A program made the position numbers and the translations under genes. Below, in pieces: positions 1 to 64,000 of a stretch of DNA of 64,000 nucleotides. Under the pieces are notes generated by a model. The model ran no database searches. It worked only from the letters and a program-made list of their open reading frames with translations, and was not told the origin of the DNA. This stretch comes from Bacteroidales bacterium (GTDB lineage Bacteria; Bacteroidota; Bacteroidia; Bacteroidales; F082): positions 124,001-188,000 of the forward strand of contig JAFGXS010000052.1 of the NCBI GenBank assembly GCA_016936505.1. The letters run 5' to 3'. Position 1 is the first letter of the stretch; each line of letters opens with the position of its first letter.

Positions 1-93
1 ATTAAAATCAGGGCTGTCTAATATTCCTTCCAGTGTCAAAAGGTTCTCAGGCCTGTCATCAACTAAAAGGATATTGTATTTCTTACTTCCCAT
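1..93 (-). CDS. Response-regulator receiver domain, N-terminal fragment
   Basis: The gene starts with ATG at 93 and runs off the left edge, so only 31 residues are visible. They read MGSKKYNILLVDDRPENLLT and onward: a hydrophobic first strand followed by the paired acidic residues (DD) that bind magnesium in CheY-like receiver domains. The phosphoacceptor aspartate and any output domain lie outside the window, so it could be a stand-alone regulator, a DNA-binding regulator or a longer hybrid protein. It has its own candidate -7 element at 147-154. Confidence 0.75.
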   Translation of the reverse strand, partial: MGSKKYNILLVDDRPENLLTLEGILDSPDFN

Positions 94-146
94 AAAATGC
101 TACTTAAGTGATTCCTGAAATTAGATAAAATATATTCTGCAATAAG

Positions 147-154
147 CAAATATA
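147..154 (-). promoter_or_regulatory. Candidate -7 promoter element
   Basis: The minus strand reads TATATTTG, a full match to the Bacteroidota -7 consensus TAnnTTTG, 54 bases upstream of the response-regulator start. I see no clear TTTG at the expected -33 distance, so this rests on one element only. Confidence 0.35.
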
Positions 155-228
155 AATATTTTTTTATTGAAGTTTTGACACCAGATACAAGGTTATAAAC
201 AACGTTTTGTGAGGAATTCTTGACTCAT

Positions 229-3042
229 TTATCTGTTGCAGATGTTCTTAAAATCACAATAGCGGCAATGGGTGTCATCGTGGGTTTGCATGAAAGGTTT
301 TTCGTCTTCAAAAATCAGGTTTAATAATTGGTAAATCGCCTCTTCAAATTGCTGAACCCATGATTTTATGTTTGGTTCACCAAAGGAAACATTAAAAACC
401 TCAGACTTTGAGGATCTCAGACTAATTAAACCTGATTGTAGATCATTTTCAGATGGATACTTTTTATTGTACAGCCAGGCGTAGCAAGAAACTTGTAATG
501 CTTTTGAGAACTTAACATCAGTAAATATTTCATCCATACTTTTAATGTTCACATCTTTAGGATCAACCCTTCCTGTTTTGTAATCAATAATTTGTATTGT
601 ATTGTTAAACTGATCTATTCTATCAATTTTTCCTTTAAAGCGAATTACTTTGCTGCCCAACTGAAGTTGGTGCGAAACATCCACTTCCACTCCCAGTAAC
701 TTTCGGTTTTGAACGTTTCGGATCTCAGAATCCAAATACCTTAACAGATATTCCAGTGCTACCCGATAGATTAATTTGTTTTTCCCACTTTTTAATTCAC
801 TTTGCCCGTAATACTTAAGAAACTGTTCATTTAGATAAGTCTCAATATTTTTCCTTTCTTCTTTCAAAATCTCAGGATTAATATTCTGTCCCAGAAACTG
901 TTTGTAAATACCTTGCAAGACTCCATGAATAACACTTCCAAAAGTGTCTGATTCCACAGCTGTTTCAGGCTGATCAGGTATTTTAACCCTCAAAACATAA
1001 CTCAGATAAAATTGAAGCGGACAATTGATGAAGGAATTTATTGCCGATGGAGAGATTCCGGTTTGAGCCAAATAGTTTAACTTTTCTTTTACATCCTGAT
1101 TTCGTTCGATGGTAATTTCAGATGCTAAGATTGAGTGATCCAGATTTAAAGGAATAATCCCTTTACTGAAGTTAATTTTTGGATTAACCTTGGCCAACTC
1201 ATGTTCCAACTGTAATATAAACCTGCTGGGTTCTCCTCCTCCCAGTTTATCGGGTTCAGTATTATATACAAAAACAATATTCCTTGCACGTTGCAATAAT
1301 CGGAACACATGATAAGAATAAACCGCAGACTTATTATTTGGCAGTGGCAGTCTGTATGAACGCTTTAAATCAAATGGAATAAATGAATCCTGAAAGCCGG
1401 TCCTGGGCAGAATTCCCTCATTAGCACTTAAAATAATCAGGTTTTCAAAATCAAGATTTCTGGTTTCCAGAAGTCCCATAACCTGAATTCCGCTTAACGG
1501 CTCACCTTTCAGATTTACCTTCTGCTTTTGCATTTCACGCAAAATAATCTTCTTCAACGCCTGTAAACCCAATTCAGAGATGCTTTCATAAAGTACAACT
1601 GACAAATTTTTAAGTATCGAAAAGGTCAACATCAACTGATTTCGTAGCAACTTTTGATCATCTTCAATGCTTTCCTGTAATTTTTGCATCACCCCTATCA
1701 GGATGTCAAAAACATTTTTAGCTTTAAAATCCGATTGGAAGAACAAAATCAGATGTTCCGACTTTTCATGTTTTGAAATCAGTTGAAGAAGTGTATCCGC
1801 ATCAATAAAAGTTGAATTTATTGATCTTAACTCATCTTCAATAACCCCACTAACTTCGGAGCTGACAATCTGTAAAACAGGGTTCTTAATAAAGATAATA
1901 AGTTTCTTAACCTGAAATTTCCCCTCAGAGGTTTGCTGGTTTATTAAGAGATCAAACCAAAGATATATAAGTTTATAGAGGGCGCTTTCTGTTAAAGGAT
2001 AACCCAGTGTAACATTATAGGGAACAGGTTTGCCTGCAATTTGTACTGGTACAGAACTCAAAAGAGGCATTAAAAGACTCTCATCAGCAAGAACTACTGC
2101 CGTATTCTGTAGATTATCTGACTTTTCAGTAATCCATTCATACAGTTTTCTTCCTGCAAAATGCACTTGCCCCATCTGTTTTGGAACACCTTTTACTTCA
2201 ATATCTTTTTCACCACTTAACAAATTATCTTCGATCCATTGAGGCGTATCAATCTTTAAGTTTGATAATGCTTTTTTAAGAAATTCAGAAGCCTCATGAG
2301 AAGGGTTTCCTTTTTCATTGTAAAAATAAAAGCGATCGGCATCAATCAAATAATCAACATGATACATTTCAGAAAGCTTCTTTACAACTGTTATTTCTGA
2401 AGGCGTTAATGCATTTATTCCAACAAAAACAAAACGTTTCCAGTTCAGTCCCAAAGAAATCTTTTCTTCAATATTTTCGGCAAGAAATCTGTACGCCATT
2501 GCTTTATAAGCTTTCTTCCCACTTAAGAGATTATTGTTCAGTTGAGTGTAATATTCGCCAAGCGAACGAAAAAATTCAAGGTAATTTTTTTGAATTAAGG
2601 TTAAAGGTTCTATACCTAAATTCCATTTTTCCAATGCTTTTATATCGGTGAGATCGCTAAAAAGCTTTCCTGCATCAGCCAGATAATAATCAACATCACT
2701 AAAATCGTTGACCATTAATGTTGACCAGCCTAAAAAATCATCAATACTCCTGGCTTCTGATAAAGCAATATTTTGATGAACTTTGTATAATTCAAGATCA
2801 ACAAGCAATGGATTGATAACCGTAAGTTCCGACAATTCTACCATCAGATCGTCAATCGTCATCATCTCAGGAAGCCAGAGGTTGTGATCAGATTTCTGCT
2901 GTAGATACTTTTTAAGAAAAACAGAAGATCTGTGGTTAGGAAAAACCACAACAGTTTCCTGAAAATTTAATGAACTGTCTTTCAATAGAAAATCAGCAAC
3001 CTTTTCTAAAAATTTTTGTTGTTTTTCCATAGAAACAGACAT
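229..3042 (-). CDS. AddB-like PD-(D/E)XK nuclease with Fe-S cysteines
   Basis: A 937-residue protein related to the AddB/RecB-type subunit of double-strand-break resection enzymes. The C-terminal third carries the nuclease: a histidine near 706 (FGSVIHG), an aspartate near 807 (GKIDRID) and the D-Y-K core near 820-822 (IIDYKTG). One cysteine lies before the nuclease (near 674, INCPLQFY) and three after it (C-x2-C-x5-C at the very end), matching the four cysteines of the AddB iron-sulfur nuclease. The N-terminal region (VVVFPNHRS) has no visible Walker A motif, so the helicase part is probably inactive, as expected for a scaffold subunit. It follows the acyl-CoA synthetase gene closely on the same strand. 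No AddA/UvrD-type partner lies in the window. A TTG at 3063 would add seven residues; I prefer ATG 3042, and ATG 3030 is also possible. Confidence 0.85.
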   Translation of the reverse strand: MSVSMEKQQKFLEKVADFLLKDSSLNFQETVVVFPNHRSSVFLKKYLQQKSDHNLWLPEMMTIDDLMVELSELTVINPLLVDLELYKVHQNIALSEARSIDDFLGWSTLMVNDFSDVDYYLADAGKLFSDLTDIKALEKWNLGIEPLTLIQKNYLEFFRSLGEYYTQLNNNLLSGKKAYKAMAYRFLAENIEEKISLGLNWKRFVFVGINALTPSEITVVKKLSEMYHVDYLIDADRFYFYNEKGNPSHEASEFLKKALSNLKIDTPQWIEDNLLSGEKDIEVKGVPKQMGQVHFAGRKLYEWITEKSDNLQNTAVVLADESLLMPLLSSVPVQIAGKPVPYNVTLGYPLTESALYKLIYLWFDLLINQQTSEGKFQVKKLIIFIKNPVLQIVSSEVSGVIEDELRSINSTFIDADTLLQLISKHEKSEHLILFFQSDFKAKNVFDILIGVMQKLQESIEDDQKLLRNQLMLTFSILKNLSVVLYESISELGLQALKKIILREMQKQKVNLKGEPLSGIQVMGLLETRNLDFENLIILSANEGILPRTGFQDSFIPFDLKRSYRLPLPNNKSAVYSYHVFRLLQRARNIVFVYNTEPDKLGGGEPSRFILQLEHELAKVNPKINFSKGIIPLNLDHSILASEITIERNQDVKEKLNYLAQTGISPSAINSFINCPLQFYLSYVLRVKIPDQPETAVESDTFGSVIHGVLQGIYKQFLGQNINPEILKEERKNIETYLNEQFLKYYGQSELKSGKNKLIYRVALEYLLRYLDSEIRNVQNRKLLGVEVDVSHQLQLGSKVIRFKGKIDRIDQFNNTIQIIDYKTGRVDPKDVNIKSMDEIFTDVKFSKALQVSCYAWLYNKKYPSENDLQSGLISLRSSKSEVFNVSFGEPNIKSWVQQFEEAIYQLLNLIFEDEKPFMQTHDDTHCRYCDFKNICNR

Positions 3043-3063
3043 AAATAATGAATACCTACTCAA

Positions 3064-4713
3064 CTACTGGTATAAGAAACGTTTGATACTTTGTTTAGGT
3101 GTTTTTTCAAAGGGATCAGTATGAATGATCATTCTGGTTACTGCCATATATGGTGGAAAATGACTATTCAATTCTTTTCTGTAAGCTTCCAGTTTTTCTT
3201 CGAGATCCTTATTTGTCATTCTCATCGACTTAACAACTTCCTCATCCGGGTATATAAGCGCAACAATTTTTTCATCACGCTGAACCACCAAAGACTCGGC
3301 AACACAGGCTCTGTTGTTGATCATAGCTTCAATTTCTTCAGGATAAATATTTTGTCCTGAAGGCCCCAAAATCATACTCTTACTTCTTCCTTTTATAAAT
3401 ATGAAACCATCTTTATCAATAATTCCCAAATCGCCTGAATGTAACCAGCCTTCTTTATCAATAGCCAAGGCTGTAGCTTCTTTGTTCTTATAATATCCGA
3501 CCATTACATTTTCCCCTTTCATCAAAATTTCACCCACTTTATTTTGGGGATCATCAGAATCAATCTTAACCTGTAAAGAATCAACTGCTTTTCCGCAGGA
3601 ACCTAATTTAGCTTCACTTGAAGAAGCATAGGAAATCAGCGGACCACATTCTGTCATTCCGTAGCCAACAGTTATCGGGAAACCAATTTTTTTGAAGAAG
3701 CTTTCAATTTCCTCACTCAAAGCAGCACCTCCTACTACAACTTCGGTAAAGTTACCGCCAAAACCTTCACTAACTGCCGAAAGAACTTTTTTGTGTAATA
3801 GCTTATTGATTACAGGAGTATTTAAAAGATATTTTAAAGGAGCCTTTCGAATTGTGGGTAAAATCTTTTTCTTGTAAATCTTTTCAATAACCAATGGAAC
3901 CGAAAGAATTAAACGGGGTTTAATTTCCTGAAAAGCTTTGGTAATAATTGCCGGTGTTGGAGTTTTTGTCAAAAAAGTAATATGACATCCCAACGAAAAC
4001 GGAAACAAAAACTCAAACGCAAGTCCGTAAGCATGTGCCAGAGGCAAAAAAGAAACAATTTTATCGCCAGGCAACAAGGGCATATGATGTTGGGCAAAAC
4101 GAATATTTGCTGCCAGGCTATTATGTAATAACATAACTCCTTTTGAAAAACCAGTAGTTCCTGAAGTGTAACTGATTTCAGCAAGTTCAGAATTCTCTGC
4201 AACCTCAAAATCAAAATGTTTTGCATCAAATCCTTTGGGGAATTTTTCATTCAACCATCCGTTCAACGAATGAATCACTTCATCTAAATGATCAATTCTC
4301 GAATGCAGCGGCATCAATTGTTCCAGGCCAAAAACATACTGGAGATCAGACATTTGTTCAATTTCCAGTTTGGACCAGATATTGGAAGCTACAAATAAAG
4401 CTTTAGACTCGCTATGGTTCACAATATAATGAACATCTTTTGGCAAAAAATCTGGTAAAATAGGAACAATTACAGCACCATAAGTAACCACCGATAAATA
4501 AGCAATTCCCCAATTTGCTGAGTTTTTACCAATGAGTGCAATCTTATCTCCTTTTTTTATGCCGGTTTTCTCAAAAGTAATGTGAAATTTCTGAATAATT
4601 TCTCCAATTTCTTTATAAGTATATGTTTTGCCACCGTAATCTGACAATGCAGGTAGGTCAAAGTTTTTTTTAATGGCATCCAGAAAATAAGAAGTAAGTT
4701 TTTCCTGTATCAT
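3064..4713 (-). CDS. Long-chain acyl-CoA synthetase / AMP-binding enzyme
   Basis: A 549-residue [16 protein letters not shown] enzyme that should activate a fatty acid with ATP and pass it to CoA. The core motifs are clear: YTSGTTG-x-SKG near residue 183 (phosphate loop), GYGMTECGP (A5), the LHSGDLG aspartate (A7) and the hinge after KGRSKSM (A8). The C-terminal A10 region reads TPKQSIKRF. The lysine expected three residues before the final arginine is a serine here, although a lysine sits two residues further upstream. Chain length cannot be judged from sequence. The start is ATG 4713; a TTG two codons upstream is less likely. A -7 element lies at 4741-4748, and the AddB-like gene begins about 20 bases after the stop, so the two may be cotranscribed. 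Confidence 0.88.
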   Translation of the reverse strand: MIQEKLTSYFLDAIKKNFDLPALSDYGGKTYTYKEIGEIIQKFHITFEKTGIKKGDKIALIGKNSANWGIAYLSVVTYGAVIVPILPDFLPKDVHYIVNHSESKALFVASNIWSKLEIEQMSDLQYVFGLEQLMPLHSRIDHLDEVIHSLNGWLNEKFPKGFDAKHFDFEVAENSELAEISYTSGTTGFSKGVMLLHNSLAANIRFAQHHMPLLPGDKIVSFLPLAHAYGLAFEFLFPFSLGCHITFLTKTPTPAIITKAFQEIKPRLILSVPLVIEKIYKKKILPTIRKAPLKYLLNTPVINKLLHKKVLSAVSEGFGGNFTEVVVGGAALSEEIESFFKKIGFPITVGYGMTECGPLISYASSSEAKLGSCGKAVDSLQVKIDSDDPQNKVGEILMKGENVMVGYYKNKEATALAIDKEGWLHSGDLGIIDKDGFIFIKGRSKSMILGPSGQNIYPEEIEAMINNRACVAESLVVQRDEKIVALIYPDEEVVKSMRMTNKDLEEKLEAYRKELNSHFPPYMAVTRMIIHTDPFEKTPKQSIKRFLYQ

Positions 4714-4740
4714 GATCAATTAGGTTAATTGTTTAACTGA

Positions 4741-4748
4741 CAAATGTA
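4741..4748 (-). promoter_or_regulatory. Candidate -7 element for the acyl-CoA synthetase
   Basis: The minus strand reads TACATTTG, matching TAnnTTTG, 28 bases upstream of the ATG. No matching -33 element was found. Confidence 0.4.
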
Positions 4749-4952
4749 AGAAAAAACATAGTTTATAGTCAGTCTGTATATTTATAGCTTTTGTATTAAT
4801 AATCAACATTATAAAAGTTATCTAACCTATTTGTTACCTTGAAACGATGTATTTAAATTGAATATAAGAACATTCATCGGAATATTAATTTTAGACACCA
4901 AAACCCTAATTTATTAACATCAGTATATTGAAAAAATATTTTTCTCCACAAA

Positions 4953-4982
4953 TTTGCCCGTTATATTTTTTATGTATATTTG
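4953..4982 (+). promoter_or_regulatory. Promoter for rho
   Basis: TTTG at 4953-4956, an 18-base spacer, then TATATTTG at 4975-4982 is a full match to the Bacteroidota promoter. Transcription would start near 4988, giving a leader of about 90 bases before rho. The leader holds AAAAAAGC (5023-5030) and GCTTTTTT (5052-5059), which could form a weak, mostly A-U stem. The remainder of the 367-base gap between 4714 and 5080 shows nothing else I can support apart from the -7 element at 4741. Confidence 0.7.
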
Positions 4983-5080
4983 CCCATCATTTATTCCGAG
5001 TTTCCTACTGATTTACAAGTATAAAAAAGCCGAAAAATTAATATCAATATTGCTTTTTTTGCAGAAAATAATTCAAAAAT

Positions 5081-6910
5081 ATGTACGATATCATTGAGCT
5101 TAACGATAAGCTGGTTTCTGAATTACGTCAGATCGCTGTTGAATTAAACATTCCAAAAACTGAAAAATTACTCAAACAAGACTTAATTTATAAGATTCTT
5201 GATTTTCAGGCCGATAACCCTAGCTCTCCACAGCTAAAGAAAACAGCCCCTTCTGATAAAGAAACCCAAAACAGACCTTCAAAAGAAGACAATCCCAACA
5301 ATAAAGAAAGACAGGACAATAAATCAAACAGAAGAGGTCGTCCCAGAAAACCAAATACTCCTGTAGCATCATCCAATAAAGAAGCTATTAAGGATAATAA
5401 AGAAGAAAAAACAGTCCAGGAAAAACCCGAGGTTCAGGAAGTGAAAAACGAGCCTGTTGCTTCTGAAATAAAAACTGAAGAAAAACCTGAAAATGAGAAC
5501 AAAAGAGATCATAGACAGCATCAGGAATACAAATCAGATTTTCAGGACAAAAGAAAATCACATCTTGCAGACTATGACGCCAAGAAAAAACGCAAGAGAA
5601 TTTCAAACGAACCTGTTTCCTCTTCAAACCCTGTAAAAGCAAATACTGAAAATAAAGAATCTCAAAAACCTGAACAGGACAAAAAACCTCTGGAAAATAA
5701 TAACAAACCTCAGGAAAACAATAATAGACCAAATCAACCGCATCAAGGTGTAAAAGAAGCACCTATAAAAAAAGCGTTGTATGCTTTCGAAGAAGAAGGA
5801 ATTATTGAATCGGAAGGGGTTTTGGAAATTATGCCTGACGGTTATGGTTTTCTAAGGTCTTCAGATTACAATTATCTCAACTCTCCTGATGATATTTATG
5901 TTTCACAATCACAGGTTAAGTTATTTGGTTTAAAAACCGGAGATACTGTAAAAGGTACCATACGTCCACCAAGAGAAAGTGAAAAATATTTTCCTCTGAT
6001 CAAAGTTATTTCCATAAATAACCGTACACCAGAAGAAATTCGCGACCGTGTTCCATTTGATTTTTTAACTCCCCTTTTCCCTGAACAGAAATTCAAATTA
6101 ACAGGTCATCCTAAAGAATCAATTTCTACACGCGTTATGGATATGTTTTGCCCCATTGGTAAAGGTCAGCGCGGATTAATTGTTTCTCAGCCAAAAACAG
6201 GTAAAACTGTTCTTTTAAAAGAAGTTGCCAACGCAATTGCATACAATCATCCTGAAGTTTATCTGATTATTCTGCTTATCGACGAACGTCCTGAGGAGGT
6301 AACAGATATGGCTCGTAGCGTTAATGCAGAAGTTATTGCATCTACATTTGATGAACCGGCTGAAAAACATGTTAAAATAGCTAACCTGGTTCTGGAAAAA
6401 GCAAAACGAATGACTGAAAGCGGCCACGACGTAGTAATTTTATTAGATTCTATTACACGTCTTGCCAGAGCTTACAACACTGTTTCTCCTGCTTCGGGTA
6501 AAGTACTTTCCGGTGGTGTGGAAGCCAATGCCTTGCAAAAACCAAAACGTTTCTTTGGTGCTGCCCGTCAAATTGAAAATGGCGGTTCATTAACCATCCT
6601 GGCTACAGCTTTAATTGAAACCGGATCAAAAATGGATGAAGTGATTTTTGAAGAGTTTAAAGGAACCGGAAATATGGAACTTCAACTCGACAGAAGACTA
6701 TCAAACAAACGCATATTCCCCGCCATTGATATTGTTTCGTCGAGTACACGTAGAGATGACTTGTTGTTGGAACCTGATGCTCTGAAACGTATCTGGATAT
6801 TGAGAAACCATTTATCGGATATGAACCCTGTTGAAGCCATGGAGTTTCTGCAGAACAAAATGAAATTCACAAAATCAAATGAAGAATTTCTGATTTCCAT
6901 GAATGGTTAA
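5081..6910 (+). CDS. rho: Transcription termination factor Rho with long disordered insert
   Basis: Hexameric RNA-dependent ATPase that terminates transcription. At 609 residues it is about 190 longer than E. coli Rho. Residues 1-45 form the small helical N-terminal domain. Residues about 46-235 are low-complexity, rich in Lys, Glu, Asn, Gln and Pro, and look disordered. The cold-shock-like RNA-binding domain spans about 245-310 (MPDGYGFLR). The ATPase follows, with P-loop SQPKTGKT at 369-376, Walker B VVILLDS at about 451 and the Q/R-loop region near 510-540 ([18 protein letters not shown]). All catalytic elements are present. It is monocistronic, with its own promoter and a terminator shared with mpl. 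The insert is a known feature of Bacteroidota Rho; in Bacteroides thetaiotaomicron the Rho disordered region has been reported to drive condensate formation. Confidence 0.97.
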
Positions 6911-6930
6911 CATACAGAAAGCTTAAAATA

Positions 6931-6966
6931 AAAAAAGCTGTCCCGGAAGAGACAGCTTTTTTTATT
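6931..6966. terminator. Bidirectional intrinsic terminator between rho and mpl
   Basis: AAAGCTGTC and GACAGCTTT form a nine-pair stem around an eight-base loop, flanked by an A run on the left and a T run on the right. It therefore works in both directions and separates the convergent rho and mpl genes. Confidence 0.9.
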
Positions 6967-8321
6967 TATAACAACTCATTGGCAAGCTCTTTTATTTTTA
7001 TGCCGTTAAAATTGCCTGAACTCATCATCAAGAATACTCTTTCCTGCCGGTTCAGCTTCTTTAATCTTTCCACCATTTTCCTATCGTCATCAAAAACAAT
7101 CAGATCATCTCTTTGAAAAGCTTTTTTTATCTGATCCTTTTCCAACATTGGCAATCTCTTCATTTCTAATGCATGAGGATTAAAATAAACCATGGCAACA
7201 TCAGCCTGATCCATACTGTGTTCATACTGATCCAAAAAAGTTGCGTTCAAACTACTAAAAGTATGCAACTCAAAACACGCAACAATCTGATGATTAGGAT
7301 ATTGTTCTCTCACTGCATTAATTGTTGCATTGAGTTTAGATGGAGCATGTGCAAAATCTTTAAACATTTTAGAATTACTCTTTTCAGCTATCAATTCCAA
7401 TCGGTTCGCAGTACCTTGAAAACTTTGAATGGATTGATAAAAAGCTTCGTCATCAATCCCTAACTGATTACAAACCAATCGGGCACCGTTTAAATTCATT
7501 AAATTATGCTTCCCGAAAACCAATAATGGATATTTCTTACTCTGAAAAACGATACTTGTTGTATCATTACGAATCTCATATTCTGGTAAATAATATGGAA
7601 ACAATGTGATGTCTTCCCTTTTCTTCTGAACCAAACGATTCAAATTTTCATCAAAATAATTGTAAACCAGGTATCCGTTTTGCTCAATTAAGTCAATAAA
7701 GGTTTTAAACTGCAACAAATAATTATCAAAATCAGGAAATACATTCATATGATCCCATGCAATTCCACTAAGTAACGCAATATGTGGCTTGTACCAGTGA
7801 AATTTCGGGCGAAGATCAATAGGTGAACTAAGGTATTCATCACCCTCAAAAATCATTATCTCGGCATCTTCAGTCAAACTTGCCATTACCTCAAAATCTT
7901 TCAACTTTGAACCAACTAAATAATCAAAATCTTGGTTTTGCGCCTTCAAAACATGCATAATCATAGCTGTTATAGTCGTTTTGCCATGACTGCCACCTAT
8001 AACAACTCTTTTCTTATTTTTTGCGTGTTCAAACAGAAATTCAGGATACGAATAAATTTTCAGTCCCATTTCCTGAGCTCTAAGCAACTCAGGATTATCT
8101 TTTCTGGCATGCATACCCAAAATAATAACGTCAATTTCATTTGTTATCATTTCAGGTTGCCAGCCCATTTCTTTTGGTAAAAGACCGTAATTCTTTAATC
8201 TTGTTTTAGAGGGCTCAAAAATTTCATCATCAGAACCGGTAACTGTCATGCCTTTCTTTTTCAGAGCAATAGCAAGATTGTGCATAGCGCTACCGCCAAC
8301 AGCAATAAAATGGACTCTCAT
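6966..8321 (-). CDS. mpl: UDP-MurNAc:L-Ala-gamma-D-Glu-meso-DAP ligase (Mpl), peptidoglycan recycling
   Basis: A Mur-ligase family enzyme that joins the recycled tripeptide L-Ala-D-Glu-meso-DAP to UDP-MurNAc using ATP in the cytoplasm. The N-terminal Rossmann motif is FIAVGGSAMHNLA (5-17), the ATP loop is GGSHGKTT (109-116) and the Mur central and C-terminal domains follow; 451 residues is normal for Mpl. The HAPSK segment and the acidic EGDEY motif fit Mpl better than MurC. It is convergent with rho and divergent from the membrane protein at 8443. ATG 8321 (MRVHF) is preferred because the family starts there and the candidate promoter ends just upstream; ATG 8330 adds three residues and an in-frame start at 8366 would lie upstream of that promoter. 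Confidence 0.92.
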   Translation of the reverse strand: MRVHFIAVGGSAMHNLAIALKKKGMTVTGSDDEIFEPSKTRLKNYGLLPKEMGWQPEMITNEIDVIILGMHARKDNPELLRAQEMGLKIYSYPEFLFEHAKNKKRVVIGGSHGKTTITAMIMHVLKAQNQDFDYLVGSKLKDFEVMASLTEDAEIMIFEGDEYLSSPIDLRPKFHWYKPHIALLSGIAWDHMNVFPDFDNYLLQFKTFIDLIEQNGYLVYNYFDENLNRLVQKKREDITLFPYYLPEYEIRNDTTSIVFQSKKYPLLVFGKHNLMNLNGARLVCNQLGIDDEAFYQSIQSFQGTANRLELIAEKSNSKMFKDFAHAPSKLNATINAVREQYPNHQIVACFELHTFSSLNATFLDQYEHSMDQADVAMVYFNPHALEMKRLPMLEKDQIKKAFQRDDLIVFDDDRKMVERLKKLNRQERVFLMMSSGNFNGIKIKELANELL

Positions 8322-8335
8322 GTTTTTCATTTTTT

Positions 8336-8343
8336 CAAAAATA
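8336..8343 (-). promoter_or_regulatory. Candidate -7 element for mpl
   Basis: The minus strand reads TATTTTTG (TAnnTTTG). Transcription would begin only a few bases before the start codon, giving a very short leader. No -33 partner is obvious. Confidence 0.35.
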
Positions 8344-8442
8344 GTCAGAAATAGAAAGCGTTGCATGGTAAGCCTGTTTTTTTAACTTAGTGCCTCGCAG
8401 TTAGTATTTTAAAAAATTTCTATATTTACCCAAACTCAAGAA

Positions 8443-9303
8443 ATGCATTACACACAAAGTAAAATTATTCTGACCATAGGTAATTGGTTTGACAGGGCCG
8501 AAAAAAGCTGGCACAGTCAGGGATTTGTAAGAATTATGGCAAGTTCTCTTATTTTTACTTATCTGATGGCTATATCTCTTATAGAACTTAAAAGAGCAGG
8601 TTTTGTACTATGGGAAATTATCCCTTCAAATCATTTTAAGTCCATAGAAATGGCTTTTACATTATTGCTTTTTTTTGAAGTAATCAGCCTGGTTTTTTCA
8701 TTGGTACATTCTGTTTCCAAATCTATGGAAATTCAATTGCAGATTTTATCGCTGATTTTATTGAGAAATGCCTTCAAAATTTTTGGCTCATTCCCCAATA
8801 ACTATCAGATCATGCACATGGAAAAAGAAATTCTTTACATGTTTGCTGATGCATTTGGCGCTTTAATCATTTTTGGCATCATTATTATGATCAGAAAATA
8901 TGATAAGCACAGAGCCCTCAATCGCAGAGTTGATATGCAAAAATCCTTTGTTTCCGCAAAAAAAATCATCGGTTTGGTAATGCTTGTAGTATTTATTGCC
9001 ATGATCTTTTTTGATGTTTATTTTTTCTTTTGCGAACTGGATACGTTTAACTTTTTCAGAATGTTTTTTACCTTCATGATTTTTATTGACATCTTTCTTG
9101 TTTTCATATCATTAAGGTATAGCAATGATTATCAGATTCTATTTCGGAACTCAGGTTTTGCTCTGGCAACAATTATTATGAGACTGGCTTTTGAAGCTCC
9201 GGCCCCATACAACGACATTATGGGGGTTGGTGCAGCCGTATTTGTTTTGGCTTTAGTTATTATTTATAACCGAATTCCTCTGCCCGACGTTGTTGAGAAG
9301 TAA
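8443..9303 (+). CDS. Multi-spanning membrane protein, unknown function
   Basis: I do not recognise this 286-residue protein. It is strongly hydrophobic, with about eight candidate membrane helices (roughly 31-49, 65-90, 97-114, 127-148, 175-196, 203-224, 232-250 and 258-278), short basic loops (RKYDKHRALNRRVD near 150-163) and a short amphipathic N-terminus containing WFDRAEKSWHS. No enzyme motif or transporter signature is visible. It is divergent from mpl and only 37 bases ahead of cysH, so partial cotranscription with cysH is possible, though cysH has its own candidate promoter. Confidence 0.7.
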   Translation: MHYTQSKIILTIGNWFDRAEKSWHSQGFVRIMASSLIFTYLMAISLIELKRAGFVLWEIIPSNHFKSIEMAFTLLLFFEVISLVFSLVHSVSKSMEIQLQILSLILLRNAFKIFGSFPNNYQIMHMEKEILYMFADAFGALIIFGIIIMIRKYDKHRALNRRVDMQKSFVSAKKIIGLVMLVVFIAMIFFDVYFFFCELDTFNFFRMFFTFMIFIDIFLVFISLRYSNDYQILFRNSGFALATIIMRLAFEAPAPYNDIMGVGAAVFVLALVIIYNRIPLPDVVEK

Positions 9304-9322
9304 TCCGAAAATACTACTTTTG
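9293..9322 (+). promoter_or_regulatory. Promoter for cysH
   Basis: TTG at 9293-9295, a 19-base spacer and TACTTTTG at 9315-9322 match the Bacteroidota consensus. The element overlaps the end of the preceding membrane-protein gene and would give a leader of about 12 bases. Confidence 0.55.
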
Positions 9323-9340
9323 CAATTCAAAATTTAATCC

Positions 9341-10048
9341 ATGATTAGCGATAAAACGATTCTGGAATGGAATGAGCAATTTAATAATGCTGATTCCAGT
9401 GAGATTATTTCATATTTCCTTCATTATTTCAAAGACAAGATTGCTTTTTCCAGTAGTATGGGGCCCGAAGATCAGGTTATTACCCATATGATCAGTCAAA
9501 TTGATAATAGCGCAAAAATTTTCACTTTGGATACGGGCCGACTTTTTCCTGAAACTTACGACCTGATGGATCGCACCAGCAAAAAATATAAAGTAAACAT
9601 TAAAGTTTATTTTCCTGATGCAAATGAAGTAGAAGAAATGGTTGCAAAAAAGGGCATTAATCTGTTTTACGACAGTATTGAAAACCGAAAGGAATGTTGT
9701 AACATCAGAAAAATAAAACCTCTTTTAAGGGCTACACAGGGCCTTGATGCCTGGATTACAGGTTTGAGAAGAGAACAGGCCGTAACACGAAAAAACCTTC
9801 AATGGATTGAGCGGGATGAAAACAATCATCTGTTAAAAATTAATCCTCTTGCACATTGGACAGAAGAGGATGTCTGGGATTATATAAAGCAGAATAATAT
9901 TCCTGTTAATCCGTTACACAAAAAAGGATTTGCCAGCATTGGTTGCCAACCCTGTACACGAGCCATTGCTAAAGGCGAAGATGTACGTGCAGGTCGTTGG
10001 TGGTGGGAGAATCCTGACACAAAAGAGTGTGGGCTACACAAGCGATAA
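9341..10048 (+). CDS. cysH: Assimilatory adenylyl-sulfate (APS) reductase
   Basis: Reduces activated sulfate to sulfite with thioredoxin as electron donor. The nucleotide loop is SSSMGPEDQ (37-45). Cys119-Cys120 and Cys202-x2-Cys205 form the four-cysteine set that binds a 4Fe-4S cluster in APS-type enzymes, and the catalytic cysteine is Cys230 in the C-terminal ECGLHKR. The cluster cysteines argue for APS rather than PAPS as substrate. A TGLRREQ motif (140-146) contacts the substrate. The length, 235 residues, is normal. No ATP sulfurylase or sulfite reductase genes are in this window; a MATE exporter gene starts six bases after the stop. Confidence 0.93.
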   Translation: MISDKTILEWNEQFNNADSSEIISYFLHYFKDKIAFSSSMGPEDQVITHMISQIDNSAKIFTLDTGRLFPETYDLMDRTSKKYKVNIKVYFPDANEVEEMVAKKGINLFYDSIENRKECCNIRKIKPLLRATQGLDAWITGLRREQAVTRKNLQWIERDENNHLLKINPLAHWTEEDVWDYIKQNNIPVNPLHKKGFASIGCQPCTRAIAKGEDVRAGRWWWENPDTKECGLHKR

Positions 10049-10054
10049 TCACAC

Positions 10055-11377
10055 ATGAAATTCTTTAAAGACGCATCCAATAAGGAAATTATACGTTTAA
10101 CAATTCCTAATATTGTAACCAATATTACTGTTCCATTGCTGGGTATTGCCGATTTGGCTTTAATGGGTCATCTTAAAGAACACAGCGCCTTATATGTAGG
10201 AGCCATAGCATTGGGCAGCACTATCTTTAACGTGCTATACATGAGTCTGGCATTCCTTAGAATGGGAACCAGCGGGTTTACAGCTCAGGCTTATGGCGCT
10301 CAAGACAAAAAAGAAATAAGCCTGGCTTTAAAGCGTTCGCTTCTTGTAGCAGCTTTTCTGGCCTTTCTATTGCTGGTTTTTCAATATCCCATTCAATGGA
10401 TATCCTTTAAGTTATTAGATGGATCTGAAGAGGTTAAACTACTTGCAAAACAATATTTCTACATCAGAATTTTTGCTGCGCCTGCTACATTAGGTTTATA
10501 CAGCTTTTATGGTTGGTTTTTAGGAATGCAAAACGCAAAAATCCCAATGACCATAGCCATCCTGGTTAATGTTGTAAATATTGGACTTAATTTCTTTTTT
10601 GTTTTTGCCCTCAACATGACCTCCAACGGTGTAGCTCTGGCCAGTGTTATAGCACAATATTCGGGACTGTTGCTTGCCATTATTTTTCTTTTTGTCAGAT
10701 ACAAAAATTATGCAGGAACTGAGGAAAGAAAAGATTTATTTCACAAAGGTGCTTTTTCTCGTTTTTTTAAGGTGAACAGTGATATTTTTATCAGAACCCT
10801 TTTGTTAATCCTAACGCTGGCATTTTTCACAAGTCAGTCAGCTAAAATCAGCACTAAAGTATTAGCTTTAAACACTTTACTTTTTCAATTTTTCTTCTTC
10901 TTTTCCTATTTCGCAGATGGATTTGCTTATGCTGGAGAGGCATTAACGGGAAAGGCTAAAGGTTCAGGAAACGCTGAGTTATTAAAAAATACTGTAAAAT
11001 ATTTATTTCGCTGGGGCTGGGCAATTGCCATTTCCATCAGTATTATTTACTGGTTATCACTCAACTTTTTAATGCAAATTATGACAAGCAATGTTATTTT
11101 GCTTGATTTATCAAAACAATATAGTTTCTGGATTATTATCCTTCCTATAACCAGCTTTGCCGCATTTATTTGGGATGGTGTTTATATAGGGGTAACAGCT
11201 TCCAAAGCATTGCGAAATACAATGATTATCTCTTCTGTTTTGGTATTTCTTCCGGCCTTTTACTTTGGTTTTCATTTATTGGGTAATCACGCTCTTTGGC
11301 TTGCTATTAATTTGTTTATGATCGCCAGAGGAATCTCTATGTGGATCGCATCACCTAAAGCAATTTACTTAAAATAA
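10055..11377 (+). CDS. MATE-family (DinF-like) efflux transporter
   Basis: A 440-residue membrane protein with about twelve hydrophobic segments in two halves, typical of MATE cation/drug antiporters. The opening KEIIRLTIPNIVTNITVPLLG and the repeated motif in helix 7 (about 245-275) fit the DinF/NorM group. The substrate cannot be assigned. It begins six bases after cysH, so the two are probably one transcript, which then ends at a strong terminator. Confidence 0.85.
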   Translation: MKFFKDASNKEIIRLTIPNIVTNITVPLLGIADLALMGHLKEHSALYVGAIALGSTIFNVLYMSLAFLRMGTSGFTAQAYGAQDKKEISLALKRSLLVAAFLAFLLLVFQYPIQWISFKLLDGSEEVKLLAKQYFYIRIFAAPATLGLYSFYGWFLGMQNAKIPMTIAILVNVVNIGLNFFFVFALNMTSNGVALASVIAQYSGLLLAIIFLFVRYKNYAGTEERKDLFHKGAFSRFFKVNSDIFIRTLLLILTLAFFTSQSAKISTKVLALNTLLFQFFFFFSYFADGFAYAGEALTGKAKGSGNAELLKNTVKYLFRWGWAIAISISIIYWLSLNFLMQIMTSNVILLDLSKQYSFWIIILPITSFAAFIWDGVYIGVTASKALRNTMIISSVLVFLPAFYFGFHLLGNHALWLAINLFMIARGISMWIASPKAIYLK

Positions 11378-11378
11378 A

Positions 11379-11410
11379 AGAATCCCGGACCTTAAAAGAT
11401 CCGGGATTCT
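11379..11410. terminator. Bidirectional terminator after the MATE and FKBP genes
   Basis: AGAATCCCGGA and TCCGGGATTCT form an eleven-pair stem with a ten-base loop between convergent genes, with A-rich DNA on both sides. Confidence 0.85.
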
Positions 11411-11432
11411 AAAAAATATTATTTTTTACAAC

Positions 11433-12344
11433 CTATTTCGTTGTTTTTGGAGTAGCTGGTTTATGAAAATCAACCAATTCAACATCAAAAACTAAAGTAG
11501 AATATGGAGGAATTGGGCCTACACTTCTTGGGCCATATCCCAAATCTGAAGGGATAATCAATGTAGCTTTACCACCTTTTCTCATCATGGCAATACCTTC
11601 ATCCCAACCTGAAATAACCTGATGTTTTCCAAGAGTAAATTCAAAAGGTTTTTTACGATCGTATGAACTATCAAATTTTTTACCATCAAGCAAATATCCT
11701 GTATACTGAACAGTAACTACATCACCAGCCTGAGGATGAAGCCCTTTACCTGTTTTTTTATTAATAAAGTACAAACCAGTTTTGGTAGGTTTAGTAGTTA
11801 TTTTATTGGCTTTAAGATAAGCTTCTCTTTCAGCAGCTTCATTTTCCTGCATTTTTTTCATTTTGGCCTGCTCTTCTTCCTGTAGCTGTTGCTGGGTCTT
11901 TACAGCAAGCATTTTAACTGAAAAATACATGTCTCCGGTTGAGTCAACAAAAGCAGGTAATTTACGTAGTCTGAACAATTTTTTAAATACAGAGTCAGCA
12001 CTTGTCCAGAATTTAGCACTGTCACCAACATGCATCATAGATATGCCTTCATAAATATCACCTTGATAAACTGACTTGATAACCGGAATAACCATTGGTT
12101 TTCTTGAATCGGGCAAATTTTTGCTATCAAACATTACTGAATCCGGTGTTCCATAAACTAATTCAACTTCCACAAAATCACCTACTTTAGCTTGTGTTGT
12201 ATCATTACCTTTTTTAAGGAACTTATAGTTTAAGCCTGTAGATGTTTTTTCAAAACCCGGATAACTTTTTCCTGAATGGTTACATGAAGCAAGAAACAAT
12301 CCGGCAGTAACCATAGCAATTGTAATTAAAAAATACTTTTTCAT
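11433..12344 (-). CDS. FKBP-type peptidyl-prolyl isomerase lipoprotein, two-domain
   Basis: A 303-residue lipoprotein whose signal peptide ends in LASC, so it should be acylated at that cysteine and face the periplasm. Residues about 35-150 resemble a degenerate FKBP domain. A charged helical linker (about 150-185, rich in Gln, Glu and Lys) follows, then a canonical FKBP domain from about 195 with VQYTGYLLDGKKFDSS, the VISGWDEGIAMM core and the GYGPR loop. That domain should isomerise Xaa-Pro bonds in folding proteins. It is the third gene of an operon with the smaller FKBP lipoprotein and NrnA. The start is ATG 12344; a TTG two codons upstream is unlikely. Confidence 0.88.
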   Translation of the reverse strand: MKKYFLITIAMVTAGLFLASCNHSGKSYPGFEKTSTGLNYKFLKKGNDTTQAKVGDFVEVELVYGTPDSVMFDSKNLPDSRKPMVIPVIKSVYQGDIYEGISMMHVGDSAKFWTSADSVFKKLFRLRKLPAFVDSTGDMYFSVKMLAVKTQQQLQEEEQAKMKKMQENEAAEREAYLKANKITTKPTKTGLYFINKKTGKGLHPQAGDVVTVQYTGYLLDGKKFDSSYDRKKPFEFTLGKHQVISGWDEGIAMMRKGGKATLIIPSDLGYGPRSVGPIPPYSTLVFDVELVDFHKPATPKTTK

Positions 12345-12353
12345 ATTCAATGT

Positions 12354-12881
12354 TTAGTTTAAGTTTACTAATTCAACGGTATAAATTATTGGAGTATGAG
12401 GTGGAACCTTATTCCCATCTCCCGTTAATCCGTATGCAAGGTGCGAAGGTAAGATGAATTTTGCTTTCTCCCCTACTTTTAATAAAATTATTCCTTCTTC
12501 AAGGCCGGTTACAACACCACCGTGACCTATCTCAAATGATTTAAGCCCGCTTTGTTCTGAAGAATACACAACAGGTCCTTTCATCAGCCGTACAGAATAT
12601 GCAATAGTAGCTATATTGCCTACTTTGGCTTTTGGACCATTCCCCTGATTAATTATCATATAACGCAACCCCGTTGACGTAATCTGCATCTTCCAGCCCT
12701 TTTGAGCTACAAAAGCATCTATCTCCTTTTTTTCATTCTGCATGAGCCCTTTGTTTATATTAATAAGCTGATCATCTGTAAATTTATGAACAGGAGTAGA
12801 AACTTTAATCTTCGTCGGATTACTCGAACAAGAAAACAGAATCCCAGATAAAATGAAGATTATTAAAAGGTTGCGAATCAT
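12354..12881 (-). CDS. FKBP-type peptidyl-prolyl isomerase lipoprotein
   Basis: A 175-residue lipoprotein with a lipobox ending in LFSC near residue 18 and one FKBP domain from about 65 to the end (GPKAKVGNIATIAY, VVTGLEEGIILL, the AYGL loop and a final TVELVN strand). The core residues of the isomerase fold are present, though the substrate-binding aromatic positions differ from the larger paralogue. Its start overlaps the nrnA stop by four bases and the larger FKBP gene follows nine bases later, so the three genes are translationally close. Confidence 0.87.
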   Translation of the reverse strand: MIRNLLIIFILSGILFSCSSNPTKIKVSTPVHKFTDDQLININKGLMQNEKKEIDAFVAQKGWKMQITSTGLRYMIINQGNGPKAKVGNIATIAYSVRLMKGPVVYSSEQSGLKSFEIGHGGVVTGLEEGIILLKVGEKAKFILPSHLAYGLTGDGNKVPPHTPIIYTVELVNLN

Positions 12882-13909
12882 TTAAAAGAAATTTTATAAT
12901 CTAACTCATTGCTATAATTAGTAAGAACCTCTTTAAGGTTTAATAGTGTATTTTCCATCGAAAGGGTCGAACTTCCACCCGCTGCATTTTTATGACCACC
13001 TCCGTTAAAGTGATTTCTCGCCAAAATATTGCAATCAAATTCACCCTTTGAACGGAATGACATGCGTATCAGAGAATTCTTTTCTGTTAATAATACTGAT
13101 AGATTAACATTTTCAATTGAAAGGGGGTAATTAACAATTCCTTCCGTATCTCCAACCTGATAATTAAAGTTTTTTAAATCGTCTTTATCAAGATAAATTA
13201 CAGCAGCATGCAAATCTTCCAGAACCAGGAGTTTGTTTGATATTGAATGTCCCAGCAATCTGAGTCTGTTTTCCGTAAAAGTGTCATACACCAATCTGTG
13301 AACCAATGTAGGATCAACACCCAAATCAATCAAATGAGCTACAATCTGATAAGTTTTGCCATTATTACAGGCATAACTGAAAGATCCTGTGTCAGTCATT
13401 ATTGCAGTATAAAGAGACAAGGCAATATTCAGATTTAAATATTCCAAATGTCCTATGGCTTCAATAAATGAATATACGAGTTCTCCGGTTGAAGACGTGT
13501 TCACAACCGAAAAATAGTGATCAAACTCTTCAGAAGGCTGCAAATGATGATCTATCATGAGTTTTACTCCTGTAGCTTCAGCAATATAGGAAGCCATATT
13601 ACCTGTTCGATCCAGACTATTAAAATCCACACAAAATACAACTGATGCATTTTCGAGTTTTTTCTGCACTTCTTTTGCGTTCTGATCAAAAATGAGCAAT
13701 TTCTCACTTCCCGGCATCCAGTTATAAAATGAAGGAAACTCATTGGGAACCAATGCATCAACCTCATGTCCTAATTGTTGTAAATAATGCTTTAAACCCA
13801 AAGCAGCACCTATTGTATCGCCATCCGGATTTTTATGCGAAATAAGGACTATTTTTTGAGGTTCAGCAAGTAGTTTCTTAACTTCCTGAACAGTAGTACG
13901 ATCAAACAT
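12878..13909 (-). CDS. nrnA: DHH/DHHA1 phosphoesterase, NrnA-like
   Basis: A 343-residue manganese-dependent phosphodiesterase of the type that degrades very short RNAs and, in several bacteria, also dephosphorylates pAp. The DHH-domain motifs are NPDGDTIGA (about 27-35), VDFNSLDR, MIDHH and DTGSFSY; the C-terminal DHHA1 motif is GGGHKNAAGG. The length is normal. It is the first gene of an operon with two FKBP lipoproteins and is preceded by a full promoter. A pApA-type hydrolase in c-di-AMP turnover is an alternative role that sequence alone does not settle. Confidence 0.9.
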   Translation of the reverse strand: MFDRTTVQEVKKLLAEPQKIVLISHKNPDGDTIGAALGLKHYLQQLGHEVDALVPNEFPSFYNWMPGSEKLLIFDQNAKEVQKKLENASVVFCVDFNSLDRTGNMASYIAEATGVKLMIDHHLQPSEEFDHYFSVVNTSSTGELVYSFIEAIGHLEYLNLNIALSLYTAIMTDTGSFSYACNNGKTYQIVAHLIDLGVDPTLVHRLVYDTFTENRLRLLGHSISNKLLVLEDLHAAVIYLDKDDLKNFNYQVGDTEGIVNYPLSIENVNLSVLLTEKNSLIRMSFRSKGEFDCNILARNHFNGGGHKNAAGGSSTLSMENTLLNLKEVLTNYSNELDYKISFK

Positions 13910-13928
13910 TCAATAAATTTTATGTGGG

Positions 13929-13957
13929 CAAAAATAAAGATTTATTGCTGAACCAAA
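13929..13957 (-). promoter_or_regulatory. Promoter of the nrnA-FKBP-FKBP operon
   Basis: On the minus strand TTTG (13957-13954), a 17-base spacer and TATTTTTG (13936-13929) match the consensus fully, with a leader of about 15 bases. Confidence 0.7.
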
Positions 13958-14028
13958 AGAAGAATTAAGGTTCTTAAATTAATTTAGTTTACACACCTTT
14001 ATAAAAAGTGCGAAAAGAAAAATTCTGT

Positions 14029-14036
14029 TACTTTTG
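14029..14036 (+). promoter_or_regulatory. Candidate -7 element for ndk
   Basis: TACTTTTG matches TAnnTTTG 26 bases before the preferred ndk ATG. This also argues against the upstream GTG start at 14008, which would lie ahead of the promoter. Confidence 0.5.
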
Positions 14037-14061
14037 CGCAAAAATTAAATCTTTTATAAAA

Positions 14062-14481
14062 ATGGCAGGAAACATCACTTTTACAATGATTAAACCCACC
14101 GCAATGAAAAAAGGATATATGGCTGATATTCTGGCTCAAATTGCAAAAGGCGGATTCACAATCAAAGCAATGAAGTTAACAAAACTTACAAAAGAAGAAG
14201 CAATGAAGTTTTATGCAGTTCACAAAGAGAGACCTTTCTTTGACGGACTTACAAACTTTATGTCATCAGGGCCAATCATTGCAGCTGTTCTGGAAAAAGA
14301 AAACGCTGTTCAGGCATACCGCAATTATATTGGAGCAACAAATCCAGCAGATGCTGCTGAAGGTACAATCAGAGCGCTTTACGGAACTAACATTGAAGCA
14401 AATGCAGTTCACGGTTCTGATAGTGATGAAAACGCAATTATTGAAGCGAATTTCTATTTCTCAGGTAGAGAATGGGTATAA
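14062..14481 (+). CDS. ndk: Nucleoside diphosphate kinase
   Basis: Transfers the terminal phosphate of ATP to nucleoside diphosphates through a phosphohistidine. The catalytic histidine is His117 in [12 protein letters not shown], and the opening [11 protein letters not shown] and the C-terminal FYFSGREWV are typical. From ATG 14062 the protein is 139 residues, the normal size. An in-frame GTG at 14008 would add 18 residues rich in Lys and Cys that the family lacks. It is monocistronic, with a terminator directly after. Confidence 0.95.
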
Positions 14482-14500
14482 CACTATTAAACTTTATACA

Positions 14501-14529
14501 AAGCCTGCTTAATTAAGCAGGCTTTTTTT
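14501..14529. terminator. Terminator between ndk and the XRE regulator
   Basis: AAGCCTGCTT and AAGCAGGCTT form a perfect ten-pair stem with an AATT loop, followed on the plus strand by a T run. It ends ndk and may also act on the convergent regulator gene. Confidence 0.88.
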
Positions 14530-14536
14530 ATATAAA

Positions 14537-14950
14537 TTATTTTCCGGGAATAAAACGTTTATAAGTACCATCTGAATAAAACAAAACTATTTCCTTTAAT
14601 TGAGATTCTCCACCGGTTTTCAATTCCCTGCTATCATGTTTTTCTTTCTGAACATAAGTTTCTGTAAATAAATCACCCGTAAATTCAGGTTGTGATTCAT
14701 CTGACTTTTCTCGATGAACCTTACTGTCAGTTTCAATATTGGAACTAAGCATTTCACCATTACCTAAAGTAATCCAATCGAGATTTATAGATGGAAATTC
14801 TGCTTTAAGTTTTAATATAAAATCAAGACTTGGCCGATTTCTTCCAGAAAGCACATGTGACAATGCAGATCGTTGAATCCCAATTTTATCAGCAAATTGA
14901 GCCGGATTCAACTCATAATATTTCATGATAAATTTAATCCTGTCAATCAT
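14537..14950 (-). CDS. XRE-family helix-turn-helix regulator
   Basis: A 137-residue protein with a Cro/CI-type HTH at about residues 8-65 (PAQFADKIGIQRSALSHVL, SGRNRPS, then a LDWITLGNGEM segment typical of Bacteroidota members). The remaining 70 residues are polar and end in IVLFYSDGTYKRFIP, a short C-terminal motif without a known ligand-binding fold. Its promoter region holds TTACA-N2-TGTAA dyads, the nearest with its centre about 21 bases upstream of the start codon and overlapping a perfect -7 element, so autorepression is likely. No antitoxin-toxin or phage partner adjoins it. It could be a stand-alone regulator or a domesticated phage-type repressor. Confidence 0.82.
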   Translation of the reverse strand: MIDRIKFIMKYYELNPAQFADKIGIQRSALSHVLSGRNRPSLDFILKLKAEFPSINLDWITLGNGEMLSSNIETDSKVHREKSDESQPEFTGDLFTETYVQKEKHDSRELKTGGESQLKEIVLFYSDGTYKRFIPGK

Positions 14951-14963
14951 AAAGAATTTATTA

Positions 14964-15034
14964 ATTTACAAATGTAAATAATTATTTTAAACCTCTTAAT
15001 TTACATTTGTACTAATCGTAATTCACATATGTAA
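14964..15034. promoter_or_regulatory. Cluster of three candidate XRE operators
   Basis: Site 1 (14964-14979) is a perfect ATTTACA-N2-TGTAAAT palindrome. Site 2 is TTACATTTGTAC (15001-15012). Site 3 is TCACATATGTAA (15023-15034). The centres are 35 and 22 bases apart. Site 1 contains TACATTTG on the minus strand and site 2 contains it on the plus strand, each a perfect -7 element. A regulator bound here would therefore cover promoters in both directions, much like a phage operator. Binding by the adjacent XRE protein is an inference. Confidence 0.55.
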
Positions 15035-15226
15035 CTTTATATTTTATATTAACTATAGTTAATTTTAGATTTTAATTGTAAAATACTAATATAAAGCTAA
15101 ATAGTACTATATTTTACTTTTAGTTACAGAGCAACAACTATTGAACTATAACTTAACTATATTTTATATTTATATTTATAAGTAACTGAATAATAGTAAT
15201 ATGTTTTTAAATTATATATATATTAA

Positions 15227-15307
15227 TTACAAATGTAACATGATGTTATAAATTATATACTATTGTTATTAGCTTGGCTTTGTTATATAATTATTTTACA
15301 AATGTTA
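15227..15307. promoter_or_regulatory. Distal candidate XRE operators
   Basis: TTACAAATGTAA (15227-15238) is a full match to the TTACA-N2-TGTAA dyad. TTACAAATGTTA (15296-15307) has one mismatch, and a weaker TTACAAATATTA copy follows at 15316-15327. They lie about 250-300 bases from the proximal cluster, a distance over which looping between bound proteins is conceivable. Confidence 0.4.
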
Positions 15308-15573
15308 ATTTTATATTACAAATATTATGAAGTTTAAGATATTCTAATCTGTTAGAATGGCTCTCCCCTACCCGGTTTGATTTTCATTCTGGCATTTTGA
15401 AATGAACCTGACAAGACGAATAAACCAAGAATTAAGCTTAACTCGACGAGAATGCTGTATTTTACATCAAGATGTATAAGGGATTGGAATATTGAAAAAT
15501 TTCGTTGAGGAAATAAAATAAGAAGATTGTATACAATACAAAACTCCTTTATTGCAATTAATTAAAACGAAAA

Positions 15574-16827
15574 CTATTCGTAACGAAGTGACTCGATAGG
15601 ATCTAATCGTGCAGCTTTTACGGCTGGAATAATTCCTGATAGAAGCGCTACCCCTGCAGAAATAAGAACTCCTAAAACTATCCAAAGCCAAGGAATAATG
15701 AAAGAACTGTGGGTTAAAAGTGACACCACATTTCCAATAATAATTCCGAGGATTATCCCGGTAATTCCTCCGATTTGAGTGATAACCAAAGCTTCAAAAA
15801 GAAATTGATTTCTAATGGTATGGCTTCTGGCTCCCAAAGCTTTTCTTATACCAATTTCTCGGGTTCGTTCAGTAACAGAAACCAACATTATGTTCATAAG
15901 ACCAATAGCTGCTCCTAAAAGAGTTATAAGCCCTATAACACCGGCACCTATTTGAATCTTGGAAGTTAAACTAATGAACATATTTGCCAGATTGTCACTT
16001 TTTTCAATTGTAAATGAATCTGGTTGACCCAGCCTATCGTTTCTAACAAGCCTAAAAGTTCCAGTGGCCTGCCCTATTGCAGCATTCATTTGTGATGAAT
16101 TATTGACCATCACACTGATGTTGTAATTCATATTAGGTTGAGAAAAGTATTGTCGCACATTATTTAAAGGCAAAATACAGGCTCTGTCGCCACTAAATCC
16201 AGAACTTGATCCTTTAGATTTCAATATTCCAATCACACGATATCTTCCTGATCCAATAGAAACTATTTGACCAACCGGATTTTCTTTATTTGGAAAAAGC
16301 TTTGAAACAATTTCGCTACCTAAAATAGCAACATGAGTACCTCTTTGAATATCATTAGGAATAAAATTTCGACCTGCAGAAAGTTCCATACCTGATGTAG
16401 CCAAATAATTTTCATCTGCCCCAATTACGGCTACATTAGGGTTCGTTTTCAAAGACTCATATTTAATCGTAGCGGCTCCGGTACCTCTTACAGTTATTGA
16501 TGTTAAAGCAGGAAAATTATAAATTTTTTTGAAATCCAAAGCCTGTTGATAAGTGATTATAGAATAGGCTTTGTTATTTCTTGGTCGGTGACCAAATGAG
16601 ACTCTCAGACTTCTGTTACTTATGCTAAAAGTATTTGCTCCCATTCTGGTAAAGTTTTCCTTTAAAGAATATTTAAGGGCATCGATAGCTGTAAAAATTC
16701 CTACCAGAGCCATAATTCCAAAAGCAATAATTGCCACAGTCAGTGCAGAACGCACCTTATGACTTTTAATGGATTCAAGAGAAATTCTTATGTTTTCTCT
16801 AATCAATTTTGAATTGCTTTCACTCAT
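15574..16827 (-). CDS. MacB/FtsX-type ABC transporter permease
   Basis: A 417-residue inner-membrane permease with the MacB layout: a first membrane helix at about 28-50, a large periplasmic domain to about 285, then three helices in the FtsX domain (about 290-415), with the conserved [14 protein letters not shown] loop that contacts the ATPase. Such permeases use ATP-driven movement to export peptides, lipoproteins or antibiotics across the envelope. The ATPase gene is not adjacent. Its start overlaps the upp stop by four bases. The substrate is unknown. Confidence 0.87.
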
Positions 16828-17483
16828 AAGGTATCATCTTTTTCACCATAAGCTAAATCACCAGCATCTCCGAGTCCCGGAACAATATAGGCTTTTGCAG
16901 TTAACTCATCATCAATGGCACAAGTCCAGATTTTAAGCTTCTTTTTGGAGAAATTACGTTTTAAATTTTCAATTCCTTCGTTACTTGATAAAACTGAAAC
17001 AATATGAATCTCTGAAGGCTCACCCTTCTCAAGAAGTCCTTTCATAGTAGCAATCAAAGATCCTCCGGTCGCTAGCATCGGATCACTTAAAATCAAAATT
17101 CCATTTTCAATATTTGGAGAAGATAAGTAATCCAGTTTAATAACAAAGGCCTCATCATGATCATACTTTCTATAAGCCGAAACAAAGGCATTACCCGCTC
17201 TGTCAAAAAAATTAAGCATCCCTTGGTGCAGAGGTAAACCTGCTCTAAGAACGGTTGCCAAAAAAGGCTGTTTCTTCAACACATGCATATTAGCAGTACC
17301 AAGTGGCGTTATCACTTCCTTTTCAACATATTCAAGTTCTTTACTTATTTCATAGGCAAAAATTTCCCCGATTCTTTCCATGTTTCTGCGAAACCTCATT
17401 CGGTCAACTTGAATATTTACATCTCTCAGCTCTGATAAAAACTGGTTTAAAAGGGAGTTTTGTTTGCCTAATTCCTGTACCAT
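16824..17483 (-). CDS. upp: Uracil phosphoribosyltransferase
   Basis: Converts uracil and PRPP to UMP in pyrimidine salvage. The PRPP loop is [11 protein letters not shown], and the uracil-binding C-terminal motif [11 protein letters not shown] is present. The length of 219 residues is slightly above the usual 208 because of N-terminal sequence. The 5' region has a candidate -7 element at 17501-17508, 18 bases before the ATG. Coupling to an ABC permease by a four-base overlap is an unusual pairing. Confidence 0.93.
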
Positions 17484-17500
17484 AATTTTGTTCTTACATG

Positions 17501-17508
17501 CAAAAGTA
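17501..17508 (-). promoter_or_regulatory. Candidate -7 element for upp
   Basis: The minus strand reads TACTTTTG, a TAnnTTTG match. No clear -33 element is present. Confidence 0.4.
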
Positions 17509-17560
17509 ATTGAAATAAAACAGAAAATATATTCTATTCAGATGTTTTTTATTCTAGTTA

Positions 17561-18496
17561 TCAACTCTTCATCTTTTTCCATAAATTAACTAACTGTTTT
17601 AGTGGAAAGGTAAATTTATTAAACACCAAAACATTGTAATAAACTTCTTTAGCTCCAAACCCTTTGTAAAACCTTGCCAATCCATGATACTTAGACCCCT
17701 CAAAGTCCATAATATATTGTGTTTCAGAAAACTCACGTATCACATAATCAATTAAGAAAGTTAATGCCCCAGATTGTTTTCCTAGTTCACTAACTCCAGA
17801 AAACAGAAAAGTAATATATTGATGAGAAACAAGAAAAAAAGCTGCTGCGCTAAGTTCGTTTTGTTCAGAAAAAACCCCGTAGGTAATCCCTTTTCCTTTA
17901 TGAAGTGCCATGTACATGAGTCCCTGTAGCCTTAGGTAATGTTTGTCACTCCATTTAATATTCTTGCCCCTGTTTTCTCTAAATAATTTCACAATTCGTT
18001 CAGGTTTAACATTCTTAGTAACTGTAAAGTTATTTTTCAAGCTCTTCTTTAGGTTTCTTTTTGTATTTGAACCGTATCGATTACTGAGTTTTGAATAATC
18101 ATCAATTAAATCAAGTAAATAATTTCTTTGTTTAATAGTTTGATAGGGGGCCTTTTCATTAGGATGATTATGAATATTTAAATGGTATTCAGCTAGCCTG
18201 TATTTATCAGGTATATTATTAATAAAATCCTGTACATGCGAAGCAGTGAGTATATTTAACGAATAAACACCTAATTGCTGAGAAAAGAATGGCTGAAACA
18301 AATAATTTACTCCCCATTTCTTACTTCCCGTTATTGGCATAACCCGCTCATAATCACCTTCAATTATCGCATCCCAATACGGATGAATTCGATCCAGATA
18401 CCAAGAATAAGCATAAACATTTCCATTAAATGCCTTTTCAATGGTTCTGTCCCATTTACTTTTGTCTATTTCAGCATGTGACAGATACCTTAGCAT
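17561..18496 (-). CDS. FemAB/GNAT-like acyltransferase
   Basis: A 311-residue protein that I assign to the FemAB-related GNAT group (Acetyltransf_6 type) from its overall pattern: an N-terminal half with a GSKKWGVNYLFQPFFSQQLG segment, a basic helix (SNTKRNLKKSLKNN, about 145-158) and a C-terminal GNAT core (ITYGVF, LSAAAFFLVS, then YIMDFEGS and GLARFYKGFGA). It probably transfers an acyl or aminoacyl group to a cell-envelope molecule. It follows the polysaccharide-deacetylase-like gene by six bases, which supports an envelope role. The substrate is not predictable. Confidence 0.65.
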   Translation of the reverse strand: MLRYLSHAEIDKSKWDRTIEKAFNGNVYAYSWYLDRIHPYWDAIIEGDYERVMPITGSKKWGVNYLFQPFFSQQLGVYSLNILTASHVQDFINNIPDKYRLAEYHLNIHNHPNEKAPYQTIKQRNYLLDLIDDYSKLSNRYGSNTKRNLKKSLKNNFTVTKNVKPERIVKLFRENRGKNIKWSDKHYLRLQGLMYMALHKGKGITYGVFSEQNELSAAAFFLVSHQYITFLFSGVSELGKQSGALTFLIDYVIREFSETQYIMDFEGSKYHGLARFYKGFGAKEVYYNVLVFNKFTFPLKQLVNLWKKMKS

Positions 18497-18502
18497 GATT
18501 TC

Positions 18503-19828
18503 TTAACGGGGATTTGCATCAGAAGCCATTTCTAACATTTGTTCGTAAACTCTTCTCCAACCCTTCCATCTCATCTTATTACTCAACGATTCGTTATGCC
18601 AAAGTGAAATAAACGTACCATTTACTTTCTTAACTTCGTTCATTAGTTGCCTGATGCGTTCTATAGCTTCTGTTGGTCCCAGGTGCATGTAATCTTTCAA
18701 TGTTCCATCCATTACAGCAAAAGGATGAATTCTCAGTTTTGTTTCTACTTCAAGATCTAGATCGTAGAACTTGTAGGTATCACAAATTCCGGCCCGAAAA
18801 CCGGGAAGAAGTGCGTAACCCATTGTATAATCTTCCAGAATATCATTTTCAATTAGGTTCTGATAAGTATCGGGCAAACTTAATTTAAGAAAATGCTGAC
18901 GGCTTAATTTAATATCTGTTTTGAGTAACTCTTCCAATGCTGACTTCTCTTTCTTAACCAAATCGGGAAACTCTGTTGAATAATACGATGGATGGATCCC
19001 AACCTGCGCATAATCAGCTATCCACTTAACCAGCTTTTTAAATTTTCTGTTGTGAATACTGATGTTTTTATCAAATCTGGTGTATTGACCAAAAAGTATG
19101 AAATAAATAGGGCGTAAATTATATTTCTTTTGATATTCCATCTGGAGTTCAAAAGTATCGTAAGGATCATTTTCCTTATTCAACAAAACTTTGGTTCTAA
19201 ATATAATATCTCTGAAATCCCAACGCCTGATGGCCAGATAATACCCTCCCATAATTCTAAAAAATCCTTTTTGAGCAAAAGCCCAGGCAGAGTCGATGTC
19301 GTAAGTTGCTATGAACCTGAACTTCTTTTCGGGAAAAATAAAGTCAGGATAACGCTCATGAATGATTCTTTTTACTTCAAGCGCCCAGATATTTACCATA
19401 GGTTTCTGCAAAATGCTATGCTTGGTGCTCACACTTAAATGTGCTGAAAATCTTCCATGCTGATCTTTTACAAAAGGTAAATACTCTTCATATCTTGATA
19501 TTAAATAAAATATGGAAGAGAAAATGTCAAAAGGCAAAACAGAGTCTTCGTCATAAACCGGAAAAAAAGCTGCATTACCATTAAAGTTAAGCACATTAAT
19601 ATCAACAGGTTTAACCCCTCTTTCAAAAAGTAACCCCGATGTCTTAAAAAACAGATCATCCGTGTGAGCCTTATTTCCGTACATCATTTTTGGCTGATCA
19701 GCAGATTGAAACTTATCCAAATCTGTTGTTAATTTGAATGAAATTTTCAGAAGGTCAGAAAATACAAGCCTGAAAACATAACGTACACGGTTAGTTTCCT
19801 TAGGAATATATATCAGTATCTCATTCAT
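18503..19828 (-). CDS. Polysaccharide deacetylase-like protein
   Basis: A 441-residue protein with an N-terminal domain of about 160 residues, common in Bacteroidota, and a NodB-like barrel that begins at FRFIATYDIDSAW (the TYDID motif supplies a metal-binding aspartate). It continues through VGIHPSYYS (metal-binding His) to TFISLWHNES near the C-terminus. It should remove acetyl groups from an amino-sugar polymer, or act on a related polysaccharide. It is in an apparent operon with the FemAB-like gene. The start is ATG 19828; an in-frame TTG at 19846 is less likely. Confidence 0.75.
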   Translation of the reverse strand: MNEILIYIPKETNRVRYVFRLVFSDLLKISFKLTTDLDKFQSADQPKMMYGNKAHTDDLFFKTSGLLFERGVKPVDINVLNFNGNAAFFPVYDEDSVLPFDIFSSIFYLISRYEEYLPFVKDQHGRFSAHLSVSTKHSILQKPMVNIWALEVKRIIHERYPDFIFPEKKFRFIATYDIDSAWAFAQKGFFRIMGGYYLAIRRWDFRDIIFRTKVLLNKENDPYDTFELQMEYQKKYNLRPIYFILFGQYTRFDKNISIHNRKFKKLVKWIADYAQVGIHPSYYSTEFPDLVKKEKSALEELLKTDIKLSRQHFLKLSLPDTYQNLIENDILEDYTMGYALLPGFRAGICDTYKFYDLDLEVETKLRIHPFAVMDGTLKDYMHLGPTEAIERIRQLMNEVKKVNGTFISLWHNESLSNKMRWKGWRRVYEQMLEMASDANPR

Positions 19829-19863
19829 AGAGATCAAAAATAGCAAATATCGGCAAACTGATT

Positions 19864-20718
19864 TTACTGGTCCTGAAGATTAATGAACCTATTTTCGTTA
19901 TCGGTGTATAATTTCTTGTTGTATGGATCGTAATGCCAATATTCTTTATTAGAATTAAAGGCAGGGATAACTTTCTTAATTTGTTGATTTAAAATGTAAT
20001 CAAAGGTGTAGCCTGCATATATTTTACCCAGGTTTTCAACATATTGATAAATCTTTTTCAAGGTTAAATGATCAAGTTTATAATAGTAGATTACTTTTCC
20101 ATTGTTTTGCAAAAAGAAATCGCCGTTGTTTACCATATCCGACAATAAATACTCTGAAAACAAAACAGTTGTATCTTTTTGAACACTAGGAAGTGAATGA
20201 ATTTTAAACCACATGCTGAAATCAACGGCATTAAGTTTTTTATTAAAAACCAATGCATTATTATTATAATATGCCGAATCAACAAACGGATAGAATTGCT
20301 CTTCCAGCTCAATTTGGGCCAGATTAATCTTATACGATGGAGGTGCTATTCCTAAAGGTATGGATTGAACGTAAGGGATCAGATTAAATACCTTTAATTC
20401 GCTTTTATAACCTTTCAGAAAACAGGAAAGAAAAGTACTGTCGTTAATTTGCTTTATGAAATCAGAATGAACCCAAAGCAATGAATCCTGTTCTTTTTTT
20501 GTTGCGTTAGGAAACTGACTCAGAATTTCTTTTTTCAGATTATACTTGTAAATATAATCAGGAACTGTGATCAAAACCACCTTTTTGTTTTGATCCAGTG
20601 ATTTAACAAAATCACGGGCAACTCTCCTTTCAGTCTGAGCCTGAAGATTTGACCATGCAAGCAAGATCACAAAAAATAACAGATAAATAATACTTTTAAA
20701 TGCTTTCATTACGTTCAT
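19864..20718 (-). CDS. Secreted protein of unknown function
   Basis: I do not recognise the family. The protein has a signal peptide (AFKSIIYLLFFVILLAW, cleavage after about residue 28, LQAQ) and a mature region of some 255 residues rich in Tyr, Asn and Lys, with no lipobox, membrane helix or obvious catalytic motif. A periplasmic or surface location is expected. Two in-frame ATGs (20718 and 20709) are both plausible. It lies upstream of the deacetylase-like gene on the same strand, 36 bases away, and may be cotranscribed with it. Confidence 0.6.
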   Translation of the reverse strand: MNVMKAFKSIIYLLFFVILLAWSNLQAQTERRVARDFVKSLDQNKKVVLITVPDYIYKYNLKKEILSQFPNATKKEQDSLLWVHSDFIKQINDSTFLSCFLKGYKSELKVFNLIPYVQSIPLGIAPPSYKINLAQIELEEQFYPFVDSAYYNNNALVFNKKLNAVDFSMWFKIHSLPSVQKDTTVLFSEYLLSDMVNNGDFFLQNNGKVIYYYKLDHLTLKKIYQYVENLGKIYAGYTFDYILNQQIKKVIPAFNSNKEYWHYDPYNKKLYTDNENRFINLQDQ

Positions 20719-20796
20719 ATTTGACTGGTTTCAAAATATCAAAAAACAAATAGAGCAAAACAAAGCGCCTTAAAAGTAATACTTTTTAACCTTTGC

Positions 20797-22008
20797 CTAC
20801 TCTCCTACACGCGACATCAATTCTTTACCAAAATTAATGCCATACTCATATGCTTGCCTTTTTTCATCCTCTGAAGGATCAAACTTTACAAAAATTCCTT
20901 CATCCAAAACCTTAAATTTAAGCGATTTAAGATTAGAAAGTAACAAATCTTTATTTTCACCACTCCATCCGTACGAACCAAAAGCACCGGCGAGTTTACC
21001 ATGATCACGATAAGGATTAACTACAGAAAACAAACGATAAATAGGCAATAGAATATTCTGATTAATTGTTGGACTTCCAACAAGCAATGCATTACATTGT
21101 GTTAGCTTCATTTCCAGCTCTCCCAAATGAGTTTGCTCAATATCCATCAGTTCTACTTCTATATCACCACTGTTCTTCAATCCAGCCGCAATTTGATCCG
21201 CAATATCTCCGGTTTTATGATAGGCCGAAACAAAAGGAACAAAAACCCTGTTTTTTTGAGGTTGAGTCAAAAACTCCTCCGACATAACCTTTGTTAATTC
21301 AATAATTTGTTTCCAATTCTCACGATGAATGGGTCCATGACCAGGACAAATTGCAGAAATTTCAAGTGAATCAATTTTCTCAATTGCCTTCAGCATAAAT
21401 TTACTGAATGGCTTAATGATCACATCAAAGTAGTAGTGAAAGGCATCATTAAAATCATTAACCTTATCATCAAACATGCGGTCATCAGCAAAATGACAGC
21501 CAAAAGAATCACAGGTAAACAACAACTTATCTTCTTCAAGATAGGTATACATCGTATCCGGCCAGTGCAAATTGGGAGCCGAAATAAACCGAAGTGTTTT
21601 ATTTCCTAAATCCAAAGTATGTCCATCTTTTACAGCAATAGAATCAAAATCCTTACCCAACATATCCTTCAGATACCTGAGGGCTGTTGTTGTAGCTACT
21701 ACCTTAGCATTTGGTGCAATTTGAAGAAGGTTCTTAAGATTACCTGAATGATCGGGCTCGGTATGATTCAGAATGATGTATTCAATTTCTTCAGGATTGA
21801 CAACTGACCTTATCTTTTCCTCGTAGTCGTCCCAGAAATTCTCTTTTGTAGTTTCTATAATTGCTTTCTTCTCTGCATCAATAAAATAAGAATTGTATGT
21901 TGAACCGTATTCTGTTGTCATAATCACATCAAATGTTACCAGATCATGATCAAGAACACCTATCCACTGTACAGAAGGCACAATTTCTAAAACTGAATTT
22001 TGTTTCAT
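20797..22008 (-). CDS. Flavodiiron protein (FprA-type A flavoprotein)
   Basis: A cytoplasmic flavodiiron enzyme that reduces oxygen or nitric oxide, protecting oxygen-sensitive metabolism. The metallo-beta-lactamase domain carries the diiron ligands HTEPDH (82-87), a later CDSFGCHF aspartate and the CPGHGP histidine near 225. The C-terminal flavodoxin domain begins at about 250 (VPFVSAYHKTGD) and binds FMN. The total of 403 residues is normal for the two-domain form with no fused rubredoxin. ATG 22008 is chosen; a TTG at 22050 would add 14 residues ahead of the promoter-like element. A microaerophilic or anaerobic lifestyle is consistent with this gene. Confidence 0.92.
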   Translation of the reverse strand: MKQNSVLEIVPSVQWIGVLDHDLVTFDVIMTTEYGSTYNSYFIDAEKKAIIETTKENFWDDYEEKIRSVVNPEEIEYIILNHTEPDHSGNLKNLLQIAPNAKVVATTTALRYLKDMLGKDFDSIAVKDGHTLDLGNKTLRFISAPNLHWPDTMYTYLEEDKLLFTCDSFGCHFADDRMFDDKVNDFNDAFHYYFDVIIKPFSKFMLKAIEKIDSLEISAICPGHGPIHRENWKQIIELTKVMSEEFLTQPQKNRVFVPFVSAYHKTGDIADQIAAGLKNSGDIEVELMDIEQTHLGELEMKLTQCNALLVGSPTINQNILLPIYRLFSVVNPYRDHGKLAGAFGSYGWSGENKDLLLSNLKSLKFKVLDEGIFVKFDPSEDEKRQAYEYGINFGKELMSRVGE

Positions 22009-22032
22009 TTTTCGTTTATTTTTTGGGTATTG

Positions 22033-22040
22033 CAAAGTTA
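22033..22040 (-). promoter_or_regulatory. Candidate -7 element for the flavodiiron gene
   Basis: The minus strand reads TAACTTTG, a TAnnTTTG match, 25 bases before the ATG. Confidence 0.4.
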
Positions 22041-22120
22041 GAAAAACCAAGATTCAGGCTATGAAAACTTTATTTAAATAAAATTAAATATCCCCAAAAA
22101 ACTGAGAGTTGATCTTTATT

Positions 22121-24838
22121 CTAAAACAATTCCATCTGAGAGTCTGATTTTCCGGAATTGTTTGATTTATCATTTGCTGGTTTCTCATTATCAGGTTCAG
22201 GATGATCTTCAATAGTTTTCTGATTTTCAGATTTCTCAAAATCAGTTTCCTCTTCTATTATTTCCTCCTCTTCAACATCAGCTTCTTCAATCTGATCATC
22301 CTTTTCGTATGGTAAGGGATCTATCAACTTCATTTTTACGAGTTCTTTTTCAACCAACCTCTTACCTCTGGCTTTAAAGCTTTTAACTCCAATAAAATCA
22401 GCCAAAAGAATCACTTCCATTGACAAATCACCTGATTTGGATTTAACCTCGACCTCTAACCTTGGAAGATAATCAAGAGTAAACAAATTCATTTCTGAAC
22501 CCTTGGAATCGGGAATAAAAGAATAAGATTTATTGACTGCTACATCTTCTTCAATAGTAAACCTTTTTATATAGTAACGTTGTTGTTCCCCATCAAAATA
22601 AACCACAGAAACAATCTGGTTGGGATCAAATTTTCCGATATAAACCATATTATCCTCAAAATGAGTGGAAAGATCATAAGACGTAAGTTTAAAATCCCCA
22701 CTTGATAAAATAGTCAATATCTTATCGTCGCTCTTAAATGCCCCAATATAACGACCACGTTCCTCAGTATTCAGCCGCATAACAGTATCATCATACCAGA
22801 TATCAAGCGCTCCCAAAGTGGAAACCCCTTCTTCCCTTTGAACAATATTTTTGATTGGAGTTCTACTAACAATATTTCCTCGTGAAGCTCTTCCTTTAAT
22901 TGCTAATTCACTGAAATCAAAATCAATGGAAGTTTTCTTCATTTTAGGTCGAGGTCTCAGGTTAACTCTTATTACCTCTGCCTCTCCATTTGGATTTGCA
23001 GTAAAATAAACAACCTTTGATCCAGCGGTTCCCAAAGTAAGATCATATTCTTTATCGCGCGTTACACCTACTACAGCAAATCTCTTTACAAAATAATTTC
23101 CTTGTTTTCCATCACGATATATCATGTTGTAAATAGTACGGTCATCATTTTTCCTGAACACATCTAAGTGCATGACATTTTGTCCAACAAAAAACTTATC
23201 AGAAACTTTGGTAACCATGAAAGTACCATCTTCTCTAAAAACAATAATATCGTCAAGATCAGAGCAATCGCAAACAAATTCATCCTTCCTAAGTGACGTT
23301 CCGGCAAAGCCTTCTTCGCGGTTCACATAAAGTTTTTGATTAGAAACCGCAACCATTGAAGCCTGAATTGTATCAAAATTCCGGATCTCAGTTTTCCTCT
23401 CTTTTCCTTTACTGTATTTCTTTTTAATCTGGCGGAAATAGTTTATTGAATAATCTACAATGTGTGCCAAATGATTTTTAACCTCATCAATCTCCTCTTC
23501 AACTCTTTTTATTTGTTCATCGGCCTTAAATGCATTGAACTTTGAAATCCGTTTAATCTTAATTTCCGTAAGTCTGACCAAATCATCTTCAGTAACTTCA
23601 TGCTTGAGTAATTTTTTAAACGGTTCCAAACCTTCATCAATAGTCTGAAGGACACATTCCCAGGTCTCACATTTTTCAATTAACAGATAAATTCTGTTTT
23701 CAATAAATATCTTTTCCAAAGAAGAATAATGCCACTGATCTTCCAGCTCATACAACCTTATTTCTAATTCAGTTTTTAATAAATGAACCGTATGATCGGT
23801 ATTGCTCTTCAAAATTTCTTTTACTGAAATAAATTTTGGTTTTCCCTGAACAATAACACAGCAGTTCGGAGAGATAGACACTTCACAACTTGTAAAAGCG
23901 TATAAAGCATCAATAGTCTGATCAGGAGATACATTGTTTGCCAGGTAGACTACAATTTCTACATCTTCAGCAGTATTATCATCAATTTTCTTGATTTTGA
24001 TCTTCCCTTTTTCATTTGCCTGAACAATAGAGTCAATCAAAGATGAAGTATTTGTAGTAAATGGGATCTCAGTTATCACAAGGGTTTTCTTGTCTCTTTG
24101 CGATATTTTGGCTCTCACCCTTACTTTACCACCTCGCACTCCTTCATTGTATTTTGAAAAGTCCCCCATTCCCCCGGTAGGAAAATCAGGATACAGTTCA
24201 AAATCTTTTCCCTGCAAATAACTAACCGATGCATCGATAAGTTCGATAAAATTATGGGGAAGGATTTTAGAAGCAAGTCCAACAGCAATGCCTTCCACAC
24301 CCTGCGCCAGAAGCAATGGGAACTTAACCGGTAAACTTACAGGTTCTTTATTTCTACCATCGTAAGATGCTTTCCAATCAGTAGTTTTAGGATTAAAAAC
24401 AACTTCTTTGGCAAACGAAGACAGTCGGGCTTCAATATATCTGGGTGCTGCGGCACTGTCGCCAGTCAATACATTTCCCCAGTTTCCTTGCGTTTCAATA
24501 AGAAGATCTTTTTGACCCAACTGGACCAATGCGTCACCAATAGAAGCGTCGCCATGTGGATGAAACTGCATGGTATGACCAATAAGATTGGCCACTTTAT
24601 TGAAACGGCCGTCATCTAAACGATACATGGAGTGCAATATCCTGCGCTGAACCGGTTTTAAGCCATCATCTATCTCAGGAACCGCCCTTTCAAGTATTAC
24701 ATACGACGCATAATCCAGGAACCAGCTTTCATACATGCCATGAAGATAAATCTGCTTGACACCCTCATCACGAACCTGATCATCATTATTCAACTCTTCA
24801 TTATCATCCTGAATCTGCGTATCGTCCAATTCATCCAT
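22121..24838 (-). CDS. parC: DNA topoisomerase IV subunit A
   Basis: The breakage-reunion subunit that decatenates chromosomes. The catalytic tyrosine is Tyr134 in AAPRYIEARLS; the 5Y-CAP domain and the tower with its long coiled-coil region (about 350-480) follow. A C-terminal domain of repeated strands ends in a long acidic tail (about residues 835-890), which is typical of ParC rather than GyrA. At the main quinolone-resistance position the sequence is HGDASIGD, so alanine (98) replaces the usual serine. No parE lies in the window. The gene is monocistronic as far as can be seen. Confidence 0.92.
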   Translation of the reverse strand: MDELDDTQIQDDNEELNNDDQVRDEGVKQIYLHGMYESWFLDYASYVILERAVPEIDDGLKPVQRRILHSMYRLDDGRFNKVANLIGHTMQFHPHGDASIGDALVQLGQKDLLIETQGNWGNVLTGDSAAAPRYIEARLSSFAKEVVFNPKTTDWKASYDGRNKEPVSLPVKFPLLLAQGVEGIAVGLASKILPHNFIELIDASVSYLQGKDFELYPDFPTGGMGDFSKYNEGVRGGKVRVRAKISQRDKKTLVITEIPFTTNTSSLIDSIVQANEKGKIKIKKIDDNTAEDVEIVVYLANNVSPDQTIDALYAFTSCEVSISPNCCVIVQGKPKFISVKEILKSNTDHTVHLLKTELEIRLYELEDQWHYSSLEKIFIENRIYLLIEKCETWECVLQTIDEGLEPFKKLLKHEVTEDDLVRLTEIKIKRISKFNAFKADEQIKRVEEEIDEVKNHLAHIVDYSINYFRQIKKKYSKGKERKTEIRNFDTIQASMVAVSNQKLYVNREEGFAGTSLRKDEFVCDCSDLDDIIVFREDGTFMVTKVSDKFFVGQNVMHLDVFRKNDDRTIYNMIYRDGKQGNYFVKRFAVVGVTRDKEYDLTLGTAGSKVVYFTANPNGEAEVIRVNLRPRPKMKKTSIDFDFSELAIKGRASRGNIVSRTPIKNIVQREEGVSTLGALDIWYDDTVMRLNTEERGRYIGAFKSDDKILTILSSGDFKLTSYDLSTHFEDNMVYIGKFDPNQIVSVVYFDGEQQRYYIKRFTIEEDVAVNKSYSFIPDSKGSEMNLFTLDYLPRLEVEVKSKSGDLSMEVILLADFIGVKSFKARGKRLVEKELVKMKLIDPLPYEKDDQIEEADVEEEEIIEEETDFEKSENQKTIEDHPEPDNEKPANDKSNNSGKSDSQMELF

Positions 24839-24988
24839 TTTTGAACCCTCTAGTATTTATTTGTTTTCTAAGAAAAGTAGCTTTTTTACATCCAAAAATT
24901 ACAAGAGTGCGAAGATAAGAAATCGTTTCAAATTGCAAAAGGAGTTGAATATTAATCAATGAACAAATCTACTTTTTTAAGAATAAGA

Positions 24989-25017
24989 AAACCCGTTTAC
25001 AAAATGTAAACGGGTTT
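24989..25017 (-). terminator. Terminator of gdhA
   Basis: AAACCCGTTTAC and GTAAACGGGTTT form a perfect twelve-pair stem with a five-base loop. On the minus strand a T-rich stretch follows. Confidence 0.88.
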
Positions 25018-25045
25018 AAAAATTATCAATTATGAGTTTATGATT

Positions 25046-26383
25046 CTAAATCACACCCTGATCCATCATTGCATTGGCAACCTTCAGGAATCCGGCGATG
25101 TTAGCACCTTTTACATAGTTAACGTATCCATCTTCTTCGGTACCATATTGAATACAAGCTTCATGAATCTGGTTCATAATACCTTTCAGTTTTTCATCTA
25201 CTTCTTCTCTGGACCATGAAAGTTTCATTGAGTTTTGAGACATCTCTAATCCTGAAACAGCAACACCACCAGCATTTACAGCTTTACCAGGACCGAAAGG
25301 AATTTTATTTTTGTGGAATGTTTCAATAGCTTCAGGTGTACAACCCATGTTAGAAACTTCAGCAACAATTTGAACTCCATTGGCAACCAATGCTTTTGCA
25401 TCTTCACCGTTCAGTTCATTTTGTGTGGCACTTGGCATAGCAATATCGCACTTCACTTCCCAGGGTCTTTTACCCGGTATAAACTTTGCTCCTGGAAACT
25501 CGCTGGCATAAGGCTCTACAATATCTTGGTTGGTAGCACGTAATTCAAGCAAATAATCAATTTTTTCGCCACTAATTCCTGCTTCATCGTAGATATATCC
25601 GTCAGGACCCGAAATGGTAATTACTTTACCACCAAGCTCAGTAACTTTTAAAGCTACACCCCAAGCTACGTTACCAAAACCAGAAACAGCTACAGTTTTA
25701 CCTTCAAAAGTATCATCTTTCATTTTCAACATTTCATCAGTGAAATAGGTTCCGCCAAAACCGGTAGCTTCTGGTCGAATAAGACTTCCGCCCCACTCAA
25801 TGCCTTTTCCGGTAAGAACACCGGTATTTTCACGAGCCAGTTTTTTGTACATACCGTACAAATACCCTATTTCTTTTCCGCCGACACCGATATCACCTGC
25901 AGGAACATCAGTTTGAGGACCAACAATTCTCCAAAGTTCCAACATGAAAGCCTGGCAGAAACGCATGATTTCGTTGTCAGATTTTCCTTTTGGGTTAAAG
26001 TCTGAACCACCTTTTCCACCACCCATTGGCAGTGTTGTTAATGAATTTTTAAAAATTTGTTCGAAACCTAAAAATTTCAAAATACTCAGGTTCACACTGG
26101 GGTGAAAACGAAGTCCGCCTTTGTATGGGCCTAAAGCATTATTAAACTGAACGCGATATCCCAGGTTTACCTGAACCTTACCCTGATCATCAATCCACGG
26201 CACTTTGAAAGTCAGAATTCTATCGGGCTCAACAATTCTTTCAATGATTCCAGCAGTTTCAAACTGGGGATTTTCATTTACTACCTCTTCAATGGTTTCG
26301 AGTACTTCGCGTACAGCTTGCAGGTACTCTGCTTCGCCCGGATGTTTTTGCTCCAGGCTGTTCATAATATTTTCTAATTTCAT
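25046..26383 (-). CDS. gdhA: NADP-type glutamate dehydrogenase
   Basis: Assimilates ammonia by reductive amination of 2-oxoglutarate. The 445-residue length fits the hexameric small-subunit NADP class. The substrate pocket shows GGLRFHPSVN and PMGGGKGGSDF with the catalytic lysine; the catalytic aspartate is in VPAGDIGVGG. The Rossmann motif is VSGFGNVAWG (about 235-244), and the later NAGGVAVSGLEMSQNS is family-typical. It is monocistronic, with a candidate promoter at 26431-26459 and a strong terminator. A TGTTG-N5-CAACA dyad over the promoter could be its operator. Confidence 0.95.
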   Translation of the reverse strand: MKLENIMNSLEQKHPGEAEYLQAVREVLETIEEVVNENPQFETAGIIERIVEPDRILTFKVPWIDDQGKVQVNLGYRVQFNNALGPYKGGLRFHPSVNLSILKFLGFEQIFKNSLTTLPMGGGKGGSDFNPKGKSDNEIMRFCQAFMLELWRIVGPQTDVPAGDIGVGGKEIGYLYGMYKKLARENTGVLTGKGIEWGGSLIRPEATGFGGTYFTDEMLKMKDDTFEGKTVAVSGFGNVAWGVALKVTELGGKVITISGPDGYIYDEAGISGEKIDYLLELRATNQDIVEPYASEFPGAKFIPGKRPWEVKCDIAMPSATQNELNGEDAKALVANGVQIVAEVSNMGCTPEAIETFHKNKIPFGPGKAVNAGGVAVSGLEMSQNSMKLSWSREEVDEKLKGIMNQIHEACIQYGTEEDGYVNYVKGANIAGFLKVANAMMDQGVI

Positions 26384-26430
26384 TACTTGTAAGTTTATTA
26401 ACGATGTTTTAACCGTTTCTTAATTTTGGG

Positions 26431-26459
26431 CAAAATTACATCATGTTGTAATGCAACAA
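26431..26459 (-). promoter_or_regulatory. Promoter of gdhA with overlapping dyad
   Basis: On the minus strand TTG (26459-26457), an 18-base spacer and TAATTTTG (26438-26431) fit the consensus. Inside it, TGTTG (26444-26448) and CAACA (26454-26458) form a five-base dyad with a five-base spacer. A regulator bound there would block the -33 region. The rest of the 356-base gap (26384-26739) is AT-rich with no gene; it holds a perfect 14-base AT-type palindrome at 26562-26575, which may be chance, and the palindrome at 26715. Confidence 0.5.
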
Positions 26460-26714
26460 TCGTTTTCAACCAAAAAAGACTTCCTCATACAAGCAATTTA
26501 AAACTAATAAATTTACAAAATTCAAATTACTGATTATTAATAATTTAAAACGAATAACTATTGAAATATATTTCATGTATTGTTCAATTTCAGACCCAAA
26601 AAGTCAAAAACAGTAAAAAACTTACAATAGTTTACGTAATTCACTTAAGATGCAAAAAGCAGCTTCACAGTGAATAAGTTTTTCCTTCTTTTATATCAAG
26701 AAAATAAATATATT

Positions 26715-26729
26715 GTTCAAAATTTGAAC
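26715..26729. promoter_or_regulatory. Palindrome ahead of the DNA glycosylase gene
   Basis: GTTCAAA-A-TTTGAAC is a perfect seven-base-arm palindrome ending ten bases before the ATG of the SMUG2-like gene. It resembles a repressor operator, but the regulator is unknown. Confidence 0.4.
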
Positions 26730-26739
26730 CGTTTAATAC

Positions 26740-27408
26740 ATGCCTGTTTCACAGAAAATACTACAGTTTTACAACGAACTAAAAATCATAGAACAGCTCC
26801 CTGTAGGAGTTGAAGTCTTGAATCCTTACCTAAATGAAGAAACCTTTAATATTTGTGAACAGTTTTATGGTAAGTATTATAGCGATCAAACCAAAAGGAG
26901 GATTATTTTTGGAATCAATCCCGGCAGGTTTGGAGCAGGTATTACCGGTGTTCCGTTTACCGATCCGGTTCAATTAGAAAAATCTTGCGGCATCCGAAAT
27001 AATTTTGAAAAAAAAGCTGAATTGTCGTCAGAGTTTGTCTATCTATTAATCAATCAAATGGGTGGACCTGAGCACTTTTATAAACATTATTTCATTGGTT
27101 CTGTTAGTCCCTTAGGCTTTGTCAAAGATGGAAAAAACTACAACTATTATGATGATCTCAAATTGCAGAAACAATTAAAATCATTTATTCTCAAATCAAT
27201 GATTCAGCAAATATCATTAGGTATTGATACAAAAAAATGCTTTTGCCTAGGACAAGGGAAAAATTTCGACTACCTTATGATGCTGAACAGTAAGCATAAA
27301 CTTTTTGATGAAATCATACCTCTTCCCCATCCACGATGGATCATGCAATACAGAAGAAAACAATTAGATAATTTTTTACATGACATAAGCCGACAGCTTA
27401 GCACATAA
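26740..27408 (+). CDS. SMUG2-like uracil-DNA glycosylase
   Basis: A 222-residue member of the uracil-DNA glycosylase superfamily, closest in pattern to SMUG2 (DUF4918). The first active-site motif is GINPGRFGAGITGVPF (58-73), like the SMUG GMNPGPFGM-x-QTGVPF. The second is PHPRWIMQYRR (about 195-205), where SMUG1 has HPSPRN. It should excise uracil or related deaminated or oxidised bases to start base-excision repair. It is a single gene with a palindrome directly upstream. Whether it is inducible is unknown. Confidence 0.82.
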   Translation: MPVSQKILQFYNELKIIEQLPVGVEVLNPYLNEETFNICEQFYGKYYSDQTKRRIIFGINPGRFGAGITGVPFTDPVQLEKSCGIRNNFEKKAELSSEFVYLLINQMGGPEHFYKHYFIGSVSPLGFVKDGKNYNYYDDLKLQKQLKSFILKSMIQQISLGIDTKKCFCLGQGKNFDYLMMLNSKHKLFDEIIPLPHPRWIMQYRRKQLDNFLHDISRQLST

Positions 27409-27412
27409 TTCA

Positions 27413-27436
27413 TGACAAAACTGTCAGAATTTTTTC
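27413..27436 (+). terminator. Weak terminator after the glycosylase
   Basis: TGACA and TGTCA form a five-pair stem around a four-base loop, followed by GAA and a run of six T residues. The stem is short, so termination may be partial. Confidence 0.4.
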
Positions 27437-27567
27437 TCTCAAACTCTTTTATAAATATACAATTTCACTTGTTTCTATTTGATTAGCTGTTAACCGATTT
27501 ACACAGATTGTTTATGGCATAATTTCTGATAAAACGGGGTCATGTTTCACAAAAAAATAAAATAATC

Positions 27568-27912
27568 ATGGTATTACCAACTAACTTAAAACACATAGCA
27601 ACTGCAGCCGATCTTGAGCAGTTAGTCAACGAAAATGAAAATGTAATGGTTTGCTGTGGCCGAATGGGCCCAATGTGTGTTCCTGTTTATGCTTCAATGG
27701 AAGAACTGGAAACAGAATATACCAATGTTCAATTCAGAGATATGTTATTCGATAGTCCTGAAGCCAGGGTAATTCGTGAGCTTCCTGAATGCCGTGGATT
27801 CATGGGACTTCCATTTACCGTTTATTTCAAAAATGGTAAAGTTGCAGCAGCAACCAGCAGCATCCAAACCAAAGAACAAATCACAGAAATTCTGGATCGC
27901 GAATTTAAATAA
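27568..27912 (+). CDS. Atypical thioredoxin with a C-x6-C active site
   Basis: A 114-residue thioredoxin-fold protein. In place of WCGPC it reads MVCCGRMGPMCVP: Cys29, Cys30 and Cys37, so the candidate redox pair is Cys30 and Cys37 with six residues between. The cis-proline loop is present (MGLPF, Pro82), and a further cysteine (Cys75) lies just before it. The rest keeps the fold (strand VQFRDMLF, helix KEQITEILD). The start is ATG 27568. It lies 77 bases ahead of trxB on the same strand, so it is probably TrxB's dedicated substrate. It could instead work as a sensor or chaperone if the pair does not form a disulfide. Confidence 0.75.
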   Translation: MVLPTNLKHIATAADLEQLVNENENVMVCCGRMGPMCVPVYASMEELETEYTNVQFRDMLFDSPEARVIRELPECRGFMGLPFTVYFKNGKVAAATSSIQTKEQITEILDREFK

Positions 27913-27989
27913 ACCTTTACGGTAAAATGACAATATAAGGAGAAGCACTTTCACTTTGGATTGTGGTTCTCTTTTTAAAACAATTCACC

Positions 27990-28934
27990 ATGAATAAAAA
28001 TCAGTTTGATGTTATTGTATTGGGTGGCGGTGCAGCAGGATTAACTGCCGGAATTTACTTATCAAGGGCCAAAGCCAAAGCATTGGTTTTGGATACCGGA
28101 ATGCCAGGCGGTCAAATGATTTTAACCTATGAAATTGCAAACTACCCCGGAATTGAAAAGACAACAGGGTATCAGCTTTCCGCAACGATGGCCAAACAAG
28201 CCAAAAGTTTTGGTTGTGAGGTTAAAAGTAATGTTAAGGTAAAATCCCTACAATTGGAAGGAGAAACCAAATCGGTAACACTTGAGAATGGAGATATTTT
28301 TGAAGCTCCGGCCATTATTTTAGCTACAGGAGGTCGTTCCAGAATGCTTCGAGTCTCAGGAGAAGAAGAATTCAAGGGACGTGGTATATCTTACTGTGCT
28401 ACCTGTGACGGAGACTTTTTCCAGGACAAAGAAATCATAGTTGTTGGTGGTGGAAATTCAGCGCTGGAAGAAGCTGTTTCTCTTACAAAATATGCCAGTA
28501 AGGTTACCGTTCTTCATGAATTCGACCACTTCCAGGCATTTGAGCATGCTGTTGATGAAGCCAAAGCCAATCCAAAAATTGATTTCATTATGGAATCACA
28601 TATCACCGAGTTTGTTGGAGAAAACCAATTAAATAAAGTGAAATACAAGAACCTTAAAACCGGTGAAATCAGTGAAAAAGAAATTGATGGTGTATTTATC
28701 TTTATCGGATATGAAGCCAACACCGATTTTTTCAAGAATGGTCCGCTGGAATTAAATCAATGGAATGAAATTATTTCTAACGAAAGCATGCAAACCAATC
28801 TTGAAGGAGTATTCACTGCCGGAGACTGTCGTGCCAAACGCTACAGACAAATTACAACTGCGGTCTCAGATGGCACAATCGCAGCTTTAAATGCACTCAA
28901 TTATATCCATCAAAAAGAAACTCAGCCGGTATAA
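27990..28934 (+). CDS. trxB: Thioredoxin-disulfide reductase
   Basis: Passes electrons from NADPH through FAD to thioredoxin. The FAD motif is LGGGAAGLTAGIY (11-23), the NADPH motif VVGGGNSALEEA (about 151) and the redox centre CATC (Cys136-Cys139). The C-terminal FAD contact TAGDCRAKRYRQI is intact. From ATG 27990 it is 314 residues, the usual length; a GTG at 27963 would add nine poorly fitting residues. It is paired with the CX6C thioredoxin gene and followed directly by a terminator. It presumably also serves CysH indirectly through thioredoxin. Confidence 0.95.
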   Translation: MNKNQFDVIVLGGGAAGLTAGIYLSRAKAKALVLDTGMPGGQMILTYEIANYPGIEKTTGYQLSATMAKQAKSFGCEVKSNVKVKSLQLEGETKSVTLENGDIFEAPAIILATGGRSRMLRVSGEEEFKGRGISYCATCDGDFFQDKEIIVVGGGNSALEEAVSLTKYASKVTVLHEFDHFQAFEHAVDEAKANPKIDFIMESHITEFVGENQLNKVKYKNLKTGEISEKEIDGVFIFIGYEANTDFFKNGPLELNQWNEIISNESMQTNLEGVFTAGDCRAKRYRQITTAVSDGTIAALNALNYIHQKETQPV

Positions 28935-28950
28935 AACCGGCTGCTTTTTT
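28924..28950 (+). terminator. Terminator overlapping the end of trxB
   Basis: AGCCGGT and ACCGGCT form a seven-pair stem followed by GCTTTTTT. The trxB stop codon lies in the loop, so translation reaches the hairpin. Confidence 0.82.
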
Positions 28951-28989
28951 ATCATTTAGTTTCCCAAATACCATATTTTGAAATATCTC

Positions 28990-28997
28990 TACATTTG
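28990..28997 (+). promoter_or_regulatory. Candidate -7 element for the DUF819 gene
   Basis: TACATTTG matches TAnnTTTG 18 bases before the chosen ATG, and lies across the alternative TTG start at 28995, arguing against that start. Confidence 0.45.
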
Positions 28998-29015
28998 CTT
29001 CCCAAAAAAAGCATA

Positions 29016-30167
29016 ATGGAAATTCATTCACTCATTCATCCCGATCAACAATGGATCTTGTGGGCAATATTAGTTTTCGGCGCCACTTTTGGTGTCTGGG
29101 CTGAACAGTACACACGATGGGGTAAAAAAGTATCAGGAGTCATTGTCAGCATTTTGTTTACATTTATTTTATCCAATCTAACCATCATTCCCAGCAAATC
29201 TGAAACCTACGATATGGTATGGGCATATTTGGTTCCATTGGCTGTCCCACTCCTATTGTTCAAAGCCAATATCAGAAGGATTATTAAAGAAGCCGGTCCA
29301 ACTTTAATTGCTTTTGGAATTGGCGCTGTCGGAACCGTTATTGGAACAATCGTTGCTTTCAGAACCATTCCTTTAGGGGAAGAAGGTTGGAAACTTGCCG
29401 GAATTTTTTGTTCAACTTACATTGGCGGATCAATGAATTATGTAGCAAGTTCCCAAGCTCTCCAGTTGCACTCGGGTGATTTGCTTACGGCAGGCGTTGC
29501 TGCTGATAACCTCGTTATGACAATATACTTCCTCATTCTCTTTGCTCTGCCATCCATGGGATTTTTAAAAAAACATTTCAAGAACAATCATCAGGAAGAA
29601 GCCGATAAGTTAAGTCCTTCAGACTTGTCAATAGAAGAAATCAGCGAAAATCCCGGAATGCTGGATTTAGGAAAATCATTAAGTATTGGACTTATTATAG
29701 CGGCATTAGGATTTTATTTACAGGATATTATTCAAATAAAAGGAAGTGCCATCCTTATCATTACTGTGATGATAATATTAATTGCCAGCCTCTTTCCAAA
29801 ACAAATGAACAAAATTAAAGGAGCCGATATGATAGGTTCCTTCTTTATGCAAATCTTTTTCGCAGCTATTGGAGCAAGCGCCAATATTCTTGTCGTACTA
29901 AAAGTAGGTCCCATGCTTTTCTTTTTTGCTGCGCTTATTTTACTTGTTCACCTTCTTTTTATTTTAATTGGTGGAAAACTTTTAAAACTTGATATTGCCG
30001 AAATTGTTATTGCATCTAATGCCAACATGGGTGGCCCAACAACTGCTGCTGCTATGGCTGTCGGAAGGCGGTGGAAATCATTAGTAATTCCAGCTATTCT
30101 TTGTGGAACACTCGGCTACGCAATTGCTACCTTCATTGGAGTCGGAGTTGCCTATTTACTTCATTAG
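29016..30167 (+). CDS. DUF819 family membrane protein
   Basis: A 383-residue integral membrane protein of the DUF819 family (YjcL-like), with about ten helices. The family is thought to be transporters, but no substrate is established. Family-like signatures are VPLAVPLLLFKANIRRI, GGSMNYVASSQAL and the C-terminal SNANMGGPTTAAAMA, which resembles a re-entrant loop of a carrier. It is a single gene bounded by the trxB terminator and the FMN riboswitch leader. A TTG seven codons upstream is less likely than this ATG. Confidence 0.82.
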   Translation: MEIHSLIHPDQQWILWAILVFGATFGVWAEQYTRWGKKVSGVIVSILFTFILSNLTIIPSKSETYDMVWAYLVPLAVPLLLFKANIRRIIKEAGPTLIAFGIGAVGTVIGTIVAFRTIPLGEEGWKLAGIFCSTYIGGSMNYVASSQALQLHSGDLLTAGVAADNLVMTIYFLILFALPSMGFLKKHFKNNHQEEADKLSPSDLSIEEISENPGMLDLGKSLSIGLIIAALGFYLQDIIQIKGSAILIITVMIILIASLFPKQMNKIKGADMIGSFFMQIFFAAIGASANILVVLKVGPMLFFFAALILLVHLLFILIGGKLLKLDIAEIVIASNANMGGPTTAAAMAVGRRWKSLVIPAILCGTLGYAIATFIGVGVAYLLH

Positions 30168-30233
30168 AACCTATAACAAGCTAAGTATTTCACTGAATTG
30201 TCTGATACATTGAAAAAAGTACAGATTAGTCTC

Positions 30234-30263
30234 TTGTTTTCTAATAAGATTACAATACTTTTG
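30234..30263 (+). promoter_or_regulatory. Promoter of the FMN-riboswitch leader
   Basis: TTG (30234-30236), a 19-base spacer and TACTTTTG (30256-30263) fit the Bacteroidota consensus and place the transcript start at about 30269, just before the aptamer. Confidence 0.65.
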
Positions 30264-30272
30264 CACCGACAT

Positions 30273-30402
30273 TCTTCAGGGCAGGGTGCCTTGTCATGAG
30301 ACAAGAATTCCCGACCGGCGGTTAAAGCCCGCGACTCCCGAAATATCGGGACTGATTCCGTGAAATCCGGAAGCCGACAGTAATAGTCTGGATGGGAGAA
30401 GA
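30273..30402 (+). promoter_or_regulatory. FMN riboswitch (RFN element)
   Basis: The conserved RFN core is directly readable: AGGGCAGGGTG (30278-30288), AATTCCCGACCGGCGGT (30306-30322), AGCCCGCGA (30326-30334), GAAGCCGACAGT-type core near 30370-30381, and AGTCTGGATGGGAGAAGA (30385-30402). P1 closes with TCTTC/GAAGA. The P2 loop is enlarged by an inserted CTTGTC/GACAAG hairpin. P4 (CCCG/CGGG) and P5 (TTCCG/CGGAA) are intact. The element senses FMN and, when bound, normally lowers expression of the gene downstream, here a TonB-dependent receptor. The region between aptamer and ATG (30403-30513) contains no strong intrinsic terminator. The sequence before the promoter (30168-30233) shows nothing notable. 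Confidence 0.95.
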
Positions 30403-30513
30403 TGTAAAATTGTGTATGTTGCTTATTGACATCCTTGTCAGTATGAACATCGGATTGTATATACTCCTTTGCCCTGATTTGTTTAAGGGTTCAAAACAAA
30501 TAAAAATTATTTT

Positions 30514-33084
30514 ATGAAAAGGAGTTCTCTATTTCTGTTTATCATTGTCTTTCATGTAACCGGTTTTGCTCAAAATTTAGTTAGGGGAAAAATTATTGAC
30601 CAGGAAACAAAACAACCAATCCCTCTGGCTCAAATCTTTACCAATAAAAGTTCAACAGGAACTATTAGCGACAGTAGCGGTTTTTTTCAACTAAAAATAA
30701 ACAGCAATAAAACTTTACTGACAATTGAGAGCATAGGATTTCAAACTAAAAATATTCTTTGCAGGGTAACGGGTAACACTACGGATCTCGGAACCATTTA
30801 TCTGGCTCCCAAATCATATACTTTAAATGAAATAAACATTACATCCGGGTTGGCTAACAAAAATGTTGACCCTGTAAATGTGACAACATTATCAGCCCAA
30901 ACTATTAAAAGTCAATTGGGAGATCAACCTCTACCCCTTTCCTTACAATCTGTTCCCGGCGTTTTTAGTATTCGTGATGGTGGCGGCAGTGGTGATGCAA
31001 AAGTAAGTATCAGAGGTTTTAAACAAAATAATGTCGGACTCCTGCTCAATGGAATTCCCATCAATGGTATGGAAAATGGATTAGTATACTGGAGCAACTG
31101 GTTAGGGCTTAATGATGCAACAGCTGAAATTCAGGTTCAGCAAGGCCCCGGACTGGCCAATATGGCTACTGATGCCGTTGGCGGAAGCATCAATATTATC
31201 ACCCGAACCAATAACAAGCCCAAAGGTGGTTCTTTCAGTTACCAGATGACTGATTACGGAAATACGAAGTTGACATTAGCCTTGAACACAGGCACTATGA
31301 AAAATGGTTGGAATTTTAGTTTTCTGGGTTCATATTTTAATGGACCCGGCTATGTTGATGCAACTTACGTACACGGGTTTTCCTATTTTTTCTCCGCAAA
31401 CAAGCAAATCAATAATAGGAACCATATTAACGTAACTCTGATGGGATCACCTCAACACCATGGTCAAAGAACGTTAAGGCTAACATACAATGAAATGGAG
31501 CAATATGGATTAAAATATAATAAAGACTGGGGTAGTTTAAATGGGAATATTATGAATGCATCCGAAAATTTCTATCATAAACCGTTTTTAAACATCAATC
31601 ATGATTTAACTATCAGCAAACATCAATATCTTTCTAATTCATTTTTTGTTAGTTATGGCAACGGTGGTGGAAAGTGGTCTGAGACTTTCAATTATGCCCC
31701 TTCTATTTTTCAGTTTACAAATTCTTCAGGACAAATCGACTGGAATGAAATATACAATTTAAATGCAAATAATCAAACTCCATACGTTTTGGCCAATGGC
31801 GACACTGTTTCAGGCTATTCACTCAGAGTAGGAACAAATTATCTGTCAACTTTTATTACGACGGGTTTTATGAGTACTTACAAAGAGAAATTAAACAGGA
31901 ATCTCACCTTCACTGGCGGAATATATTATCGGTACTTAAACTCTTACGTAAGAGAACAGATCTCAAATCTCATGGGAGGTCAGTTTTATATAGAAGATTA
32001 CGGATGGTCGTTAAGTAGTGTTGCGGGTCGGAACCAAATAAAAAAGGTAGGCGATATAATTAAAACAGACAACAATTCAATCATTCAGCAAGCTAATGCA
32101 TATTCGCGATTGATTTTTGAAAATGAAAAATCCAAAGCATATATTGCACTTGGAGCAAACAACAGGTGGTATCAAAGGATAGACCGCTTCAATTATGTTA
32201 CAAATCAAAAAAGTATAATGGTTAAAAAAATCGGTTTCGATTTGCGTACCGGATTAAATTACCATGTATCACCAAGCAGTCAGCTGTATTTCAATACTGC
32301 TTATATTTCGAAACCTCCGTTCTTCACTTATGTATTTGGTAACTATACCAATATTCCTGTTCAGAACCTTAAAAATGAAATCATTAAAACCATTGAACTG
32401 GGCTACAGATTTACGAAAAATTCTTTAAACGGAAATGTAACAGTATATTATACCAGGTGGGACAATGTATCTTTACTAAGCGACCAATATGTTCAGCTGG
32501 CAAATAATCAGCAATCACGGTCAATGATCAATGGGCTAAACTCACTTCATAAAGGAATTGAAGGAACAATTAAGTATAATATTTCCGAAAAGTTTACTTT
32601 GGGAGCCCTTTTTTCGTTGGGTGATTATAAATGGTTAAACAATGTGCAGGCAACACTGTTGAATAACAACAATGTTGTAACCGACACCATCAATGTTTAT
32701 GCCAAAGGACTCTACGTTGGAGGAACAGCTCAGCAACAAATCGGACTGAACATAGACACTCGTATTGCAAATACTTTCAACCTGAAACTTCAATGGATGC
32801 ATTATAGCAAAGTTTTTGCCGATTTTAACCCTCTAACCAGAAATGATGCACAGAAGAAACTTCAACCTTACGAATTTCCTGAGTACAGTGTACTGAACGC
32901 TTATTTATCAGTGCCTTTTAAAATATCAAATCTTCCTGCTTTGCTTCAAATTAACGGTTATAATTTACTTAACAAAAAATACATTGTTTCAGGATTAGAT
33001 GGTGCTGAAAGTAATTTACAAACTTTTACTGGCTTTTGGTCTTTTGGAACCAATTTCAATATCATGCTAAAGCTATATTTTTGA
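30514..33084 (+). CDS. TonB-dependent outer-membrane receptor, flavin-regulated
   Basis: An 856-residue receptor with signal peptide (1-19), a carboxypeptidase-regulatory-like N-terminal domain (about 22-105, starting VRGKIIDQETKQPIPLA), a plug domain (about 120-225, with VSIRGFKQNNVGLLLNGIP and AVGGSINIIT) and a long beta-barrel ending in a terminal phenylalanine (MLKLYF). It should take up a scarce ligand using energy from TonB-ExbBD. Its only visible regulatory signal is the FMN riboswitch, so the likely cargo is riboflavin, FMN, FAD or a flavin complex. No SusD partner or inner-membrane flavin permease is adjacent. It stands alone, followed by 283 bases of AT-rich DNA. Confidence 0.92.
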   Translation: MKRSSLFLFIIVFHVTGFAQNLVRGKIIDQETKQPIPLAQIFTNKSSTGTISDSSGFFQLKINSNKTLLTIESIGFQTKNILCRVTGNTTDLGTIYLAPKSYTLNEINITSGLANKNVDPVNVTTLSAQTIKSQLGDQPLPLSLQSVPGVFSIRDGGGSGDAKVSIRGFKQNNVGLLLNGIPINGMENGLVYWSNWLGLNDATAEIQVQQGPGLANMATDAVGGSINIITRTNNKPKGGSFSYQMTDYGNTKLTLALNTGTMKNGWNFSFLGSYFNGPGYVDATYVHGFSYFFSANKQINNRNHINVTLMGSPQHHGQRTLRLTYNEMEQYGLKYNKDWGSLNGNIMNASENFYHKPFLNINHDLTISKHQYLSNSFFVSYGNGGGKWSETFNYAPSIFQFTNSSGQIDWNEIYNLNANNQTPYVLANGDTVSGYSLRVGTNYLSTFITTGFMSTYKEKLNRNLTFTGGIYYRYLNSYVREQISNLMGGQFYIEDYGWSLSSVAGRNQIKKVGDIIKTDNNSIIQQANAYSRLIFENEKSKAYIALGANNRWYQRIDRFNYVTNQKSIMVKKIGFDLRTGLNYHVSPSSQLYFNTAYISKPPFFTYVFGNYTNIPVQNLKNEIIKTIELGYRFTKNSLNGNVTVYYTRWDNVSLLSDQYVQLANNQQSRSMINGLNSLHKGIEGTIKYNISEKFTLGALFSLGDYKWLNNVQATLLNNNNVVTDTINVYAKGLYVGGTAQQQIGLNIDTRIANTFNLKLQWMHYSKVFADFNPLTRNDAQKKLQPYEFPEYSVLNAYLSVPFKISNLPALLQINGYNLLNKKYIVSGLDGAESNLQTFTGFWSFGTNFNIMLKLYF

Positions 33085-33329
33085 AACTATTTTATTGGAG
33101 CATCACGAATTATTTTACACCAAATCCATATTTTTTAGAAAAAGATCTTTTTTCAGCATCGAAATAGCAATAAAACATAACTTTTTCCTAAAATTTATTA
33201 ATAATTCTTAGAAAAATATAATTTCATAAATTATTGAAATACAAATAATTGTTAAAAACAGTCTATACAAAGTGTTCAAAGCTTTATTTCAATTAATATA
33301 TACTTAATATAATGAGGTAGGTGATTGAA

Positions 33330-33337
33330 TATATTTG
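33330..33337 (+). promoter_or_regulatory. Candidate -7 element for the Oar-like receptor
   Basis: TATATTTG matches TAnnTTTG 30 bases before the ATG. No canonical -33 is seen. The intergenic region also holds a GATC-centred A/T palindrome (33139-33152) that could be a weak transcription stop after the first receptor. Confidence 0.45.
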
Positions 33338-33367
33338 CCGCATAAAATTTAATAAATTCTATTTCTT

Positions 33368-36300
33368 ATGAAAAAGTATTATTCTTTAATTGCAATGTCC
33401 ATAATGATGCTCTGGAGCATTATGGCTTTTGGACAGGGTTCCACGACGGCTGCTTTAACCGGTGTGGTTACTGATGCAAAGGGTGCAACTTTACCGGGAG
33501 CTACAATTCAGGCTATTCATCAGCCTTCTGGTACAGTTTATGGCGCTATCACCAACGACAAAGGTCGTTATTCCATTCAGGGTATGCGTGTCGGCGGACC
33601 CTACACAATCGTTATCTCATATGTTGGTTTTACAACAGTAAAGTATAACGATGTTCAGCTTCCACTGGGTGAAACTTCTGTTTATAATGCAGTTTTAAAA
33701 GAAGCTACTAGTCAATTAAATGAGGTTGTTGTTAGTGCAAATGTAGGAGTAAAAAATTCTGCCGGTGGTGCTGCAACTAATTTCAAAGCAAGCCAAATTG
33801 CTGATGCACCAACTGTAGATCGCAATATCTATGATGTTGCTAAGTTATCACCAATGGTTCAGATTACCAAATTAGGTGGTATTTCTATTGCCGGTTCAAA
33901 TAACCGTTACAACTCTTTCCAGATTGACGGTATGGTAAGTAATGACGTATTTGGTCTTGCCGGTTCGGGTACCAATGGCGGTCAGACTGGTGCTAACCCA
34001 ATTTCACTTGATGCTATTCAGCAAATTCAGGTACTTATTTCTCCTTTTGATGTTCGTCAGGGTGGATTTACCGGTGGTGGTATTAATGCTATTACCAAAT
34101 CAGGTACCAACCAGTTCCATGGTTCAATTTATACTTACTATACAGACCAAAGCATGTATGGAAAATGGAGCCAGGTTAGTGAAAGTGTTTCTAAACTTGA
34201 AAAAGAATCAACCAAAACTTTAGGTTTCTCTGTCGGTGGCCCTATCATTAAAGATAAACTTTTCTTCTTTGTAAATGCTGAACAAAAAACGAATTCTTAC
34301 CCATCAGATTACTATGCAGGTTATAGAACCGGTTACATTTCTACAGATGAGGCACAGGTTATTCTCAACAGATATTCATCTATAACAGGGTTCAGTGACA
34401 GTTATGCCAGACGTAATCTTGATACTAAAGGCTTGTCTGTATTGAGCCGCATCGACTGGAATATTAACAAGAAAAACAAATTCTCATTACGCTATCAGTT
34501 GAATGATTCTTATAAAGATGTATATGGTGCCAGCTCATACACCTACTATTTCGACAACAGTGGTTACAAAATGAGAAACAAAACCAATTCTATCGTTGCC
34601 GAATTGAACTCAACCATTAGTAATTCAGTTTACAACGAAGCTCGTGTTGGTCTTACAATGGTTCGTGACAACCGTGATGTTGCTTACCTTGCTCCTAACG
34701 TTTACATCAAAAACCTTGGTGGTTCTTTTGACTCAAATACAAACTTGTGGAGTCAAGGATCTGTTAGTTCATATATTGGTACTGAAAACTATTCAGGTGC
34801 AAATGCTTTGAATCAGGATATTTATGTTATCGAAGATAACCTTTCATGGTACAAAGGAAACCACACCTTTACTGTTGGAACACATAATGAGATTTACAAA
34901 ATGTACAACTTGTTTATTCCTTCTAGTACAGGTTCATATTATTACAACTCTTTGAATGACTTCCTGAATGACAATGCATACATGTTTACCTACCAGTATT
35001 CTGATTATAATCTGACCGGTACTTACAGATGGGGTGCAACCGTTAAAGCCGGTCAATTTGGATTTTATGCTCAGGATAAATGGAGTGTGAATGAAAATTT
35101 TGATTTGACCTACGGTATACGTTTTGATATTCCAACTTTCTTCAATAAACCTACTGCTAACCCCGAATTCAACCAAAGTACATATGCAACTAACTACAAT
35201 GTACAGGTAGGAGAAGTTCCTTCAACAAAAGTGATGGTTTCACCTCGTATCGGATTCCGTTTGTACACCGATGACAGCCACAAAACTTTGATCCGTGGCG
35301 GTACAGGTATTTTCACCGGCCGTGAACCTTTTGTTTGGTTATCCAACGTATGGAGCAATACCGGTGTTGAAATGAAAGGGACTACCATTACCAGCAATGT
35401 ACCTTCTTTTGCTACCTATGGTGATGACCCTGTAGCAGCGATGAATTCAGCTGCCGGTTCTGCTTCAAAACCAACCATTAATACCGTAAGTAAAAACTTC
35501 AAATATCCACAGGTATTCCGTACAAACCTTGCTTTGGAACAACAGTTATCAAACGGTTGGAAAGTTACCTTGGAAGGCTTATTCTCAAAAACAATGAATA
35601 ATGTTTGGTGGGAAAACCTTGCTCTTACTGACAATGGTCAAAAAGTTTATGCTGTTAGTGCAGACGTTCCTAATTCAGGTACCATTTACTGGTCAAGAGA
35701 TGCCGGAAGCTACTATGCAATCGTAAACCTCCAAAACACAAACAAAGGTTACACATACAACCTAAGTGCTCAGATTGAAAAGACCTTTAAATTTGGTTTA
35801 GATGTTATGGCCAGCTATACTTTTGGACATGCTTATTCTGTAAATGATGGAACCAGTTCAATTGCATACTCTAACTGGAAATATAACTATGCTGTTAATC
35901 CAAACGATCCTAATGCACTTTCTTATTCAATGTTTGATGTACCAAACCGTATTTTAGCAGTTGTAACTTATACCTCACCTAAATACTGGGGAAGTAAATT
36001 CAGTACAGTTGCTTCATTAGTTTATAACGGATTTAACGGTCAACGTTACAGCTTAACAATGAACGAAAGCAGAGACTTCAACAACGACGGTCAATATGGC
36101 AACTCTTTGTTGTACATTCCTACTACCGGCGAACTTGCACAGATGTCATTTGCTACTGAAGCAGATCGTACCAATTTTGGAAGCTGGATTGCAAGCGACA
36201 AATACGCCAAAGATCATCGCGGACAGTATGCTGTACGCAACTCAAACATGGCTCCTTGGGAAAACCATGTTGACCTGCATTTTGCAGAAGATTTCTATTA

Positions 36301-36544
36301 TTTAGATGGAAAAGACAATAAAATCTCTTTGACATTTGATGTTTTAAATATTGGTAATTTGATTAATCACAAATGGGGTACTTCTTATTCATCAGCTTAC
36401 AATGAACAAATTCTTAAAGTAACTGCTCTGAATAATGTTAATGGTAATATGATTCCTACTTACTCATTCCAGGGTAACTCAGTCAGCAAAAGTGATATCT
36501 TTAGCCGCTGGCATGCACAAATTGGTTTAAGATTTACTTTCTAA
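33368..36544 (+). CDS. Oar-like TonB-dependent outer-membrane protein
   Basis: A 1058-residue receptor of the Oar (OmpA-related adhesion/TonB) type: signal peptide (1-22), carboxypeptidase-regulatory domain (about 25-115, LTGVVTDAKGATLPGATI), plug (about 120-245, with NRYNSFQIDGMVSND and GGINAITKSGTN) and a Tyr- and Asn-rich beta-barrel ending in LRFTF. Oar proteins in this phylum move peptides or proteins, or act at the surface; the ligand cannot be named here. Codon use looks like that of a highly expressed gene (frequent GGT, GTT, AAC), in contrast to the flavin-regulated receptor. It is a single gene with a strong terminator and no SusD neighbour. Confidence 0.88.
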   Translation: MKKYYSLIAMSIMMLWSIMAFGQGSTTAALTGVVTDAKGATLPGATIQAIHQPSGTVYGAITNDKGRYSIQGMRVGGPYTIVISYVGFTTVKYNDVQLPLGETSVYNAVLKEATSQLNEVVVSANVGVKNSAGGAATNFKASQIADAPTVDRNIYDVAKLSPMVQITKLGGISIAGSNNRYNSFQIDGMVSNDVFGLAGSGTNGGQTGANPISLDAIQQIQVLISPFDVRQGGFTGGGINAITKSGTNQFHGSIYTYYTDQSMYGKWSQVSESVSKLEKESTKTLGFSVGGPIIKDKLFFFVNAEQKTNSYPSDYYAGYRTGYISTDEAQVILNRYSSITGFSDSYARRNLDTKGLSVLSRIDWNINKKNKFSLRYQLNDSYKDVYGASSYTYYFDNSGYKMRNKTNSIVAELNSTISNSVYNEARVGLTMVRDNRDVAYLAPNVYIKNLGGSFDSNTNLWSQGSVSSYIGTENYSGANALNQDIYVIEDNLSWYKGNHTFTVGTHNEIYKMYNLFIPSSTGSYYYNSLNDFLNDNAYMFTYQYSDYNLTGTYRWGATVKAGQFGFYAQDKWSVNENFDLTYGIRFDIPTFFNKPTANPEFNQSTYATNYNVQVGEVPSTKVMVSPRIGFRLYTDDSHKTLIRGGTGIFTGREPFVWLSNVWSNTGVEMKGTTITSNVPSFATYGDDPVAAMNSAAGSASKPTINTVSKNFKYPQVFRTNLALEQQLSNGWKVTLEGLFSKTMNNVWWENLALTDNGQKVYAVSADVPNSGTIYWSRDAGSYYAIVNLQNTNKGYTYNLSAQIEKTFKFGLDVMASYTFGHAYSVNDGTSSIAYSNWKYNYAVNPNDPNALSYSMFDVPNRILAVVTYTSPKYWGSKFSTVASLVYNGFNGQRYSLTMNESRDFNNDGQYGNSLLYIPTTGELAQMSFATEADRTNFGSWIASDKYAKDHRGQYAVRNSNMAPWENHVDLHFAEDFYYLDGKDNKISLTFDVLNIGNLINHKWGTSYSSAYNEQILKVTALNNVNGNMIPTYSFQGNSVSKSDIFSRWHAQIGLRFTF

Positions 36545-36562
36545 TCAATCGATCTTATTCTT

Positions 36563-36600
36563 AAAAAAAGAGTGGTTTTTAAAAAACCACTCTTTTTTTT
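36563..36600 (+). terminator. Terminator of the Oar-like gene
   Basis: AAAGAGTGGTTTTT pairs with AAAAACCACTCTTT, followed by a run of T residues. Confidence 0.88.
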
Positions 36601-36624
36601 AACGTATATTTTTGAAATTACAGG

Positions 36625-36632
36625 TAACTTTG
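36625..36632 (+). promoter_or_regulatory. Candidate -7 element for the phosphodiesterase gene
   Basis: TAACTTTG matches TAnnTTTG 48 bases before the ATG. A run of 12 A residues (36658-36669) lies in the resulting leader. Confidence 0.4.
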
Positions 36633-36679
36633 AATTCTGATTTGTGACCACTTTCATAAAAAAAAAAAATTCATTTCAC

Positions 36680-37891
36680 ATGAAAAAAATCCTCATAGTA
36701 TTATTAGCTATTTCCTTCATTATTTCGGGATGTAATTACACTCAGAAAAAAGCAAATAAAAAACCCTATTTAGTAGTATTGTCATTAGATGGTTTCCGGT
36801 GGAATTATCCACAGATGTATAACACTCCTGTTCTTGACTCACTGAAAAAAGCCGGTGTTTTTGCAGAAATGATTCCCTCCTTCCCCAGCAAAACCTTTCC
36901 TAATCATTACACTCTTGCTACAGGTTTGTATCCCGATCACCATGGGATTGTTATGAACCAGTTTTATGATCCGCAACTGAAAGAGAATTACAGCATCAGC
37001 GACAGGAAAACGGTAAGAGACGGTAAATTTTATGGTGGTGAACCCATCTGGAATACAGCAACAAAACAAGGAGTAAAGAATGCAGTATTGTTTTGGGTAG
37101 GTTCTGAAGCAAATATTCAGGGCATGCACCCTGAAAAATGGTATCCTTACAATCAAAAACTGCCTTTCACTTCACGAATTGACACCTTGGTTCAGTGGTT
37201 ATCTTTACCAGTTGACCAGCGCCCGCATCTCATCATGTGGTATTATCCTGAACCCGATGGCACGGGACATCATTTCGGACCGCGTTCTGAACAAGCCAGG
37301 CAAATGGTGGAACAACTCGACAACTGGTTGGGTCAATTCTTTACTGCAATGAGAAAGCTTCCTGAATTTAATCAGCTAAACTTTATCATCACTTCCGATC
37401 ACGGCATGCAAACACTGTCTCCCGAAAGAAACATAATCCTTGATAAATTCATAGATACCGCTGATCTGATCCGATATTCAGGAGGAAATCCTGTGTACAA
37501 CATTGGAGTAAAACCCGGCAAACTGGAAGCTGTTTATAAAGCCTTAAAAAGGGTTCCACACCTGCAGGTATGGAAACATGATAGTTTGCCTGAAAGACTC
37601 CATTACGGACACAATCCGAGAACTCTGGATTTAACCCTTGCAGCCGATCCAGGCTGGAGCCTTTACTGGTCGTGGAAAGTAGGAACAGAAAACGGAACAC
37701 ATGGCTATGACAATTCAGACAGAAAAATGCACGCTATTTTTTATGCCGCCGGTCCTGCTTTCAAAAAAGATTTCAATGCAGCTACTTTCCCCAATGTGGA
37801 TGTTTATCCGTTGATGTGCAAAATACTGGGGCTAAAACCGGCTCCCAACGATGGAAATCTGTCAGGAGTTGAAGACCTGTTGAAAAAATAA
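36680..37891 (+). CDS. Nucleotide pyrophosphatase/phosphodiesterase (ENPP-like) lipoprotein
   Basis: A 403-residue alkaline-phosphatase-superfamily enzyme. The lipobox ends at Cys18 (IISGC), so it is anchored in the envelope. Catalytic Thr72 lies in SKTFPNHYTLATG. Metal ligands are Asp37 (SLDGF), the aspartate and histidines of PDGTGHHFGP, the SDHGM pair near 249 and the late HGYDN histidine. This is the ENPP pattern, so it should cleave phosphodiester or pyrophosphate bonds of nucleotides or related molecules outside the cytoplasm. A GTG at 36644 would give a non-signal N-terminus and is rejected. Confidence 0.9.
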   Translation: MKKILIVLLAISFIISGCNYTQKKANKKPYLVVLSLDGFRWNYPQMYNTPVLDSLKKAGVFAEMIPSFPSKTFPNHYTLATGLYPDHHGIVMNQFYDPQLKENYSISDRKTVRDGKFYGGEPIWNTATKQGVKNAVLFWVGSEANIQGMHPEKWYPYNQKLPFTSRIDTLVQWLSLPVDQRPHLIMWYYPEPDGTGHHFGPRSEQARQMVEQLDNWLGQFFTAMRKLPEFNQLNFIITSDHGMQTLSPERNIILDKFIDTADLIRYSGGNPVYNIGVKPGKLEAVYKALKRVPHLQVWKHDSLPERLHYGHNPRTLDLTLAADPGWSLYWSWKVGTENGTHGYDNSDRKMHAIFYAAGPAFKKDFNAATFPNVDVYPLMCKILGLKPAPNDGNLSGVEDLLKK

Positions 37892-38053
37892 AACTCATCC
37901 CGGTTCCATTCCTGTGATATTGAGAGGTACGCCATACTTTTCGTTAGTCGCAGGAATGAAACTTTTATTTTTTTGATGATCCGTCAGCATTGGGTAATAA
38001 TATGTCTCATTCATTTTTACTACCAGAAAAAAACAAATCAGGCTTATCTCAAA

Positions 38054-38220
38054 GTTGCAAAGTGCCGAAAAAAACATTTTCAGCTCTTCGCAAGACTGCA
38101 AAACACCGAAAAAAAACAATTTCACCCTTTCGCAAGGTTGCAAAACGCTGAAAAAAACCGTTTTCACCCTTTTGCAAAGCTGCGGAAGGCCGAAAACAAA
38201 TATTTTTACTCATTGCAGGG
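38054..38220. repeat. 42-base tandem repeat, about four diverged copies
   Basis: Units begin at 38065, 38106, 38148 and 38190 (spacing 41, 42 and 42 bases), with a partial unit before the first. Each has the pattern (C)CGAAAAAAA - TTTTCA - CTTTCGCAAG - TTGCAAAA. On the minus strand the units translate to repeated Phe-Phe-x-Val-Leu-Gln-type 14-residue blocks in open frames without a credible start. The array lies in the 466-base gap (37892-38357) between the phosphodiesterase and the ThrRS-like editing gene; the flanks (37892-38053 and 38221-38357) contain no gene I can support. The copies abut, with no unique spacers, so it is not a CRISPR array. Confidence 0.8.
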
Positions 38221-38357
38221 CTTACCATATCTTTCAATACTATTATGTTTTGTAAACTTATGCCAGCATTTCCCTGCAATTTTTAATTCTCTATCTTTGT
38301 CCCTGATGTATAATTCACAGGAATGAAACAATCATGAATGTGCAGAAATTTTAACAG

Positions 38358-38768
38358 ATGAAATTATTGATGATCTACTGCGAACAGTTTCGCTATAATC
38401 CCGTTAGTAAAACACTTGAAGACTTTCCTGAAATTACTGAAGGCGGGAGCTTTAATCGTGCTTTGGTTGCGTTCATACAAACCGAAGAAGCCGATATGGA
38501 TGATGAGAAAAATATTGAAACCAAAATGGTGAAAAACCTGAAATGGGCCGCTAAAAAAAACAACACACAAAAAGTTGTTTTGCATTCCTTCGCTCATTTA
38601 TCGGAGAGCAAAGCCGATCCTCACTTTACAAAGCACCTTTTTGATTTAGTTGAGAACCGAATGAATAATGCTGATTACAATTGTGAGCAAACTCCTTTTG
38701 GCTATTTTCTTGACATTGATGTTAAGGCACCGGGCATATCACAAGCCAGAATATTCAAGAGTATATAA
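38358..38768 (+). CDS. Free-standing archaeal-type threonyl-tRNA synthetase editing domain
   Basis: A 136-residue protein whose whole length matches the editing domain found at the N-terminus of archaeal ThrRS (the DTD-like fold, PF08915). Signatures are KVVLHSFAHLS (72-82), with the histidines of the substrate pocket, and TPFGYFLDIDVKAPG (about 116-130). The archaeal domain hydrolyses serine wrongly attached to tRNA-Thr. There is no catalytic synthetase domain here, so it would act in trans as a deacylase. It sits alone, convergent with the next gene, which ends two bases after it. Confidence 0.82.
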   Translation: MKLLMIYCEQFRYNPVSKTLEDFPEITEGGSFNRALVAFIQTEEADMDDEKNIETKMVKNLKWAAKKNNTQKVVLHSFAHLSESKADPHFTKHLFDLVENRMNNADYNCEQTPFGYFLDIDVKAPGISQARIFKSI

Positions 38769-38770
38769 AA

Positions 38771-40180
38771 TCAGTCTTTAAACAGATTTTTTTCCTTAAT
38801 CATCCGTGCTATCTTCATAGGAACATATTTTTCCCAATCTGAATTTTCTTCTTTAATCATCTGCGAAACCTCGCGCGATTTGATGTGAAGAAGATGCGAC
38901 ATGGAGCTTTCTATATCAAGAATATAATGATTCTCAAGAAGAAAATCGTACAATAATTTGTATTTCGGGTCAATTTTCAGATTCTTTGAGGTAGTGAGTT
39001 CTTTTTTCTTACCCGAATCACGCAAAGTAGGATAAATGTAAAGTTTCATATTTGCCGGAAACATCAGGCCAATAGATTCGAGCAATCCGCCTTTAAGTTC
39101 CTGATAATATTTTTCACAGAACACTTTTTCAAGAGTGGGAACCCCCATTACAATGCGAAGCTTTTTCAATTTAAATAACTTGAAGAAATCAACCAACCTG
39201 TAGTATTCACGAATGTCGGAAACCATCACATTCTGACCAATACTGTTGAGCATATTCACCCTTTCAAGAAAATCATTTTCATCAAAATCCTCGCCTTTTG
39301 AAGAAAGATTATTCAACGTGAGCTCACAAAACGACAGAGTATTCCCTTCTTCATAATCTTCATCTTTTTTGAATAACTCAATGCTTTTATTCAAAATGTC
39401 CTTGGCGATATAAGTAATAGGACGAAAGGTTCCGCGAAAAGCCAAAACGTTCTTTTTGTACAACATTTCTGAAGGCTGCTGAACATTACCATTTTTATCA
39501 AACATTACAGCATGCGACATTCCGGATTTAACCAACTGAACTGCAAGCAAACGGTTATCAACATAGTCAAGGTCGGGGCCTTCCATCCGAATAGCATTTA
39601 CACGAAACCGGTCCAAAGTCAGGTTATCGGCCAGCGACTCCAGAAATTGCCTTGGATATTGGTGATATCGAATACAGGCATACAATAAGTTAACCCCAAG
39701 AATTCCTAAGGTAGTTTGCTGAAGCAAACCATCCTGCTCCTGAAGTTTAACATGCAAAACCACGGTATTAGCAGGGCCTCCGGGAGTAAGCTGAAAACGA
39801 ACCCCCATCCATCCATGACTATAGTTGTCTTTATTGTAATTGAGTACTTCAACCGTGTCAGCAAAAGTAAACAAACAGGAATCTGATTTACGCTCGGGTA
39901 AAAGTTCTTCCAGTTGATTGTACTCATACGTGAGCATCTTTGTTAACCTGTCCTCAGAAACATAACGACCTACCTTGCGTTTGTTGTAATGAGCATCACT
40001 AAAGCTTTTATCATAAGCCGAAATCGACTTGGCAATGGTTCCAGAAGCCCCACCTGCCAGAAAAAAATGACGTGCCACTTCCTGACCACCTCCGATTTCG
40101 GCAAATGTGCCATAAAAATTAGTATCAATATTGATTTGTAATGCCTTGCGACCTGTGGGTAAGATTTCCTTAAAGCTCAT
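38771..40180 (-). CDS. Conserved protein of unknown function
   Basis: A 469-residue, apparently cytoplasmic protein without a signal peptide or membrane helices. The N-terminal half has a distinctive conserved-looking segment (GRKALQINIDTNFYGTFAEIGGGQEVARHFF, about 10-40, then GGASGTIAKSISAYD). Later come NHY-rich loops and a final basic helix. I recall similar proteins being widespread in Bacteroidota and some other phyla, with conflicting automatic names and no proven function, so I give none. A candidate promoter is at 40211. It is the second gene after uvrB on the minus strand, with a 53-base gap. Confidence 0.7.
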   Translation of the reverse strand: MSFKEILPTGRKALQINIDTNFYGTFAEIGGGQEVARHFFLAGGASGTIAKSISAYDKSFSDAHYNKRKVGRYVSEDRLTKMLTYEYNQLEELLPERKSDSCLFTFADTVEVLNYNKDNYSHGWMGVRFQLTPGGPANTVVLHVKLQEQDGLLQQTTLGILGVNLLYACIRYHQYPRQFLESLADNLTLDRFRVNAIRMEGPDLDYVDNRLLAVQLVKSGMSHAVMFDKNGNVQQPSEMLYKKNVLAFRGTFRPITYIAKDILNKSIELFKKDEDYEEGNTLSFCELTLNNLSSKGEDFDENDFLERVNMLNSIGQNVMVSDIREYYRLVDFFKLFKLKKLRIVMGVPTLEKVFCEKYYQELKGGLLESIGLMFPANMKLYIYPTLRDSGKKKELTTSKNLKIDPKYKLLYDFLLENHYILDIESSMSHLLHIKSREVSQMIKEENSDWEKYVPMKIARMIKEKNLFKD

Positions 40181-40210
40181 TGTACAGATTTACAACGTTT
40201 AACAACGGTG

Positions 40211-40218
40211 CAAAAATA
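40211..40218 (-). promoter_or_regulatory. Candidate -7 element for the conserved unknown gene
   Basis: The minus strand reads TATTTTTG, a TAnnTTTG match, in the 53-base gap after uvrB. Confidence 0.4.
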
Positions 40219-40233
40219 CACTTTTAAGCCACA

Positions 40234-42261
40234 TCATTTCTTTTTTTCCAATAATTCCTCAAGGACCTTAATTTCATCACGTAAGCGTGCTGCTTCAATA
40301 AAATCAAGCTGTTTGGCAGCTTCCTGCATTTCCTTTTTGGTATTGTCAATGGCTTTTCTTATGGCCTCGGCACTCATATATTTAACAACCGGATCGGCAG
40401 CTATGCTGGGCTTTTCATTTTCAACGTAGGCTTTCTTTTCCTCTTCTCTTCCGGTATCAGCCACTACAGTTTGCCCCAGAATAGAATCCATTGATTTAAC
40501 AATTTGCTTAGGTGTAATGCCATGCTTCTCATTATATGCCAATTGTTTTTCACGCTTGCGATTAGTCTCATCAATGGTGCGCTGCATGGAGTCTGTGATC
40601 TTATCGGCATAAAAAATAACTTTGCTATCCACATTTCTGGCTGCACGTCCTGCTGTTTGTGTTAATGATCTTTCTGAGCGCAAAAAGCCCTCTTTATCGG
40701 CATCTAAAATAGCTACCAATGAAACTTCAGGCAGATCAAGACCTTCACGCAACAGGTTCACACCAATCAAAACATCGATATTACCTAAACGCAGCTCACG
40801 CATAATTTCAATGCGTTCAAGAGTATCTACATCGGAATGAATATACCTCGATTTTATGTTGAGATTCAACAGGTATTTGGTTAATTCTTCGGCCATTCGC
40901 TTGGTGAGTGTTGTAACCAAAACCCGCGTACCTTTTTTTACCGTCTGATCAATTTCATCCAGCAAATCATCTATCTGGTTCAAACTGGGCCTAATTTCAA
41001 TTACAGGTTCTAACAAACCTGTAGGACGAATGAGCTGCTCCACCACTATTCCTCCAGAACGTTGCAATTCATAATCAGCCGGTGTTGCGCTCACAAAAAT
41101 CATCTGGCGTGAAAGCTGTTCAAACTCATCAAATTTTAACGGACGGTTATCCATGGCTGCCGGAAGCCTGAATCCGTATTCCACAAGATTTTGCTTTCTT
41201 GACCTGTCGCCGCCATACATAGCCCTTATTTGCGGCATCGTAACATGACTTTCGTCAATAACTGTAATATAATTATCAGGAAAATAGTCCAGCAAACAGA
41301 AAGGACGTGAACCCGATTTTCGTCCGTCAAAATAACGCGAATAATTTTCAATACCAGAACAATAGCCCAGTTCACGCATCATTTCTACATCATAAGTAAC
41401 CCTTTCTTCAAGACGTTTGGCTTCCAGATGTTTTCCAATTTCATGAAAATAATCCACCTGCTTTTTCATATCCATCTGAATATCCATTAACGAGGTCTTC
41501 ATTTTTTCCTGAGAGGTAACAAAAATATTGGCCGGATTAATGACTATTTCCTTTAACCCCTCAATTCTTTGTCCCGAAACGGGATCAATAGTTTCCAGAG
41601 ATTCAATTTCATTACCCCAGAAAATGATACGAAAGGCTCTTTCCGCATAAACAGGAAACACATCGATGGTATCTCCTTTCACTCTGAAATTGCCTCTTCC
41701 CAGCGCTACTTCGTTCCGGGAGTATAAAGCATTTACCAAACGATGCAACAAATTATTTCTGGTGATCACTTCTCCAACTCTAAGGTTCACTACATTGCTT
41801 GTAAAATCATCAGGATTGCCAATACCATAAATACATGAAACTGAAGAAACAACAATTACGTCTTTTCTGCCCGAAAGCAAAGCAGAAGTCGCAGAAAGCC
41901 TTAATTTCTCAATTTCCTCATTAATCGACAGATCTTTTTCAATATAAGTATTGGTTACAGGAATGTAAGCTTCAGGCTGATAGTAATCGTAATACGAAAC
42001 AAAATACTCAATGGCATTCTCAGGAAAAAACTGTTTAAACTCACCATACAATTGAGCAGCCAGCGTTTTATTATGACTCAGAATTAAAGCCGGCCTGTCA
42101 ACCTGAGCCAAGACATTTGCTATGGTGAAAGTTTTACCGGAGCCGGTAACACCAAGTAAAACCTGAGCATCATCTCCCCTATTTAAACCATCGACAAGTT
42201 GGCTGATTGCCTGAGGCTGATCTCCTGTTGGTTGATAATCTGATACCAGTTTAAACGACAT
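40234..42261 (-). CDS. uvrB: Excinuclease ABC subunit B
   Basis: Damage-verification helicase-like subunit of nucleotide excision repair. Walker A is GVTGSGKT (37-44), the beta-hairpin that inserts into DNA is the YYDYYQPEAYIP region, the DEAD-like box is IDESHVT, and helicase motif VI is QTAGRAARN. The C-terminal UVR domain that binds UvrA/UvrC is at about 635-670 (AAKQLDFIEAARLRDEI). 675 residues is normal. The start is ATG 42261; a TTG at 42282 is possible but adds a non-family stretch. No other uvr gene lies alongside, apart from the GIY-YIG protein at 49.7 kb. Confidence 0.96.
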   Translation of the reverse strand: MSFKLVSDYQPTGDQPQAISQLVDGLNRGDDAQVLLGVTGSGKTFTIANVLAQVDRPALILSHNKTLAAQLYGEFKQFFPENAIEYFVSYYDYYQPEAYIPVTNTYIEKDLSINEEIEKLRLSATSALLSGRKDVIVVSSVSCIYGIGNPDDFTSNVVNLRVGEVITRNNLLHRLVNALYSRNEVALGRGNFRVKGDTIDVFPVYAERAFRIIFWGNEIESLETIDPVSGQRIEGLKEIVINPANIFVTSQEKMKTSLMDIQMDMKKQVDYFHEIGKHLEAKRLEERVTYDVEMMRELGYCSGIENYSRYFDGRKSGSRPFCLLDYFPDNYITVIDESHVTMPQIRAMYGGDRSRKQNLVEYGFRLPAAMDNRPLKFDEFEQLSRQMIFVSATPADYELQRSGGIVVEQLIRPTGLLEPVIEIRPSLNQIDDLLDEIDQTVKKGTRVLVTTLTKRMAEELTKYLLNLNIKSRYIHSDVDTLERIEIMRELRLGNIDVLIGVNLLREGLDLPEVSLVAILDADKEGFLRSERSLTQTAGRAARNVDSKVIFYADKITDSMQRTIDETNRKREKQLAYNEKHGITPKQIVKSMDSILGQTVVADTGREEEKKAYVENEKPSIAADPVVKYMSAEAIRKAIDNTKKEMQEAAKQLDFIEAARLRDEIKVLEELLEKKK

Positions 42262-42274
42262 TTCAGGTTTGTTT

Positions 42275-42304
42275 ATAAGCAAATAAGGCCCTTTTGCAAG
42301 GGCC
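42275..42304 (-). terminator. Terminator ahead of uvrB
   Basis: GGCCCTT and AAGGGCC form a seven-pair stem with a four-base loop; the minus strand continues with a T-rich stretch. It ends the 150-residue hypothetical gene before uvrB begins. Confidence 0.6.
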
Positions 42305-42334
42305 TGTAAAATTATTCAGAATAACAGTATTATT

Positions 42335-42787
42335 CTATAAAACTGCTACATTACCGTCACTATCAACGATAACGTCCCAATTCACAAAGGCAACCTTACC
42401 GTCACGGATATAAAAGTCAATCATCTGCTCTTCAAACGACAAACGGGTTTCTCCATCCTCCTGTTCTTCATCAAATTCCTCTGCGCCGTTTGCTTTCATT
42501 AAAGCTATTGCCTCTTTTTGAGGCATACCAATAATCTTTTTACCGTAAAGTGTAGCATCAGGATGATCTGTCTCCATCCCGGCAACAACCTGACGTGTAT
42601 GTCCTTCGAAAAATATAGATACACCTTTTTCCCAATAATAAAGCAATACGGCATTCATTTCTTCTTCACTCTCAAAGTTATCAACTTCTTCAGGTTCGCC
42701 CAAATCAGAAACAACTTTTTCCATATCCATTCCGAAAGCGAGATCCCCCAATCCCTTCTGGGGAATAATTTCATAAGAACTAATCAT
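42335..42787 (-). CDS. Hypothetical acidic protein
   Basis: I do not recognise this 150-residue, strongly acidic protein. It has no signal peptide, membrane segment or catalytic motif. Its pattern of two similar segments (FGMDMEKVVSDLGEPEEV and IGMPQKEAIALMKANGAEEF), each preceded by a strand, suggests a small duplicated alpha/beta fold of the type seen in SmpA-like or immunity-type proteins, but this is weak. It is preceded by the SDR gene on the same strand (42 bases) and followed by a terminator. Confidence 0.6.
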   Translation of the reverse strand: MISSYEIIPQKGLGDLAFGMDMEKVVSDLGEPEEVDNFESEEEMNAVLLYYWEKGVSIFFEGHTRQVVAGMETDHPDATLYGKKIIGMPQKEAIALMKANGAEEFDEEQEDGETRLSFEEQMIDFYIRDGKVAFVNWDVIVDSDGNVAVL

Positions 42788-42829
42788 TTTCTTTTTTTCT
42801 TTATATATAATTTTTAAATGTAGTATTTT

Positions 42830-43636
42830 CTATTTAAATGGTGAACCTGGTTCTTTAGCCATTTTCTCGTATATCTTTTTTTCAAGAAAATAGGGCATGA
42901 ACTTACTCAGCAGGTTCGTTAATTTTCCTTCTGCGGTCAGAACCAATTTCTTCTTCTTTTTCTGAACCGCTTTGTAAACATGTTTTGCAACCTCTTCGGC
43001 CGACATAATTTTACCTTCATTTAATGGTGATTCACCTTGTTGTGAGCCATCAGCAACCAAAGCAGTATTACGAATATTTGAAGCAGTAAAACCAGGATAT
43101 ACCATTAAAACATTCAATCCAGTTTTTAAATTTTCTGTTCGTAAACTCTCCATAAATCCCTGTAAAGCAAACTTTGAAGCCGAATATCCAGTACGTCCGG
43201 GTAAACCTTTAATTCCGGCAATGGAAGACACTGTAACAACAGTACCTTTTGCTTCCAACAAAGCCGGAAGAGCAGCCTTAGTACAATAAACCGTACCCCA
43301 GAAATTTACATCCATTAATCTTTTAATAACATCAACAGAGGCATCACGAAACAATGCACGCATGGAAATTCCGGCATTATTTATCAACACATCAATACAT
43401 CCGTATTTTTCAAGAGCATAAGATATAAGAGCTTCACTATCTTTTTCTATTGTAACATCTGTTACTTTATAAACTGAGGTACCTCCTGATTCTTCAATCT
43501 CACGACTTAATAAAATCAATTCATCTTCGCGTCGTGCTCCCAGCACCATTAAATCTCCATGTGCTGCAAATTCCAACGCCAAAGCCCTTCCTATCCCTGA
43601 ACTCGCACCCGTAATAACTACTACTCTTTTATCCAT
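42830..43636 (-). CDS. Short-chain dehydrogenase/reductase
   Basis: A 268-residue SDR with the cofactor motif GASSGIG (10-16), the NAGIS motif and the catalytic Ser and Tyr-x3-Lys (YSASK) in SSIAGIKGLPG...GYSASKFALQ. It oxidises or reduces an alcohol or carbonyl group using a nicotinamide cofactor; the absence of an acid after the second strand suggests NADP(H), but this is not firm. The substrate is unknown. Its promoter is almost completely covered by a TGATACA-N10-TGTATCA dyad, so expression is likely controlled by a dimeric repressor. Confidence 0.88.
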   Translation of the reverse strand: MDKRVVVITGASSGIGRALALEFAAHGDLMVLGARREDELILLSREIEESGGTSVYKVTDVTIEKDSEALISYALEKYGCIDVLINNAGISMRALFRDASVDVIKRLMDVNFWGTVYCTKAALPALLEAKGTVVTVSSIAGIKGLPGRTGYSASKFALQGFMESLRTENLKTGLNVLMVYPGFTASNIRNTALVADGSQQGESPLNEGKIMSAEEVAKHVYKAVQKKKKKLVLTAEGKLTNLLSKFMPYFLEKKIYEKMAKEPGSPFK

Positions 43637-43657
43637 GAATTACTTTGAACATTTTTA

Positions 43658-43686
43658 CAATGATACAAAAAAATATATGTATCAAA
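43658..43686 (-). promoter_or_regulatory. SDR promoter embedded in a perfect 7-base dyad
   Basis: On the minus strand TTTG (43686-43683), a 17-base spacer and TATCATTG (43665-43658, one mismatch from TAnnTTTG) form a promoter. TGATACA (43661-43667) and TGTATCA (43678-43684) form an inverted repeat that occupies the space between the two elements. The regulator is unknown. Confidence 0.55.
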
Positions 43687-43772
43687 AGTGAATTTTAAGT
43701 TTTTTTGACAGATTATCTGTTTTCAAAAAATCACGAAATAAACCAATGGTTATCTGAAAAATAAAAACAAAA

Positions 43773-43803
43773 AGCCGGATCACATTTTAAACAGGATCCG
43801 GCT
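43773..43803 (-). terminator. Terminator of the C1 peptidase gene
   Basis: AGCCGGATC and GATCCGGCT form a perfect nine-pair stem; the minus strand then runs into a T-rich tract. Confidence 0.85.
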
Positions 43804-43809
43804 TATAAG

Positions 43810-45063
43810 TTATTGATTAAATTTCTTCAAATACGGTTTTAAAAGATCTTTATGAACCATAAGATCCATAATTTTCAATTTCACATAAGGTTCGCTAAAG
43901 AAATAATAACCAAACTCAGGACTATCAGGATTAACACTTCTAGAACCTGAACTGGAATCCTTAATCAAATACCAGTAATTCCCATTTTTGTCTTTGGTGT
44001 AACCAACCATATGCATGCCATGATCATCGGTCGTGGTTCCATTGGAGAAACGAAACTGACGGGCATCATCGTTAATGTATTGAGCAGGAATATCAAAACT
44101 TGGAATCAAGCCTGTATTATTAATATGCGATAACCCTGCTTCCGAAACATCACCACCGATGCATATTGTATAGCCTTTATCCATTCCTGTGTGAATAATA
44201 TCCATAAATACATTGAGTGGCACATTATAATAAGCTTTGCTATGCCACCAGTTATCCGGAACCTGATATTCCACCTGCTGCCAGAAAGGCTTTTGCATAT
44301 AACTCAACACATCCACATAATCATCCATATTTAACCTTAGATAGTCATTCAGAAATGATTTTGGGGTGTATTCCTTTCCTTTGTAAATGAAACTGGTTGG
44401 AGGTTCGCCCATATAATAATTGAGAATGGAGCGTGTGGTAGCTATCACAGCAGCTTTGTTCCAATCAGCTGATTTTTTCACACTGGCAAGATAAGTATGC
44501 AACTCATCCATTAATTTTGAGTGGTCATAAAACTTTTGACCCGGCAAAAGACCCGTATAAACATCGCGGGGAACAATACCATATTTTTTGTAAATCCTTG
44601 TTAAAGCATTAGCTTCTGCACCTTCGTCAACAAGTGAATTGCCACGAGTATCTACAAAACGGCTTACTTTTTCAACATATTCCCAGTACACAGTGAACAT
44701 CTCAGATAGCCTTACATCCTTATTGTATAAACGGTGTTCTTCTGATTCCATAAACGAAGTGGTTGAAAAACTCCAGCATGTACCTGTATTTCCTTGCGAA
44801 ATCGGGGGGAAATGCCAGTAATCATGAGCCTTATAATCAGAAAGCTTATTAGGAAGCTGCATTCCTGACTGATCCAAAACAAATTGCTTTTCAGCCTCTT
44901 TAGGGTGCATCTTGGCTTCGTACTCATGAATAGCCTTCATGATAACATCAGGATAATAAGTATTCTCAGGTTTCACAAAAACGCCCTTTTCGTTGTTCTG
45001 GGCATAAACCGAAGCCACAGAAAACAACAGGATAGCGATAAACAATAAAGTAATTTTTTTCAT
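43810..45063 (-). CDS. Secreted C1-family (bleomycin-hydrolase-like) cysteine peptidase
   Basis: A 417-residue protein with signal peptide (1-21, ending VYAQ), then a papain-fold peptidase domain. The catalytic cysteine is Cys96 in NTGTCWSFST, and the catalytic histidine His348 in DDHGMHMVGY. Where bleomycin hydrolases have the NSWG asparagine, this protein has Asp369 in KDSSSG. The overall order matches bleomycin hydrolase/PepC, but with export to the periplasm or outside. The start is ATG 45063; an in-frame start at 45111 would put the hydrophobic segment away from the N-terminus and lies at the promoter's edge. Single gene with its own promoter and terminator. Confidence 0.86.
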   Translation of the reverse strand: MKKITLLFIAILLFSVASVYAQNNEKGVFVKPENTYYPDVIMKAIHEYEAKMHPKEAEKQFVLDQSGMQLPNKLSDYKAHDYWHFPPISQGNTGTCWSFSTTSFMESEEHRLYNKDVRLSEMFTVYWEYVEKVSRFVDTRGNSLVDEGAEANALTRIYKKYGIVPRDVYTGLLPGQKFYDHSKLMDELHTYLASVKKSADWNKAAVIATTRSILNYYMGEPPTSFIYKGKEYTPKSFLNDYLRLNMDDYVDVLSYMQKPFWQQVEYQVPDNWWHSKAYYNVPLNVFMDIIHTGMDKGYTICIGGDVSEAGLSHINNTGLIPSFDIPAQYINDDARQFRFSNGTTTDDHGMHMVGYTKDKNGNYWYLIKDSSSGSRSVNPDSPEFGYYFFSEPYVKLKIMDLMVHKDLLKPYLKKFNQ

Positions 45064-45113
45064 TTTTGTTATTTTATGAATTACAAAAAGCCTAGATCGG
45101 CTGTGAATCACGC

Positions 45114-45143
45114 CAAAATTACACTAATTTTACTTAAACCAAA
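45114..45143 (-). promoter_or_regulatory. Promoter of the C1 peptidase gene
   Basis: On the minus strand TTTG (45143-45140), an 18-base spacer and TAATTTTG (45121-45114) match the consensus in both elements. Confidence 0.7.
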
Positions 45144-45216
45144 GGAGAGCTCAATTCAGATTAAATATTAATTAAGACTTTATTTAAAATATCCTACATT
45201 TTTTTGCAGTACAGTT

Positions 45217-45245
45217 TTTGGAAAAAGAAAAAAAGTGTATTTTTG
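45217..45245 (+). promoter_or_regulatory. Promoter of the tRNA-Ser gene
   Basis: TTTG (45217-45220), a 17-base spacer and TATTTTTG (45238-45245) match fully and end ten bases before the tRNA. Confidence 0.75.
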
Positions 45246-45254
45246 CGCTCTCTT

Positions 45255-45342
<88 letters not shown>

Positions 45343-45345
45343 GAT

Positions 45346-45378
45346 AAACCCACGCTGAATAGTGTGGGTTTTTGTTTT
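45346..45378 (+). terminator. Terminator after tRNA-Ser
   Basis: AAACCCAC and GTGGGTTT form an eight-pair stem followed by TTTGTTTT. It touches the end of the convergent sulP gene, which it may also serve. Confidence 0.85.
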
Positions 45379-47020
45379 AACTCACTTCAACTAATTCTTT
45401 TGCTTTATTTAAAGCCGGACTAAAGTTATCAAATATCATTTCATCTTTAATCCATTGAGACATTTTATTCCTGTTAAAATCATCTTTAAGTTCCTTACTA
45501 ACACCTGAAAGAATTACTACAATATTAACTTTATTCAACTGATCAAGAGCATCCTTTAAATTATGTATCCCAGTCTGGTCAATAAATGAAACGTGCCGCA
45601 TTCTAATGATCAACACTTTACTTTTTAACCCTATTTCTTTTAATACTTCTGAATATTTTCTGGCCGAGGCAAAAAACAATGGTCCACTGATTTCATAAAC
45701 AGACAAACCAGCAGGCAAAGCCGAATAATCCTCAATTAAATCAGTATCAATAACATTACTGATTCTTTTTTCTCCTATATCTGACATGCGTTTCATAAAC
45801 AAGAGAGCCGACAGCACAACACCAATCTCAATTGCCACAGTAAGGTCAACAAATATGGTCAAAAGAAAAGTGCTTAACAGGACAAGGATATCAAAATAAC
45901 TACCTTTTACAGTAGCAACAAACGACCTCCATTCGCTCATATTGTAAGACACTACAATCAATACTCCGGCCAAAACTGACATTGGAATTAATTTAGCCCA
46001 ACGACCTAAAAAAAGCATAATTAGAAATAGTGTTGCGGCATGAACCATACCCGAAATAGGAGTACGTCCTCCGTTTTTCACATTGGTTGCCGTACGCGCA
46101 ATAGCCCCTGTTGCCGGAATCCCTCCAAAAAGCGGACTGGCAATATTGGCAATTCCCTGTGCAATAAGTTCGGTATTTGATCTGTGCCTACCACCAATCA
46201 TACCATCAGAAACAACAGCAGACAAAAGAGATTCTATTGAACCGAGTAAAGCAATGGTCAGAGCCGGAACAAAATAATTATGGATCTGATTTAAATGAAT
46301 TTCAGGGATGTGAAAACTGAAACTGTTGTGAATATTTCCAAAATAAGTTTCAATAGTTGAAACAGGTATATTAAATATCTGAACAAAAGCTGTTATAGCT
46401 AATATTGCTATAAATGAACCCGGAATCTTAGTTGTAATTTTCTTGAAAAAAACGGTAATTATAATTGTTACTAAAGTAATTCCCAAGGCCCAAAAGTTTA
46501 TCTGGTTAAGATGTTGGATATATGAGATCCATTTTTCGATAAAGCCCGCAGGAACCTTTTCGATTGAAAGTCCAAGCGCATCTTTAATCTGAGTTGAAAA
46601 AATGACTATGGCAATGCCACTGGTAAAACCAACAATTAAAGGATGGGGGAAATATTTCAAGAGGGAACCTAACCTGAGCAGTCCGAAAATAATCAACAGA
46701 AAACCTGCCATTATGGTCGAAATCATCAAACCATTGAGTCCATATTCCTGAAGAATACCATAAACAATAACTATAAACGCTCCGGTTGGACCACCAATTT
46801 GTACACGACTACCACCTAAAAATGAAATCAAAAAACCTGCAACAATAGCTGTAATCAATCCCCTGTCAGGAGAAACTCCCGATGCCACAGCAAAAGCTAT
46901 TGCCAATGGTAAAGCAACAATTCCAACTACTATTCCCGAAAATATATCTCTCGAAAGTTGTTTATTCCCGATTCCGGATTTTAGAACCGTAAAAAACTTA
47001 GGTTTAAATATATAGTCCAT
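45377..47020 (-). CDS. SulP-family anion transporter with STAS domain
   Basis: A 547-residue permease with about ten to twelve helices in the first 420 residues, the SulP signature near the start (VALPLAIAFAVASGVSP; GGSRVQIGGPTGAF) and a C-terminal STAS domain (about 435-540, with RMRHVSFIDQTGIHNL). SulP proteins carry sulfate, bicarbonate or other anions coupled to Na+ or H+. Neither bicarbonate (BicA-like) nor sulfate can be chosen from sequence, and no sulfur or carbonic-anhydrase gene adjoins. A candidate -7 element lies at 47044. Confidence 0.9.
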   Translation of the reverse strand: MDYIFKPKFFTVLKSGIGNKQLSRDIFSGIVVGIVALPLAIAFAVASGVSPDRGLITAIVAGFLISFLGGSRVQIGGPTGAFIVIVYGILQEYGLNGLMISTIMAGFLLIIFGLLRLGSLLKYFPHPLIVGFTSGIAIVIFSTQIKDALGLSIEKVPAGFIEKWISYIQHLNQINFWALGITLVTIIITVFFKKITTKIPGSFIAILAITAFVQIFNIPVSTIETYFGNIHNSFSFHIPEIHLNQIHNYFVPALTIALLGSIESLLSAVVSDGMIGGRHRSNTELIAQGIANIASPLFGGIPATGAIARTATNVKNGGRTPISGMVHAATLFLIMLFLGRWAKLIPMSVLAGVLIVVSYNMSEWRSFVATVKGSYFDILVLLSTFLLTIFVDLTVAIEIGVVLSALLFMKRMSDIGEKRISNVIDTDLIEDYSALPAGLSVYEISGPLFFASARKYSEVLKEIGLKSKVLIIRMRHVSFIDQTGIHNLKDALDQLNKVNIVVILSGVSKELKDDFNRNKMSQWIKDEMIFDNFSPALNKAKELVEVS

Positions 47021-47043
47021 ATTCTATAGAATAAAAATGGCTG

Positions 47044-47051
47044 CAAATATA
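47044..47051 (-). promoter_or_regulatory. Candidate -7 element for sulP
   Basis: The minus strand reads TATATTTG, a TAnnTTTG match 23 bases before the ATG. Confidence 0.4.
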
Positions 47052-47202
47052 TCACAAGTTTAGGGCTGTAGATTCATTTTAAAATAAAATATTTTAAAAT
47101 GAGAACAATTGATTTTGAATATATTATAATTATAAAATAAGCACTTATTTAGTATTATAAACAAAACTAATCTTCAATTCTTATTCAATTACTCCTGATT
47201 TA

Positions 47203-49653
47203 TTAATCTGTTTTACTGCTTTCATACTGAATACTATTCAGTACCATTTTAATCTCGCCGTAAGAGAATTCTTCATTCAGCTTCATTCTGAGTTCTCCGA
47301 TACTTCCAAATTCTGTATTTCTAATTTTTTCTTTGAGCAAATCGGAGCGTTTATGGTTCATTAATTCCTCCAACTTCAGGGTTCCGTCCAAAATAAAATG
47401 AGCCAAATGACCTTCAATGGTTCCTTCTGTAAACCCTCGTTCTTTGGCAATTTCAGGAATACCCATCCCCTCTCCAAACATTCTCAGACTAATATTTTTC
47501 GTGTTCTCCTTTGGCTTTTTCTCTGGCTTTTTGACTTCGGAAGAGACTTCCCCTTTCTCCTTGCAATAGGCCTGAATCAGCGCTGTTATTTTATTCCCGT
47601 ATTTCATTATGCGAATTTTGCCCATTCCATGGACACCAGAAAATTGTTCTTTGGTAACAGGAATTTTTTCACAAAGATCAAACAACGTTTTTTGGCTAAA
47701 AATCTGATAATGAGCCACCCCTCCTGATTCAGCCAGTTCATGCCGCAATTTACTTAAACGCGAAAACAATTCAGGTCGCGGTCCTATCACTTTCTCTTTG
47801 GACAACGAGCGAACCGGTTTCTGTTCTTGCAGTACCGATTTCGCCCTGGCTTCAAGATATTTTAAAGTGCTGAACCCATCATCTTTTAGCGCATTTAAAC
47901 AGAATAACTTTACTGATATTAATTCTTCAGTTTTAAGTAAAGCTTCTTTAAATCCCTTTTTAACTTCTCTATTGTCGGTCGTATAACCGATTTCTGACAA
48001 AGGTTTCACCATATTGTTTTCCGTCTGTTCAATGAAATACGAAATGGCTTTTAAGATTCTCTCTTTGACTTCTGTATTATTTTCAGGATCCTTTTCTTCC
48101 TGGCTCAACCGAATCAATTGTTTTTGAAAATTTTCACCAACCTGAACCAATTCCCCCACTCCCTTTTCTTTGATTGTTAACAACGGCTCAAAAATATTTC
48201 CCTGTAAAGAATCTTTATTTTGATCGGCTACTTTTATGCATTTATTGACTGAAATCAAAAAGGGTTTATAGTCAAAAAGTTCCTGAATCAATTCAAGCTG
48301 ATATTCTTTTTTCGATTTATTCAATTGTTTGTCATCAGGAGGATTTTGTTCCACTTCATGGCTAAAAGAAAGAACTTTCTCATCCTGAATGATTCCGTTT
48401 TTATTAATCCGGCTTTTCAACACAATTCCTTCCAGTGTTCGACAACGGCTCAAAGCCACATAAGTCTGTCCATGAGCAAAGGAAGCTTCAGCATCAATAA
48501 TAGCTTTCTCAAACGTAAGCCCCTGGCTTTTGTGAATGGTAATAGCCCAAGCCAGCCGTAAAGGCAATTGCGAAAAAATGCCTTTTACCTCTTCACTGAT
48601 TTCCTTCGTTTTTTCATCAAGTGTATAATTGACATTCTCCCAGGTTTCAGCACCGACATATATTTCTGAAGAATCATTCGAGCAACGAACCACAACAAAC
48701 TCGTCTCCTATTTCAATTATTTTACCAATTTTACCATTATAATATTTTTTCTCCGGTGAGCTGTCATTTTTAATGAACATCACTTGTGCCCCAACCTTCA
48801 ATTCGAGTTTGTAATGAGTCGGATACGCATATTCAGAAAAATCTCCTTCAATTTCAGCCGTAAAAAAATGGGGTTTATTTTTGATTTCTGACAGTGCATA
48901 GTTGTTGATTTGGTCTGCCCTGTTGTTATGTGTTGTGAGCGTAATATATCCTTCATCAGGATCGGGAGTAAAATGTTCATCAAAATGCTCATTGAGTGTC
49001 TGCAATGATTGTTCAGAAAGACTGTTATTCCTGATTTCATTCAGAATTTTAATAAAACTTTCGTTTTTCTGTCGGAAAATGTACTTCAGTTCAATTCCCA
49101 AAGCATTGGATCTCTGAAAAGATTTACTGCTAAAGAAAAAAGGAGTTTCATAAAAAGCCGAAAGCAATCTCCATTCGTCAGGTTTCACCACAGGGGCCAG
49201 TTGTTGCAGATCGCCAATCATTAAAACCTGGATTCCGCCAAACACTTTGTTTTTATCCTTGAATTGTCTCAAAACCTGATCAATTCCATCCAGTAAATCA
49301 GCCCTTACCATACTTATCTCATCAATAATCAAAAGATCCAACGAACGAATGATATCAATTTTTCTGCGATTAAACTTATAATGGGAACGAGACTTCTGTC
49401 TTTCGGAATATCGGCGTTCTTCCATCTCAGGTAAAATCGGGCCAAAAGGCAACTGAAAAAATGAATGAATCGTAACACCTTTTGCATTGATCGCGGCTAC
49501 GCCGGTGGGAGCAACAACAACCATTCTTTTAAATGATTCGTTACGTACTTTATGCAAAAAGGTGGTTTTCCCGGTTCCAGCTTTTCCGGTTAAAAACAAG
49601 TTTTGGTTGGTTTTTTCAATAAAATTCCAAGCTAATTCAAGTTCGGCATTCAT
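47203..49653 (-). CDS. PIF1-like helicase with HRDC and HTH domains
   Basis: An 816-residue superfamily 1 DNA helicase. Walker A is GKAGTGKT (23-30), Walker B IIDEISM near 110, and the UvrD-C2 motif AITIHKSQGLTFEKAI with YVALSRCRT lies near 370-410. After the motor come a long helical linker, an HRDC domain (about 640-705, LFSRLSKLRHELAES and GVHGMGKIRIMKYG) and a C-terminal helix-turn-helix domain (about 725-770, AKERGFTEGTIEGHLAHFI) of the RecQ-associated type. It likely unwinds DNA at forks, G-quadruplexes or R-loops. It starts 42 bases after the exonuclease/GIY-YIG gene and is probably in its operon. Confidence 0.88.
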   Translation of the reverse strand: MNAELELAWNFIEKTNQNLFLTGKAGTGKTTFLHKVRNESFKRMVVVAPTGVAAINAKGVTIHSFFQLPFGPILPEMEERRYSERQKSRSHYKFNRRKIDIIRSLDLLIIDEISMVRADLLDGIDQVLRQFKDKNKVFGGIQVLMIGDLQQLAPVVKPDEWRLLSAFYETPFFFSSKSFQRSNALGIELKYIFRQKNESFIKILNEIRNNSLSEQSLQTLNEHFDEHFTPDPDEGYITLTTHNNRADQINNYALSEIKNKPHFFTAEIEGDFSEYAYPTHYKLELKVGAQVMFIKNDSSPEKKYYNGKIGKIIEIGDEFVVVRCSNDSSEIYVGAETWENVNYTLDEKTKEISEEVKGIFSQLPLRLAWAITIHKSQGLTFEKAIIDAEASFAHGQTYVALSRCRTLEGIVLKSRINKNGIIQDEKVLSFSHEVEQNPPDDKQLNKSKKEYQLELIQELFDYKPFLISVNKCIKVADQNKDSLQGNIFEPLLTIKEKGVGELVQVGENFQKQLIRLSQEEKDPENNTEVKERILKAISYFIEQTENNMVKPLSEIGYTTDNREVKKGFKEALLKTEELISVKLFCLNALKDDGFSTLKYLEARAKSVLQEQKPVRSLSKEKVIGPRPELFSRLSKLRHELAESGGVAHYQIFSQKTLFDLCEKIPVTKEQFSGVHGMGKIRIMKYGNKITALIQAYCKEKGEVSSEVKKPEKKPKENTKNISLRMFGEGMGIPEIAKERGFTEGTIEGHLAHFILDGTLKLEELMNHKRSDLLKEKIRNTEFGSIGELRMKLNEEFSYGEIKMVLNSIQYESSKTD

Positions 49654-49695
49654 AAATTGTTGATTTAAAAGGTTTATAAAAATAACCCCGGTCGA

Positions 49696-51048
49696 TTATT
49701 TTTCAGCATATTCCAGAACAACTACTTTTCCACCGGCATTCCTCTTTAAGTAAGAAATGATAATCTGTCTAACTTCTTTATTATCATGATAAGGCTGAAT
49801 AGCTTCGTGCGGTGACTGAATTTCATCCTGAGAAACGAACCCAAAACCCACATATCGACCGTTTTCCACTTTAACTACAGACTTTTCCCCGGCTGTCCGA
49901 CCTTCATCAAAAACCAGAAAGTTATTTCTGTTAAAATGATAATTTTCAATGGATTTCTTAACTCGTTCATTGTAAATTCTTGGAGGTTCCTCTCCTACAC
50001 AAGCTCCGTTGCAACGGTGAATCTGATAATAAAAACACGCTCCGTTACTGTCATATAATCCGGTAAGTTTTTGGCACAAGCCATATTCTTCACATATTTT
50101 ATATAAATGGTCCTGCCCTTCCTTTAATGATCCGTAAGTAAAAACTGGATCAACATTATCCAGGGTTTTCATCAATTTCAAATTAAGATATCCTTGTTTA
50201 TCTGTAAAAGAATACAATCCCCATCTGAATAAAGTACGACGCTGGGCACGATTAAATACCGGCTGATACTTTTTAATTTCATGAGATTCAAGTAACAGAG
50301 CAACCAGTTCACTTCCTGTTTCCCGAAACTTTACTTCTGCCAGTTGATTTTTAATTTCCAGTTCCTTAGGATCGGCATGATTGTTCAAGTGCGACATCAC
50401 ACGTTCACGAATATTAATTGATTTCCCAACATAAATCAATGACCCGGCTTTGTTATAAAAATAATATACCCCTGGTTTTTCAGGCAAGTCTTCTAATAAA
50501 GATTTATTTCGTAACCGGCTTTCTTTTACTCCATTATTTACTTTAAGATTTGGCTCAATCGACAACAACAACTGGAAAAGCTTTAATGTAGCCATTGCAT
50601 CACCACTGGCTCTGTGCCGGGCATTGTTATCAATCCCTAACGACTGACATAGTTTTCCCAGACTGTATGAAGGTTTTCCAGGGATAAATTTCCTGCTCAA
50701 AGAAACCGTATCCAACGTTTTTCTTTCAAACTGATACCCCAGTCTCAGAAACTCATGACGAATAAAACCATAGTCAAACTTCACATTGTGACCAACAATA
50801 GTAGTATCTTCTGTAATTTCTACAATCTTTTTAGCTACCTCATAAAACTTTGGAGCATCAGCTACCATCTGATTATTAATACCTGTCAATTGTGTAATCC
50901 GGTAAGAAATCTTCCTTTCAGGATGAATCAACGTACTATATTCATCCACAATTTTTTCTCCATCATACACAAATATGGCAATTTCGGTTATTTTTTCCTG
51001 AGACGGACTTAACCCGGTGGTTTCTATATCCAGAACGGAATATTTCAC
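49696..51048 (-). CDS. DEDDh exonuclease fused to a GIY-YIG endonuclease (UvrC/Cho-like)
   Basis: A 450-residue two-nuclease fusion. The N-terminal DnaQ-type 3'-5' exonuclease has Asp7 and Glu9 (LDIETTG), GHNVKFD with Asp92, and the His145...Asp150 pair (HRASGD). From about 190 a GIY-YIG domain follows (GVYYFY 193-198, IYVGK 205-209, Arg214), as at the N-terminus of UvrC and Cho. The C-terminal part contains a QIHRCNGACVG cysteine motif like that of UvrC. It may nick beside DNA lesions and trim the strand. The start is GTG 51048: the out-of-frame ATG nearby would not give the LDIETTG frame. Twelve bases separate it from the LexA-like gene. Confidence 0.87.
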   Translation of the reverse strand: MKYSVLDIETTGLSPSQEKITEIAIFVYDGEKIVDEYSTLIHPERKISYRITQLTGINNQMVADAPKFYEVAKKIVEITEDTTIVGHNVKFDYGFIRHEFLRLGYQFERKTLDTVSLSRKFIPGKPSYSLGKLCQSLGIDNNARHRASGDAMATLKLFQLLLSIEPNLKVNNGVKESRLRNKSLLEDLPEKPGVYYFYNKAGSLIYVGKSINIRERVMSHLNNHADPKELEIKNQLAEVKFRETGSELVALLLESHEIKKYQPVFNRAQRRTLFRWGLYSFTDKQGYLNLKLMKTLDNVDPVFTYGSLKEGQDHLYKICEEYGLCQKLTGLYDSNGACFYYQIHRCNGACVGEEPPRIYNERVKKSIENYHFNRNNFLVFDEGRTAGEKSVVKVENGRYVGFGFVSQDEIQSPHEAIQPYHDNKEVRQIIISYLKRNAGGKVVVLEYAEK

Positions 51049-51060
51049 ACATTGAAAGCT

Positions 51061-51861
51061 TTACAAATTCAACTTCATTTGAATGGCTTTCACCTGTTGT
51101 TTAAGCTGCTGCACTTCTTCAGCCAGGCGATCTTTTTCCTTGTTGGACTCAGGAACTTCAGAACTGATGTAATTCACAAATTTCCATACTTCCTTAATTT
51201 CATTCACTTCCAGCTCATATGGCAGGTACAATGAATTCAGTGAATGTAAAATCAGTTTCCCGCTTTCCTTAATCTTATTCTCTAACACTTTAAAAACCAC
51301 ACCTTCTTCTTTAGTCAGCACTACATAAGCATGATGATTTCTGATGTGGTTCCAGTCCTGAACATACTCACAGGTAACGTATGAACCATTTGGAATGGGC
51401 AACATGGAATCGCCACTGATTTGAAAAGTTCTGTATTTCTTTTGTTTCGATAAGAAAGGCAACTTAAAAGTCGGTAACACCTTAATATAATCAGGATCAG
51501 CATATCCAGCTGCATATCCTGCTTTTGCCTTCTCAGATACCAATTCAATATTTTCTTCATTTTCTTCATCTACAGTCGTGGCAAGTACCCTTAGTTGCAT
51601 ACCATTAATGAAAGTCTCATTATGCGGGTCAAGTTGTGATAGTTGCTGTTCCGATAATAAAGAAAGGTCAACTTTTACCAGCATATCAATGCTGACACTA
51701 TAATATTCTGAAAATTGCATCAGAACATTTAAATTGGGTTGGGCAACACCATTCTCATATCCACTGAGAGTTGAGCGTTTCATTTCCAGTACAAATGCCA
51801 CATCATCCTGAGTACGGCCTTTGCGTTTTCTTAGTAATTTAATGTTGTTTTGAAAGTACAT
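51061..51861 (-). CDS. LexA-like regulator: XRE HTH plus S24 autoprotease
   Basis: A 266-residue repressor with an XRE-type HTH at about 5-60 and a peptidase S24 (LexA/CI) domain. The catalytic pair is Ser152 (SGDSM) and Lys191 (VVFKVLE). A candidate self-cleavage bond is Ala114-Gly115 (KAKAGYAAGY), 38 residues before the serine, close to the 35 of LexA. The last 40 residues form a coiled-coil-like helix (EEVQQLKQQVKAIQMK). Like LexA and CI it should be cleaved in response to RecA filaments, releasing its targets. It is divergent from dinB across a dyad-bearing region and first in an apparent operon with the nuclease and helicase. Confidence 0.86.
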   Translation of the reverse strand: MYFQNNIKLLRKRKGRTQDDVAFVLEMKRSTLSGYENGVAQPNLNVLMQFSEYYSVSIDMLVKVDLSLLSEQQLSQLDPHNETFINGMQLRVLATTVDEENEENIELVSEKAKAGYAAGYADPDYIKVLPTFKLPFLSKQKKYRTFQISGDSMLPIPNGSYVTCEYVQDWNHIRNHHAYVVLTKEEGVVFKVLENKIKESGKLILHSLNSLYLPYELEVNEIKEVWKFVNYISSEVPESNKEKDRLAEEVQQLKQQVKAIQMKLNL

Positions 51862-51928
51862 GATGACTGTTTTTATTTTTTATTCTTAAAAAACATCAAA
51901 CAATAAATGATTATATTGCCGTCGTTAT

Positions 51929-51975
51929 TTTGATCATATAATAATCAAATGTACTATTATTTTTTTATATGTCAA
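51929..51975 (-). promoter_or_regulatory. Promoter and candidate operator between the LexA-like gene and dinB
   Basis: On the minus strand TTG (51975-51973), a 19-base spacer and TACATTTG (51953-51946) form the regulator's promoter. TTTGAT (51929-51934) and ATCAAA (51944-51949) form an inverted repeat with a nine-base spacer that overlaps the -7 element and the transcript start, as expected for autorepression. For dinB on the plus strand only an imperfect TATTTTG (51926-51932, one base short of TAnnTTTG) is seen, and it too overlaps the dyad. Confidence 0.55.
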
Positions 51976-51991
51976 GTTTTTTGTCAATAAA

Positions 51992-53161
51992 ATGAAAGTC
52001 AGAACCATCATACATCTTGATCTGGATTCCTTTTTTGTGTCTGTAGAGCGGCTTCTGAACCCGGATTTAAATGGAAAACCAGTAATTGTTGGCAGTCTGT
52101 CTCGCCGTGGTGTAGTTGCCAGTTGCAGTTACGAAGCAAGGAAATTTGGCATACACTCTGCCATGCCATCATTACAGGCTCACAGACTATGCCCAAAAGC
52201 CATTTTTGTTAGTGGAAGCATGAAAATATACAGCCAGTATTCGGCAATGGTAACCCAAATTATTGCTGAAGCCAGTCCCGTTTTTGAGAAAGCTTCTATA
52301 GATGAACACTACATTGACATCAGCGGAATGGACCGTTTTTACGGAAGTATTAAATGGGCAACAGAACTTCGTAGCCGAATAATAAAAGAAACCGGTCTTC
52401 CTATAACCTGTGGTATTTCCATAAACAAAACACTAGCTAAGATGGCTACTAACGAAGCCAAACCCAATGGTTTTCTTTATGTTTCTGAACACGATGTGTA
52501 TGATTTTCTCGGATCCTTGTCTATTAAAAAGATTCCAATGATCGGTTCAAAAAGCTATGAGAAGTTTGCTGCTATGAAGATCAAAACAATTGCAGACCTT
52601 CGTAAAATTCCATTGAATGATATGGAAAAACAATTTGGGAAATATGGTTATATCATTGGTTTAAAAGCCAGAGGAATTGATAATCGCCCGGTAACTCCTT
52701 ATTGGGATCCAAAATCTGTAAGCAAAGAAAGAACCTTTGGTGAAGATATTTCAGATTCAGATCAACTAAGAGCTATGTTGATAGGATTAACTGAAAAAAC
52801 AGCTTTTGAGATGAGAAGAAAAAACAAGCTGGCAGGAAGCGTTACAGTAAAAATAAGGTATTCAGATTTTGATACAAGGGTATTGCAGAAAACCATACCT
52901 TTTACTAATTATGATCATGTACTCATCAGGATAGCCGAAGAATTGTTTGAAAAACTTTACAAAAAAAATGCGCCGGTGAGGCTTATAGGAGTACGATTGG
53001 CAAATCTGTCCAATCACTGGGGACAGCTAGATTTGTTTGAAGAGATAAAGTCATACGGTTCACTTTACCAAACCATGGATCACATAAAAAACAAATATGG
53101 AAAATCGGCCATTCTCAGAGCTATTAGTATGCAACAAAAAGATAATCGTGAAAATTACTGA
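51992..53161 (+). CDS. dinB: DNA polymerase IV
   Basis: A Y-family translesion polymerase of 389 residues. Metal-binding catalytic acids are Asp10 (HLDLDSFF) and Asp104-Glu105 (SIDEHYIDI); the steric region includes VGSLSRRGVVASCSYEAR. The little-finger domain is at about 240-350, followed by a sliding-clamp-binding motif QLDLF (345-349). It bypasses damaged bases at the cost of errors. Its position, divergent from a LexA-like gene, supports SOS control. The 3' end overlaps the convergent rex gene by seven bases. Confidence 0.94.
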   Translation: MKVRTIIHLDLDSFFVSVERLLNPDLNGKPVIVGSLSRRGVVASCSYEARKFGIHSAMPSLQAHRLCPKAIFVSGSMKIYSQYSAMVTQIIAEASPVFEKASIDEHYIDISGMDRFYGSIKWATELRSRIIKETGLPITCGISINKTLAKMATNEAKPNGFLYVSEHDVYDFLGSLSIKKIPMIGSKSYEKFAAMKIKTIADLRKIPLNDMEKQFGKYGYIIGLKARGIDNRPVTPYWDPKSVSKERTFGEDISDSDQLRAMLIGLTEKTAFEMRRKNKLAGSVTVKIRYSDFDTRVLQKTIPFTNYDHVLIRIAEELFEKLYKKNAPVRLIGVRLANLSNHWGQLDLFEEIKSYGSLYQTMDHIKNKYGKSAILRAISMQQKDNRENY

Positions 53162-53787
53162 CCACAACGATCTTTGTTTGTAAAATAAGCCAGCTTTTCC
53201 AATTTATTGATCATATCATAATGTTCAATATAAACATTATCAGGAACCTTTAGATAAACAGATGTAAAATTGAGAATTCCTTTGATACCGGCAAAAATTA
53301 GCATTGATGAGATTTCCTGTGCCATTTCAGATGGCACAGCCAAGACACAAAGTTCAATATTTTCTTTGCGCAGGATATCTTTCATCTTAGCCACATTATA
53401 ACATTTTACATCAGGAAACTGAGTTTCAGGTTCATCACCTAATCGAAATGTAGCAGCTACTTTAAGCTTTGTTTGTGTATTGTTAAAATAATCGGCAACT
53501 GCTCTACCCAAGTCACCAATACCAACAAAAGCTACTTTCTGATCGTAAAGGCAGTCTATTGCTTTACCAATACTATCAATCAGCTTACTGATCTCATAAC
53601 CCTTATGTATATCACCGGTAAAACCAATCAACATCAAATCGCGGCGAACGTGGGCAGGATTGATTTTTAACAAATGTGCCAATTGATGAGAGTGAATGTA
53701 TTCTTTTTCTTCTTTCGGCAGATTTAACAGTGCTCTTCGATATAAACTGAGCCTTTCAACTGTATTAGCAGGTAGATTATTAATCAT
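53155..53787 (-). CDS. rex: Redox-sensing repressor Rex
   Basis: A 210-residue repressor that senses the NADH/NAD+ ratio. It has an N-terminal winged helix (about 1-75, HQLAHLLKINPAHVRRDL) and a Rossmann domain with VAFVGIGDLGRAV (85-97, glycines of the dinucleotide loop). The C-terminal swapped helix ends near LEKLAYF. Rex normally represses fermentative and respiratory genes when NADH is low. Targets in this window are not obvious: I find no TTGTGAA/TTCACAA-type Rex site. Convergent with dinB, with overlapping 3' ends. Confidence 0.9.
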   Translation of the reverse strand: MINNLPANTVERLSLYRRALLNLPKEEKEYIHSHQLAHLLKINPAHVRRDLMLIGFTGDIHKGYEISKLIDSIGKAIDCLYDQKVAFVGIGDLGRAVADYFNNTQTKLKVAATFRLGDEPETQFPDVKCYNVAKMKDILRKENIELCVLAVPSEMAQEISSMLIFAGIKGILNFTSVYLKVPDNVYIEHYDMINKLEKLAYFTNKDRCGQ

Positions 53788-53887
53788 ATCGACAGTATTT
53801 CATATCTATATTAAAACGTTGCAAGATACGAACTAGAATGTATTCTTTATGTGTCAACTTTAAAAATTCTGGTTTAAAAAACCTATA

Positions 53888-54601
53888 TCAGATATAGAAG
53901 ATCCAAAATATACCAACAACAACTGCTACAGTTCCGGCAAGGGCATTAATGAAATTGTATAAAACCGCTTTTCTTTGTTCGGATGAAAATCGGCCAATCA
54001 AACCCATAACTGCAGAAAAAACTGTCATTGCAAGGATAGTTCCGACAGCAAAACCAACAAGATAATAAACAGACTGCATCACAGAGCCAAAGGCCAAAGT
54101 TGGCATCAGACCCAACAAATGTGATATTCCTGCTAAACCATGCAATGTGCCAATTCCCAACGCAGCAAATAATGTATGTTTATGATTCTCGTTATGTTGA
54201 TGCTTTTCAAAGACATGCTCGTGTTCATGATTGTGCAAATAAATACTGCCATCCTCATTCTCATGCTGATGTAAGTGATTAACGGGACGCTGTAATTGCC
54301 TATATAATCTAAAAAAAGCCCAAATTCCAATTGCAATTAACATAACTCCAACAATTCGTTCGCTGTGTGCTGAAATTAAATCTACAGGAATCAGTTCTCT
54401 GAAAAAGAAAAATAAAACTCCAATCAACATCATACCCAAAACATGGCCTATTCCCCAGAAAATCCCTATCAACCATGGTCTGAACCGCGCATTAAGTGCC
54501 AAAGGACCTATGGCAGCTAAATGATCAGGTCCGGTAAAAACATGAATAATCGCTGCAACCAGACCAAATACTAAAGGAAGATTGGATAACAACTCTTTCA
54601 T
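53888..54601 (-). CDS. Nickel/cobalt-type permease with His-rich loop
   Basis: A 237-residue membrane protein with about six helices, related to the UreH/HupE/NiCoT-type group. The first helix carries HVFTGPDHLAAI (His20...Asp26-His27), the metal-selectivity motif in a slightly changed spacing (H-x5-DH rather than H-x4-DH). A cytoplasmic or periplasmic loop at about 109-142 has some 14 histidines. GIGTLHGLAG is a second conserved histidine segment. It probably carries Ni2+ or a similar divalent metal. Whether it imports or exports is open. Its promoter abuts a perfect 13-base inverted repeat. Confidence 0.8.
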   Translation of the reverse strand: MKELLSNLPLVFGLVAAIIHVFTGPDHLAAIGPLALNARFRPWLIGIFWGIGHVLGMMLIGVLFFFFRELIPVDLISAHSERIVGVMLIAIGIWAFFRLYRQLQRPVNHLHQHENEDGSIYLHNHEHEHVFEKHQHNENHKHTLFAALGIGTLHGLAGISHLLGLMPTLAFGSVMQSVYYLVGFAVGTILAMTVFSAVMGLIGRFSSEQRKAVLYNFINALAGTVAVVVGIFWIFYI

Positions 54602-54645
54602 CTTAATATTTTATTATGTCAACAAACAATAAAACTATTAGCGAG

Positions 54646-54685
54646 CAAAACTATTAATTATTGTTAATAAAATAACAATAATTAA
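54646..54685 (-). promoter_or_regulatory. Promoter and 13-base-arm inverted repeat at the nickel-type permease
   Basis: The minus strand has TAGTTTTG (54653-54646), a TAnnTTTG match. Directly next to it, TTAATTATTGTTA (54654-54666) and TAACAATAATTAA (54673-54685) are perfect inverted repeats with a six-base spacer. The repeat covers the -10 to -40 region of this promoter and lies about 75 bases upstream of the hydrolase gene on the other strand. It looks like an operator for a dimeric metalloregulator; none is encoded in the window. Confidence 0.6.
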
Positions 54686-54758
54686 TCTAAATTAACAATT
54701 AAAATCCTCAACTAAGATAGAATCCGTTTTGTACATTTATCCAATCAAAAAAGAAGCA

Positions 54759-56915
54759 ATGCGCCTCATCAATATCATACTCTTTCTATTATTTTTTTCA
54801 ACAGTTACGGCTCAAAAATGGAATTCTGAAGCTGGATTAATTAAGCCCTACACAGCTGAAATTACTGCTAGTTCTGGAAAAAACACAAACTACATAAACG
54901 ATCAGAACCCCAATACTTACTGGGAATCGGGCAACCCATTGCCCAATGCTTATATTTCACAAAATTGGAACAATCTATTTTTAAATTACGAACTCTTTCG
55001 GATCAATTCAAAAAACACATCGGCAGCTTTTGATGGGAACACCAATACTAAAGCATCTTTCAATTTTGGAAAAACTGAGATTAGCTTTAAACATCCCCAA
55101 AAATTATTATACCTCTCAGTAAAAGCCGATATTAAAGACACTCTGCACATATCCATAATAACTTCTGAAAATAAAAAAGTAAAACTATACTACACACCTG
55201 CTGAGAACTATCAAATCAAAAGTTATGCTTTGCCAAAAGAGATCAACGCAAAAAACATTATTCTTAGTAGTAAAAAGAACTTCGACATTTTTGAATTGGG
55301 TGCACTTTCACATTTACCTCAGGAGTTTGTTCAATTGGATTTGGGAAAAGAACAAAATATTGGCTGGATCACAACAAGACAATTAAACGTGTCAGTAAGA
55401 AAAATAACTGTTTTATCGAGTACAGATGGAAACAACTGGAAAAAGGTATTGGATCTAAACCCGAAAGCCATTCCGTTGCTACAAATTCCGCTTAAAATCC
55501 CTTTCAAAGCAAGATATATCAAACTTGTATACAACTTGCCTTTTGATAATTATGTTAAAGCCAGATTGTGGGAATTTAACATATATGGGCCTTTTGGACC
55601 GTATGGAGCCCCCCCCCCTGCCAGACAATCAAAATTTACTTACGCAAAAACTTTTGGAATCAATACTATTTGGGGCTGGGGATATAACGTATATTCTGAC
55701 CTACTGAAATCAGGAACAGGACCGGGTTTCTTCAACAAAGTTGCCCACCAGTTGCGCACATATCATCGACTTGATTGGGATATGAAAACACCACAAAACC
55801 CACCCGATTTTAATACAATGGCCGAAGGCAAAGGAACGCCTGCTGAATACTGGCTTAATTGGGACAGAGAATATAAAAACTGGATTAAATACGGGTTTAA
55901 TATAGACGTAACTTTAACTTTTAAACAGGATAATTTCCCTGATAGTTTATGGAAAGATCCTGTTGCTGAATCAGAAACCTATGGTAAAAGATTTGGCAAT
56001 CATTTCTATAACCGGCAACACCTTGTTCAAACTATTGAGATTGGTAATGAACCCTGGAACTATAATCTTGATGTTTATCGAAAGGTCCTGCTGGGGATGA
56101 GCAAAGGAATTAAATCGGTTTGCAATGCTACTGTCCTCCCCTGCGCTATTCAGGCATGGAACCCGGAAGATGACAATAACAATTATATCAACAAATATAT
56201 TCATCAGAAGAATGCGCTTTATCTCGATGGACTGAACACACATATATACTCATACGTGTTTAAAGAAAATGGCATCCGTGTGGCAGTAAATCCGGAGGAC
56301 CCCAGATCAGAAGTATGGTCGATGGCTAACCTCTACAGATTCAGAAATATCAATATGCCCGGAAAATCAATATATGTTACTGAGTTTGGCTACGACAGCA
56401 ACGGTGGAAAGGAAGATTGCACACATTCTGAATGTGTTTCAGAAATTAATCAGGCTGCCTATGGAATCAGAATGGCGCTTATACTTTGGCGCCTGGGAGC
56501 CGAAAAACTATACTGGTATTATTTTGCCAACGTTCAATATTCTTCATTTCTGCATAATCGTTCAGGCTTGTGCGGCTCATACGCTACTGGCTTTGCTCCA
56601 AAACAATCATTTTTTGCTTTTGAGGAACTCCTCAGAGTGCTCGGATCATACCATTTTAAAGATATAATTGTTGAGAATCATCAGGTATATGCTTATTTGT
56701 TTGAAAATATGAACACCAAAGAATATCTTATCATTGCCTGGCGTCCGACATCAGAAAATACTGAAACAGAAAAATGGGTCCAAATCCCTTTTACAGAAAC
56801 AGTAAAGGGTTCAGGTAACCTGATCCAAAACAGAAAAACGGATTATTTCTTAAAAAATGGAGATTTAAATGTTAAATTGAGCGGGCTTCCGGTTTATTTC
56901 AAAATAAACCATTAA
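54759..56915 (+). CDS. Secreted clan GH-A-like glycoside hydrolase with discoidin-like domain
   Basis: A 718-residue protein with signal peptide (1-19, ending TVTAQ). The region to about 280 holds two halves of a discoidin/F5-8C-like carbohydrate-binding fold (ASSGKN...NPNTYWES early; FVQLDLGKEQ, VLSSTDGNNW and ARYIKLVY late), probably one domain with an insertion. From about 290 a TIM-barrel hydrolase follows. The candidate acid/base is Glu431 in EIGNEPW, and the nucleophile Glu542 in YVTEFGYD, spaced as in clan GH-A. I cannot match it to a numbered GH family. ATG 54759 is chosen because it gives a clean signal peptide. A C10 tract at 55609 makes it a possible phase-variable gene. Confidence 0.72.
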   Translation: MRLINIILFLLFFSTVTAQKWNSEAGLIKPYTAEITASSGKNTNYINDQNPNTYWESGNPLPNAYISQNWNNLFLNYELFRINSKNTSAAFDGNTNTKASFNFGKTEISFKHPQKLLYLSVKADIKDTLHISIITSENKKVKLYYTPAENYQIKSYALPKEINAKNIILSSKKNFDIFELGALSHLPQEFVQLDLGKEQNIGWITTRQLNVSVRKITVLSSTDGNNWKKVLDLNPKAIPLLQIPLKIPFKARYIKLVYNLPFDNYVKARLWEFNIYGPFGPYGAPPPARQSKFTYAKTFGINTIWGWGYNVYSDLLKSGTGPGFFNKVAHQLRTYHRLDWDMKTPQNPPDFNTMAEGKGTPAEYWLNWDREYKNWIKYGFNIDVTLTFKQDNFPDSLWKDPVAESETYGKRFGNHFYNRQHLVQTIEIGNEPWNYNLDVYRKVLLGMSKGIKSVCNATVLPCAIQAWNPEDDNNNYINKYIHQKNALYLDGLNTHIYSYVFKENGIRVAVNPEDPRSEVWSMANLYRFRNINMPGKSIYVTEFGYDSNGGKEDCTHSECVSEINQAAYGIRMALILWRLGAEKLYWYYFANVQYSSFLHNRSGLCGSYATGFAPKQSFFAFEELLRVLGSYHFKDIIVENHQVYAYLFENMNTKEYLIIAWRPTSENTETEKWVQIPFTETVKGSGNLIQNRKTDYFLKNGDLNVKLSGLPVYFKINH
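55609..55618 (+). repeat. C10 homopolymer inside the hydrolase gene
   Basis: Ten consecutive C residues encode part of Ala-Pro-Pro-Pro just before the catalytic barrel. The frame is intact here. Loss or gain of one C would frameshift the protein before both catalytic glutamates. A poly-C run of this length is unexpected in such AT-rich DNA. Confidence 0.9.
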
Positions 56916-56942
56916 AAACCCTGTTAATTCATATGTAATCAC

Positions 56943-56950
56943 TACATTTG
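56943..56950 (+). promoter_or_regulatory. Candidate -7 element for the S9 peptidase
   Basis: TACATTTG matches TAnnTTTG, about 95 bases before the ATG. No clear -33 is seen. Confidence 0.4.
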
Positions 56951-57044
56951 TTCATTCAAAAGCCAACCTTATAGAAAGCCATAAATTACAGCTAATTATT
57001 TATTCAAATCAATTGCAAAACATTGATTATTTAAAACAAAAAAG

Positions 57045-59165
57045 ATGAAAAAAAATGTACTTTTATTTTTATCGGTAGTGGCTATGCTTGGCCTGTGGCA
57101 ATGTACTCCCCAGCATAAGGAGAAAAAAGCCGAAAAAGCAAAACAAAAACTTATTGAAAAACCTGATATGAAATTAAGCAGCGACCTTCTTACTCCTGAA
57201 GTTTTATGGTCAATGGGACGTTTGAGCGGAGTTCAGCTCTCTCCTGATCAGAAAACTTTAATCTTTGGCGTTACATATTACAGTAAAGAAGAAAACAAAG
57301 GAAACAGAGAGCTTTACCGTATGGATGTGGATGGTAAGAACCTGAAACAGTTAACCAAAACTCCTGAAAGTGAGTTCAATGCCGTTTGGAGACCTGATGG
57401 AAAAAAAATCGGATATCTTTCACCGGAAAGTGGTTCCATGCAAATCTGGGAAATGAATCCTGACGGTTCTAACCCTGTTCAAATTACACACGTTGATGGG
57501 GATGTTACCGGTTTCAAATATGCTCCCGACCAAAAGAAGATTTTATATACCATGGAAGTTAAAGTGGATAAAAATGTGCACGACATGTATCCCGACCTTC
57601 CAAAAACTTCCGGAAAAATCTTTACAGATATGATGTATCGTCATTGGGATGAATGGGTAACCACTTACAGCCACATCTTTGTAGCCGACTATAATGGTAC
57701 AGGTATCAGCAATTCTATTGACATCATGAAGGGTGAACCTTATGAAAGTCCCATGAAACCTTTCGGAGGAATGGAACAAATTAACTGGACTCCTGACTCT
57801 AAAACCATTGCTTATACCTGCCGCAAGAAAAAAGGATTGGCATACACCTTGTCTACTAATTCCGACATTTATTTCTACAACCTCGATAATAAGACCACAA
57901 AGAATATGACAGAGGGAATGATGGGATATGATGTAAGCCCTGTTTTTTCCCCCGATGGAAAATACATGGCATGGGAAAGCATGGAACATGACGGCTACGA
58001 ATCAGATAAGAATCGTTTATTTGTTATGGATCTGAGCACTGGCAAAAAAACAGATTATTCTAAAAATTTCGATCAGAATGCAAACAGTCTTGCCTGGAGT
58101 AACGACGGAAAATCAGTTTACTTCATCAGCGACTGGCATGCTTCAGATGATATTTACAGAATGGACCTGAGCAATGGCAAAATTACCAAGATTACAGAAG
58201 GAATTCATGACTACACTTCTGTAATACCTGCAGGCAAAACACTTTACGCTACACGTATGAGCATGTCCATGCCCATTGAGGTTTATGCTGTAGATTCTAC
58301 AACAGGTAAAGATACTCAACTAACTTTTACCAATAAAAACATCATGGACCAGTTAAAAATGGGCCGTGTTGAAAAACGCTGGATCAAAACCACCGACAAC
58401 AAGGAAATGCTAACCTGGGTTATTTACCCACCAAATTTTGATCCCAATAAAAAATACCCTGCTTTACTTTACTGCGAAGGTGGCCCTCAAAGTACTGTAA
58501 GTCAATTCTGGTCGTACCGTTGGAATTTTCAGATTATGGCTGCTAATGACTATATTATTGTAGCTCCCAATCGCAGAGGGTTACCCGGATTTGGAACCAA
58601 ATGGAATGAAGAAATCAGCGGGGATTACGGTGGACAGAACATGAAAGATTATCTGAGCGCAATTGATGCTGTAAAAAAAGAGCCTTTTGTTGACGCCGAT
58701 CGTTTGGGTGCTGTTGGCGCATCTTATGGTGGATTCTCAATTTACTGGCTGGCCGGACACAATTTGAGCCATCGTTTTAAAGTTTTTATTGCCCACGATG
58801 GTATGTTCAATCTCGAATCCATGTATCTGGAAACAGACGAAATGTGGTTTGTAAACTGGGATTTGGGTGGTCCTTACTGGGACAAAAAGAATAAAATTGC
58901 CCAACGCAGTTATGCTAACTCGCCACACAAATTTATCCAAAACTGGAATGCCCCTATTTTGGTTATTCACGGACAAAAAGACTTCAGAATTCCTGTAACT
59001 CAGGGCATGCAGGCATTCGACGGAGCCATATTAAGAAAGGTTCCTGCTGAGTTTTTATATTTCCCAGATGAAAATCACTGGGTGTTGAAACCTCAAAATG
59101 GAATTTTGTGGCAACGCACTTTCTTTAGCTGGTTAGATCGCTGGCTAAAAAAAGACAATCAATAA
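57045..59165 (+). CDS. S9-family (prolyl oligopeptidase-type) serine peptidase lipoprotein
   Basis: A 706-residue exported peptidase. The signal peptide ends in a lipobox-like LWQC (Cys20), so it is probably lipid-anchored. Residues about 45-420 form a beta-propeller with repeated PDGKK-type turns. The alpha/beta-hydrolase domain carries the triad Ser560 (GASYGGF), Asp646 (GQKDFRIP) and His678 (DENHWV). Such enzymes release dipeptides or remove blocked N-terminal residues. The DPP-like glutamate pair cannot be placed with confidence, so the exact type is open. The DUF3078 gene follows 27 bases later. Confidence 0.92.
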   Translation: MKKNVLLFLSVVAMLGLWQCTPQHKEKKAEKAKQKLIEKPDMKLSSDLLTPEVLWSMGRLSGVQLSPDQKTLIFGVTYYSKEENKGNRELYRMDVDGKNLKQLTKTPESEFNAVWRPDGKKIGYLSPESGSMQIWEMNPDGSNPVQITHVDGDVTGFKYAPDQKKILYTMEVKVDKNVHDMYPDLPKTSGKIFTDMMYRHWDEWVTTYSHIFVADYNGTGISNSIDIMKGEPYESPMKPFGGMEQINWTPDSKTIAYTCRKKKGLAYTLSTNSDIYFYNLDNKTTKNMTEGMMGYDVSPVFSPDGKYMAWESMEHDGYESDKNRLFVMDLSTGKKTDYSKNFDQNANSLAWSNDGKSVYFISDWHASDDIYRMDLSNGKITKITEGIHDYTSVIPAGKTLYATRMSMSMPIEVYAVDSTTGKDTQLTFTNKNIMDQLKMGRVEKRWIKTTDNKEMLTWVIYPPNFDPNKKYPALLYCEGGPQSTVSQFWSYRWNFQIMAANDYIIVAPNRRGLPGFGTKWNEEISGDYGGQNMKDYLSAIDAVKKEPFVDADRLGAVGASYGGFSIYWLAGHNLSHRFKVFIAHDGMFNLESMYLETDEMWFVNWDLGGPYWDKKNKIAQRSYANSPHKFIQNWNAPILVIHGQKDFRIPVTQGMQAFDGAILRKVPAEFLYFPDENHWVLKPQNGILWQRTFFSWLDRWLKKDNQ

Positions 59166-59192
59166 AAAACATTTTTTTAATCAATATTTCTC

Positions 59193-60155
59193 ATGAAGAA
59201 AGTACTCGGTTTTATATTTATTTTGATGTTTGGAGGTTCAATTCAGGTTTTTGCCAATTCAAAGCCTAATGATACTGTCCAGAATAAAAAATGGAAATAT
59301 AAAGCAGAGTACAGTCTCATGATGAACCAAATAGGATTTTCAAACTGGGCAACCGGAGGTGAGAGCGCAATAACAGGTCAGGGAACTGTAGACTATGACC
59401 TGAAATATAAAAAAAATAAATTTACTTTCACACACTCTGCTCACCTGGCTTACGGAATTGCTGGTTATTTTAACAAAGACATTGAAAAAACTGACGATAA
59501 ACTGGACTTAAGCTTTGCCATGGGACATAAAATTTCCAAAAAATGGGAGTTTTCGGGTATGGCCATTTTCAAATCTCAATTTACTAATGGATACAACTAT
59601 CCCAATGACTCGGTTCTGGCTTCTGCATTCATGGCACCGGGTTACGTTACGGTATCTTTAGGCTTTACCTTTAACCCTTCTAAAAGATTACAGATATTTC
59701 TCAGCCCTATTGCTGGAAAAATGACTTTCGTACTCAATCAGCAACTTGCCAATGCCGGAGCTTTTGGTGTTACAAAAGCCGTTTACGACAGTTTAGGAAA
59801 TGTTTTGGTTCCGGGAGAAAGATATTTTGGACAGCTTGGACTTAACTTACTTTGGTCATATAAAGGCAAAGTGATGAAAAACGTCCTGTATCATACTAAT
59901 CTTAACTTATATAATAATTATATAGAACCAAGACCTGATATGCGCTGGCAGGTTGACATGGATTGGGATAATAAATTCACATTCAAAATCAACGATCATT
60001 TTGTAACCTTGCTTTATGTACATTTAAAATATGATCCAAAAATATTATTTCCTAAGTATGAGATGATTGATGGAATCAATGCTATAGTTGCAGAAAGAAC
60101 AAGACTGCAAGTAAAAGAAACATTTGGTCTTGGAATAACATATAAGATTAAATAG
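59193..60155 (+). CDS. DUF3078 outer-membrane beta-barrel protein
   Basis: A 320-residue protein with signal peptide (1-21) and a mature region of alternating aromatic strands. The N-terminal signature QIGFSNWATGGESAITGQGTVDYDL and the pattern of tyrosine-rich strands place it in DUF3078, a Bacteroidota family of predicted outer-membrane barrels with no proven role. The last residues YKIK are less typical of a strict barrel-assembly signal than a terminal Phe. It is probably cotranscribed with the S9 peptidase. Confidence 0.82.
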   Translation: MKKVLGFIFILMFGGSIQVFANSKPNDTVQNKKWKYKAEYSLMMNQIGFSNWATGGESAITGQGTVDYDLKYKKNKFTFTHSAHLAYGIAGYFNKDIEKTDDKLDLSFAMGHKISKKWEFSGMAIFKSQFTNGYNYPNDSVLASAFMAPGYVTVSLGFTFNPSKRLQIFLSPIAGKMTFVLNQQLANAGAFGVTKAVYDSLGNVLVPGERYFGQLGLNLLWSYKGKVMKNVLYHTNLNLYNNYIEPRPDMRWQVDMDWDNKFTFKINDHFVTLLYVHLKYDPKILFPKYEMIDGINAIVAERTRLQVKETFGLGITYKIK

Positions 60156-60189
60156 ACGAATTATAATTAATTTCTATTGATTGATTGTT

Positions 60190-60197
60190 TATTTTTG
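60190..60197 (+). promoter_or_regulatory. Candidate -7 element for ugd
   Basis: TATTTTTG matches TAnnTTTG 30 bases before the ugd ATG. Confidence 0.45.
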
Positions 60198-60226
60198 AAC
60201 AATAAAACAACCCAATTATCAAAAAC

Positions 60227-61540
60227 ATGAAAATTACAATGGTAGGTACAGGCTATGTAGGTTTGGTAACAGGAGCCTGTTTTTCTGAAGTTGGTATTGA
60301 CGTTACATGTGTCGATATTGATGAAAGGAAAATTAATAATCTAAAAAACGGAATCATTCCCATATACGAGCCCGGACTTGAAGACCTGGTTAAACGCAAT
60401 GTAGAAAAAGATCGATTGCATTTTTGCACTAAACTTTCCCAATCAATGGAAGGTGTGGATGTTATCTTTGGTGCCGTTGGGACTCCTCCTGACGAAGATG
60501 GTAGCGCCGACTTAAAATATGTTCTAGAAGTAGCCCGTGAAGTAGGAAGAAACATGCAGAACTACCTCATTATGGTTACCAAAAGTACCGTTCCGGTTGG
60601 AACCGCTGAAAAAGTGCGAAGCGCAATTCAGCAAGAATTGGACAAAAGAGGTGTCGATATTCCTTTTGATGTAGCTTCAAATCCTGAATTTCTAAAAGAA
60701 GGTGCCGCCGTTGATGATTTCCTGAAACCTGACCGTATTGTTGTGGGTGTTGATTCCGACAAAGCCAAAAAACTCATGGATAAATTGTACAAGCCTTTTA
60801 CCATGAATGGCCATCCTGTAATTTTCATGGACATTGTTTCTGCAGAAATGACAAAGTATGCTGCCAACTCAATGCTGGCAACCAAAATTAGTTTCATGAA
60901 CGATATTGCTAATCTTTGCGAAATTGTTGGCGCTGATGTGAATGCTGTAAGAAAAGGAATTGGAAGTGACAGAAGAATCGGACCTTACTTTATCTATCCA
61001 GGAACCGGATATGGTGGTTCATGCTTCCCTAAAGACGTTAAAGCTTTGATTAAAACTGCAGATTCAATGGGTTATGATATGGAAGTATTGAAGTCCGTTG
61101 AAAATGTAAACGAACGTCAGAAGTCAGTATTGTTTGCCAAAGCCATGCGCCATTTTGATGGTAATTTAAAAGGCAAAACATTTGGTATTTGGGGGCTTTC
61201 TTTTAAACCCCAAACCGATGATATGCGTGAAGCCCCATCATTGGTAGTAATAAAGAAATTATTGGATGCAGGAGCAAAAGTTAAAGCTTACGATCCTGTT
61301 GCTATGCACGAAGCTGAACGTGTTTTAGGTGATAGTATTACTTTTGTAAAAGATCAATACGAAGCTTTGATTGATACTAATGGAATGTTTTTGATTACTG
61401 AATGGCCCGAATTTAAATTCCCCAATTTTAAAGTCATTGAAAAACTACTGAAAAACAAAGTAATTTTTGACGGAAGAAACGTTTACGATCCTGAAGAATT
61501 AAAACAATCAGGATTTGATTACTACGGTATTGGCAGATAA
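60227..61540 (+). CDS. ugd: UDP-glucose 6-dehydrogenase
   Basis: Oxidises UDP-glucose twice to UDP-glucuronate with NAD+. The N-terminal Rossmann motif is GTGYVGLVTGAC (7-18), the catalytic cysteine Cys266 in GYGGSCFPKD and the conserved lysine Lys210 in MTKYAAN. The 437-residue length is normal. Its product is the substrate of the next gene, a UDP-glucuronate decarboxylase, but a terminator separates the two, so expression is likely independent or partly coupled. Confidence 0.95.
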   Translation: MKITMVGTGYVGLVTGACFSEVGIDVTCVDIDERKINNLKNGIIPIYEPGLEDLVKRNVEKDRLHFCTKLSQSMEGVDVIFGAVGTPPDEDGSADLKYVLEVAREVGRNMQNYLIMVTKSTVPVGTAEKVRSAIQQELDKRGVDIPFDVASNPEFLKEGAAVDDFLKPDRIVVGVDSDKAKKLMDKLYKPFTMNGHPVIFMDIVSAEMTKYAANSMLATKISFMNDIANLCEIVGADVNAVRKGIGSDRRIGPYFIYPGTGYGGSCFPKDVKALIKTADSMGYDMEVLKSVENVNERQKSVLFAKAMRHFDGNLKGKTFGIWGLSFKPQTDDMREAPSLVVIKKLLDAGAKVKAYDPVAMHEAERVLGDSITFVKDQYEALIDTNGMFLITEWPEFKFPNFKVIEKLLKNKVIFDGRNVYDPEELKQSGFDYYGIGR

Positions 61541-61561
61541 AGACAAAAAATTATTATTTTT

Positions 61562-61592
61562 AAAGCAGGTCACAAAACAGGCCTGCTTTTTT
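61562..61592 (+). terminator. Terminator after ugd
   Basis: AAAGCAGG and CCTGCTTT form an eight-pair stem followed by a T run, in the 65-base gap before the decarboxylase gene. Confidence 0.82.
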
Positions 61593-61605
61593 AACATTAA
61601 TATCT

Positions 61606-62559
61606 ATGAAACGTATTCTCGTAACAGGTGGCGCCGGTTTTATCGGTTCACATTTATGTAAGCGACTGCTGAATGAAGGTAATGAAGTCATTTCGCTGGA
61701 CAATTATTTTACTGGACAGAAAAAAAACATTGTTGAATTAATGGATAATCCTTATTTCGAGGTTGTCCGACACGATGTTACCAGTCCTTTTTTTGTTGAA
61801 GTTGATGAAATTTACAATCTGGCATGTCCTGCTTCACCGGTTCATTACCAGTATAATCCCATTAAAACTGTAAAAACATCTGTTATGGGTGCCATTAATA
61901 TGCTTGGTCTTGCCAAACGTATTAAAGCTAAAGTGTTACAGGCTTCCACCAGCGAAGTTTATGGCGATCCTCAGGTTCATCCGCAAAAAGAGGATTACTG
62001 GGGACACGTTAATCCAATCGGGCAACGTTCATGCTACGATGAAGGAAAACGCGTTTCAGAAACACTCTTCATGAATTATCATCATCAGAATGATGTGCGC
62101 ATAAAGATCATCAGAATCTTTAATACTTACGGACCCAATATGCATCCTAACGATGGTCGCGTAGTTTCCAACTTTATTGTTCAGGCCCTGAAGGGAAAAG
62201 ATATCACAGTATATGGCGATGGAAAACAAACCAGAAGTTTCCAGTATGTGGATGATCTGGTCAATGGAATGACGAAGATGATGAATACTGGCGATGACTT
62301 TGTAGGACCTGTAAATATTGGAAACCCCGGAGAATTTACTATTCTGGAACTTGCTGAAAAAGTAATTGATATGACCGGTTCCAAATCAAAGATTATTTAC
62401 AAGCCTTTGCCCAGTGACGATCCGATGCAGCGTAAACCTGATATTAGTCTTGCAAAAGAAAAACTAGATTGGGAACCAAAAATTCAACTGGAAACAGGTC
62501 TTAAAAAGACTATCACTTATTTCGATGAATTACTAAAAGAAAATCCGAACATCGTATAA
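61606..62559 (+). CDS. uxs: UDP-glucuronate decarboxylase (UDP-xylose synthase)
   Basis: An extended SDR of 317 residues that converts UDP-glucuronate to UDP-xylose. Cofactor motif [11 protein letters not shown] (7-17), NLACPASP after strand 4, catalytic Thr/Ser-Glu (STSEVYG, 114-120), and Tyr144-x3-Lys148 (YDEGK). The SEVYGDP and YDEGKR combination is typical of UXS rather than UDP-galactose epimerase. The stop overlaps the rfbD start by one base. UDP-xylose would feed envelope polysaccharide assembly. Confidence 0.93.
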
Positions 62560-63428
62560 TGAAGAAAATATTAGTCACAGGAAGTAAAGGACAATTAGGG
62601 TCTGAAATCAAAGCACTTGAAAACCAATATTCTGATTTACAGATAGTTTATACCGACATTGAAGAGCTAAACCTGACAGATCAGAGCGCCATTCAACATT
62701 TCTTTTCAGAACATTCTTTCGATTATTGCATGAACTGTGCTGCTTATACTGCCGTAGACAAAGCGGAAGATGAACCTGAATTGGCAAAGCTAATCAATGC
62801 AACAGCTGTGGAATATTTGGCTAAAGCTTGTACTGAGAATAACACTAAGCTTATTCACATCTCAACAGATTATGTCTTTGACGGAACGAATTATCAGCCT
62901 TATGTTGAAACAGATGAGGCAACACCGAATTCACAATATGGTTTAACTAAAAAGCTGGGGGAAGAAGCTGTCGCCAATTTTGCAACTCAAGCAGCTATTA
63001 TCCGTACTTCCTGGCTCTATTCTTCCTATGGGAATAATTTTGTTAAAACCATGTTACGATTAGGCAATGAACGTGACCAATTGAATGTTGTTTTTGATCA
63101 AGTGGGAACTCCAACTTATGCCGGTGATTTGGCTAAAGCTATGCTCGATATTGTTGCAAATGACAATATGAAACCAGGCATTGAAGTCTATCATTATAGT
63201 AATGAAGGTGTCATTAGCTGGTACGATTTTGCTAAAGCAATTTTCAGAGAAAGTAATATTTCCTGCCAGGTAAATCCGATTGAATCCAAAGACTTTCCTG
63301 CGAAGGCTCCCCGCCCCTTCTACAGTGTTTTGAACAAAACAAAAATTAAAAATGATTTAAACGTTTCCGTTCCTTATTGGCTTGACAGCTTAAAACTGGT
63401 TCTGAAACAATTAAATACCAATAATTGA
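62559..63428 (+). CDS. rfbD: dTDP-4-dehydrorhamnose reductase
   Basis: The last enzyme of dTDP-L-rhamnose synthesis, using NAD(P)H. The 289-residue SDR has VTGSKGQLGSEI (6-17), ISTDYVFDG (101-109) and Tyr127-x3-Lys131 (YGLTK), the RfbD pattern. The other dTDP-rhamnose genes (rfbA, B, C) are not in the window. It shares a one-base stop/start overlap with uxs, so translation is coupled. Confidence 0.93.
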   Translation: MKKILVTGSKGQLGSEIKALENQYSDLQIVYTDIEELNLTDQSAIQHFFSEHSFDYCMNCAAYTAVDKAEDEPELAKLINATAVEYLAKACTENNTKLIHISTDYVFDGTNYQPYVETDEATPNSQYGLTKKLGEEAVANFATQAAIIRTSWLYSSYGNNFVKTMLRLGNERDQLNVVFDQVGTPTYAGDLAKAMLDIVANDNMKPGIEVYHYSNEGVISWYDFAKAIFRESNISCQVNPIESKDFPAKAPRPFYSVLNKTKIKNDLNVSVPYWLDSLKLVLKQLNTNN

Positions 63429-63445
63429 GATAAAAAATTAAACCA

Positions 63446-64000
63446 ATGAATACAACTATTGATCCTGTTGCATTAGAAAAAGCCAACAGCTGGCTTCAGG
63501 GAAATTATGACGAAGAAACCAAAAATACCATTCGTCAAATGCTGGAAAGCGATCATAAAGAACTTACCGAATCCTTTTACAGGGATTTAGAATTTGGTAC
63601 AGGTGGTTTGCGTGGTATTATGGGAGTTGGTTCTAACCGCATGAACAAATACACTGTGGGCGCTGCAACACAAGGTTTTTCAAATTATCTGAAAAAGAAT
63701 TTTCCAAATCAGAAAATAAGCGTTGCCATTGCACATGACTCGCGCAACAATAGTAGAAAATTTGCTGAAATCAGTGCCGATATTTTTTCCGGTAACGGAA
63801 TTAAGGTTTTTCTTTTTGAGGATCTCCGCCCTACTCCGGAACTTTCATTTGCCATCAGGCATTTGGGTTGCCAGGGAGGAATTATGCTGACAGCTTCGCA
63901 CAATCCAAAAGAATACAATGGATACAAAGCCTATTGGGATGATGGAGGCCAGTTGATCAGCCCACACGATAAAAATGTAATTGCAGAAGTTGAAAAGATT
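63446..64000 (+). CDS. Phosphoglucomutase/phosphomannomutase, N-terminal part
   Basis: The gene starts at ATG 63446 and runs off the right edge; 185 residues are visible. The N-terminal FGTGGLRGIMG loop (about 51-61) and the active-site serine in TASHNPKEYNGYK mark an alpha-D-phosphohexomutase, which interconverts hexose 1- and 6-phosphates and supplies glucose 1-phosphate for UDP-glucose. The long N-terminal stretch before the FGTGGLRG motif is typical of the larger Bacteroidota-type enzyme (about 580 residues). It follows rfbD by 17 bases. Confidence 0.93.
   Translation, partial: MNTTIDPVALEKANSWLQGNYDEETKNTIRQMLESDHKELTESFYRDLEFGTGGLRGIMGVGSNRMNKYTVGAATQGFSNYLKKNFPNQKISVAIAHDSRNNSRKFAEISADIFSGNGIKVFLFEDLRPTPELSFAIRHLGCQGGIMLTASHNPKEYNGYKAYWDDGGQLISPHDKNVIAEVEKI

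Follow-up and report, generated by a model that had tools for sequence, protein, structure and literature searches.

Many uncultured Bacteroidales appear to be unable to make vitamin B2; in these, the FMN riboswitch, which usually governs B2 synthesis, stands ahead of an outer-membrane import receptor instead. Here we describe such a riboswitch-receptor pair in a 64,000 nt stretch of a Bacteroidales genome, the whole of which is called the window. Most probably, the receptor imports flavins across the outer membrane of a riboflavin auxotroph and is repressed by FMN. The riboswitch, promoter box, receptor architecture, recurrence of the pair, its link with the loss of RibH and RibB, a locus exchange and alternative pairings in the leader were computed in this work, and the pairing points to a putative, previously unrecognised TonB-type route of flavin import.

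Iron chelates, haem and B12 are established cargoes of TonB-dependent import, and mutant evidence adds thiamine to them. No report of TonB-dependent flavin import, and no earlier report of an FMN riboswitch paired with a TonB receptor, was found in the open-licence literature, a scope outside of which Vitreschak 2002 lies. If the proposed function is true, the outer membrane is a site of competition for vitamin B2, FMN riboswitches have a new class of target, and a large group of uncultured Bacteroidales relies on neighbours for B2, which gives a practical hint for cultivation. In addition, a testable ligand is supplied for a receptor clade of previously unassigned function.

FMN riboswitch, promoter and predicted expression platform

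The following elements were annotated at the locus:

30234..30263, + strand: Bacteroidota-type promoter (TTG at 30234-30236, 19 bases, TACTTTTG at 30256-30263)
30268..30407, + strand: FMN riboswitch aptamer, RFN element (RF00050, 91.2 bits, E 1.4e-19)
30463..30525, + strand: predicted expression platform (ViennaRNA and complementarity)
30514..33084, + strand: TonB-dependent outer-membrane receptor of 856 aa, proposed flavin receptor (Pfam, AlphaFold2 model, riboswitch-linked clade)

A preliminary description of this DNA had claimed a complete RFN aptamer with its own promoter and expected a match to the Rfam FMN model at about 30273-30402. The covariance-model search placed it at 30268-30407, end to end over model positions 1-138 and above the gathering score of 66.2 bits, as the sole RF00050 match across the 93-contig genome. 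Our own covariance model R1 scored the aptamer at 117.1 bits, its 32 training sequences including this one; 32 of the 40 over-cut-off aptamers of the order sample (see below) were taken into the alignment. The spacing between aptamer and receptor gene is 106 bases.

The promoter was called using TTG-N17-21-TAnnTTTG, which we take to be the Bacteroidota consensus. Over the whole window this two-box string is not rare (3 found, 2.34 expected); what counts as evidence is the placement of the box by the aptamer. Of 74 related loci, 70 have a TAnnTTTG box less than about 60 bases 5′ of the aptamer, compared to 3.4% of 2829 control windows, and in 46 of those 70 the box lies 3–9 bases from the aptamer, in agreement with the claimed promoter. 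The full string was present in only 24/74 loci, versus 0.2% of control windows. Two of the 76 loci, with less than 60 bases upstream, were left out of these counts.

In the free RNA, UGCCCUGA (30470-30477) is predicted to pair with UCAGGGCA of the aptamer (30276-30283), while upon formation of P1, ACUCCUUU (30463-30470) is predicted to pair with AAAGGAGU (30518-30525), enclosing the start codon. The ViennaRNA fold of the free leader has −77.0 kcal/mol and engages the aptamer strand in other pairing; with five P1 pairs imposed, the fold has −73.4 kcal/mol and contains the start-codon hairpin. The complementarity was matched by none of 20 shuffles. These alternative pairings constitute a switch platform as a prediction only. 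By the rule applied, no terminator was found in the window leader; among the 76 leaders of related loci, 41 contain terminator-like hairpins (17 of 760 shuffles) and 50 contain complementary platform segments.

Architecture of the receptor

The ORF directly behind the aptamer encodes a TonB-dependent receptor, as had been proposed. Pfam detects the domains CarbopepD_reg_2, Plug and TonB_dep_Rec_b-barrel, with PF07715 and PF00593 both over cut-off, identifying plug and barrel; a signal peptide, recognised by eye, precedes the CarbopepD_reg_2 extension, followed by plug and barrel. Ahead of the plug, L104 is invariant and E106 is invariant in 14 members and nearly so in 61; presumably, both fit a TonB box. 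The suggested lack of a SusD partner was borne out: the TIGR04056 (SusC) score of 52.4 bits, compared to a cut-off of 368.25, marks a non-SusC protein, and no SusD domain was found by Pfam among the four proteins scanned at the locus, hence the receptor is not of the SusC/RagA-with-SusD type. As an outer-membrane barrel it also falls outside the known riboflavin transporter families (inner-membrane carrier, ECF/ABC).

The AlphaFold2 model (pLDDT 86.2) resembles Fiu (Z 38.3) and BtuB (Z 37.9), and its top PDB match in Foldseek is PqqU with PQQ (E 4.4e-42). Many siderophore receptors score nearly as high as PqqU and BtuB.

Recurrence of the riboswitch-receptor pair

A riboswitch search across the class, with stricter filters at the cost of weak matches, was positive in one of 247 genomes drawn evenly, namely the window genome; therefore, the order was searched instead. 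Within 198 genomes searched with RF00050, 40 riboswitches were over the cut-off, and these precede ribDEBAH (16), ribB (8), a homologous receptor (15) or a protein cut by the contig end (1). The 15 linked receptors are homologous over their length, the other 14 being 31–48% identical to the window receptor. Furthermore, the riboswitch is present at 75 of 80 named loci (the closest 80 of 273); four of the five loci without it are at contig edges. Hence, the pair, which had been put forward from one locus, recurs in other genomes.

In the receptor tree, 78 of 79 riboswitch-linked receptors fall into one clade (SH-aLRT 100). The linked receptor of G295 groups with ‘second’ receptors and that of G369 is on a long branch, making these two the less clear cases among the 15 receptor genomes. 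The tree left out L204 (no receptor ORF by the ORF rule), L159 (719 aa) and L059 (a fragment). None of 21 more distant receptor homologues is preceded by a riboswitch; 20 of these have 837–1500 bases upstream and L043 only 17. The upstream neighbours of the riboswitch-receptor loci differ between loci. Plasmid searches with the receptor gene plus leader hit 3 records, all matches being short and confined to the aptamer.

Apparent loss of riboflavin synthesis

Neither RibH nor RibB is present in any of the 15 receptor genomes of the order sample, while RibF is present in all of them. Overall, 38 of the 198 genomes have no RibH, and 23 of these 38 belong to the other 183; the difference between the two groups has a Fisher p of 1.2e-12, not corrected for kinship. 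RibH is also absent from 48 of 50 tested genomes of the named set; G453 of that set has it. The genome-wide searches for rib genes covered RibH and RibB only, and these absences are provisional because the named genomes are all MAGs and the others mostly draft assemblies, the window's own being 91.84% complete. In the window genome neither RibH nor RibB was found by the genome-wide search, and visual inspection of the ORFs of 24000-40000 revealed no rib gene, consistent with the earlier statement that the locus has no biosynthesis gene.

Three pairs of close relatives (G000/G345, G320/G422 and G369/G254) differ jointly in riboswitch target and RibH. In such a contrast, the presence of RibH follows automatically from a ribDEBAH target. 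Between G320 and G422, which belong to one genus, the locus itself was exchanged: either ribDEBAH or the receptor stands at the same place behind a 91%-identical riboswitch, and riboswitch and flanks are common to both versions. G461 has both ribDEBAH and the receptor, each with its own riboswitch. Auxotrophs need not have this receptor, since in 13 of the 198 genomes both RibH and RibB are missing and so is the riboswitch.

Proposed mechanism

The preliminary description took the riboswitch as a lead to the cargo, and the recurrent pairing, the loss of RibH and RibB and the exchange of ribDEBAH for the receptor strengthen that lead. We infer the flavin cargo, repression by FMN, TonB dependence and an inner-membrane permease step. 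In a cell in which riboflavin synthesis is apparently lost, RibF, which is kept, would turn imported riboflavin into FMN and FAD. At low cytoplasmic FMN, the 5′ strand of the aptamer would pair with the downstream UGCCCUGA, leaving the start codon open, and the receptor would be produced. With ample FMN, the aptamer would close, UGCCCUGA would be freed and a downstream hairpin would form, shutting off the receptor; this hairpin would enclose the start codon in the window and be a terminator in about half of the relatives. The receptor would bind flavin (riboflavin, FMN or FAD) outside and import it with TonB energy, some permease would carry out the inner-membrane step, and, less certainly, neighbouring ENPP and PhoD-like enzymes may trim FAD and FMN.

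Vitamin auxotrophy probably explains the need for active uptake and is a more specific reason than the earlier suggestion that free flavin is scarce. Active import is not always needed, since riboflavin is reported to enter E. coli by porin-dependent diffusion (PMC12319065).

Downstream genes and the form of the cargo

Two further genes follow the receptor gene:

33368..36544, + strand: outer-membrane barrel protein of 1058 aa, which we take to be Oar-like (Pfam OMP_b-brl_4, CarboxypepD_reg, Plug)
36644..37891, + strand: ENPP-type nucleotide pyrophosphatase/phosphodiesterase (PF01663, E 2.1e-96)

A possible own promoter box, TATATTTG, is located at about 33330-33337 in the 283-base gap before the Oar-like gene. 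The ENPP-type protein has a lipoprotein-like signal by eye and a better start at the ATG near 36680. Its residues 42-414 align with venom PDE, and likewise with ENPP1 and ENPP3; the venom PDE alignment spans KTF, DHG and HGYDN, presumably catalytic and metal-binding motifs, which places the protein among the ENPPs. Across 54 loci (those with less than 5.5 kb after the receptor, and L204, were left out), relatives of ENPP occur downstream in 28, a PhoD-like phosphatase in 15, an Oar-like relative in 17 and a second TonB receptor in 18.

The ENPP and PhoD-like enzymes downstream suggest that FAD or FMN may be cargo. As a sub-hypothesis of the flavin-importer explanation, and compatible with it, the nucleotide form might even be the main cargo: FAD would be captured and cleaved by ENPP into AMP and FMN, and the PhoD-like enzyme would remove the phosphate of FMN ahead of passage through the inner membrane. 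This is quite possible, with the balance tilted slightly against it. In its favour are the frequency of both enzymes, the alignment of the window's ENPP with ENPP1 and ENPP3, and the size of FAD, which is near or above the porin limit. On the other hand, 26 of the 54 loci lack ENPP, and only 21 of 32 ENPP relatives match KTF[PVT]N around the expected nucleophile. Moreover, the gap between the receptor and the second gene is 145–416 bases, with a TAnnTTTG box in 17/40 loci, window included, hence the downstream genes may be transcribed from a promoter of their own and function in the scavenging of phosphate or nucleotides.

The most extended form of the proposal is a full outer-membrane flavin-salvage system of Bacteroidales auxotrophic for riboflavin. 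In it, the FMN-repressed receptor would take FAD, FMN and riboflavin, the neighbouring ENPP and PhoD-like enzymes would degrade the nucleotide forms to riboflavin in the periplasm, RibF would rebuild the cofactors, and the unit would have spread by displacing ribDEBAH from behind its riboswitch. We put this forward tentatively, as rather less than an even chance.

Other explanations for the pair

Alternatively, the receptor might import something else (e.g. an iron chelate, haem or another cofactor), with FMN serving only to report the redox or nutritional state. Such a role would suit the generic fold, for which siderophore receptors give scores close to those of PqqU and BtuB, and the regulatory cross-talk between iron and riboflavin described for Vibrio cholerae in the consulted text of PMC6041382 and PMC5816637. 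It leaves unexplained that RibH and RibB are lost in 15/15 genomes and that the receptor has taken the place of ribDEBAH at one locus, and we consider it improbable.

The common riboswitch and flanks of that exchanged locus could also indicate an orphan riboswitch, left over by chance before a nearby receptor gene when the rib operon was lost. A leftover switch would not account for 78 of 79 linked receptors belonging to one clade with differing upstream neighbours, for the promoter box in 70/74 and complementary platform segments in 50/76 loci, or for the 20 distant homologues with upstream sequence, none of which carries the riboswitch; this origin is therefore very unlikely. There is equally little to expect from flavin import for use as an extracellular electron shuttle or signal, although flavins aid extracellular electron transfer in Shewanella (consulted text of PMC6041382), as genomes in which RibH and RibB are lost but RibF is retained point to flavin as a nutrient.

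Search for an inner-membrane partner

For the flavin importer favoured here, no inner-membrane flavin permease was found among the candidates examined (PnuC-family, DUF819, MFS and the RibF neighbourhood). A DUF819 protein (28995-30167), polytopic by sequence, ends 100 bases before the aptamer. The earlier claim that no inner-membrane permease is nearby holds if this protein is none and fails if it is one. As a general partner it was discarded, being upstream of the riboswitch in only 3 of 76 loci (window, L137 and L138).

A PnuC-family gene is present in 31 of 38 RibH-less genomes, with no FMN or TPP riboswitch at the 20 loci scanned with Rfam (of 30 fetched). In the window genome its neighbours, by eye, are a thiamine-binding-like ORF on one side and a NadR-like kinase on the other, and the wider stretch around it gave no Rfam match. 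Given these neighbours and the lack of a riboswitch, it was not assignable to flavin as a PnuX riboflavin carrier. An MFS protein (cluster 15, 9 loci) was also rejected, with one or two other genes between it and the receptor. No transporter was seen by eye beside RibF in the window genome.

Comparison with known systems

PqqU (YncD), the E. coli TonB receptor for PQQ, is the best Foldseek match and has a small redox cofactor as ligand, but its ligand is PQQ, it is only 14% identical to the window receptor, and we know of no riboswitch for it. BtuB provides a parallel in control, a cobalamin riboswitch regulating a TonB receptor for the cofactor B12 (PMC11162775, in the text drawn on), and in its barrel (Z 37.9, ~14% identity in the structural alignment), but riboswitch and ligand differ.

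FMN-riboswitch-linked riboflavin transporters comprise RibU, PnuX/RibM, ImpX, RibN, RfuABCD, RibXY, RibZ and RibV in the consulted part of PMC4418817. They share a transport gene behind an FMN riboswitch with the window, but no outer-membrane receptor is among the consulted Table 1 rows of that paper, and in its main text neither ‘TonB’ nor ‘outer membrane’ occurs. In Roseiflexus castenholzii, RibXY makes good the lack of a rib operon, according to the consulted text of PMC3766115.

The closest precedent is OMthi (BT2390) of Bacteroides thetaiotaomicron, a TPP-riboswitch-linked TonB receptor for thiamine with mutant evidence for vitamin import; its gene showed no significant response to thiamine in the RNA-seq described in the consulted text (PMC5613172). 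A similar TPP riboswitch-TonB receptor pair is reported in Caldithrix abyssi (PMC5317091, likewise in the text drawn on). Compared by arrangement, OMthi and the window receptor both follow a cofactor riboswitch, in the same phylum. B. thetaiotaomicron also makes thiamine and has the inner-membrane partner PnuT, whereas the window system combines an FMN riboswitch with an apparent loss of riboflavin synthesis.

Riboswitch, promoter and receptor

The preliminary description had placed a complete FMN aptamer with its own promoter ahead of a TonB-dependent receptor gene. This arrangement was borne out, with the covariance model match at the following position where about 30273–30402 had been expected.

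30234–30263, plus strand: presumed promoter, TTG-N19-TACTTTTG, ending four bases upstream of the aptamer
30268–30407, plus strand: FMN riboswitch aptamer, Rfam FMN model over its whole length, 91.2 bits against a gathering score of 66.2, E-value 1.4e-19
30514–33084: receptor ORF, starting 106 bases downstream of the aptamer, with CarbopepD_reg_2 extension, plug and barrel

It is the sole FMN riboswitch of its genome (93 contigs, 91.84% complete), and the receptor scored far under the SusC cut-off. The stretch 30234–30263 is taken to be a promoter from its fit to the Bacteroidota consensus. On its own, the two-box string is commonplace (3 seen, 2.34 expected in 64 kb). In 70 of 74 related loci (two of 76 were dropped, their upstream sequence being too short), a TAnnTTTG box lies no more than some 60 bases ahead of the aptamer, and in 46 of these 70 it is 3–9 bases away; the corresponding rates are 4.9% in shuffled sequences and 3.4% in 2829 control windows for a box at up to some 60 bases. 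The full two-box pattern occurred in just 24 of the 74 loci, compared to 0.2% of control windows.

Upstream of the riboswitch unit, a probably polytopic DUF819 protein is encoded at 28995–30167 (plus strand), ending 100 bases before the aptamer, and thioredoxin-like and thioredoxin-reductase-like genes at 27568–28934 (plus strand). Among 76 riboswitch-receptor loci examined, a DUF819 gene adjoins the riboswitch elsewhere only in the nearest relatives L137 and L138, while TrxB-like and thioredoxin-like genes occur outside the riboswitch unit at 25 and 21 loci, respectively.

Recurrence of the riboswitch-receptor pair

Of 198 genomes drawn evenly from the order to which this genome belongs, 41 had an FMN riboswitch match, 40 of them above the cut-off; the one sub-threshold match (genome G379) lies upstream of no ribD, ribB or receptor gene and is not counted among the 40. 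This search used stricter filters, and a laxer repeat on the 38 genomes without RibH returned the same 16. The first gene after the riboswitch, typed by tblastn at the 40 loci besides the window's, was ribD of a ribD-E-BA-H operon at 16 of the 40 above-cut-off riboswitches, ribB at 8 and a full-length receptor homologue at 15, window included. The 14 other linked receptors showed 31–48% identity, and one (in genome G291) is cut by a contig end. At one riboswitch (genome G391) the target is a 168-aa CarboxypepD_reg fragment, likewise cut by a contig end and Oar-like by eye. In this locus (L095, 5160–5917) the riboswitch stands directly upstream of the fragment, and the genome has neither RibH nor RibB; Oar-like barrels may be FMN-regulated themselves. 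In a class-wide even draw of 247 genomes, only the window's own genome had an FMN riboswitch, which agrees with the absence from Bacteroidaceae reported in the accessible part of PMC3766115.

A profile built from 14 riboswitch-linked receptors retrieved 273 encoding stretches, of which the best 80 were examined; hence, these results concern the closest relatives only. All 80 are labelled as metagenome-assembled genomes (MAGs), Bacteroidota or so-called Chlorobiota. Our own covariance model, made from 32 aptamers, detected the riboswitch in 75 of these 80 loci, so that the pair sought in other Bacteroidota is present there as well as at 15 of the 40 riboswitches of the order. In four of the five remaining loci the receptor match starts no more than 20 bases from a contig end; locus L148 is the only one of the 80 in which the riboswitch is truly absent.

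Apparent loss of riboflavin synthesis

RibH (PF00885) was detected in 160 of the 198 order genomes. The 38 without it include every one of the 15 receptor genomes as well as G391. RibB (PF00926) is likewise missing from all 16; of the remaining 22 genomes lacking RibH, 9 have it. RibH is missing from 15/15 receptor genomes versus 23/183 others (Fisher p 1.2e-12, with kinship ignored). Three pairs of closely related genomes show the same contrast: in family f1, the window genome has the receptor and no RibH, whereas G345 has a riboswitch-ribDEBAH operon and RibH; G320 and G422 differ likewise within genus g211, as do G369 and G254 within family f77, the receptor genome being named first. As the rib member of each pair has RibH by construction, the informative half is its absence from the receptor member. 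RibF (PF01687) is retained in all 16 genomes and overall in 28 of 29 RibH-less genomes examined, as expected if the organism imports riboflavin.

Counter to the simplest link between auxotrophy and receptor, 13 of the 198 genomes lack RibH, RibB and the FMN riboswitch (G249, G279, G290, G293, G317, G319, G327, G335, G365, G397, G419, G421 and G429), G293 belonging to the same genus as receptor genome G401. These are presumed to be further riboflavin auxotrophs, some of which must then use another supply route, or incomplete assemblies.

Among the close relatives, RibH was missing from 48 of 50 genomes searched (49 with riboswitch plus that of L148, from the best 80 of 273; the four contig-edge cases are among those left out), some of which are near-copies, e.g. 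L155, L180 and L186. One exception, G461 (loci L159 and L256), has ribDEBAH behind a riboswitch on a contig of 4.2 kb in addition to a riboswitch-receptor pair, whose receptor ORF has just 719 aa versus the usual ~856; this is either an intermediate or a mixture of genomes in one bin. In the other, G453, RibH lies apart from any riboswitch in the stretch examined.

Exchange of synthesis and receptor genes

Between G320 and G422, blastn identities were 82% for the upstream gene, 94% for the intergenic stretch, 91% for the riboswitch and 89% for the downstream second receptor, whereas the middle segment differs: G320 has the receptor there, G422 has ribDEBAH. An NlpC/P60 gene resembling the upstream gene of genome G347 was found at 9 of 41 loci (window counted), of rib and receptor types alike. 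Most genomes have RibH, which makes it likelier that uptake took the place of synthesis than the reverse. Receptor homologues cut by a contig end also occur a few kb downstream of the riboswitch-ribDEBAH operon at loci L059 (G360:C7, 38645–40093) and L068 (G422, 7626–9452), both in genomes with RibH; synthesis genes and receptor can thus be neighbours.

Predicted switching mechanism

A terminator-like hairpin between aptamer and gene was found in 41 of 76 leaders, compared to 17 of 760 shuffled controls. These came from mononucleotide shuffling of 200-base pieces, which often exceeded the examined regions in length. In 50 leaders, a segment (often GCCCTGAAG versus CTTCAGGGC) is complementary to the aptamer 5′ strand to a degree that no more than 1 of 20 shuffles equals; this does not hold for the other 26. 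The window leader has no terminator under the same hairpin rule. In the predicted fold of its free RNA, UCAGGGCA (30276–30283) pairs with UGCCCUGA (30470–30477); imposing five P1 pairs costs 3.6 kcal/mol and yields a predicted hairpin at 30463–30525 that encloses the start codon. These modelled alternative folds fit translational repression in the window, where FMN would act via the start-codon hairpin, and transcriptional repression in many relatives via the terminator-like hairpin.

Receptor phylogeny and structure

A quick tree built from 122 receptors has a branch of SH-aLRT 100 that sets apart a clade with 78 of the 79 riboswitch-linked sequences, in which L148 is the sole member without a riboswitch; the riboswitch label changes 3 times, versus a shuffled mean of 35.6. 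The G369 receptor has a long branch and its placement is unsure. No riboswitch was found in the flanks examined for 21 more distant homologues (837–1500 bases upstream in 20, 17 bases in locus L043). The linked receptor of G295 groups with some second receptors, the type often found after the first, which suggests from sequence that these are perhaps flavin-related as well. Residues such as Q171 and W339 are common to linked and second receptors and rare in the remaining ones.

The AlphaFold2 model from 61 aligned members reached a pLDDT of 86.2. Its top Foldseek match was PqqU with PQQ (E 4.4e-42), while VIA-align ranked Fiu, BtuB and PiuA highest (Z near 38; PqqU 32.1). Such matches of a predicted model inform on fold, not ligand.

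Downstream neighbours and possible partners

At 54 loci, 5.5 kb or more of sequence follows the receptor, and the next six ORFs were inspected there. An ENPP-type phosphodiesterase occurs at 28, in all 28 alongside an Oar-like barrel or second receptor, and a PhoD-like phosphatase at 15, with a median ENPP-PhoD gap of 4 bases (13 loci). The window ENPP aligns across its domain with venom PDE, ENPP1 and ENPP3. Together with this recurrence, the alignment makes it plausible that neighbouring enzymes trim FAD to FMN to riboflavin. Receptor and second gene lie a median of 238.5 bases apart, and 17 of 40 such gaps contain a TAnnTTTG box; downstream genes are therefore perhaps transcribed separately. 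At locus L065 (G346, 7321–8093), the second-gene and ENPP places are taken by an 86-aa ORF and a 136-aa ORF that matches PF01663 in part, apparent remnants of a decayed cluster.

In G369 (L084, 6861–10671) the riboswitch is followed by a shorter receptor without N-terminal extension and, 23 bases downstream, by a gene of the nucleoside-H+ symporter family (PF03825). The two possibly form an outer and inner membrane pair; nothing else found here points directly to a partner in the inner membrane.

Comparison with known systems

The candidate outer-membrane flavin uptake proposed initially holds, given the recurrent pairing, the loss of RibH and RibB and the G320/G422 exchange: the TonB receptor is under a cofactor riboswitch, its cargo is probably flavin and its hosts seemingly no longer make flavin. 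In E. coli, porin-dependent diffusion of riboflavin is described in the accessible part of PMC12319065. This and the non-response of OMthi (see below) slightly lowered our confidence, and an FMN-repressed outer-membrane flavin importer of riboflavin auxotrophs is still very likely the best explanation.

Searches of the open full-text literature brought up no earlier report of an FMN riboswitch joined to a TonB receptor gene, and the papers they found under both kinds of term treat the two apart, as far as their accessible text goes. In the available parts of PMC4418817, which surveys 842 FMN riboswitches across 1133 genomes, the rows of Table 1 list no outer-membrane receptor and the main text contains neither "TonB" nor "outer membrane"; likewise, the available part of a B-vitamin reconstruction of gut genomes (PMC6593275) has no outer-membrane riboflavin receptor. 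The closest precedents are two TPP-riboswitch receptors: one in Caldithrix abyssi (PMC5317091), and OMthi, for which PMC5613172 reports no significant change of expression with thiamine. Control of a TonB receptor by a cofactor riboswitch is a kind already known, of which the FMN version, probably for flavin, appears to be new.
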